Source: an uncultured Chloroflexota bacterium
GTDB taxonomy: Bacteria > Chloroflexota > Limnocylindria > Limnocylindrales > CSP1-4
Direction of reading: 5' to 3'
DNA: 33,920 nt
Assembly: GCA_903930745.1 (NCBI GenBank)
Contig: CAIYZX010000181.1
Location: 1-33,920, forward strand
Shown: positions 1 through 33,920 of the stretch, piece after piece
Numbering within the stretch: position 1 is the stretch's first letter
Layout: every line of letters begins with the position of its first letter
The notes under the pieces: generated by a model
Told to the model about the DNA's origin: nothing
The model's database searches: none
The model's input: only the letters and a program-made list of their open reading frames with translations
Translations under genes and position numbers: made by a program

Positions 1-695
1 CGGAAGCAGCGGGCGATCTGGAAGTAGCGGTCGATGCCCGCCACCATCAGGAGCTGCTTGAGCTGCTGCGGGCTCTGCGGCAGGGCGTAGACCGTGCCGG
101 GCTGGAGGCGGGACGGGACGACGAAGTCGCGCGCGCCCTCCGGGGTGCTCTTGATGAGGTTGGGCGTCTCCACCTCCACGAAGCCCGCCGCATGGTGGAC
201 CTCGCGGATGGCCTGGACGAGGTGGCTGCGCAGCAGGAGCCGGCGCGCCATCGCCTCGCGGCGGATGTCCAGGTAGCGGTACTTGAGGCGGAGGCTCTCG
301 TCGATGGGGGCGTCCGGGTCGTTCACGTAGAACGGCGGCGTCTTCGCCTCGTTGAGGATGCGCAGCCCGCGGACCTGGAGCTCCACCTCGCCGGTCGCCA
401 GCTTCGCGTTCTCCGTGCCGGGCTGGCGTCGGGCGACCTCGCCCTCCACCGCGATCACGTACTCGGAGCGGACCTTGCTCGCCAGCTCGTGCGCCTCGGG
501 CGCGTCGGCGGCGTCCACCACCACCTGGGTGATGCCGTGGCGGTCGCGGAGGTCGATGAAGATGAGCTTGCCGTAGTCACGGCGGCGGTGGACCCAGCCC
601 GCGAGGCTCGCCGCCTTCCCGGCGTCGTCCGCGCGCAGCGCCCCGGCGGTGTGGGTGCGGTACGGGGTTGCGAGGCTGGTGGGGTCAACGGGCAC
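1..695 (-). CDS. aspS: Aspartyl-tRNA synthetase, N-terminal part (runs off the left edge)
   Basis: Charges tRNA-Asp (or tRNA-Asp/Asn if non-discriminating) in the cytoplasm. The 231 visible codons hold the N-terminal OB-fold anticodon-binding domain (RTHTAGALR, then [20 protein letters not shown]) and the start of the class II catalytic core ([32 protein letters not shown]). The rest lies beyond base 1. I chose the GTG at 695, which has a TGGGAG site about 9 bases upstream and leaves a normal short N-terminal tail. An in-frame ATG at 734, one base after the upstream stop codon, is the alternative. It follows the phosphodiesterase gene at 736-2886 on the same strand, probably as the last gene of the hisS transcript. 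Product identity is secure; the exact start is not. Confidence 0.93.
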
Positions 696-735
696 GAGGT
701 GGCTCCCAGTGGAACGGGGTGGAGTGGCTGACATC

Positions 736-2886
736 CTACGTCAGGGGCGCGCCATCGGGTTCGCGCGCGCCATCGGGTTCGCGAAGACCCAGCTCCACCA
801 GCCAGCCCGCCAGCAGGCGGTGCAGGGCCGGGGCGCCCACGATGGGACCGGCGGGCTCCGCAAGGTCCGCGGGGTACATGACGAACGCCTCGGTCTGCGG
901 GCCGCCGATGCCGCCGTGGCTGCCCACCAGCTCCTCGAACGCCGCCACCTCGCCCGTGTCCACGTAGTAGCTGGAGACCACCACCAGGTCGCCCACGTGC
1001 TGCATGGCGTCCAGCCTTCGCAGCGAGATCGCGGCCAGCTGGCCGTACGGTGCCAGCGGGTCGTCGCCCTCCACCTCGCCGGTGTCCAGGTGGTGGATCC
1101 CGGGCGCGGCATGACCAACGGAGCCCAGCACCAGCGGGCCGTGTGCGGCGGAGCGAAGCATCACGAGGCCCACGCCCGGGTGCGAGGCGAGCGCCTCCAC
1201 GAGGCCAGGATGAGCGGCGTCGATGGCCTCCCAGGTGAGGCGGTCATGGACCGCGGTGAAGTAGACGTTCGCAAGGTTGCCCGACGCGGCGACGACGACG
1301 TCCGTCCTGGGGTGGGGCCGGCCTGCGGCATCCAATCCCTCGCCGTGGTCCTCGGCCGCCCGCTTCTGGACGCGCTCACGCGCAAAGCTGGCGCCGCGTC
1401 CCTTGCCGCCCGCGAGCTGCGTCATGACCGTGTTGACGTGGCCCCACCCCTCCACGGAGCCGGTGGCGGCGAGGACCGCCGGTTCCCCGGCCATCAGGTC
1501 GCGCACCAGGGCGTCCAGCGATTGGCCGTACCGCTGGCGGAAGGTTGCGCCCTGGCTCTGGCCGTGGTCCGAGAGGACGACGATCCGGTACGGACGCGAG
1601 GTGAGCGCAGCGGCCCGCGCGAGGATGCCGATCTGGCGGTCCACCTCCGCGATCGCGTCCAGCGCCTCCGGGCGCTCCGGGCCGCTGTGGTGGGCGATCT
1701 CGTCGTACCCCACGAGATCCACGTAGATCACGGGCGTGCCCCGGTACATCTCCTCCAGGACCACCCCAACGGACAGGTCCCGCAGCACGACACAGGCGGC
1801 CGCCCGGAGCAGCGGGTATGGCCACGAGCGCCCGATGCGAGGCACCACGCCGCGGAGCCGCTGCTGGCGCGCCTCGATCGTCTCCCGGACCACCTCCATG
1901 CCAACGAGCACGAAGGTGCGGAAGACGGTGGACGGATCCGCGAAGAAGCCGAAGAAGTCCCGGCTCCGGACCCCGCTGGGAGCCCTGAGGGTGGACGTGG
2001 TGAGGGCGCTCCGCGTCGCGTCGCCGGAGACGAGGTTGGAGATGCTGGTCCCGCCTCCGGCCAGGAGGCCGTTCCCGGACGACACGCGCCGCTCGATCTC
2101 GGCGGCGTCCGCCGGGCGGTTGGACACCATGAGGCGTCCGCTCCCCTTCTCGTACCAGCGGAAGGCCGGAATACCGTCATTGGATCCGTGGAGGATGCCC
2201 GCCTGCGACGCCGAGGTCTGCGAGGGTGCCAGCACGTCCCAGCGTGCCAGCCGGTGGTGGCCGCCCCGCACCCAGGCCGCCATCGTGGGCGCATTGCCGG
2301 TGCGGATGGCGAACCGCAGGATGGGCTCCGCGAGGCCGTCCACCTGGACGACGAGCAGGCCAGGCGCGCTGGCGGTCGAGCCCTGGGGCTGGCGCCGGTA
2401 CGCCTCCAGGACCACCTGCCGGTACCAGGAGTCAGACCAGTCCAGGTCAAGCACCAGGCCGATGCCCATGTTGACCACGGCCAGGTAGAGCGAGAGCCCG
2501 AACGCGACGCCGAAGTCCCCGACCTCGAACCCGGGCACCACCGTGGCGACGAGGGCGATCATCAGCCCGTTGATCGCGAGCGACAGCAGTCCCAGCGTCA
2601 GGACGGCGTAGCGGACGACGAAGCGCAGGACGATGGGCCGGACGAGCGCATTGGCCGCGGAGATCCCCACCACGGCCCCCACGAGCGACAGGATTCCGTG
2701 GAACCGGACCGGCTCCAGGGCCCATGCCGCGAGCGCGAGGGCGAGCCCGTCGACAATCCACGTCACGAGCACGTAGCGGACGAGTCGCGACCTGTCCTGG
2801 CGCCAGGCGTCGGCGACACGGAGGTTGGCGCGCCAGAAGACGCGCAGGTCCGTGGTGGCGCGCGTGATGGGCCCGGGGATGCGCAT
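736..2886 (-). CDS. Four-TM holin-like domain fused to alkaline-phosphatase-superfamily phosphodiesterase
   Basis: A 716-residue two-part protein. Residues about 35-147 form four hydrophobic segments like the mycobacterial 4-TM 'phage holin' family (PF04020-like). The remainder is an alkaline-phosphatase/type I phosphodiesterase fold: QVDGLAEP (metal Asp183), QTSASQAG (likely Thr/Ser nucleophile, 224-226), [13 protein letters not shown], and [11 protein letters not shown] for the second metal set. The combination is known in actinobacteria, usually annotated only as a phage holin family protein; its substrate is unknown and there is no sign of phage here. ATG 2886 has a GGAGGCGGGGG ribosome site; the upstream reading frame only overlaps the end of hisS. 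It lies 19 bases after hisS and runs into aspS, so it is likely co-transcribed with both. Its last residues carry a short duplication (747-783). The family call is confident, the function is not. Confidence 0.85.
747..783. repeat. 18-bp tandem duplication in the 3' end of the phosphodiesterase gene
   Basis: Bases 747-765 are repeated exactly at 765-783 (period 18, core GCGCGCCATCGGGTTC). In the protein this gives EPDGAR followed by EPDGAP just before the stop codon. It is an in-frame duplication in a tail outside the catalytic domain and probably reflects replication slippage. Confidence 0.85.
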
Positions 2887-2905
2887 CCGCCTGCCCCCGC
2901 CTCCG

Positions 2906-4201
2906 TCAGCCGTGCCTGTGGCTGCTCTCGGCCCGGGCGAGCTCGCGGGCGAGGTCCGCAAGCGCCACGATCCGCTGGCTTGCGGCCTGGAGGTCGCGCA
3001 CCTGGACCTGGCCATCGGCCAGCTCGTCGCCCAGGATCACGGCGAAATGCGCGCCGTCCTTGCCGGCGGCCTCCAGCTGGCGGCCAAGCTTGCGACGGCC
3101 CAGGTCCGCGCGAACGCGCAGCCCCGCGGCACGCAGCTCCGTGGCGACCCTGAAGCGGCCCACGGTGTCATCTGGATCCGCGGAGACCACCACGGCGAGC
3201 GGCCCCTCGGCGGTCGCGGCGGCCCCATCGGCCCCCGCCTGCTCGGCGAGCACCAGCGCCACGCGGTCCAGGCCAAGCCCGAACCCGATGCCCGGCGTGG
3301 GCTTGCCGCCCAGCAGCGCCACGAGGCCGTCATACCGGCCGCCGCCGCCCAGCGCCTGCTGCTGGCCCTCGCGGCCGGCCACGTAGAACTCGAAGGCGGT
3401 GCGGGTGTAGTAGTCCAGGCCGCGGACAAGGCCGGGTTCCACGCGGAACGGGACACCAACGGCGGCCAGGTGCGCCTTGACGCTCTCGAAGTGCGCCGCG
3501 CAGGCCTCGCACAGGCGGTCCGTGATGCGCGGTGCGGCGGCGTTGAGCTCCGCCATCGCCGGGTCCTTGGAGTCCAGGAGCCGCAGGACGTTGCGCTCAA
3601 GGCGGTCCAGCTCCGTGGGCGGCAGCACGGCCGCGTGGCCGCGGTAGTACGCGGTCAGCTCCGCCACGTACGCCGGGCGGCACGCCGGGTCACCGATGCT
3701 GTTGACCAGCACCTCCACGTTCCGGACGCCGGCCTCCGTGTAGAAGCGGTGGCCCAGCTCGATGATCTCGGCGTCGATGCCCGGACCCGCGTCGCCGATG
3801 GCCTCCACGTCGAACTGCCAGAACTGGCGGTAGCGGCCGGCCTGGGGGCGGTCGTAGCGGAACATGGGGCCCGTGGTGGTCAGCTTCACCGGCTGCGGCC
3901 ACGTCTGCATGCCGTGCTGCACGTAAGCGCGCACGATGCCGGCCGTGGGCTCCGGGCGCAGCGCCCAGCTCTCGGACTCCTCGGTGCGCGGGGCGATGCG
4001 GAAGAGCTCCTTCTCCACGACATCGGTGACCTCGCCGATCCCGCGCTCGAAGACGCTGGACTGCTCGAAGAGCGGCGTCTCGATGCCGCGGTAGCCGTAC
4101 CGGGTGGTCAGGCTGCTCGCGGTGCGCATGAGGCGGTCGAAGACCGCGCGGTCGTCGGGAAGGAGGTCACGGGTGCCCCGGGGGGCTCGAAAGGCTGCCA
4201 T
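2906..4201 (-). CDS. hisS: Histidyl-tRNA synthetase
   Basis: Class II synthetase that attaches histidine to tRNA-His in the cytoplasm. The 431 residues match the usual family length. Visible signatures: FRAPRGTRDLLP at the N terminus, motif 2 (TTGPMFRYDRPQAGRYRQFWQ), the histidine-binding LVRGLDYYTRTAFEFY, motif 3 (PGIGFGLGLDRVAL), and a C-terminal anticodon-binding domain beginning near PLAVVVSADPDD. ATG 4201 sets the start exactly at the conserved N terminus; the reading frame stays open upstream only as the antisense of the MFS gene. It is divergent from the MFS gene, with 87 bases between them, and leads the hisS-phosphodiesterase-aspS run. In related genomes rel commonly lies close upstream of hisS, so the accessory block appears to separate them here. 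Confidence 0.97.
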   Translation of the reverse strand: MAAFRAPRGTRDLLPDDRAVFDRLMRTASSLTTRYGYRGIETPLFEQSSVFERGIGEVTDVVEKELFRIAPRTEESESWALRPEPTAGIVRAYVQHGMQTWPQPVKLTTTGPMFRYDRPQAGRYRQFWQFDVEAIGDAGPGIDAEIIELGHRFYTEAGVRNVEVLVNSIGDPACRPAYVAELTAYYRGHAAVLPPTELDRLERNVLRLLDSKDPAMAELNAAAPRITDRLCEACAAHFESVKAHLAAVGVPFRVEPGLVRGLDYYTRTAFEFYVAGREGQQQALGGGGRYDGLVALLGGKPTPGIGFGLGLDRVALVLAEQAGADGAAATAEGPLAVVVSADPDDTVGRFRVATELRAAGLRVRADLGRRKLGRQLEAAGKDGAHFAVILGDELADGQVQVRDLQAASQRIVALADLARELARAESSHRHG

Positions 4202-4288
4202 CGGCGCGAAGTCTACCGGGCGCCATGGGTCACGGCGGGCCAGGAGACGCCCGCAGGGTGACGGAGCATCCGGCGGTAGCATCTCGGC

Positions 4289-5569
4289 ATGCCGGCCATC
4301 GCCAGCGGCCTGGGGGTCTTCCGCCACCGCAACTACCGACTCTTCTACGGTGGACAGGCGGTCTCGCTCGTTGGCACCTGGATGCAGCAGGTGGCCCAGG
4401 CCTGGCTCCTCCTCCAGCTGACCAACGATCCCTTCGTCCTCGGCCTCGCGTCCGTGTGCGCGTTCGGCCCCGTCCTCGTCTTCGGGCTCTTCGGCGGGCT
4501 CATCGCGGACGCGCTGCCCAAGCGGCGGACGCTGATCGCCGTGCAGGTCGCCCAGATGAGCCTCGCGCTCATCCTGTTCGCCCTCGTGATCACGAACACC
4601 GTGCAGGTCTGGCACGTGCTCGCGCTCGCCGTGCTCCTCGGCCTGACCAACGCCGTGGACATGCCCGTGCGCCAGTCCTTCGTGGTGGAGATGACCGGTC
4701 GCGACGAGGTGGGCACCGCGGTGGCGCTCAACTCCGCGCTGTTCAACGCCACCCGCGTGGTGGGCCCGGCCATCGGCGGCCTTGCCATCGGCGCCTTCGG
4801 GATGGCCCAGGCGTTCCTCCTCAACGGCCTCAGCTTCCTGGCCCCGGTCACCACCTACTCGTTGATGCGCGACCAGGAGCTGTTCTCGCCGCCGGCGCTC
4901 GCCCGCGCCCACTCCGCCGCGGAGGTGCGCGAGCAGCTGGCCGAGGGCCTCCGCTACGTCCGCCGCACGGACATGGTGCTGATGCTGGTGATCATCGTGG
5001 GGATCGTGTCCACGCTGGGCATGAACTTCGGCGTGATGATCCCGGCCTTCGCCCGCGGCGTGCTCAGGACGGACGCGACCGGCTTCGGGTTCATCATGGC
5101 CGCCACAGGTCTTGGCTCCATGACCTCCGCCCTGGGCATCGCGTTCTCCGGCAAGTCCAGGCCGGCAATCGTGTGGCGCGGCGCGCTGCTGCTGGGGCTC
5201 GCGCTCATCGGCGCCGCCGTCGTCCCCTCGTTCTGGCTCGCGCTCCCGGTCATGTTCGTCCTGGGCTTCGGCGCCATCGGCATGGCGGCCACGGCGAACA
5301 CTGTCATCCAGACGGCCGTCCCGGACGGGCTCCGCGGACGGGTGATCAGCGTCTACACCACGGTCTTCGTGGGCTCCACGCCGGTGGGCGGCCTCGTGTC
5401 CGGCTGGCTGATGTCCAACGTGGGGATCCCGGACACCCTGGCGATCAGCGGCATCGGCTGCGTGCTGGCGAGCGTGGCTGCGGCGGCCTGGCTCCGGCGC
5501 ATCGAGCGGGCGCAGGCCCGGGAACCTGACCTTGACGGGGCGACCGCCGCCCAGGCGAGCTCGCGCTGA
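4289..5569 (+). CDS. MFS exporter (EntS/MFS_3-like)
   Basis: A 426-residue, 12-helix major facilitator transporter of the inner membrane. The N terminus FRHRNYRLFYGGQAVSLVGTWMQQVAQAWLL is characteristic of the MFS_3/enterobactin-exporter-like group, and the loop-2 region GLIADALPKRRTLI carries the conserved basic signature. Such proteins are proton-driven exporters of siderophores or drugs; the substrate here is unknown. A possible -10 (TAGCAT, 4277-4282) lies only six bases before the ATG, which would make the message leaderless, but no good -35 accompanies it. The gene is divergent from hisS. Its last codons contain the 16-base sequence repeated at the end of rel. It could belong to the conserved backbone or be the first gene of the accessory block. 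Confidence 0.88.
   Translation: MPAIASGLGVFRHRNYRLFYGGQAVSLVGTWMQQVAQAWLLLQLTNDPFVLGLASVCAFGPVLVFGLFGGLIADALPKRRTLIAVQVAQMSLALILFALVITNTVQVWHVLALAVLLGLTNAVDMPVRQSFVVEMTGRDEVGTAVALNSALFNATRVVGPAIGGLAIGAFGMAQAFLLNGLSFLAPVTTYSLMRDQELFSPPALARAHSAAEVREQLAEGLRYVRRTDMVLMLVIIVGIVSTLGMNFGVMIPAFARGVLRTDATGFGFIMAATGLGSMTSALGIAFSGKSRPAIVWRGALLLGLALIGAAVVPSFWLALPVMFVLGFGAIGMAATANTVIQTAVPDGLRGRVISVYTTVFVGSTPVGGLVSGWLMSNVGIPDTLAISGIGCVLASVAAAAWLRRIERAQAREPDLDGATAAQASSR
5553..5568. repeat. Left copy of a 16-bp direct repeat (AGGCGAGCTCGCGCTG)
   Basis: Identical to 31703-31718, at the last codons of rel. The two copies lie at the 3' ends of the genes flanking the accessory block. The sequence contains the palindrome GCGAGCTCGC, and GAGCTCGCG is common in this genome's codon usage (similar stretches occur in hisS and inside rel), so chance is a real alternative. 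Confidence 0.5.
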
Positions 5570-5948
5570 CCTGGCAGGGCATCGCCTGCAGAGCAGGACC
5601 CCAGCGCGGAGGCGCGGCTTGGAGTGGTCGCCAACGCCGGTGGCCGCCTCCGGAGAACACCACCCGATGTCAAGCGCAGCCCCGGTGACCGTGGCCCTGG
5701 AGGCCAGTCCGCCGCGTGGCGTGCCCGCCGGCCGCCCGAGACCGGGAAGATCCCCTCCCTCGTGCGTGAAGGAGCATGACGCCCGGGCGCCTCGGAGGAC
5801 GTTCATCGCTCCGTCTGAGGCCGCCGCCCGTGACGCACTAGGCGAACGGGAGTTGCCCACCGGCGCATGCACCAGCAGCAGGCCGGCGCGGGACCGCCAT
5901 TGCCCAGCGGCAGGTCATGCCTGCGTCGATGCACCCTGGTCCGGCATG
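5570..5948. other. Non-coding stretch between the MFS gene and the SDR promoter
   Basis: No convincing gene. Open frames exist on both strands but have arginine/proline-rich, low-complexity compositions, no ribosome site and no recognisable motif. I found no terminator with a T-run after the MFS gene. A 5-bp hairpin (5910-5924, GCAGG/CCTGC) is the only structure noticed and is probably insignificant. Confidence 0.5.
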
Positions 5949-5977
5949 TTGACCTGATCACCGCTTCGCTCTATGCT
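5949..5977 (+). promoter_or_regulatory. Sigma-70-like promoter of the SDR-MBL-ADH operon
   Basis: -35 TTGACC (5949-5954), 17-base spacer, -10 TATGCT (5972-5977). The start point would fall near 5984, inside the operator that overlaps the last base of the -10. The same arrangement, down to the TTGACC and TATGCT hexamers, recurs at 28424-28453. The resulting leader to the SDR start codon at 6032 is about 48 bases. Confidence 0.75.
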
Positions 5978-5987
5978 CGATAATCGA
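5977..5987. promoter_or_regulatory. TCGATAATCGA operator, site 1
   Basis: A perfect 5+1+5 palindrome at the predicted transcription start, with matching AT pairs two bases outside each arm (5973-5974 and 5990-5991). A protein bound here would block RNA polymerase. Size and symmetry suit a dimeric GntR/FCD repressor, two of which are encoded in the window. Which one binds is inference. Confidence 0.72.
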
Positions 5988-6031
5988 TGATTGGACGCCC
6001 AGGGCGGTGGCGCCCCGCGCCGAGGAGCACC

Positions 6032-6817
6032 ATGGACTACGTGAACAGGTTCGCGCTCACGGACAGGGTCGCGATCGTGCCCGGCGGGGCCGGTGCGATC
6101 GGATCTGCGATCTGCAGGGCGCTCGCGGGGGCCGGCGCGCAGGTCGCGGTCATGGCCCGCACCCTCCAGCAGGCCGAGGCCGTTGCCTCAGAGATCAACG
6201 CCGCCGGCGGCGAGGCGATCGGCGTCGCAGCGGATGCCACGGTTGAGTCCGACTGCGAGGCGGCCGTGGCCGCGACGGTCGAGCGGTTCGGCCACCTCGA
6301 CATCATCGTCAACTGCATCGGGGGCGGTGCCGGCAAGGTGCTCCACGGCGCCGAGGCGTACCCGCGCGATGCCTGGGACTGGATCATGGAGCTCAACGTC
6401 CGGAGCACGGTGGTTGCCACGCAGCCGGCCGTGCGCCAGATGATCAGGCAGGGCACCGGGGGCAGGGTGGTCAACATCAGCTCGGTGCGAGCCCTGCTGG
6501 GCATCAACGCCGGCTACTCGGCCTACGTCGCCGCCAAGGGCGCGGTGGAGTCGCTCACCCGCCAGTGGGCAACCGAGTGGGCGAGGCACGGCATCAACGT
6601 GAACGGCATCCGCCCGACCTTCGTGGACACTCCCCAGGTGGCCATGCTGCTGGGCGATCCGGCCTTCAGGGCCTCCATCGTCGCCCGCATCCCGCTCGGC
6701 CGCGTGGGCGGCACGGACGACATGACGGGCGCCGTCGTGTTCCTGTGCAGCCCGGCCGCATCGTTCATCACCGGCCAGACCATCGGACTCGATGGCGGCC
6801 TCACCTCAACGCAGTAG
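6032..6817 (+). CDS. SDR-family NAD(P)-dependent oxidoreductase
   Basis: Classical short-chain dehydrogenase, 261 residues, the usual length. Nucleotide-binding loop GGAGAIG (18-24), catalytic Ser150/Ser151, Tyr165 and Lys169 (YSAYVAAK), and the family C terminus FITGQTIGLDGG. The usual NNAG motif reads NCIGG. It would oxidise a secondary alcohol or reduce a ketone in the cytoplasm; the substrate is not readable. ATG 6032 has GAGGAG four bases upstream. An ATG at 5987 in the same frame lies inside the operator, near the predicted transcription start, and lacks a ribosome site, so I rejected it. First gene of a three-gene operon with the MBL-fold protein and zinc alcohol dehydrogenase, behind operator site 1. 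Confidence 0.93.
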   Translation: MDYVNRFALTDRVAIVPGGAGAIGSAICRALAGAGAQVAVMARTLQQAEAVASEINAAGGEAIGVAADATVESDCEAAVAATVERFGHLDIIVNCIGGGAGKVLHGAEAYPRDAWDWIMELNVRSTVVATQPAVRQMIRQGTGGRVVNISSVRALLGINAGYSAYVAAKGAVESLTRQWATEWARHGINVNGIRPTFVDTPQVAMLLGDPAFRASIVARIPLGRVGGTDDMTGAVVFLCSPAASFITGQTIGLDGGLTSTQ

Positions 6818-6837
6818 CCCCGGAGGGCCAGACCGCC

Positions 6838-7731
6838 ATGGAGCAGGTCACCGACCGCATCTTCGCCGAGACGCGGCTCCGCGGCTGCAATCCCGCCTTC
6901 GTGAAGACGTCCGCAGGACCCGTCGTCATCGACACGCCCCAGCTTCCAACCAGGGCCGTGGCCATGCGGAAGATGGTCGAGGAGCACGGGACGATGCAGC
7001 TGCTCGTCAACACCGAGCACCACGTCGACCACATCTTCGGCAACTACTGGTTCAAGGGGGCGGTACCCATCGCCCATCACCAGGGCGTGCACGACCGGTT
7101 CATGACCGTGTACCCGGAGCTGGACCCGTTCGCCTACGCGCTGGAGGCGCTGCCGACAGACGATCCCGGCGGGGCCGCCCTCGTGCCGGACCGCGAGACC
7201 TACTACGCGAACATGGGCACTGCCGACATCGTCTTCACGGGCGATGTGACGTTCCGCATCGGCGACCGGACCTTCGCCCTGCTCCACACCCCGGGCCACA
7301 CGCCGGGCCAGGTGGCGGTCTACGTCCCCGAGGAGCGCGCCGTCTTCACCGGCGACACGATCTTCTCGGAATGCACGACGTGGCTCATGACGTCCAACGT
7401 GGACCAGTGGATCACGGCGCTCGACCGGATCCGGGCCCTGGACATCGACCACGTCATCCCCGGCCATGGGCCGGTCCAGACGAAGGCGTACCTCGCCACC
7501 CAGCGCTCCTTCATGCTGGAGTGGAAGGCGGCGGTCGCGGTGGCCGTGGCCAAGGGCTGGTCACGCGAGGAGACGATCGCCCGCGTCAGCTTCGAGGAGC
7601 GCTACCCGGTGGACATCGGGCAGGAGTACATGATGGGCTACATCCAGGAGCGCAACGCCGGTGCGCTGTACGACCTGTTCACCAGGCCCACCGAGACGAC
7701 CTGGCCCGCGAAGGACGCACCGCCCCGCTGA
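6838..7731 (+). CDS. MBL-fold metallohydrolase with a Glu-substituted metal site
   Basis: A 297-residue metallo-beta-lactamase-fold protein. The first metal motif, normally HxHxDH, reads E60-H-H62-V-D64-H65 in NTEHHVDHIFGN, so the first metal His is Glu. The other elements are standard: LLHTPGHTPGQ, FTGDTIF and IPGHGPV. The fold hydrolyses esters, lactones, thioesters or related bonds. In a catabolic operon a lactonase or ring-opening hydrolase is plausible, but that is inference. ATG 6838 has GGAGGG at 6822-6827, 20 bases after the SDR stop. The Glu may alter metal choice or indicate a mononuclear enzyme, or belong to a distinct subfamily. Confidence 0.88.
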   Translation: MEQVTDRIFAETRLRGCNPAFVKTSAGPVVIDTPQLPTRAVAMRKMVEEHGTMQLLVNTEHHVDHIFGNYWFKGAVPIAHHQGVHDRFMTVYPELDPFAYALEALPTDDPGGAALVPDRETYYANMGTADIVFTGDVTFRIGDRTFALLHTPGHTPGQVAVYVPEERAVFTGDTIFSECTTWLMTSNVDQWITALDRIRALDIDHVIPGHGPVQTKAYLATQRSFMLEWKAAVAVAVAKGWSREETIARVSFEERYPVDIGQEYMMGYIQERNAGALYDLFTRPTETTWPAKDAPPR

Positions 7732-7795
7732 CCTTGAACAAGCGGCCTGCGCCCATTTGGCCGGTCCGCTCCACCCCTCCACGGAGAGCAACGAC

Positions 7796-8860
7796 GTGAC
7801 CGTCCTTCCCGCCACCATGGAGGCGCTGGTGGTCACCGCGCCAGGCCAGTTGGAGATCCGCCAGGTCCCCGTGCCGATCCCCGGCCCAAACGAGGTGCTC
7901 GCACGCGTCCGCGCGGTGTCGATCTGCGGCACCGATGCCCATCTGATCCACGGTGACTACCCCGGCTTCTGGCCACCCGCCTTCCCGTTCATCCCCGGCC
8001 ATGAGTGGGCAGGCGAGATCGTCGCTCTCGGGCCAGGCTCGGCCCTGCATGGATGGACGGTCGGCGACCGGGTCGCCGGCACGTCGCACGATGCCTGCGG
8101 CGTCTGCCAGAAGTGCGTCGAGGGCAGGTACAACCTGTGCGAGAACTACGGGAGGCCCGGACTGCACAAGCAGTACGGTCATAGCTACCAGGGCGCAGAC
8201 TCGACATACGTCGCGCAGGGCATCAAGACGATCTTCCCACTCCCTGGCTCCCTCGGCTTCGACGAGGGAGCGCTCGTTGACCCGGCGTCAATCGCGCTCC
8301 ACGTGGCCAACCGTGGCCGCATCGAGCCGGGCGACACGGTTGCGATCACCGGGGCGGGCACCATCGGCCTGCTCGGCGGCGACGCGGCGTTCATCCGCGG
8401 AGCCGGGCGCGTGATCGTGGTCGGTCGCGGGTACCGCCTCAGGAAGGCGGCCGCCATGGGCTTTGAGACGGTCGACAGCAGCGCGGATGATCCCGTGGCC
8501 GCCGTGCGAGCGATGACGGGTGGGCGTGGTGCCGACGTGGTGCTCGAGTGCGCCGGTGTCCCCGAGATGATCAATGCAGGCCTCGGGATGCTGCGCCGTG
8601 GCGGGCGATGCTCGGCAGTCGGCATCCCAACCGAGGGTGTCGCGATCGGCATGCAGCGCCTCGTGCTGGACGAGCTCGAGCTCGTGGGCTCACGCGCCTC
8701 GGCGGGCGAGATGCGCCGGGTCATGCCGCACCTCGAGCAGGGCCGGATGCGGGTGCGCGAGCTGATCACACACCGCTTCGCGCTCACCGACTACCAGCAG
8801 GCCATCGACACCTTCAACGACCGGGCCAGCGGCGCGATCAAGATCATCGTCAACCCGTAG
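7796..8860 (+). CDS. Zinc-dependent medium-chain alcohol dehydrogenase
   Basis: A 354-residue MDR enzyme of the sorbitol/threonine dehydrogenase type. Catalytic zinc ligands Cys44 (CGTD), His69 and Glu70 (GHEWAGE). Structural zinc cysteines 101, 104, 107 and 115. Rossmann loop GAGTIG (186-191). The end of the second strand reads VVGRGYR rather than the acidic residue typical of NAD users, which hints at NADP(H). It would oxidise a polyol or secondary alcohol. The GTG at 7796 is preceded by GGAGAG with 7-base spacing and is preferred over the ATG at 7817. Last gene of the SDR operon, convergent with the PPDK-like gene. Confidence 0.92.
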   Translation: MTVLPATMEALVVTAPGQLEIRQVPVPIPGPNEVLARVRAVSICGTDAHLIHGDYPGFWPPAFPFIPGHEWAGEIVALGPGSALHGWTVGDRVAGTSHDACGVCQKCVEGRYNLCENYGRPGLHKQYGHSYQGADSTYVAQGIKTIFPLPGSLGFDEGALVDPASIALHVANRGRIEPGDTVAITGAGTIGLLGGDAAFIRGAGRVIVVGRGYRLRKAAAMGFETVDSSADDPVAAVRAMTGGRGADVVLECAGVPEMINAGLGMLRRGGRCSAVGIPTEGVAIGMQRLVLDELELVGSRASAGEMRRVMPHLEQGRMRVRELITHRFALTDYQQAIDTFNDRASGAIKIIVNP

Positions 8861-8993
8861 GGCACGCTGACCCGCGGCACCATTGCGCTCCGCTGGCCTG
8901 CCCACAGGACGCGTCCACCGCGGCCGCGCCGCCGCGTCCCCCCTGGGCCGCTCCGGCTCCACGACCTGGACGTCAGGCGGGTCTCGGTGCCGG

Positions 8994-9024
8994 GCCGGCG
9001 TCCCACCTCTGACCGTTCGCCGGC
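8994..9024. repeat. Inverted repeat in the convergent ADH/PPDK-like intergenic region
   Basis: GCCGGCG (8994-9000) and CGCCGGC (9018-9024) form a 7-bp stem with a 17-base loop. There is no T-run on either strand, so it is not a standard intrinsic terminator. The rest of 8861-9092 shows no gene. Confidence 0.3.
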
Positions 9025-9092
9025 ACGGTCCGGCCCGCTCGCGAACCGACGCAACGGTCTGAGCGGTGCGCTGGCGCGGCGGGCCGGTGCTC

Positions 9093-11231
9093 TCAGGCGC
9101 GGCCTGCCGCCACCTCGTCCGCTCGATTGCGTCCGGCGAGGAGGATGAGGTCCTCGTGGAGCTCGAACCACACCCCGTGATAGCTGTCCACGCGTGGCGA
9201 GGCAACGTACTTGCCATTGCCGGCGACGGCGGCAGCCACGGCTGCGCCGAGCCGAACGCCATAGCGCGCGAGCCGCGGCAACGCTGCGGCAGGGGACGCC
9301 AGCCACCGCTCGACCTCCACGTGGAGCTCGCGCAGACTCGCGAGCACCGCCGAGTCGTACACGGGGTCGGTGTGGTCGTTGAAGACTCCCTCGCTTCTCA
9401 TCTGCCAGGACGTCACAACGGTCTTCATCCGATGATCGAGCGCAAGAAAGGCGTCCAGCGCCGCGACCGCGTTCGCAGGCCCCCAGCTTGCCGTGTCCTC
9501 GGCGAGCCTCGCGATGCCCGCCGTCCTGCCCCCGGCAGTAAGGCGGAAGGAGCCGGCGCCCGCCTCGACGAGCCCGTCGGCAACCAGCTGCTCAATGAGC
9601 GAGGACGCGTCCTCGGCGGCGCAGCCGGTGGCGCTGGCAATGCCGTCGGGCCCCGCGTATCCCTTCACGACGAGGGCGCGGATCGCGTCGTGTGCATCAA
9701 CGGGCGCGCGCCCGCCAGCCACGGCGGCGGCAGGGGCACCCTGGGCCCCAGGGGCACCTGCCCCCTCCTGCTCGACGTGGATGCCGAGCTCGCGTGCCCA
9801 TCCAAGCAGCGTGGACACCTCGGGGACGACCGCCTCCACACCGGCAATGGCGCCCTTGAACACCTCTCCCGTGGCGCCGTCGATCGTGATCGTGTCGCCT
9901 CGGCGGATCACGGTGTCCCCTATCGTCACGGTGTCGGACCCGACGTCGACGGTGCTCGCGCCCACGACCGCCGGAATGCCCCACCCTCGCGCCACAACGG
10001 CCGCATGACTGGCGAACCCGCCGGTCGTGGTAAGGACCCCGGCGGCACGACTCATGCCATGCACATCGTCCGGCGACGTCTCCCGGCGAACGAGGATCAC
10101 CCGTGCTCCGCCATCGGCTGCAGTGACCGCGTCCTCCGGTGTCAGCTGGACCTCGCCGCACGCGACGCCCGGCGACGCCGGCAGGCCGCTCGCGAGAGCG
10201 GGGCCCGCATCGGATCGCCCCTTCAAGGTCGTCGGCGGGTTGGCCAGGGCGGATCGCACGCGCTCAACCGCCTGTGCGCGGGTCAACCCGAACGTGGGGT
10301 CCCCGGCCATCTCGACAGCCATCCGCAAGGCCGCCTGGGGCGTGCGCTTGCCGACGCGCACCTGCAGCATCCAGAGCCGTCTGCGCTCGATCGTGAACTC
10401 GATGTCGCAACAGTCACGGTAGTGGCGCTCAAGCGTGGTGGCGTACCTGCGCAGCTCGCCGGCCACCTCGGGCATGCGCTCGCGCAGGCAGCCGATGGGC
10501 TCGGTGACGTGCGTGCCGGCGACGACATCCTCGCCCTGCGCGTTGAACATCACGTCGCCGTAGAGCTCGTTCTCGCCCGTCGCCGGGTTGCGCGTGAAGA
10601 GGACGCCCGTGCCGGAGTCCTCGCCCCTGTTGCCGAAGACCATCGCCTGGACCGTGACACCCGTGCCAAGGTCATCAGGGATGCCCTCCTTCGCGCGGTA
10701 CGCCCTGGCTCGATCGCTGTTCCAGGAGAGGAACACGGCTTCCACCGCACCCCGGAGCTGGTCCCAGGGGTCCGCGGGAACGATCGTCACGCCGACGATC
10801 TCGCGGTAGACCCTGACAAACCGGTCGTGGCAATCTGCCGCGAATGCCGCATCTCCCGAGGTAGCGGCGAGTCCCGCCTCGGTGTCATCGTTGAGGCCGA
10901 GGTTGAGGATGGTGTCCATCATTCCCGGCATGGAACGCGGTGCCCCGGACCGCACGCTCACGAGCAGCGGGTCGGCGGCGTCGCCGAAGCGACGCCCCAC
11001 CTTCTCCTCCAGGCGCGCCATCTGCGCGCGCAGCTCATCCTCGAGACCCGCAGGCCAGCCACCGGCGAGATAGGCGTTGCAGGTGGCCGTCCCCACCGTG
11101 AAGGCGGGCGGTACCGGCAGGCCGAGCTCCACGGCCATGGTGGCGATGTTCGCCGCCTTGCCACCGATCTTGAGCGTGAGCTCGTCCAGAGACAGGCCGT
11201 GATCATGGTCATAGGCAAAGACCTGGGGCAC
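9093..11231 (-). CDS. PPDK-like ATP-grasp/His-swivel protein lacking the PEP/pyruvate barrel
   Basis: 712 residues. About 1-340 is clearly the pyruvate phosphate dikinase ATP-binding region: KIGGKAANIA, SVRSGAPRSMPGMMDTILNLGLND, VQAMVFGNRGEDSGTG, NAQGEDVVAGT, LWMLQVRVGKRTPQAALR. About 345-465 is the swivel domain with phospho-acceptor His409 in TTGGFASHAAVVARG. Normal PPDK then has a barrel of about 350 residues that converts pyruvate and PEP. Here it is absent, and after an Ala/Gly/Pro linker (488-511) comes a 200-residue region beginning like a winged helix (512-570) followed by helices. ATP could therefore phosphorylate His409, but the acceptor is unknown. GTG 11231 has GGGAGGA seven bases upstream. 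Last gene of the long operon, 52 bases after the cyclase. Short barrel-less PPDKs exist in actinobacteria; this tail I do not recognise. Confidence 0.87.
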   Translation of the reverse strand: MPQVFAYDHDHGLSLDELTLKIGGKAANIATMAVELGLPVPPAFTVGTATCNAYLAGGWPAGLEDELRAQMARLEEKVGRRFGDAADPLLVSVRSGAPRSMPGMMDTILNLGLNDDTEAGLAATSGDAAFAADCHDRFVRVYREIVGVTIVPADPWDQLRGAVEAVFLSWNSDRARAYRAKEGIPDDLGTGVTVQAMVFGNRGEDSGTGVLFTRNPATGENELYGDVMFNAQGEDVVAGTHVTEPIGCLRERMPEVAGELRRYATTLERHYRDCCDIEFTIERRRLWMLQVRVGKRTPQAALRMAVEMAGDPTFGLTRAQAVERVRSALANPPTTLKGRSDAGPALASGLPASPGVACGEVQLTPEDAVTAADGGARVILVRRETSPDDVHGMSRAAGVLTTTGGFASHAAVVARGWGIPAVVGASTVDVGSDTVTIGDTVIRRGDTITIDGATGEVFKGAIAGVEAVVPEVSTLLGWARELGIHVEQEGAGAPGAQGAPAAAVAGGRAPVDAHDAIRALVVKGYAGPDGIASATGCAAEDASSLIEQLVADGLVEAGAGSFRLTAGGRTAGIARLAEDTASWGPANAVAALDAFLALDHRMKTVVTSWQMRSEGVFNDHTDPVYDSAVLASLRELHVEVERWLASPAAALPRLARYGVRLGAAVAAAVAGNGKYVASPRVDSYHGVWFELHEDLILLAGRNRADEVAAGRA

Positions 11232-11283
11232 GCGTGGGTCCTCCCAAGGGCATCGTGCGGCCGTCTCGCGGACGGCCTTGGGG

Positions 11284-12171
11284 TCAAAGGACGGCGACCG
11301 GGTCCACCATCGAGCCCGTGGCGCCGCGGATCTTCACCGGCAGCGCGACGAACAGGAACTCGTAGATCCTCCGGCGGGCAAGCTCCTCGAGATCCAGGCT
11401 CTCCATGATGTAGATGCCGTTCTCGATGAGCAGCCTGGTGTGCACTGGCTGCGGATTGCCCTCCGGTCCCGGGTCGGGTGCCGGCTGGACCTCGAAGGTC
11501 TCCGTGTCCGACCCGGCGGCGACCACGCCTCGCTCAAGCATCCACTGGGCCGCGGACAGGTCGGGGCCGGGCGTCTTGTGCGCGGCCATCCTCTCGGCAT
11601 CGGGCCAGAGGCCCATGTACCCGGTGCGGATGACCACGACATCCCAGGGCCGGACGGCAACGCCTTGAGCTGCACAGATCGCCTCCATCTCGGCGGCATC
11701 GATCGGTGACCCCTTGGGCAGGCACTCGACGCCGCGGAAGGTGGGGGCATCGACGAGGACGCCGCGGGTGAAGAACGGCGGCATGCTGGAGGCATCCCCG
11801 TGCACCGGACCAAAGTCGGTCAGGTGCTCGTCCGCAGCGCCGCCACCGTACCAGTGCATGTCGTCGCCGATCGTCATGTGGGCGAGGGCATCCATGTGCG
11901 CTCCAGAGTGGCTCGTCGCCATGACGTACTCGGCCATGTAGCCGAGGCCCGCGTCATTCACCGGGCCCCACGGCTGGGCACCGGTCACCCGGATCCCGCG
12001 TGGCGTCCGGTAGTTGAGCACCTGGAAGGGCGGGTGGCCCGGGAACAGCGGCATGCCCGGGAACCTGACCGCACTGAGCGAGATCATCTCGCCGGCCTGG
12101 ACCAGGCGCGCCGCCTGGGCGACCTGCGAGGCAGGCATGTCCCCGATGGGGCCGAGCTGGGAACCACTCAC
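11284..12171 (-). CDS. Cyclase/kynurenine-formamidase-family metal hydrolase (PF04199)
   Basis: 295 residues. The family metal motif HxGxHxDxxxH is intact: His88, His92, Asp94, His98 in HSGAHMDALAH. Members hydrolyse amides, lactones or ring bonds using Mn or Zn (kynurenine formamidase, isatin hydrolase, polyketide cyclases). Next to a molybdenum hydroxylase a ring-opening hydrolase acting on its product is a natural reading, but the substrate is inferred. The start is GTG 12171, which shares bases with the TGA of the hydroxylase large subunit (GTGA) and has an AGGAGG about ten bases upstream; ATG 12138 is an alternative. The tight overlap implies translational coupling with the hydroxylase. 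Confidence 0.9.
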   Translation of the reverse strand: MSGSQLGPIGDMPASQVAQAARLVQAGEMISLSAVRFPGMPLFPGHPPFQVLNYRTPRGIRVTGAQPWGPVNDAGLGYMAEYVMATSHSGAHMDALAHMTIGDDMHWYGGGAADEHLTDFGPVHGDASSMPPFFTRGVLVDAPTFRGVECLPKGSPIDAAEMEAICAAQGVAVRPWDVVVIRTGYMGLWPDAERMAAHKTPGPDLSAAQWMLERGVVAAGSDTETFEVQPAPDPGPEGNPQPVHTRLLIENGIYIMESLDLEELARRRIYEFLFVALPVKIRGATGSMVDPVAVL

Positions 12172-14423
12172 CGCGCACCATCCTCCTGCAGCGCTCGCCA
12201 GACACGTTCGGGCGTCAGGGGCAGATCCCGGATCGGGACGCCGATCGCGTCGCGAACCGCGGCGCCGACAGCGGAGGCGACGCACAGCAATGCACCCTCG
12301 CTCATCCCCTTGGACCCGTACGGGCCGGGCCCGTCCTCGTTCTCGATGATCTCGCTCCGCAGCTCGACCGGCAGATCCATGATCGTCGGGATCCGATAGT
12401 CGATCGCGCCAAGGTTCCGCATCCGTCCACGTTCGTCGTAGATGCAGTGCTCCATCAGCGTGTGACCGAGGCCCATGATCGCCGCACCCTCGTCCTGCAT
12501 CCGGACGTGGAGCGGGTTGAGGGCCTTGCCCACATCGGAGACGGTGATGTGCTTCACCAGCGTCACGTCACCGGTCTCGCGATCCACGTCCGCCTCGATG
12601 ACGGTGCAGTTGAACTCGAAGAAGGCCGGTGCGCCGGAGAGTGGATGCGACGGATCGGCATCCTTGCGCACCTCGCCGAGTCCCGTGATCTCTCCGCCGA
12701 GCCTGCCGAGCCCGGACGCAAGCACCTCCCGAATGGTGAGCACGCGACCGTCGGCGACCCGGACGACGCCGGCGTCAACGATCACGTCCCCCACCTCGAC
12801 ACCCGCGATCCGCGCCGCCAGTGCACCCAGCTTCGCCTGCACGTCCCGGCAGGCCATGAGAACCGCGTTGCCCATCAGGACCGTGGACCGGCTCGCGGAG
12901 GTCTGCTGGTCGTACGGCACGATCGCCGTGTCACCCATGATGACCGTCACCCAGTCCATCGGCGCGCCGAGCTCCTGCGCCACGATCTGCGAGAACACGG
13001 TGCGGGCTCCCTGGCCCATGTCCGAGGTGCCCGCGTAGACGACAGCGCTGCCGTCTCCGAGGAGGCGCACGATCGCGTAGGACAGTCCCGTCGTCGGCCC
13101 CGACTTGATGCCGAGTGCGATGCCACGACCTCGGCCTGGAGGCAGCGGCGCGTCCCAGCCGCCTTCCGAGGCCGCACGGCGCACGGTCTGCTCCCAGTCA
13201 CCGTCGGCAGGGGTGTCGAACGGGATGAAGGCATCGCCCTTCCGCGCCAGGTTGAGCAGGCGGATGGCGAGCCGGTCCATGCCGAGCTCGAGCGCGCCCT
13301 GGTCGAGGTTGGACTCCACTGCCCAGTTGATCTGCGGGTTGCCGAAGCCGCGAAAGGCGGTGGACGGCACCGTGTGGCTCAGCACGCTCCGTGCCAGGAT
13401 CCTCACCGCGGGGATGTTGTACGGCCCGGCCGCCGGGTAGCTGCCCTTGGCAACGACGCGGTCGGCGATGTCCACGTAGGCACCGATCAGGTAGTCGGCC
13501 TCGATGTCCTGGAAGAGGATGTGGCCAGCAGCGTCGAAGCCGGTGCGAACATGCGACGCACAGGCCGCTCGGCGGACCGCCTGGAACGACTCCTCGAGCG
13601 TCAGGACGAGCCTGACAGGTCTACCCAGCCTGAGCGCGGCGAACACCACCGCGGGTTCGTGCTTGGCGTGCTGCTTGCCTCCGAACCCGCCGCCGGGATC
13701 CGGGGCGTGGACACGGACCTTGGAGAGCGGTAGGCCGACGAGGCCGGCAATCTGCTTCTGGAGCCAGTTGGGGTGTTGGATCGTGCTCCAGACCACGACG
13801 CCGTCGCCGTCGGGCGCAGCGATGAACGCGTGGGGCTCGATGGCGAACTGCGTGACGATGGGGAAGCTGTACCGGCCCTCGACGACGAGGTGCGCCTTCG
13901 CCTCCTCGGCCTCGACGTCACCCCAGCCAACGCGGTGCTCGGTGAGCACGTTGCCGAGCGCGAGGCCGGTGTCTCCACGAAGCGCCGGGTCCTGCACGAG
14001 GGGCGCACCCGGCGCGAGTGCCCCGGCGATCGTGAAGACCGCAGGCAGCTCCTCGTAGTCCACCTTGACGAGGGCCGCGGCCCGCTCGGCGAGCTCTCTC
14101 GTGTCGGCCACGACGATCGCCACCGGGTCGCCGTGGTACTTGGTCTCGCGCACCGCGAGCACCGGTCGATCGGCAACCTGTGGGCCATATCGCGGCATCG
14201 GGTCCGGCAGGTCGGCCGCCGTCATGACGAGATGCACGCCAGGGAGTGCGAGCGCCGCCGAGCCGTCGATCCCGACGATGCGGGCCCGCGCACAGTCGAG
14301 GTGGACAAGCTTCGCATGCAGGGCACCCGGCACGTGGAGGTCCGCCAGGTACGCCTGGGCTCCGGTGACCCGGTCAGTCCCGCCGACCCTGTTGGGGGAC
14401 TCCCCGATAGGCGACGCGCTCAT
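12168..14423 (-). CDS. Molybdenum hydroxylase large subunit (xanthine dehydrogenase family)
   Basis: Molybdopterin-binding subunit, 751 residues. Visible: a xanthine-dehydrogenase a/b-hammerhead region (RVTGAQAYLADL, then KYHGDPVAIVVA), the cofactor loop DPGGGFGGK (242-250), AFRGFGNPQ, and near the C terminus KGMSEG with Glu709 at the place of the catalytic glutamate (usually KGVGE). The active-site loop AFRGFG is the hydroxylase type, not the CO dehydrogenase form I loop, so this should hydroxylate an aldehyde or N-heterocycle with water as oxygen donor. ATG 14423 overlaps the FeS-subunit stop by ATGA; the stop overlaps the cyclase start by GTGA. Substrate not predictable. Confidence 0.94.
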   Translation of the reverse strand: MSASPIGESPNRVGGTDRVTGAQAYLADLHVPGALHAKLVHLDCARARIVGIDGSAALALPGVHLVMTAADLPDPMPRYGPQVADRPVLAVRETKYHGDPVAIVVADTRELAERAAALVKVDYEELPAVFTIAGALAPGAPLVQDPALRGDTGLALGNVLTEHRVGWGDVEAEEAKAHLVVEGRYSFPIVTQFAIEPHAFIAAPDGDGVVVWSTIQHPNWLQKQIAGLVGLPLSKVRVHAPDPGGGFGGKQHAKHEPAVVFAALRLGRPVRLVLTLEESFQAVRRAACASHVRTGFDAAGHILFQDIEADYLIGAYVDIADRVVAKGSYPAAGPYNIPAVRILARSVLSHTVPSTAFRGFGNPQINWAVESNLDQGALELGMDRLAIRLLNLARKGDAFIPFDTPADGDWEQTVRRAASEGGWDAPLPPGRGRGIALGIKSGPTTGLSYAIVRLLGDGSAVVYAGTSDMGQGARTVFSQIVAQELGAPMDWVTVIMGDTAIVPYDQQTSASRSTVLMGNAVLMACRDVQAKLGALAARIAGVEVGDVIVDAGVVRVADGRVLTIREVLASGLGRLGGEITGLGEVRKDADPSHPLSGAPAFFEFNCTVIEADVDRETGDVTLVKHITVSDVGKALNPLHVRMQDEGAAIMGLGHTLMEHCIYDERGRMRNLGAIDYRIPTIMDLPVELRSEIIENEDGPGPYGSKGMSEGALLCVASAVGAAVRDAIGVPIRDLPLTPERVWRALQEDGAR

Positions 14424-14896
14424 CGTCCGGCCTCCGAGGCGGCCAGGACTGCGTCCGTGATCTGCTCGTAGCAGGCGCAGCGGCACAGGTTTCCGGCCAT
14501 GCCCTCCGCGATCTCCTCCCGGGTTGGATGGGGGTTCAGGTCCAGCAACGCGTGGGCTGACATGAGCTGCCCGGGGATGCAGAAGCCGCACTGCACCGCG
14601 CCCTTGTCCAGGAACGAGGTCTGCAGCGTCGACAGGCGGCCATCGGCGGACGAGAGCCCCTCGACGGTGAGAATCACCGCCCCATCCGCCTCCACCGCGA
14701 GCACCAGGCACGAGTCCACGGCACGTCCGTCCACGATGACCGTGCAGGCGCCGCATTCGCCGACGAGGCAGCACTCCTTGGTTCCCGTCAGTCCGAGATC
14801 GTCGCGCAGGACATCGAGCAGGGTGTGCTGGGGTGCCACGTCCAGCACGCGTCGCCGGCCATTGACCGTCAGCTCGATGGGAAGGGTGAGCGTCAC
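14420..14896 (-). CDS. Molybdenum hydroxylase [2Fe-2S] small subunit
   Basis: 158 residues with both iron-sulphur clusters. The plant-ferredoxin-type cluster uses Cys43, Cys48, Cys51 and Cys63 (CLVGECGAC...C). The four-helix cluster uses Cys103, Cys106, Cys138 and Cys140 (QCGFC, GNLCRCACY). It passes electrons from the molybdenum centre to FAD. GTG 14896 gives the normal family length and has GGGGGAG seven bases upstream; the longer upstream frame overlaps the FAD-subunit gene and is not used. It begins one base after the FAD subunit stop and ends in an ATGA overlap with the large subunit, so all three subunits are made together. Confidence 0.95.
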   Translation of the reverse strand: MTLTLPIELTVNGRRRVLDVAPQHTLLDVLRDDLGLTGTKECCLVGECGACTVIVDGRAVDSCLVLAVEADGAVILTVEGLSSADGRLSTLQTSFLDKGAVQCGFCIPGQLMSAHALLDLNPHPTREEIAEGMAGNLCRCACYEQITDAVLAASEAGR

Positions 14897-14897
14897 G

Positions 14898-15764
14898 TCA
14901 CTGCTCCCCCGCCGCCAGGCGCTCGAGCGCGATGGCAAGGGCACGTCTGCCCAGGACACGCAGCATCGCGAGACGGTACTCGGGTCCGGCCCGCATTGAG
15001 GTCGCGGATGGGGAGGCATCGGCGAGGATCGTCGCAAGGACGTCGGCCCTGGCGGCATCCGGCGCGCCGGGGTCGGCCAGCACACCAGAGGTGTCCACCC
15101 GGACCAGCGGTCGCGGCCCCACGCTCCCAAAGGCGACCCTGGTCACGCCCGCTGCGTCCACTCCGCAGGCCAGCGTGACGGAGGCGAGATCATGACCCCG
15201 TCGGCGCGTTCGACGCTGGTGGGCACTGGCGATCCGGCTTGCGGGCATTGGGACCTCCACTGCAACCACCAGTTCGCCGGGGGCGAGCGTCGTGATCCCG
15301 GATCTGACGAACAGGTCGTCCACGGCGATCCGGCGCACTCCCGTCGGACCCGCTGCCACGACCCGGGCATCGTGCACGAGGAGCGGGGGTGCCGTGTCGG
15401 CGGCGGGCGAGGCATTGCAGATGTTCCCGCCCAGCGTCGCGCGATTGCGGATCTGGATGGAGCCGACAGCTGCGGCCGCCTCACCGAGCGCGTGGGCATG
15501 CCTGCGCACGATCGGACTGGCGGCGATCTCGGTCATTGTCGTTGTCGCACCGATCACGATCGTCCCGGCCTCGTTGCGGATCCCGGGCGCAAGCTCAGGG
15601 ACGCGCTTGATGTCCACCACGAGGGCAGGCGAGGCAGAGCCGTCGCGGAGCCGGATGATGAGATCGGTTCCACCGGCGAGCACGCGAGCACCAGGGCCGC
15701 GCTCGGCGAGGAGCGCGAGCGCGTCCGCGAGCGTGTTGGGACAGGCGTAGGCGAATGGTTGCAT
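14898..15764 (-). CDS. Molybdenum hydroxylase FAD-binding medium subunit
   Basis: 288 residues, normal length. FAD motifs AGGTDL (30-35) and TLGGNICNASPAAD (110-123) are intact, and the C-terminal SAHQRRTRRRGHDLASV matches the CO-dehydrogenase flavoprotein C-terminal domain. It takes electrons from the small subunit and hands them to an acceptor. ATG 15764 lies 22 bases after the HprK-like gene. The medium-small-large order on one transcript is the classical order for this enzyme class. Confidence 0.94.
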   Translation of the reverse strand: MQPFAYACPNTLADALALLAERGPGARVLAGGTDLIIRLRDGSASPALVVDIKRVPELAPGIRNEAGTIVIGATTTMTEIAASPIVRRHAHALGEAAAAVGSIQIRNRATLGGNICNASPAADTAPPLLVHDARVVAAGPTGVRRIAVDDLFVRSGITTLAPGELVVAVEVPMPASRIASAHQRRTRRRGHDLASVTLACGVDAAGVTRVAFGSVGPRPLVRVDTSGVLADPGAPDAARADVLATILADASPSATSMRAGPEYRLAMLRVLGRRALAIALERLAAGEQ

Positions 15765-15786
15765 GATGACCGGCCAGCCCCTGCCG

Positions 15787-16674
15787 CTAGAGGATCCTGT
15801 CGACCTCGTCCATCAGCACCTGCGGGCTGGAGGCACGGATGAAGTAGAAGGGACGCTGACAGAAGTCGTCAACGAACTGGGCGCGGCGGGCACGGAGCAC
15901 GTCGTTGTCCACCATCGGCATGACGTGCCCGGGAGCCAGCAGCTCGTTGGTGAGAAGGTAGTTCTGCAGGGAGTGCAGGAACTGGAAGCCCCGCTCGAAC
16001 GGGATGAGCTCGTTGGTCGCCGGGTCGAAGTTCCCATCGATCGCCGGGACGATCACGAGGTCGATGTTCGGAGTGCCCTCATACCTGCCCCACGTGGGCA
16101 TTGTGCCCCAGAACTTCTCGACGCCCTTGTTGGGGGCGGCCTTGTCCGAGCGCTCCGTGCCCTCGGTTCGCCTGACCAGGAACGTGTCCTCGGAGCCCGC
16201 CACGGCTCGCCCGTCATCGCTGATGACCGTCGTCTCCGATGCGACCTGGAGCGCGCCGCGCACGCCGGCCTCGATCAGGCCCATGCTCTTGCCGTGATTG
16301 GACTCGCCCCCCAGGAACAGGAACGTCTTGCCCCGGTAGTTCACGGCGGCGCTGTGGCTCGGGTGCTCCCCCTTGGCCTCCATGCGCAGCGCCAGCATCG
16401 CCACGATCGCCTTCTGCAGCGGTCCGGCCGGCCAGCTGCCGGTGAACGTCATCGTCCGCCCGTCGTAGGACGCGCGCTTCGCTCCGTCCTGGTTCCATAC
16501 GATGTCCGGCGCCTCGAGCGTCACCGCCGGGGAGATCCGCACGTCGGCGAGCCTGTAGTTCAGGAAGTTGAGATCGTCGAGCACGTGCTCGCGAGGCTCG
16601 CCGCCGTAGACGTCGATGCGGAGGCGGGCCTTGCCTGCCGAGAACTCCTCTGTAAGGCGCAGGTTGCTGTTCAT
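15787..16674 (-). CDS. HPr-kinase-like P-loop protein
   Basis: 295 residues, with the core resembling the HprK/P kinase C-terminal fold: SHSAAVNYRGKTFLFLGG leads to a Walker A GGESNHGKS (122-130), followed 20 residues later by VISDDG (Asp153, Asp154), the position of the VADD motif of HprK. The N-terminal 100 residues are unrecognised. HprK-type proteins bind ATP or pyrophosphate and phosphorylate, or remove phosphate from, a protein serine; some relatives act on small molecules. It shares an ATGA overlap with the GntR regulator upstream and sits 22 bases before the hydroxylase genes. I cannot tell whether it phosphorylates a protein of the operon, the imported substrate, or does something else. 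ATG 16674 has GGAAGGGA upstream. Confidence 0.7.
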   Translation of the reverse strand: MNSNLRLTEEFSAGKARLRIDVYGGEPREHVLDDLNFLNYRLADVRISPAVTLEAPDIVWNQDGAKRASYDGRTMTFTGSWPAGPLQKAIVAMLALRMEAKGEHPSHSAAVNYRGKTFLFLGGESNHGKSMGLIEAGVRGALQVASETTVISDDGRAVAGSEDTFLVRRTEGTERSDKAAPNKGVEKFWGTMPTWGRYEGTPNIDLVIVPAIDGNFDPATNELIPFERGFQFLHSLQNYLLTNELLAPGHVMPMVDNDVLRARRAQFVDDFCQRPFYFIRASSPQVLMDEVDRIL

Positions 16675-17426
16675 GGGATCCCTTCCGGTGTGTGAGCGGG
16701 TTCCGGCCCCGTGCCGGTTCGTGCGGCGGGTGAGGGCTGATGCTGATCGGCTTCGCCATCACCCGGTCCGGGCTCCAGCCAGAGCGTGGCCAGCATCGTC
16801 CGCGCGTCGCTGAAGTGGGTCCGGATGGCCGTCTCGGCGGCTGTCCCGTCGCGGCGTCGGAGGGCATCGAGCACAGGGCCGTGTAGCCCGGCGATCCGAC
16901 GCCGGTCCGAGCCGGCCACCGCGAGCGTGATGTACGTCCGGGAGTACGGCTCGAGGAGGCCCCAGACCCGCTTCAGCGTCTTGTTCCCGCTGACGTCCAC
17001 GAGATACCCGTGGAAGGCGGCGTCGGCAGAGGCCTCCCCCACCGTGTCTCCGGCCTCTGCGCCTGCGTGCATCGCGTCCAGGAGAACGCCGAGCCGCTCG
17101 ACGTCATCGTCGGTCAGCCTGGGCACCGCGAGACGTACAACGAGCGCCTCCAGTTCGGACCGGACGACATACGCCTCGAGAAGCTCATCACGAGAGGGAC
17201 GGCGGACCCGGGCGCCGCGAAACGCGGCGATCTCCACGACTCCGAGGGCCTCGAGATCTCGGAGGGCCTCGCGGACAGGCGCCTGGCTCGTCCCGAACTC
17301 GCGCGCCACCCGGGTCTCAATGATCCGGGACCCGGGCTGATAGCGGCCGTCAAGGATCGCCTCGAGCAGGCGATCCTTGACGGTGTCGGACAGGACGCTG
17401 CGTGAGATCGTCGTCTCGGCAGCCAT
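16671..17426 (-). CDS. GntR/FCD-family transcriptional regulator 1
   Basis: 251 residues. N-terminal winged helix (RLLEAILDGRYQPGSRI, then EFGTSQAPVREALRDLEALG) and C-terminal FCD ligand domain with the metal-site pattern Asp-x3-His (DAAFHGYL), LHGPVL and RTHFSD. A proline/glycine-rich tail of about 35 residues is extra. FCD regulators are usually repressors relieved by an organic acid or sugar acid. It lies inside the operon whose promoter carries a TCGATTATCGA site (26378-26388), which would give autoregulation. It is closely paralogous to the regulator at 30762-31433. ATG 17426 has GGAGAGGAG upstream. Confidence 0.93.
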   Translation of the reverse strand: MAAETTISRSVLSDTVKDRLLEAILDGRYQPGSRIIETRVAREFGTSQAPVREALRDLEALGVVEIAAFRGARVRRPSRDELLEAYVVRSELEALVVRLAVPRLTDDDVERLGVLLDAMHAGAEAGDTVGEASADAAFHGYLVDVSGNKTLKRVWGLLEPYSRTYITLAVAGSDRRRIAGLHGPVLDALRRRDGTAAETAIRTHFSDARTMLATLWLEPGPGDGEADQHQPSPAARTGTGPEPAHTPEGIP

Positions 17427-17453
17427 CCCGGGGGTCTCCTCTCGCCGCGCTGG

Positions 17454-19187
17454 CTAAAGGATCGTCACGATGCCGGCGGTGCCGTCCACGCGGAGACGGT
17501 CGCCGGTCCTGATGGTCGAAGTGGCAACCGAGGTGCCCACGACGGCAGGGATCTCGTACTCGCGCGCCAGCACGGCCGGGTGCGAGACAGTACCGCCGGC
17601 GTCGGTCACGACGGCGGAGATGTGGCCGTAGAGGACCTGCCAGGCCGGGTTGGTCATCTGGCAGACGAGGATCTCGCCCTCGAGCAGGCTGTCGAACTCC
17701 GCCTCCGACATGACGACACGCGCCACGCCCTCAACGACGCCCGGCGAGCCGGCGATGCCCCTGACCTGGCCGGCCACCTGCACCTGCGAGCGGGTGAACT
17801 TGTCGGGGAAGCCCCAGAGGTTGAGGTACGGGAAGGCGAGCTGTGTCGCGGTGACCGTGCCGACCCAGTCACGCGGCTGCACCTTTTCGGCAGCCGCACG
17901 CTTGGCCTTGGCGGCGGCGACGATCGCCCTCCCGTCCATGGAGGACGGGTTGCCGATGAAGGCGCGCAGGTCGTTGTAGCGGAACAGGATGACGTCGTCG
18001 GGCGCGTCGAGGACGCCCTGTGCCACGAGCTTCTCGCCGACGGCGATGAGCACGAGGCGCACGTGGGCATTGGCACCCTGGTCGATGTAGAAGTGGTGGT
18101 CCGGGGTGAGCGGCGCCATCTTGAGGTTGATCTCGTTGGCGGCGCGCATCTCCTCGAGCGCCTCGCCCTCGAGGCCCTCGAGGATCTCCCTCGCGGCTGC
18201 GTCGATATCGGCCGCCAGGGTCGCGATGCGTGCCGGGTAGTCGTAGTCGGACGAGAACTGGTCCCGCACGAGCTGGACGACCGGGATCATGTCCTCCCGG
18301 AAGCTCGGGAAGATGAACTCATGGCTCCAGACGGCGTGCCAGCCGAACTCCTTCTGGTACGGCACGATCCGCTCGTCGATGAAGCGTCGACCGCGTGCGC
18401 TTGCCCTGAGGGAGGGCAGGATCTCGGCCCCGGACGCGGCGGCGAAGATCGCGGCCAGCTCGGCGTCGGCCTTGACCTCCTCCTTCGCCTCCCAGAGGGC
18501 CTTGATCTTGTCCCAGTTGCGGTCGTTGGCCGAGTTCTGGAGCCGGCCGAGCAGGGCCTCATTGACCCTGCCATGCGTCTTCTCCATGACCGCCCGAAGG
18601 TTGAGCGTCGCGCTCAGCTGCGCGAAGTTCAGCATCCAGTGGATCTTCCAGTGGCGGTCGTGCATGTCGATGGCGTCCTCGAGCAGGACGGCCACCTCGG
18701 CCAGGGAGAGCTGGTCCTTCTGGTCCAGCATGCCCTCGATGTAGTCGAAGTTGCGCTGCATCTCCGGGACGAAGCGGCTTCGCCACCAGTCGGTGAACTT
18801 GAGGCCGTACACCGGCAGGACTGCGCCCAGGTACGCGCCGATCCTGCCGGCGTATGCGTTGTCCTCGGGGACGATCGGGTGGGTCGAGTAGTTGTACTCC
18901 TGGGTCGCGACATCGACGCCGGCCTCGGCCGGGATCGCCGCCGTGTACAGGTAGCCGTTGACGTTCTTGTAGATCCAGTCCGACGCGAACGGCGTGCCGA
19001 AGCGGCGGAACATGTGGTCGCACGAGAGCCACCAGCCGCCGATGTCCTCGTACATCGGTGACAGGGGCTTGGGGCAGTGCAGGTCGTCGTAGACCCAGAA
19101 GAGATCCTTCTCGGTCTCGGACGTCCACTCCACGGGGAACGACTCGTCCCCGAGGAACTGGTCCAGGACTTCTTCCTTCAGCGGCAC
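17454..19187 (-). CDS. PEP-utilising His-swivel protein without ATP-grasp (rifampin-phosphotransferase/phenylphosphate-synthase-alpha-like)
   Basis: 577 residues. The C-terminal 100 are a PEP-utiliser mobile domain: GIAGSPGVVEGVARV, QMTNPAW, then VTDAGGTVSHPAVLARE with phospho-acceptor His536. Residues 1-475 resemble the substrate-binding middle domain of rifampin phosphotransferase-type enzymes, including the DDVILFRYNDLRAFIG stretch that precedes the swivel domain in that group. There is no ATP-grasp domain, so phosphate must come from a partner. Known two-subunit precedents such as phenylphosphate synthase split these functions. The PPDK-like protein in the same operon, which has an ATP-grasp but no acceptor barrel, is the obvious candidate partner (inference). 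GTG 19187 has GAGGAGG upstream. The substrate could be the imported compound. Confidence 0.82.
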   Translation of the reverse strand: MPLKEEVLDQFLGDESFPVEWTSETEKDLFWVYDDLHCPKPLSPMYEDIGGWWLSCDHMFRRFGTPFASDWIYKNVNGYLYTAAIPAEAGVDVATQEYNYSTHPIVPEDNAYAGRIGAYLGAVLPVYGLKFTDWWRSRFVPEMQRNFDYIEGMLDQKDQLSLAEVAVLLEDAIDMHDRHWKIHWMLNFAQLSATLNLRAVMEKTHGRVNEALLGRLQNSANDRNWDKIKALWEAKEEVKADAELAAIFAAASGAEILPSLRASARGRRFIDERIVPYQKEFGWHAVWSHEFIFPSFREDMIPVVQLVRDQFSSDYDYPARIATLAADIDAAAREILEGLEGEALEEMRAANEINLKMAPLTPDHHFYIDQGANAHVRLVLIAVGEKLVAQGVLDAPDDVILFRYNDLRAFIGNPSSMDGRAIVAAAKAKRAAAEKVQPRDWVGTVTATQLAFPYLNLWGFPDKFTRSQVQVAGQVRGIAGSPGVVEGVARVVMSEAEFDSLLEGEILVCQMTNPAWQVLYGHISAVVTDAGGTVSHPAVLAREYEIPAVVGTSVATSTIRTGDRLRVDGTAGIVTIL

Positions 19188-19244
19188 AGTTCAGTTCCTC
19201 CTCGGACCGGCCGCGTTGCCGGTCCCTGCGTGCGTGACGGTGGC

Positions 19245-20072
19245 CTACGAGGCCTTCGAGATCCTCTTGAACCTCTTCATGTTCTCGGTGATGGCGATCT
19301 CGGTGGGGAGTCGCTCCATCGAGGAGGCACCGAAGAACCCGGCGACGCCGGTGGTGTGGGTGAGCACGTACTCGGCATCCTCGGGCTCGGCGATCGGACC
19401 GCCATGGCAGAGCACGATGATGTCCGGCTTCACGGCAACGGCAGCGTCGCGGATCGCCTGGACACGCTCGGCCGAGGCCTCGATCGTGAGAGCCGTGGTG
19501 GCGCCGATGGCACCCTTGGTGGTGAGGCCCATGTGCGCGACGATCACGTCGGCGCCAGCGGCGGCCATTGCCGCCGCCTGGTCGGTGTCGAAGACGTACG
19601 GCGTGGTGAGCAGACCGGCGTCGTGCGCCTGGCCGATCATCTCGACCTCGAGGCCGAACCCCATGCCGGTCTCCTCGAGGTTCTGCCGGAACTGTCCGTC
19701 GCACAGGCCAACCGTCGGGAAGTTCTGGACGCCGGAGAACCCGACCCGCTTGATCTCCTCGAGGAACACCGGCATCAGCCGGAAGGGGTCCGTGCCACAG
19801 ACACCGGCGAGGACCGGTGTCTCGCGGACGACCGGCAGCACCTCGGCGGCCATCTCCATGACGATCGCGTTGGCATCGCCGTAGGGCATGCAGCCCGCCA
19901 GCGAGCCGCGTCCGGCCATCCGGTAGCGCCCCGAGTTGTAGATGATGATGAGGTCGGCGCCGCCTGCCTCGGCGCACTTCGCGGAGAGACCTGTGCCCGC
20001 GCCGGCGCCCATGATCACGCCGCCCTGGGCCACCGTTGTGCGCAGCCGTGCAAGCGCCTGCTGCCCGTTCAT
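19245..20072 (-). CDS. PEP-hydrolase-family TIM-barrel protein (PF09370, Tm-1 C-terminal-domain-like)
   Basis: 275 residues, a complete small TIM barrel. Family signatures: [15 protein letters not shown] (21-35), IIYNSGRYR (43-51), [12 protein letters not shown] (180-191), [13 protein letters not shown] (221-233) and [12 protein letters not shown] (245-256). The family is named after a proposed phosphoenolpyruvate hydrolase, and its true reaction is poorly established. In plants and fungi the domain is fused behind the UPF0261 domain encoded immediately upstream here (19-base gap). ATG 20072 has AAGGAGG upstream. A decayed second copy of this gene lies at 27968-28250. Confidence 0.88.
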
Positions 20073-20091
20073 GCCAAGGACCTCCTTGTCC

Positions 20092-21321
20092 CTATGCCTG
20101 CTTCGCGGCCCACGCGCGGTAGTGCGCGTCGAGCTTGTCGGCCATGGCCGTCGCGAAGGCGGGATCGTTGATGTCGGCGGCCATCTCGACCACCTCGACG
20201 TCGGGCCGGAGACCGGCCTTCAGCTCCCGGATCAGGGCCGCATCCGCGGCCGCATCGTGGAAGGGGCCACCCGGGGTCGCGATCATGGAGACGCCGCCGA
20301 GAGGGATGAAGACCGTGAGGGGTCCCTTGGCCAGGTTGAGCTTGCGGGCGATGATCCGCCCGAGTTCGGCACACTCCTCCTCGGTGGTCCGCATCAACGT
20401 CACCGTGGCGTTGTGCACGTAGAGGTTGCGATCGTTGAACTGGGCCGGAACGGTCTCCCGCGGGCCGAAGTTGCACATGTCGAGCGCGCCGAGCGAGACG
20501 ACCTGCGGGATCCCCAGGGAGCCGGCCATCTCGAGCCGGTCGGGGCCTGCGGAGAGGACGCCGCCCACGAGCTCGTCCACGAGCTCCGTGGTGGTCGCGT
20601 CGAGGGCGCCCGTGATGAAGCCCGCCTTCATGAGGGCCTCCATCGACTGGCCGCCGGCACCGGTGGCGTGGAAGACGAGAACCTCGTAGCCGAGCGCCTC
20701 GAGCCGCTCGCGAGCTGTTGTGACGCAGGGGGTTGTGACGCCGAACATCGTGGCCCCGATGAGTGGCTTCCTCGCGATCCGGGACACGAAGCCGTCGGTG
20801 GCCTTCGCCATGCCCGCGATGGCGGCTGCGGCGTTGGTCAGGATCTTCTCCGACAGGCCGTTGATGCCGGCGATGTCCACCACCGAGTACATCATCGCGA
20901 TGTCGGAAGTCCCCACGTATGGGCGGGTGTCACCCGAGGCCATCGTGGAGACGATCAGCTTGGGCACGCCCACCGGCAGTGCCTGCATGGCCGCGGCAGC
21001 GATCGACGATCCGCCAGAGCCGCCGATGCCGAGTACTCCGTGGAGCCTCCCCTCGGCATACAGGCGCCTGGTCACCTCGACCGCGCCGCGCGTCATCGCG
21101 GCGACCGCGGGGCCGCGGTCGTGCGCTGCCACCAGGGCCGCACGGTCCACGCCCGCCGCTGCAGCAACCTCGTCGGCCGTCACGTCGGCAGCCGGCGAGT
21201 CGCTCATCACGCCCGCATCGACCACGACGACGTCGCAACCGCCTTCACGGACACGCTCGCGCAGGAACTCGTACTCGGGTCCCTTGGTGTCCAAGGTGCC
21301 GAGGAGCACGACGCTCGCCAT
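20092..21321 (-). CDS. Tm-1-like ATP-binding protein (UPF0261)
   Basis: 409 residues, the full family length. Signatures: [17 protein letters not shown] (8-24), the glycine-rich GIGGSGGSS (98-106), [14 protein letters not shown], and the C-terminal [15 protein letters not shown]. It is the bacterial counterpart of the N-terminal half of tomato Tm-1, the tobamovirus-resistance protein that binds viral replicase. The ancestral bacterial role is not established, though ATP binding is attributed to the family. ATG 21321 has AGGAGG upstream. It sits 12 bases after livF and immediately before its usual partner, so a two-subunit enzyme is likely. Confidence 0.9.
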
Positions 21322-21333
21322 GTGAAATGCCTC

Positions 21334-22134
21334 CTAGGGGTTCGCCGCAGGTGCGGCAGGAGTCTCGGTGTGCCCGATGTGGGTGCTCACGCCCAGGTAG
21401 CGTCGCTGGGCCACCTCGTCGTCGGCGAGGTCGTCAGACGTCGTCTCAAGCGCAATCCTGCCCGTGACCATGATCGCGATGCGCTCCGAGACGGCCGTGG
21501 CCACGCCAAGGTTCTGCTCAACAAGGAGCAGAGCCACTCCCTCGCGAGCGAGGTTGTGGAGCGTCTCCACCATGTGCTCGACGACGATCGGGGCAAGCCC
21601 CTCGGAGGGCTCGTCCATGATCAGGAGGCGTGGATTGAGGAGCAGTGCCCTGGCGATCGCGAGCATCTGCTGCTCGCCACCGGAGAGCTGGGTCCCGCCA
21701 TTGCGACGGCGGGCCTGCAGTGAGGGGAAGAGGTCGTAGACCTTCTTGATGGTCCAGCCATCGCTGCCCCCGCCGGACACCATCCGGAGGTGCTCGTCGA
21801 CCGACAGCGACGCGAAGACGCGCCGGCCCTGGGGGACGTAGCCGATCCCGGTGCGGGCGATCTCGTGCGGCTTGAGGCCGATCAGCTCCTGGCCATGGAG
21901 CCGGATCGAGCCGCCGAACGCGGGCACGAGGCCCATGATCGCGTTGCACAGGGTGGACTTGCCCATCCCATTTCGCCCGATCAGCGACAGCGGCCGCCGG
22001 TTCACCACGAGATCCACGCCCTGGAGGACGTGGCTCTGGCCGTATCGGACATCCAGGCCGGAGACCTGGAGCACGGGCACGGCCCCTGTCTCGGCCGGCA
22101 CATCCGGCTGGGGCGCGACAGCCTGCTCAGCCAT
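21334..22134 (-). CDS. livF: Branched-chain-amino-acid-type ABC transporter ATPase LivF
   Basis: 266 residues. Walker A GRNGMGKST, signature LSGGEQQMLAIARAL, Walker B LLIMDEPSEGLAP, and the LivF-typical VPQGRRVFASLSV. It powers uptake with LivG at the inner face of the membrane. I chose ATG 22134 (GGGAG six bases upstream), which overlaps the livG stop by eight bases; a TTG at 22158 is possible. The C-terminal tail of about 25 residues is Ala/Pro rich. Transporters of this class import amino acids, amides, urea and many aromatic or carboxylic compounds, so the substrate need not be an amino acid. Confidence 0.93.
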   Translation of the reverse strand: MAEQAVAPQPDVPAETGAVPVLQVSGLDVRYGQSHVLQGVDLVVNRRPLSLIGRNGMGKSTLCNAIMGLVPAFGGSIRLHGQELIGLKPHEIARTGIGYVPQGRRVFASLSVDEHLRMVSGGGSDGWTIKKVYDLFPSLQARRRNGGTQLSGGEQQMLAIARALLLNPRLLIMDEPSEGLAPIVVEHMVETLHNLAREGVALLLVEQNLGVATAVSERIAIMVTGRIALETTSDDLADDEVAQRRYLGVSTHIGHTETPAAPAANP

Positions 22135-22912
22135 TGCGGGCTCCCACTGCATGCCCAAGGTAGATGTCCTGGACCTGGCGGTTGTCCTGGATCTCGTCGG
22201 GGTTGCCCTCGACGAGCGGTGTGCCCTCGGCCATGACGGTCACCCGGTCCGCCACGGCGAGCGCGACGTCCATGTCGTGCTCAACGATGACGACGGTGAT
22301 GTCCCTCGGGAGCCCCTGGATCAACGAGGTGAGGTTGATGCGCTCAGCACGCGACAGGCCTGCGGCCGGCTCATCGAGCATCAACAGGCGTGGGTTGCCC
22401 GCGAGGGCCATTCCCACCTCCAGCTGGCGCTGCTGCCCATGCGAGAGTGCGCCCACCGGCGCCGCGAGGGCGTCGGCCAGCCCCACGATCGCTGCGATCT
22501 CCGCCGCCCGGACCCGTGACGGATCATCCGCCTTGGGTCTCGTGGGCCAGAAGCGTCGGCCCTGGACCCCCCGGATCGCCAGGAACAGGCTCTGCGCCAC
22601 GGTCAGACCCATGAACAGCTGCGATGTCTGGTACGTCCGGCAGACGCCGAGCCTGGTGCGCACGTACGGCGGCAGGTTCGTGACATCCGTGCCGAACAGC
22701 TCGACGCTGCCGGAGGTGGGCGGGAAATCGCCGGCGACCACGTTGAACAGGGTCGTCTTCCCGGCCCCGTTGGGACCAAGGATCGCTCGACGCTCGCCCG
22801 CGGCCACCTCCATGCTCGTGTCGTGCAGCGCCTGGAGGGCGCCGAAGCGCCGCCCCACACCCTGCAGACGCAGGGCGGGGGCAGACGCTTCGGCTGCCAT
22901 CCGATCGGTCAC
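22127..22912 (-). CDS. livG: Branched-chain-amino-acid-type ABC transporter ATPase LivG
   Basis: 261 residues. Walker A GPNGAGKTT (46-54), Q-loop region CRTYQTSQLFMGLTV, Walker B LLMLDEPAAGLS with signature LSHGQQRQLEVGMAL (His in place of the usual Gly after LS), and switch His in VIVEHDMD. The C-terminal NPDEIQDNRQVQDIYLG matches the LivG-type extension. It begins with GTG 22912, overlapping the stop of the binding-protein gene (GTGA); ATG 22900 is an alternative, and neither has a strong ribosome site, suggesting coupling. Confidence 0.92.
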   Translation of the reverse strand: MTDRMAAEASAPALRLQGVGRRFGALQALHDTSMEVAAGERRAILGPNGAGKTTLFNVVAGDFPPTSGSVELFGTDVTNLPPYVRTRLGVCRTYQTSQLFMGLTVAQSLFLAIRGVQGRRFWPTRPKADDPSRVRAAEIAAIVGLADALAAPVGALSHGQQRQLEVGMALAGNPRLLMLDEPAAGLSRAERINLTSLIQGLPRDITVVIVEHDMDVALAVADRVTVMAEGTPLVEGNPDEIQDNRQVQDIYLGHAVGARNG

Positions 22913-24195
22913 GGGCAGCTCGGGAAGTCGCGGCTCACCGGCTGGGCGAGATACGGGCTCGTCGCACCGAGGCCAAGCGTCTGGTCGACGCCGTCGGCCT
23001 TGGAGATGACGTTGTTCTGCAGGGTGCCGTCGGCAGCCTTCTGCACTTCGGTGACGTAGTTGGAGCTGATCGCCTGGCGGTTGCCGTCAAGGCTGACGTG
23101 TCCCGTCGGGCCATCGAACTCGACCTTGGCAAGGGCCGCCATGAAGGCTGCCTGCTTGTTGGAGAGGTCGCCCTTGACGGCCTGGAGGGCCTTGAGGACG
23201 CCGACCGTCTCGTTGTAGTAGCTGAGGGCAAAGAGTCCCGGGAACGGCAGTCCGTCCTTGAACTCCTTGTGGTACTCGGCCACGTAGTCGAGCCATGCCT
23301 TGTCGGTCGCGGTGTCGGCAGTCGGGCCGGCTGCGATCGTGCCGGCGAGGATGTCCTGGAAGGCACCCTTGGTCGCGAGCACCGACTGGTCCACCGTGAT
23401 GGAGCCGCCGATGAACTTGGCCTTGCCGCCAGCCTGGTTGTACTGGGTGAAGAAGTTGACCGCGTCCGAGCCGCCGAGCGCGACGTAGATCGCGTCGATG
23501 CCGGATGTCGGCAGGTTGGACACGACGGACGAGTAGTCCTTGGTGCCGAGCGGGACCCAGTTCTTCTGGACAACATGGCCACCGGCCGCGCAGAACTCGT
23601 ACATGAAGCCGCCAACCTGCGTGTACGGGAACGAGTAGTCCTCGGCCACGAGGGCGACGCTCTTGTAGCCCTTCTTCTCAAACGCGTACTTGCCGAGGCC
23701 GGCCATCCACTGGGCACCGTCGGTCGAGAAGCGGAAGAAGTTGGGGGCGGCATCGCGGAACGTCGTGTCCTGGGCCGCGGACGACCCGTTGACGAACGTC
23801 TTGTCCGGCACGGTCTTGGCGTAATCCTTGATCGCGAGACCCTCGTCACCGGAGAGAGGGCCGATCAGGATGTCGACGTTGTCCTGCTCGATGAGCTTCT
23901 TCGCCTTCTCGAGGGCAACGGCCGGCGTGGCGTCGGAGCCCTCCTTGAGCAGCTGGACCTGGAAGCCCTCGAACTGCCAGTTGCCGTTGTCGAGCTTCTT
24001 GCCGAGAGTGTTGAGCGCCTGCTCGACACCACGGAAGCCATCCTGACCGGGCACCGCGAACGGGCCCTCGAGGGTGGCGAGTCCGCCGATCTTGATGACC
24101 TTGTCACCGCCGCTCGAACCACCGCACCCGGCGGCGGCGATCGATGCAACGAACATCAGGGCGACGAGCCCGCGGCCCGTCCTCGTTCCGAACAT
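22909..24195 (-). CDS. ABC transporter substrate-binding lipoprotein (Leu/Ile/Val-binding type)
   Basis: 428 residues, periplasmic-binding fold type I. The signal peptide ends in a lipobox (IAAAG-C24), so the mature protein is lipid-anchored to the outer face of the membrane, usual for monoderm-like high-GC lineages. Family signatures: IKIGGLATLEGPFAVPGQDGFRGVEQALN and DNVDILIGPLSGDEGLAIKDY. ATG 24195 follows GAGAGGAGG and starts directly at the signal sequence. A 90-base gap separates it from livM, the largest in the operon, possibly with an internal processing site or promoter. The binding pocket cannot be read for substrate by eye. Confidence 0.93.
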   Translation of the reverse strand: MFGTRTGRGLVALMFVASIAAAGCGGSSGGDKVIKIGGLATLEGPFAVPGQDGFRGVEQALNTLGKKLDNGNWQFEGFQVQLLKEGSDATPAVALEKAKKLIEQDNVDILIGPLSGDEGLAIKDYAKTVPDKTFVNGSSAAQDTTFRDAAPNFFRFSTDGAQWMAGLGKYAFEKKGYKSVALVAEDYSFPYTQVGGFMYEFCAAGGHVVQKNWVPLGTKDYSSVVSNLPTSGIDAIYVALGGSDAVNFFTQYNQAGGKAKFIGGSITVDQSVLATKGAFQDILAGTIAAGPTADTATDKAWLDYVAEYHKEFKDGLPFPGLFALSYYNETVGVLKALQAVKGDLSNKQAAFMAALAKVEFDGPTGHVSLDGNRQAISSNYVTEVQKAADGTLQNNVISKADGVDQTLGLGATSPYLAQPVSRDFPSCP

Positions 24196-24285
24196 CAGTC
24201 CTCCTCTCAGCGATGGCCGCACAAGGTAGTGCGGGTCCACGCGACCTCCGTACCGGTATGTCCTGGTGGTGCCTCCTCCTGTTGA

Positions 24286-25407
24286 CTACCCTCCCGATGG
24301 GACATCGTCGCCCGCAGGCACGCCCGGAGCTCCAGGTGCTGTCACGGTGGATGCCGACGCGATGCCTGCCTCGGCCGCAAGTGGGTCCACGGCGCGGCGC
24401 CGTCCCCCGCCGCGATGGGTGAGCGCCACGAATGCACGATCGGCGAGGCCCACGATCCCGTTGGGCGCCACGAGCACGATCAGCAGGAAGCCAAGTCCGA
24501 TGAGCGTGTTGAACCGCTCGTCGAACGAGAAGCCGGCGATCGTGATGCTGCTCGCGAAGACCTTGATCAGCGTGTAGATGACGGCGCCCACGAACGCACC
24601 GATCGGATAGCCCAGGCCACCGAGGACGGCGACGATCAGGACTTCGATCGTGCGGCTGAGATCAACGATCCCGGGCGAGATGTTGCCGCGGTACCACGCG
24701 CCCAGGACCCCCGAGATGCCCGCCACGAAACCGCCGATGGCAAACAGGGCGACGCGATGGCCGCCAACGCGGTACCCCAGGGCGGCCATGCGGCGCGGAT
24801 TGTCCCGCACACCCTGGAACGTCAAGCCCAGCTGTGACCTCACCAGGTAGCGCAATCCGAGGTAGACCGCGGATGCCGTTCCGAGGCAGAGGTAGTAGAA
24901 GACGGGCGGATCCTGCCGTGGGAGGCCCGTGGGGCCCTCGATGCCGGCGAAGCCGATGTGGCCGCCGAAGACGTCGTAGTTCTGGAGGACGATGTAGTAG
25001 AAGCCCACGGACAGCGCGAGCGTGAGCATCAGGAAGTAGATGCCGTACGAGCGCGACGAGATGGCCCCGAACAGGGCGCCGAGCGCCGTGGCCAGTGCGA
25101 TGGCGATGAGTGCGGACGGGATCGCGGGCAGGCCCGCCCCGAGCGTCGATCCGGTGGCGTTCGTGCTGGGCTCGAGGCTCAGGAGCGCAACCATGTAGGC
25201 CGCGAAACCGGCAAGGGCGGCCTGGGCCAGCGAGGTCATCCCGCCATAGCCCGCCATGAAGACGAGGCTCAGAGCGGCGATGCCCAGGATCATCGCGTTG
25301 GCGCCGATGGACAGCACCCAGAACCGGGGCATCACCTGCGGGTAGATGACCAGGACCACGAGGACCGCCAGCGTCGCGATGCCCTGGCGGCTGCGCACCC
25401 AGGTCAT
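24286..25407 (-). CDS. livM: ABC transporter permease LivM
   Basis: 373 residues with about eight to ten hydrophobic segments. Family features: NAMILGIAALSLVFMAGYGGMTSLAQAALAGFAAY, the cytoplasmic EAA-like loop near FQGVRDNPRRMAALGYRV, and IVAVLGGLGYPIGAFVGAV. The last 45 residues form a Pro/Ala-rich hydrophilic tail. It forms the membrane channel with LivH. ATG 25407 overlaps the livH stop by ATGA. Confidence 0.94.
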   Translation of the reverse strand: MTWVRSRQGIATLAVLVVLVIYPQVMPRFWVLSIGANAMILGIAALSLVFMAGYGGMTSLAQAALAGFAAYMVALLSLEPSTNATGSTLGAGLPAIPSALIAIALATALGALFGAISSRSYGIYFLMLTLALSVGFYYIVLQNYDVFGGHIGFAGIEGPTGLPRQDPPVFYYLCLGTASAVYLGLRYLVRSQLGLTFQGVRDNPRRMAALGYRVGGHRVALFAIGGFVAGISGVLGAWYRGNISPGIVDLSRTIEVLIVAVLGGLGYPIGAFVGAVIYTLIKVFASSITIAGFSFDERFNTLIGLGFLLIVLVAPNGIVGLADRAFVALTHRGGGRRRAVDPLAAEAGIASASTVTAPGAPGVPAGDDVPSGG

Positions 25408-26282
25408 GCCGGTCGCCCCAGCAGTCCCTGCGGACGGATCGCAAGGACGCCGGCCATGATCACGAACGTGATGAAGATCGAGTAGGTCGGGGCGTAGAAG
25501 AGGCCGATCTGCTCGGACAGGCCGATGATCAGCGCCCCGATGACCGCGCCTCCGAGGCTGCCCATGCCACCGACGATGACCACCACCAGTGAGCTGAGCA
25601 GGTATCGGCCGTCCTCGCTCGGCGAGATCGACAGGGCCGTTGCCCCCACGACCCCTGACAGTCCGGCAAGTCCCGCTCCCAGCCCGAAGACGAAGAGGAA
25701 CACCCGGGAGACGTTCACTCCGAGGGCCGAGAGCATGTCCCGGTCATCGATCCCCGCCCGGATGTACCAGCCGATCCGGGTCCGGTTCAGGACCAGCCAC
25801 AGGGCGCCATAGACGGCTGCCGCCAGGGCGATGATGAACAGCCGGTAGGCGGAGTACGTGCCGTTGACGACAAACGGGATTGCGACCGAACCCGCGGCAA
25901 AGGGCGGTGGCTCGATCTGGTAGGTCAGACCTCCGTACTTGGCGAGCAGCAGGTCCGCGATGATGATCGAGAGCCCGATCGTGACGAGCGCCTGGCGCAG
26001 ATCCTGCCCTGCCATCCGCGAGAGCAGTCCAAGGTGGATGACGATGCCGACCACGGCCACCGCAGCGAAGCCGATCACGAGCGCTGCGAACCAGTTGCCG
26101 GTCGCCTCGTAGGCGCTGACTCCAACATAGGCACCGAGCATGTACAGCGAGCCGTGCGCCATGTTCGTGGTGCGCATCAGGCCGAAGATCAGCGTGAACC
26201 CGCTTGCGACGATGAAGTACAGGGCGGCAAGCGTGACACCGTTGACCAGGACCGTCAGGAAGTCGACGAGCGCCTTCGGCAA
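25404..26282 (-). CDS. livH: ABC transporter permease LivH
   Basis: 292 residues, about eight membrane segments. Family features: ASGFTLIFGLMRTTNMAHGSLYMLGAY at the N terminus and VVVIVGGMGSLGGAVIGALIIGL near the C terminus. The start is TTG 26282 with GGGAG upstream. First gene of the long minus-strand operon; its leader of about 105 bases begins at the operator-controlled promoter at 26395-26424. Confidence 0.94.
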   Translation of the reverse strand: MPKALVDFLTVLVNGVTLAALYFIVASGFTLIFGLMRTTNMAHGSLYMLGAYVGVSAYEATGNWFAALVIGFAAVAVVGIVIHLGLLSRMAGQDLRQALVTIGLSIIIADLLLAKYGGLTYQIEPPPFAAGSVAIPFVVNGTYSAYRLFIIALAAAVYGALWLVLNRTRIGWYIRAGIDDRDMLSALGVNVSRVFLFVFGLGAGLAGLSGVVGATALSISPSEDGRYLLSSLVVVIVGGMGSLGGAVIGALIIGLSEQIGLFYAPTYSIFITFVIMAGVLAIRPQGLLGRPA

Positions 26283-26377
26283 AGGAGCACTCCCAGGTTT
26301 GGGGATCGCGATCTGGCTTGGGTCTCGGATCGGCTGGACAGCGATCCGATGGAATGCAACTGGTTCCTATCTGACCT

Positions 26378-26388
26378 TCGATAATCGA
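26378..26388. promoter_or_regulatory. TCGATAATCGA operator, site 2
   Basis: Same 11-bp palindrome as site 1. On the minus strand it starts six bases after the -10 hexamer, so it covers the predicted start point of the liv operon. It would let a GntR-type repressor control importer, hydroxylase and phosphotransfer genes together. Confidence 0.72.
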
Positions 26389-26394
26389 TTAGCG

Positions 26395-26424
26395 ATAGTA
26401 GGAACCCTTTGGCACGTCCGTCAA
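26395..26424 (-). promoter_or_regulatory. Sigma-70-like promoter of the liv/hydroxylase operon
   Basis: Reading the minus strand: -35 TTGACG (26424-26419), 18-base spacer, -10 TACTAT (26400-26395), followed by operator site 2. All downstream minus-strand genes to 9093 have gaps of 90 bases or fewer, so this could be the only promoter for about 17 kb. Confidence 0.68.
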
Positions 26425-26487
26425 GCCCGAATCTGCACTTCAGCGGTAGCAGATACCGTCATGCGCAATCGCCGTGCGGGCCGGTCA

Positions 26488-26498
26488 TCGATGATCGA
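26488..26498. promoter_or_regulatory. TCGATGATCGA operator, site 3
   Basis: Palindrome of the same class with G at the centre, 45 bases before the cupin start codon at 26544 and 100 bases from site 2. It probably controls the cupin/oxidoreductase genes. I could not find a convincing -35/-10 pair for the plus strand around it, so its role is less certain. It may instead cooperate with site 2 by looping. Confidence 0.55.
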
Positions 26499-26543
26499 GT
26501 ATTGCGTCCTGCCACCCGGCACGGCCAAGCTCGAGGAGCGCTC

Positions 26544-26969
26544 ATGACTGGCGACCTGCGGTTCATCACCCCCGACGACATCGAGACCCAGGTCTTCGAC
26601 TGGGGGGCGATCAAGTGGATGAGCGAGATCCGGACAACCGGCTGCGACCGCTTCACCACGGGCGTCGTCATCCTCGAACCCGGCAAGGGCCACGCCCGAC
26701 ACAACCACCCCGGCTCCGACGAGGTCCTGTACTTCATCTCCGGCGAAGGCGACCAGATGGTCGAAGACGCAGATGGCAATCCCGTCGTCCGGCATCTCAA
26801 GGCCGGCGACATGGCCTTCATCCCGGACAGCACCTACCACTCCACGGTCAACACGACCTGGGAGCCGCTTCGCATCCTGGCGATCTACACGCCGGGCGGC
26901 CCGGAGGCCGTCCTGCGGGGCCTTCCCGACTGCCTGGTCGTCCCTCCCGGCAAGATCCACACCAAGTAG
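26544..26969 (+). CDS. Cupin-domain protein 1
   Basis: 141 residues, a single cupin barrel. Metal motif 1 is HNHPGSDEVLYFISGEG, with His53, His55 and Glu60; motif 2 is GDMAFIPDSTYHS with His99. Such small cupins are metal-dependent isomerases, dioxygenases or sugar-lyase-like enzymes, or only bind ligands. Reaction unknown. ATG 26544 has GAGGAG at 26533-26538; the longer upstream frame has no ribosome site and runs through operator site 3. It heads a plus-strand pair with the F420-type oxidoreductase. Confidence 0.88.
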   Translation: MTGDLRFITPDDIETQVFDWGAIKWMSEIRTTGCDRFTTGVVILEPGKGHARHNHPGSDEVLYFISGEGDQMVEDADGNPVVRHLKAGDMAFIPDSTYHSTVNTTWEPLRILAIYTPGGPEAVLRGLPDCLVVPPGKIHTK

Positions 26970-27036
26970 CCCCTCGTTCGAAGACGCCCTGGCCCAGGCT
27001 CACCGCCCGGGTCGGGGCACCTCCGGGAGCACTGCC

Positions 27037-27936
27037 ATGACCCACGACCTTCGCGCCGTGCTCGGTCCCACGGGGATCTGGGCGGCCCTCGACGGCATCC
27101 CCACGAACGAGGTCCTCCGCTTCGCGGTCGAGGTGGAGGCGATGGGCCATACCGCTCTCTGGATCAACGAGGGCAGCGGTCGGGAACCATTCGCCGTCCT
27201 GGGCGCCCTGGCTGTCTCCACCAGTCGGATCACCCTGGGCCTGGGCATCGCCACGATCCATGCTCGCGATGCCACCGCCGCGCATGGCGGAGCGAGGACC
27301 GTCAACGACCTGAGTGGTGGCCGGTTCGTGATGGGACTGGGCGTCTCGCACAGGTCGTCGGCCAGCGCCCGCGGGCACGACTACGCGGCACCCCTGCCCG
27401 CCATGCGCACCTACCTGGACGCGTACGAGGCGGCCCCGTGGACCGGTCCTGCGGCAGCTGACCCGCCACTTGTGATCGCCGCCCTGGGGCCCCGGATGCT
27501 CGCCCTCGCCGCGACACGCACATCCGGCGCCTTCCCCTACAACGTCACCGAGGCGATGGTCGCCGATGCTCGCCGGACATTGGACGAGGCGGCAGCCACC
27601 GCGGGCGCCACCGCACATCCCCTGCTCGTGGCCTCACTGCCTGCCGTGCTCGGCGACCCGGCGGAGGGCATCGCCGCGGGGCGCGTGCTGATCGGGCGGT
27701 ACATGGGCCAGCCCAACTACCGCAACAACCTGCTCCGGGCAGGGTTCCTGGAGGCCGACCTCGACGGGCCCTCGGACAGGCTGGTCAAGGCGCTCGTTGC
27801 ACTTGGCGATGCCGATGTGCTGCGCTCCCGTATCGCCGGCATGCATGCTGCGGGTGCCGACCACGTCGCGGTCATCCCTCTCGCGATGTCCGGGCGGCAG
27901 GCGGACCTGGCCACAGCCCGCGCGGTGGCTCCGTAG
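27037..27936 (+). CDS. LLM-class, probably F420-dependent oxidoreductase (TIGR03620-like)
   Basis: 299 residues with a luciferase-like TIM barrel: GIWAALD near the N terminus, GHTALWINEGSGREPF, ITLGLGIATIHARDATAAHGG, and GGRFVMGLGVSHRSS. These match the MSMEG_4141-type group predicted to use coenzyme F420. If so, the host makes F420, in keeping with actinobacteria or some Chloroflexota. ATG 27037 has GGGAG with 7-base spacing and lies 67 bases after cupin 1. It would reduce or oxidise a pathway intermediate; substrate unknown. Confidence 0.85.
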   Translation: MTHDLRAVLGPTGIWAALDGIPTNEVLRFAVEVEAMGHTALWINEGSGREPFAVLGALAVSTSRITLGLGIATIHARDATAAHGGARTVNDLSGGRFVMGLGVSHRSSASARGHDYAAPLPAMRTYLDAYEAAPWTGPAAADPPLVIAALGPRMLALAATRTSGAFPYNVTEAMVADARRTLDEAAATAGATAHPLLVASLPAVLGDPAEGIAAGRVLIGRYMGQPNYRNNLLRAGFLEADLDGPSDRLVKALVALGDADVLRSRIAGMHAAGADHVAVIPLAMSGRQADLATARAVAP

Positions 27937-27967
27937 GGCCCCCGGCCAATGGCCTCCCGGGCCGCGC

Positions 27968-28250
27968 TCAGCCCACCCGGTTCGTCCGCAGCCCCTTGAA
28001 TGCCCGGACCACGCCGGACACCGCGCGCTCGACGGCGAGCCGCTCGATCGACGAGGCGCCGAGGTAGCCGACCACGTCGGTGGTCTCGAGCACGCGTGCC
28101 ACCGACTCCGCGTCCTCGAACGGGCCGCCGTGGGCAACAACCAGCACGTCCGGGCGCACAGCCGTCGCCGCCTGGAACATCGCCTGGTGGCTGCGCACGC
28201 GGCATCAAGGTCCATCGTCGCCTGGGCGGCCGCCCCCGGGAACGGCCCGC
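27968..28250 (-). pseudogene. Frameshifted remnant of a PEP-hydrolase-family TIM-barrel gene
   Basis: The minus strand encodes the C-terminal third of a second PF09370 protein: AVRPDVLVVAHGGPFEDAES and GYLGASSIERLAVERAV align with residues about 213-262 of the intact protein at 19245-20072. Upstream the match continues in another frame (PGAAAQATMDLDAA, about 28239-28199, like [15 protein letters not shown]), so there is a frameshift near 28200, and nothing recognisable precedes about 28250. There is no ribosome site for the open part. A whole duplicated gene, and perhaps a Tm-1 partner, seems to have been lost. The start given is the approximate limit of similarity. Confidence 0.75.
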
Positions 28251-28423
28251 GCCGGCACGGCAGCATGCCGGACGCTGGGCTGGGGTCGGCGTCGCGATGA
28301 CAGTGCCGGGTGACCGGCGAACGAACGCCCATGCCACGACCCTGCCCCATCGCCCGCGTTGCCACTCCGACGACGACCGGGTGCCAGGCCCCGGCTCCGA
28401 CCGGCAGTCTGCCGCGCAACCCG
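28251..28423. other. Non-coding stretch upstream of the cupin-2 promoter
   Basis: No gene or element recognised. It may be further decayed sequence of the TIM-barrel copy, but I see no similarity to support that. All open frames are arginine/proline-rich and lack motifs. Confidence 0.4.
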
Positions 28424-28453
28424 TTGACCGCCACGCGGGTCTGTGCGTATGCT
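28424..28453 (+). promoter_or_regulatory. Sigma-70-like promoter of the cupin-transketolase operon
   Basis: -35 TTGACC (28424-28429), 18-base spacer, -10 TATGCT (28448-28453), overlapping operator site 4 by one base exactly as at 5949-5977. The leader to the cupin start codon at 28523 is about 63 bases. Confidence 0.73.
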
Positions 28454-28463
28454 CGATTATCGA
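28453..28463. promoter_or_regulatory. TCGATTATCGA operator, site 4
   Basis: The 11-bp palindrome placed over the predicted start point, in the same geometry as site 1 (TATGC then TCGATWATCGAT). A near match (TCGATGATCAA, 28520-28530) overlaps the cupin start codon and may be incidental. Confidence 0.72.
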
Positions 28464-28522
28464 TTGTCTAGCCGCTCCCCCGCTCTCGGGGTCCGGCATC
28501 CCGCGCCAGCAGAGGTGCATCG

Positions 28523-28891
28523 ATGATCAAGCGCGTCGCCCGAGAGGACGCGGTCAAGGTTCCGCTCCCCGGTCGCGTCTGGAACTCCTACATCGCTCCC
28601 GGCGACGGCACGTCGGATCTCGTCTCGCTTGGCGTGTCGGTCTACCCCCCGGGGTCCCGCCCAAAAGGCCACGTGCATCCCGCCGAGGAGGAGACCATCT
28701 ACTGCGCCCGGGGTCGTGGCCGCATCGTGACCTCCCAGGGGACGGCGGACATCGAGCCCGGGGTCGTGGTGCACGTGCCGCCCGGCGTCTTCCATGCGAC
28801 CGAATCGGACGGCCCGGAGGAGATGGAGCTGCTGTGCCTCTTCACGCCCCCGGTCGTGTCGGGCTCGTATGAGAGGAAGGAACCCACGTGA
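28523..28891 (+). CDS. Cupin-domain protein 2
   Basis: 122 residues, one cupin barrel. Metal ligands likely His50, His52 and Glu57 (GHVHPAEEETIY) and His91 (VFHATES). Only weakly similar to cupin 1 in sequence, so the two are not obviously a recent duplication. ATG 28523 has GAGG at 28512-28515. Its stop overlaps the GTG of the transketolase N-terminal subunit (GTGA), so it is translated with that enzyme and may act on its substrate, for instance as an isomerase (inference). Confidence 0.87.
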   Translation: MIKRVAREDAVKVPLPGRVWNSYIAPGDGTSDLVSLGVSVYPPGSRPKGHVHPAEEETIYCARGRGRIVTSQGTADIEPGVVVHVPPGVFHATESDGPEEMELLCLFTPPVVSGSYERKEPT

Positions 28892-29754
28892 GCCCCGAAC
28901 GATCCGAGATCGCGCGGCTCGAGGAGGCAGCCCGCCGGATCCGGATAGAGCTGGTGCGCGCCGTCAACCACGCGAGGGCAGGGCACCTCGGCGGCCCACT
29001 GTCGGCTGCCGACATGCTTGCCGCGCTCTACTTCCGGGTGCTTCGCATCCGGCCGGACGATCCCGCGTGGCCGGATCGGGACCGATTCATCCTCTCAAAG
29101 GGACATGCCTCGATCGCCCTGTACGCTGCCATGGCGCTGCGAGGCTACTTCCCGGTGGAGGAGCTGCTGACGTTCGATGCGGCACACTCACGCCTCCAGG
29201 GTCACCCGGACATGACTCGCCTGCCGGGCCTGGACATGTCCAGTGGCTCGCTGGGCATGGGCATCTCGGCTGCGATGGGGATCGCGCTGGGAGCCCGGCT
29301 GACCGCACGCGATGTCCGCTCGTTCGTGATGCTCGGCGACGGCGAGTGCCAGGAGGGCGAGGTCTGGGAGGCGGCGATGGCGGCCGCGCGCTACCACCTC
29401 GACAACCTGGTCGCCATCGTGGACCACAACAAGCTCCAGCAGTACGGCTGGCCCGGCGACGGACCCGACGGCCGGACGCCCCCGCAGGCCCCTGGCGAGA
29501 TGGCCGGCAAATGGGCCGCCTTCGGCTGGCGGGTGCTCGAGGTGGACGGCCACGACATGGCGGAGATCATGCGCACGCTCGATTTGGCCGTCCAGGGTGA
29601 CGGCAGGCCCACGGTCGTGATCTCGCACACGGTCAAGGGCAGGGGTGTCTCCTACATGGAGGGTCGCTACTTCTGGCACACCCGGGCGATCAGGCCAGAG
29701 GAGTTCGACCTCGCAATGGCCGATCTCGGCGCAGACGCGGGAGCCGGACGATGA
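28888..29754 (+). CDS. Transketolase-like enzyme, N-terminal (ThDP-binding) subunit
   Basis: 288 residues. AGHLGGPLS (31-39), SKGHASIALYAA (70-81), and the thiamine diphosphate motif starting GDGECQEGEVW (150-160) and ending at Asn181 (VDHNK). It corresponds to the pyrophosphate-binding half of transketolase and needs the partner gene that follows. Split transketolases are common in sugar and sugar-acid catabolic clusters, where they act on non-standard ketose phosphates. GTG 28888 overlaps the cupin stop; its stop overlaps the next start by ATGA. Confidence 0.93.
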   Translation: MSPERSEIARLEEAARRIRIELVRAVNHARAGHLGGPLSAADMLAALYFRVLRIRPDDPAWPDRDRFILSKGHASIALYAAMALRGYFPVEELLTFDAAHSRLQGHPDMTRLPGLDMSSGSLGMGISAAMGIALGARLTARDVRSFVMLGDGECQEGEVWEAAMAAARYHLDNLVAIVDHNKLQQYGWPGDGPDGRTPPQAPGEMAGKWAAFGWRVLEVDGHDMAEIMRTLDLAVQGDGRPTVVISHTVKGRGVSYMEGRYFWHTRAIRPEEFDLAMADLGADAGAGR

Positions 29755-30695
29755 CCCTGCCGATGGGTCGTCCGATGCGGGAGATCTTCGGCGAGACCGT
29801 GGCCGAGCTGGCCGAGACCGATCCCCGGATTGTCATGCTCGACGGCGACGTCGGGTCCTCAACGCGAGCGGACATCTTCGAGAAGGCCCATCCGGACCGC
29901 TACCTGCAGATGGGGATCGCCGAGCAGAACATGTTCGGCGTCGCGGCGGGACTCGCGACGATGGGCCTGATCCCGTTCGTCAGCACCTTCGTGGCATTCG
30001 CGGTGATCCGGCCCCTTGACCAGGTCCGGGTGCTCGTCGCACAGACCGGCGCCAACGTGAAGATCACTGCCGGGTATGCCGGCCTCTTCACGGGCCAGAC
30101 CGGGATGAGCCACATCATCGTGGACGACCTCGCGATCATGCGGGCGATGCCGGGCATGGTCTCGGTTGCCCCGGCTGATGCCGTCGAGGCCGCGGAGGCG
30201 CTGCGCTGGGCCGCAGCCCACGATGGCCCGTGCTACGTCCGCCTCGTCCGCGATGCCACGGCGCGCCTCTTCGACCAGTCGCATGCCTTCACCTTCGGCA
30301 AGGCGGAGATCGTCCGCGAGGGTCGCGATGTCACGCTCATCTCCACGGGATCCCAGACGCCACGCACCTTCGAGGCCGCGGAGATCCTGGCCGGCGACGG
30401 GATCGACGCCCATGTGCTCCACGTGGCGACGGTCAAACCGCTCGACACCGACGGCATCGTCGCGGCGGCGGCGAGGACCGGTCGCGTGATCACGGTCGAG
30501 GAGCACACGGTGCTCGGCGGCCTGGGCGGTGCAGTCGCAGAGGTCCTGGGCGAGCGACACCCGGTACGGGTCGACCGCATCGGGATCCAGGACTGCTACG
30601 TGCAATCCGGACCCAACGAGGCCCTCCTCGACATCTACGGGCTGTCGCCGCGCCGGGTGGCGGAGCAGGTGCGACGGATCCTCGCCAACGGTTGA
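29751..30695 (+). CDS. Transketolase-like enzyme, C-terminal (pyrimidine-binding) subunit
   Basis: 314 residues. The pyrimidine-domain catalytic glutamate is Glu58 in GIAEQNMFGVAAGLA. GLFTGQTGMSHIIVDDLAIM is the typical transketolase/DXPS-like loop, and the C-terminal domain carries TVEEHTVLGGLGGAVAEVL. With the N-terminal subunit it would cleave and transfer a two-carbon ketol unit. It lacks a DXP-synthase-specific N-terminal region, so DXP synthesis is unlikely. It overlaps the upstream gene by ATGA and is convergent with GntR 2. Confidence 0.93.
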   Translation: MTLPMGRPMREIFGETVAELAETDPRIVMLDGDVGSSTRADIFEKAHPDRYLQMGIAEQNMFGVAAGLATMGLIPFVSTFVAFAVIRPLDQVRVLVAQTGANVKITAGYAGLFTGQTGMSHIIVDDLAIMRAMPGMVSVAPADAVEAAEALRWAAAHDGPCYVRLVRDATARLFDQSHAFTFGKAEIVREGRDVTLISTGSQTPRTFEAAEILAGDGIDAHVLHVATVKPLDTDGIVAAAARTGRVITVEEHTVLGGLGGAVAEVLGERHPVRVDRIGIQDCYVQSGPNEALLDIYGLSPRRVAEQVRRILANG

Positions 30696-30699
30696 TCCG

Positions 30700-30713
30700 G
30701 GCCCGTCCGGGCC
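30700..30713. terminator. Possible weak bidirectional hairpin between the transketolase and GntR 2 genes
   Basis: GGCCC-GTCC-GGGCC forms a 5-bp all-GC stem with a 4-base loop four bases after the transketolase stop. There is no T-run, so at best it is a non-canonical terminator of the kind often suggested for high-GC genomes. Confidence 0.25.
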
Positions 30714-30761
30714 ATGGTCAACCGGGCGGGCCAATGCCACAGGCTGACGGCGCCGAGCGGA

Positions 30762-31433
30762 TCAGCCCATCCGCCCGGCGTCTCTCCAGCCCTCGGCCAG
30801 GTGTGCGGACGCCTCGTCGAAGTGATGCCGGAGCGCGGCCTCCACGGCGCCACTGTCGCGGAGGCGAAGGGCCGCGACGATCTGCGGGTGCAGATCGGCG
30901 GTCCATTGCGCGTCGGCACCGGGCGAGACGAGCGTGATGTACGTCCGCGAGAACGGCTCCAGGGAGCGCCACACACGCTCGAGCGTTCGATTGCCGGCGA
31001 GCGCGACCAGCCGCGCGTGAAACGCGGCATCCCTGACGGCCACCTCGTCCCGGTCCCCGGCCCTTGCCGCAGCCTGCATCGCGGCATGCGCCGCCTCGAG
31101 CTCGGCAAGGTCCTCGTCCGTCATGCCCGGCACGCCAAGCTGCGCAGCCAACGTCTCGAGATGGGCACGGACGGCATAGGCCTCGAGCAGCTCCGCGATG
31201 GACGGGCGACGGACACGGGCACCCCGGAACGGGTGGATCTCCACGACCCCGAGCGCCTCGAGGCCGCGTAGAGCCTCGCGCACCGGCGCCTGACTGGTGC
31301 CGAGGTCACGGGCGACGCGCGTCTCCACGATCCGGGAGTCCGGGGGGTAGCGGCCACTCAGGATGTCCTGCAGCAGCCGGTGCTTCACCTGGTCTGCGAG
31401 CACGCTTCGTGCGATGGAGTTGTCGTCACTCAT
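30762..31433 (-). CDS. GntR/FCD-family transcriptional regulator 2
   Basis: 223 residues, a paralogue of the regulator at 16671-17426. Both share the beginning ISRSVL/IARSVL, the helix-turn-helix stretch GTSQAPVREALR-LEALGVVEI and the RGARVRRPS linker, so they could recognise the same DNA sequence. The FCD metal pattern is DAAFHARL, DLHPQI and HHFDEA. I chose ATG 31433 because it aligns with the start of the paralogue; an ATG at 31478 lacks a ribosome site. No TCGATNATCGA site lies before it. A different palindrome, TCACAGTGTGA, is at 31465-31475. Confidence 0.92.
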   Translation of the reverse strand: MSDDNSIARSVLADQVKHRLLQDILSGRYPPDSRIVETRVARDLGTSQAPVREALRGLEALGVVEIHPFRGARVRRPSIAELLEAYAVRAHLETLAAQLGVPGMTDEDLAELEAAHAAMQAAARAGDRDEVAVRDAAFHARLVALAGNRTLERVWRSLEPFSRTYITLVSPGADAQWTADLHPQIVAALRLRDSGAVEAALRHHFDEASAHLAEGWRDAGRMG

Positions 31434-31464
31434 AGAGGATCCAGCAGTGTTGAGCTTGGGCAGT

Positions 31465-31475
31465 TCACAGTGTGA
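31465..31475. promoter_or_regulatory. TCACAGTGTGA palindrome upstream of GntR 2
   Basis: Perfect 5+1+5 inverted repeat 32 bases before the GntR 2 start codon, followed by an ATCGAT. It may be a binding site for autoregulation or for another factor. No clear -10/-35 was found around it. Confidence 0.35.
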
Positions 31476-31593
31476 CATCGATGACCCATTACGCCCCCCC
31501 GAAATCCTCTCTGCGCGACGCGCCCGACCCTGGACATGCGATCACCCACACCGGGTTGCGTGCGGGTGAGAGCCTGCGCTCCGGCAGTTGGGG

Positions 31594-31605
31594 CTCATCG
31601 ATGAG
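31594..31605. promoter_or_regulatory. CTCATCGATGAG palindrome between GntR 2 and rel
   Basis: A perfect 12-bp palindrome flanked by GGG on each side. It shares the ATCGAT core with the regulon sites but has different spacing. Otherwise 31434-31700 shows no gene. Possibly a regulatory site, possibly chance. Confidence 0.25.
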
Positions 31606-31700
31606 GGCCACCGCCGGACCACGCCCGCCAGCACGGCCCCGCGAAGGCCCGGCAACAGCGTCGAGCGGAGCTCGAGGACCGCACCTGGCGCCCGGTCGCA

Positions 31701-33920
31701 CTAGGCGAGCTCGCGCTGGACGTTCAGGACGTCCTTGAGCGCCTCCACGCGCCCCATCACCTTGGCGAGCTGCGCCACCGACGCCACCTGGATGGTCATC
31801 GCCACCATGGCCGTGTGATCCGCGTGGACGCCCACGTTGGCGGACAGGATGTTGACCTTGTTCTCCGCCATGACCTGGGTGATGTCCGAGAGGAGGCCCG
31901 TCCGGTCGTACGCCTCCACCTTGATGGCGATGGGGTACGTCTGCGCCGGCGCGGACTCCCACTCCACCTCGATGAGGCGGGAGAGCTCCCGCTCGTGCAT
32001 CACGGTGGCACAGCTCTGCAGGTGGACGGTGATGCCCTTGCCACGGGTGATGAAGCCCTGGATCGCGTCACCCGGGATGGGATGGCAGCACTTGGCGAAC
32101 CGGACCAGGAGGTCCCCCACCCCCTTGACGCGGACACCACCGGTCCGGGCGGGCTGCGTGGGCGCCACCGTGGGCAGCGCGGCGTGGCCGTCGTCCATGA
32201 CGCCCAGGCGCATGACCACCTGCTGGGCGTTGATGGCGCCGTAGCCGATGGCCGCGTACAGGTCGTCCACGGACTCGTGCTGGTAGTGCTTCGCGATGTC
32301 CGTGATCCTGTCCAGGCCCACCGCCTGGATGCTGGTCCGCGCCAGGCGGCGGAGCTCGCGCTCCAGCGACTCGCGCCCGTGGACCACGTTCTCCGCCCGG
32401 TCCTTCTTCTTGAACCACTGGCGGATCTTCTCGCGGGCGTGCGACGTGCGAACCAGGTTCAGCCAGTCACGGGACGGGCCGTGCTCGCCCTTCGTGGTGA
32501 CCATCTCCACGATGTCGCCGTTCTTGAGCCGGTAGTCCAGCGGCACGAGGCGGTTGTTGACCTTGGCGCCGATGGTCCGGTGGCCAACGTCCGTGTGGAT
32601 CCGGTACGCGAAGTCCAGCGGCGTCGCACCTGCCGGCAGATCCTTCACGTCACCGCGGGGCGTGAACACGAAGACCTGGTCCTGGAAGATGTCGAGCTTG
32701 ATGCCCTCGACGAACTCGGTCGCATCGGACTCGCTGACGTCGCGCTGCCACTCCATGAGCTGGCGGACCCAGGCCAGCTTCGCGTCGTAGTCGCGGTCTG
32801 ACTTGGAGCCCTCCTTGTAGCGCCAGTGGGCGGCGATGCCCACCTCGCTCACCTGGTGCATTGAGTGGGTGCGGATCTGGATCTCGAGGGGCTTGCCGTC
32901 CAGCGCGATGACCGCGGTGTGGAGCGACTGGTAGTGGTTGTTCTTGGGGACGGCGATGTAGTCGTCGAACTGCCCCGGGATGGGCCGCCAGATGGAGTGG
33001 ACGATGCCCAGGGCGGCGTAGCAGTCGCGGACATCCTCCACGAGGAGGCGGATGGCGTAGACGTCGTAGATCTCGCCGAACTCCGCGCCCTTGCGCAGCA
33101 TCTTCTTGTGGATGCTGTAGATGTGCTTGGGGCGGCCCTGGAGCTCCGCGGTGACGCCGGAGGCCTCCAGCCGCGGCCGCAGCTCCTCGATGGCGCGCTC
33201 GATGTACGCCTCGCGGCCCTTCCGCCGGGTGTCCAGGAGCTTCGCGAGGTCGCGGAAGGCGTCCGGCTCCAGCGCCTTGAAGCTGAGGTCCTCAAGCTCC
33301 CACTTGACCTGCCAGATGCCCAGGCGCTCCGCGAGGGGCGCGTAGATCTCCATGGTCTGGCGGGCGATGCGGCGCTGCTTCTCCGGCTTGAGCGAGCCGA
33401 GGGTCCGCATGTTGTGGAGCCGGTCCGCGAGCTTGACGAGCACCACGCGGCTGTCGTCCGCCATCGCGAGGAACATCTTCCGGATGTTCTCCGCCTGCTG
33501 CTGCTCGTGGGTGTGGGTGCTGAACCTGGAAAGCTTGGTGACGCCGTCCACGAGATGGGCGATCTCTGGGCCGAATGCGTCCTCAACGTCCGCGAGGCTG
33601 TACTCGGTGTCCTCCGGCACGTCATGGAGCAGTGCCGCGGCCACCGCCGTGGGGTCCATGCCCAGCTCCGCGAGGATCTGTGCGGCGGCGATGGGATGCG
33701 TGACGTAGGGCTCACCCGATGCGCGAAGCTGGCCATCGTGTGCCTTGACGGCCAGGTCGTAGGCCTTCTCCACCCCGGTGAGGTCCGCCTGGGCGTGCTG
33801 GGCACGGAGCGCGGCCAGGAGGCGGCGGCGGAGCGCGTGCAGGTCCACGTGTGGGACATGCTGGACGACACCCGGCCCGCCCGACGCATCCGGGACGGCA
33901 ACCTCCGGCTCGGCAGCGTC
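31701..33920 (-). CDS. rel: Bifunctional (p)ppGpp synthetase/hydrolase Rel (5' end probably beyond the right edge)
   Basis: Makes and degrades ppGpp in the stringent response. In order: HD hydrolase domain (HPIAAAQILAELG, LLHDVPEDT, KLADRLHNMRTL), synthetase domain (GRPKHIYSIHKKM, IYDVYAIRLLVE, NNHYQSLHTAV, EVGIAAHWRYKEG), TGS domain (FVFTPRGDVKDLPAGATPLDFAY), the zinc-finger/CC region (RFAKCCHPIPGD) and a C-terminal ACT domain (YDRTGLLSDITQVMAENKVNI). HDVPEDT is intact, so the hydrolase is probably active. The frame is open to base 33920 with no stop; a GTG at 33848 is possible but has no ribosome site, so I treat the gene as partial. Confidence 0.95.
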   Translation of the reverse strand, partial: DAAEPEVAVPDASGGPGVVQHVPHVDLHALRRRLLAALRAQHAQADLTGVEKAYDLAVKAHDGQLRASGEPYVTHPIAAAQILAELGMDPTAVAAALLHDVPEDTEYSLADVEDAFGPEIAHLVDGVTKLSRFSTHTHEQQQAENIRKMFLAMADDSRVVLVKLADRLHNMRTLGSLKPEKQRRIARQTMEIYAPLAERLGIWQVKWELEDLSFKALEPDAFRDLAKLLDTRRKGREAYIERAIEELRPRLEASGVTAELQGRPKHIYSIHKKMLRKGAEFGEIYDVYAIRLLVEDVRDCYAALGIVHSIWRPIPGQFDDYIAVPKNNHYQSLHTAVIALDGKPLEIQIRTHSMHQVSEVGIAAHWRYKEGSKSDRDYDAKLAWVRQLMEWQRDVSESDATEFVEGIKLDIFQDQVFVFTPRGDVKDLPAGATPLDFAYRIHTDVGHRTIGAKVNNRLVPLDYRLKNGDIVEMVTTKGEHGPSRDWLNLVRTSHAREKIRQWFKKKDRAENVVHGRESLERELRRLARTSIQAVGLDRITDIAKHYQHESVDDLYAAIGYGAINAQQVVMRLGVMDDGHAALPTVAPTQPARTGGVRVKGVGDLLVRFAKCCHPIPGDAIQGFITRGKGITVHLQSCATVMHERELSRLIEVEWESAPAQTYPIAIKVEAYDRTGLLSDITQVMAENKVNILSANVGVHADHTAMVAMTIQVASVAQLAKVMGRVEALKDVLNVQRELA
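31703..31718. repeat. Right copy of the 16-bp direct repeat (AGGCGAGCTCGCGCTG)
   Basis: Identical and in the same orientation as 5553-5568. Here it covers the last codons of rel and part of its TAG stop. Two copies at the edges of an accessory block resemble target-site or attachment duplications, but no integrase is present. Confidence 0.5.

Follow-up and report, generated by a model that had tools for sequence, protein, structure and literature searches.

A swivel protein and a truncated PPDK in one gene run of an uncultured Chloroflexota bacterium: a proposed two-component small-molecule dikinase

HpeHI, CreHI and PpsAB are two-component dikinases; their HpeH, CreH and PpsA subunits carry the swivel motif T/SxxGGxxxH, and these phenolic kinases resemble PEP synthase (PMC12167813). 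By the precedent of PpsAB and HpeHI, the ATP component passes the beta-phosphate to the swivel histidine and from there to the substrate. HpeH, CreH and PpsA share about 45% identity. The recognition of two-component small-molecule dikinases as a subfamily dates only from 2025, and the ATP subunits then reported are of the PEP-synthase type. Here we describe a gene run in which a protein resembling HpeH and PpsA, named P0001, is encoded together with a truncated PPDK, named P0002. The window is the whole stretch of 33,920 nucleotides that was analysed, and P0001 is read in it from a GTG start codon at 19187 on the minus strand, the plus-strand frame over the same interval (17454-19187) being broken by a stop. 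The features of the run are as follows.

9093..11231, minus strand: P0002, proposed ATP component, 712 aa (PF01326, PF00391, NF004531)
9096..9689, minus strand: C-terminal winged-helix-like domain (tail) of P0002, aa 515-712 (homology to separate tail genes elsewhere)
11284..12285, minus strand: cyclase-family (PF04199) metal hydrolase, 52 bp before P0002
12168..14774, minus strand: molybdenum hydroxylase Mo subunit, start overlong
14420..15130, minus strand: molybdenum hydroxylase 2Fe-2S subunit, start overlong
14898..15764, minus strand: molybdenum hydroxylase FAD subunit
15787..16674, minus strand: P0003, 295 aa, PEPCK/HPr-kinase-like P-loop protein (predicted fold)
16671..17426, minus strand: GntR/FCD regulator, 27 bp after P0001 (Pfam)
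17454..19187, minus strand: P0001, proposed substrate-domain and swivel component (HpeH/PpsA-like), 577 aa (Pfam, model, fold search)
17457..17765, minus strand: swivel (phosphohistidine) domain of P0001, about aa 475-577 (PF00391)
17766..19187, minus strand: substrate domain of P0001, aa 1-474, with a fold like the rifampin-binding domain of rifampin phosphotransferase (model and fold search, alignment A2)
19245..20072, minus strand: PEP_hydrolase (PF09370) TIM-barrel protein, 57 bp before P0001 (Pfam)
20092..21321, minus strand: UPF0261 (Tm-1-like) protein (Pfam)
21334..26282, minus strand: branched-chain-amino-acid/urea-type ABC transporter (two ATPases, a binding protein at 22909-24240 and two permeases)

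From the ABC transporter (26282) to P0002 (9093), all genes of this minus-strand run are co-directional with gaps of at most 57 bp, so that a single transcript from the transporter to P0002 is plausible. The nearest NCBIfam models for the Mo subunit were 4-hydroxybenzoyl-CoA reductase alpha and XdhA, both scoring below cut-off. With its molybdenum hydroxylase, cyclase, PEP_hydrolase, UPF0261, ADH, SDR and transketolase subunits, the gene content points to the breakdown of a hydroxylated ring or polyol, though none of these genes is decisive. The transketolase is split into N and C subunits at 28888-30695 on the plus strand, adjoining a second GntR gene, and is kept near the kinase cluster in many relatives. 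UPF0261 and PEP_hydrolase each correspond to one half of the plant Tm-1-like protein (PMC5028733), and their genes (19245-21321, minus strand) adjoin kinase genes in many loci; we found no paper treating UPF0261, PEP_hydrolase and PEP-utilizing enzymes together.

The sole Pfam match in P0001 was PF00391 (PEP-utilising mobile domain) at residues 503-572 (E 6.9e-22), while residues 1-475 gave zero Pfam matches and the Pfam scan placed no ATP-grasp domain (PF01326) anywhere in the chain. The swivel motif reads TDAGGTVSH, and its histidine, His536 (codon 17582-17580), is invariant in all 47 relatives of alignment A2. The same alignment defined an invariant polar set in the substrate domain (H37, H58, R61, R62, D70, K74, D171, D174, R178, H183, H289, E290, H364, H365, D369 and R377), and was also the input for an AlphaFold2 model of P0001 (pLDDT 89.8, pTM 0.88). 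In a fold search with this model, the top six PDB matches were all Listeria rifampin phosphotransferase (RPH), the best being 5fbu (E 2.5e-18, TMq 0.62, ~600 aligned columns); the best PDB match at the sequence level was again RPH, over residues 377-577 only. An R. leguminosarum relative encoded in an Hpe-like cluster also aligned with P0001 over 593 columns (25% identity, E 1e-38). The sequence-only reading of this gene had described a large substrate domain followed by a C-terminal His domain, and likened it to phenylphosphate synthase alpha or the last two domains of RPH. Both descriptions are borne out, the first by the RPH fold over the whole chain with PF00391 at its C-terminus, and the second by that fold combined with the long Hpe-like alignment. 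It is reasonable to suppose that a hydroxyl-bearing small molecule is phosphorylated via P0001. An Hpe-like cluster on R. leguminosarum plasmid pRlBT01c (L087) consists of a swivel protein, an ATP-grasp protein, a biotin carboxylase and a HAD hydrolase.

A self-search of the genome with P0001 found a second swivel at 9867-10193, which lies in P0002, 6.2 kb downstream of P0001 in the same run of minus-strand genes. P0001 had earlier been taken as an orphan without an ATP-binding partner; this holds for the P0001 chain and for its flanking genes, but it fails for the cluster, and the orphan status falls with it, because the ATP-grasp gene of P0002 is present in the same run. P0002 consists of a PPDK-type ATP-grasp domain (about aa 20-330), a swivel (about aa 345-460) and then the winged-helix-like tail, and matched PF01326 (PPDK_N) with E 1.9e-45 and PF00391 (PEP-utilizers) with E 1e-22; Pfam gave no match to the PEP/pyruvate TIM barrel. 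Against Clostridium symbiosum PPDK the E value was 2.6e-122. With the NF004531 model of truncated PPDK it scored 513.4 bits, above the cut-off of 456, and with the TIGR01828 model of full PPDK it scored 532 bits, below the cut-off of 843. K25, R94, D276, E278, Q290, R292 and His409 (codon 10007-10005) align with the catalytic residues of PPDK, which we take to be K22, R92, D321, E323, Q335, R337 and His455, respectively. All of these P0002 residues are conserved in 20 of 20 relatives except K25 (19 of 20), and the N-terminal ATP loop, VRSGAPRSMPGMMDTILNLGL, is of the PPDK type.

We found 180 relatives of P0001 and fetched 80 loci with their flanks, among which GntR, molybdenum hydroxylase and cyclase genes are kept, often with UPF0261, PEP_hydrolase and a transporter. 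A stand-alone HpeI-type ATP-grasp gene adjoins P0001 in Thermogemmatispora, Thermoleophilia, Rhodobacteraceae and some Acidimicrobiia, as well as in the T. roseum cluster. The sequence-only reading had named, as a finding that would count against it, a fused or adjacent ATP-grasp gene that every close homologue has and this stretch just lacks; an adjacent HpeI-type gene turned up in distant relatives, and the close relatives, like the window itself, carry P0002 in its place. Whole-genome searches of 37 P0001 genomes showed that 13 have HpeI in the P0001 locus and P0002 nowhere in the genome. P0002 is present in 22 of the remaining 24, four times as a fragment (G003, G007, G014, G028), and an HpeI-type stand-alone gene was found in none of these 24. 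Neither partner was found in two of the 37 (G012 and G035), whose assemblies may be incomplete.

The same pattern appeared when 201 Chloroflexota genomes, sampled without bias and at least 85% complete, were searched with P0001 (E up to 1e-60) and with the P0002 tail (query aa 515-712). P0001 occurs in 21 of these genomes and the tail in 10, all within those 21, giving a Fisher p of 1.5e-11 for their association that is uncorrected for kinship. In each of the other 11 P0001 genomes, a stand-alone frame of the HpeI type (289-383 aa) lies close to P0001, so that no P0001 genome has both partners (0/21) and none has neither (0/21). Within the window's own family, nine genomes carry P0001 together with P0002 and four carry neither. 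By parsimony, the P0001 tree needs two changes between the HpeI and P0002 labels, and the grouping of HpeI in one clade was not rejected (p-AU 0.57), which does not uphold repeated independent swaps; given that the swap may have occurred once or twice only, the genome counts are not independent events. The window's own assembly (89.9% complete) encodes three PPDK_N proteins, namely a full PPDK frame (992 aa), P0002 and a fused 888-aa frame. Among its four swivels, P0001 is the only one without an ATP-grasp domain, and among its ATP-grasp proteins only P0002 has no recognised substrate domain. An HpeI-type ATP-grasp subunit (about 350 aa) was found nowhere in this genome.

Direct observation covers the domain make-up of P0001 and P0002, their conserved catalytic residues and their pairing in genomes. 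On the genomics of their pairing, we consider it probable that the two form a two-component small-molecule dikinase, with P0001 providing substrate binding and a swivel and P0002 serving as the ATP component. The two proteins would then act on each other, with a metabolite of the cluster as the likely acceptor. P0002 would bind ATP in its PPDK-type ATP-grasp domain, after which a phosphohistidine would arise, and a small molecule bound in the RPH-like domain of P0001 would receive the phosphoryl group on a hydroxyl (or enol). Because the swivel histidine is kept in both proteins, three routes are possible: the P0001 swivel could dock directly on P0002, the phosphoryl group could be relayed from histidine to histidine (P0002 to P0001), or the swivel of P0002 itself could reach into P0001. 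The PPDK ancestry of P0002 leads us to predict that, unlike HpeHI and PpsAB, the pair would use phosphate and release pyrophosphate. Against the pairing counts that P0002, having its own swivel, could serve another acceptor.

An alternative, which we regard as unlikely, is that P0002 is a regulatory histidine kinase with a DNA-binding-like tail and stands apart from P0001 catalysis, P0001 being charged by P0003 instead. P0002 would then be like VadK (Rv1127c), a truncated PPDK that autophosphorylates and is reported to regulate the methylcitrate cycle (PMC13400623). The P0003 gene lies between the GntR and Mo-hydroxylase genes, directly upstream of the FAD gene, in the slot that the HpeI gene takes in relatives. 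P0003, a conserved protein, gave no Pfam match; its model (pLDDT 87.9) matched PEP carboxykinase (E 2.7e-7, prob 1.00, TMq 0.44) and then HPr kinase, sequence profiles agree weakly with this fold, and the P-loop reads GGESNHGKS as against GxSGTGKTT in PEPCK. Nucleotide binding is plausible from the predicted fold. P0003 occurs in 17 of the 37 genomes and shares neither a locus nor a genome with HpeI, and it was first attractive as an ATP-grasp replacement because the two never share a locus. However, in the whole-genome searches the gap proved to be filled by P0002 and not by P0003. P0003 is missing from seven genomes with P0001 and P0002, so that it is not a general ATP source, whereas P0002 went undetected in only two genomes with P0001 and P0003 (G012 and G035). 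P0003 also stays with the Mo-hydroxylase genes where P0001 is elsewhere (L024, L030, L072), and we know of no member of the PEPCK/HprK fold that charges a swivel histidine. P0003 is optional in P0002-type clusters. A Diaphorobacter protein (P0004) considered as a P0003 homologue showed no homology to it.

That P0001 lacks an ATP-grasp domain of its own, and that HpeH on its own transferred the phosphate of 4-phosphoacetophenone to acetovanillone (PMC12167813), would agree with P0001 being by itself a phosphotransferase between two small molecules, or being charged by the fused 888-aa protein, the full-length PPDK or another donor elsewhere. By contrast, a dedicated ATP-grasp partner was present in all 21 sampled P0001 genomes, and four of four same-family genomes without P0001 also lack P0002, and we give this explanation little credence. 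It is very improbable that P0001 is no longer an enzyme and serves as a phospho-carrier or regulator with the GntR protein encoded directly after it, since its substrate domain keeps dozens of invariant polar residues, its histidine is invariant among the relatives aligned and its clusters contain catabolic genes.

P0002 as the proposed ATP component of P0001 can be set beside versions in which its parts are separate genes. The P0002 tail is homologous to a stand-alone 206-aa Diaphorobacter protein (36%, E 8e-31), the gene of which lies between those of a substrate-swivel protein and a truncated PPDK (44% against P0002). The tail is likewise a separate gene adjoining a truncated PPDK in Mycobacterium and Rhodococcus, adjoins an ATP-grasp gene in 25 of 30 Actinomycetes loci, and was found in 22 plasmid records by a plasmid search. 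Genes for all three parts, the substrate-swivel protein, the tail protein and the truncated PPDK, lie together in Diaphorobacter, M. branderi, M. avium, R. pyridinivorans and Rhodococcus LW-XY12, and in one further actinomycete genome (L159); Mycobacterium plasmids are among these three-gene versions. However, most actinobacterial pairs of truncated PPDK and tail have no swivel protein within 10 kb, so that a swivel protein does not stand beside every truncated PPDK and a general pairing is not proved. In three actinomycete loci (L180, L181, L182), the tail protein adjoins proteins of 420-460 aa in which a PEP-synthase-type ATP-grasp is fused to a swivel without a substrate domain between them. 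A 'PEP-utilizing enzyme' of R. opacus B4 (793 aa, L124:3177-5558) has a weak N-terminal swivel match and a P0002-type tail at its C-terminus.

The NF004520 'sugar epimerase family' model, which we take to represent the Rv2047c family, matches P0001 (9.2e-18). Rv2047c of M. tuberculosis joins an epimerase to a PEP-utilising domain; its gene shares an operon with pks12, and pks12 makes mannosyl phosphomycoketide. An rv2047c deletion is available in the attenuated strain mc2 6230. In TnSeq with different iron sources, rv1127c, rv2047c and pks12 were needed with mycobactin but not with haem (PMC7058343), a likeness that is suggestive only, given that mmpL5, murI and others share the profile. As a lead, we suggest that Rv2047c has its ATP half in VadK, and the common TnSeq profile of the three genes suggests that VadK could power mycoketide phosphorylation through Rv2047c; we found no paper naming VadK in this role. 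More broadly, and with somewhat more doubt than belief, truncated PPDKs with a winged-helix-like partner or tail may widely supply the ATP half of multi-component small-molecule dikinases, with an 'orphan' swivel protein as the acceptor half. These would be P0002 and P0001 here, and in M. tuberculosis could be VadK, Rv1126c and Rv2047c; the set would phosphorylate a lipid alcohol, for instance mycoketide, in place of, or in addition to, a protein kinase role. If true, a version powered by truncated PPDKs would give a chemical role to these common but puzzling proteins, provide each such 'PEP-utilizing enzyme' with a testable ATP partner and predict a phosphate use different from that of PEP-synthase-type dikinases. 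It would also offer a second hypothesis for VadK, which is reported to be required for M. tuberculosis virulence in mice.

Compared with known systems, P0001 is like RPH in the fold of its substrate domain and swivel, but RPH has its ATP-grasp within the same chain, and the RIF_Ptrans_rph model scored P0001 at only 105.9 bits, far below the cut-off of 999. RPH binds rifampin mainly by hydrophobic contacts, whereas the substrate domain of P0001 presents a conserved polar set. P0002 keeps the ATP-grasp catalytic residues and swivel histidine of PPDK but is without the PEP/pyruvate TIM barrel, and a separate full-length PPDK is encoded in the same genome. It is like VadK and other truncated PPDKs in exceeding the NF004531 cut-off and in having ATP-grasp and swivel without the pyruvate barrel. 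By contrast with VadK, which is described as a regulatory histidine kinase, it carries a fused tail, encoded elsewhere by a gene of its own, and its occurrence is strictly tied to that of a swivel protein. The window genes that were scanned included no Hpe-type biotin-carboxylase or phosphatase gene. Like HpeH, CreH and PpsA, P0001 combines an RPH-like substrate domain with a C-terminal swivel whose TDAGGTVSH fits T/SxxGGxxxH, and like HpeHI, CreHI and PpsAB, the pair has its ATP-grasp in a separate protein within a catabolic gene cluster. The ATP component of those systems is a free-standing PEP-synthase-type ATP-grasp (about 350 aa) that lacks a swivel, whereas P0002 is PPDK-type and has its own swivel and an extra tail. 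The PPDK type of this proposed ATP half is the main departure of P0001 and P0002 from the known two-component dikinase family.
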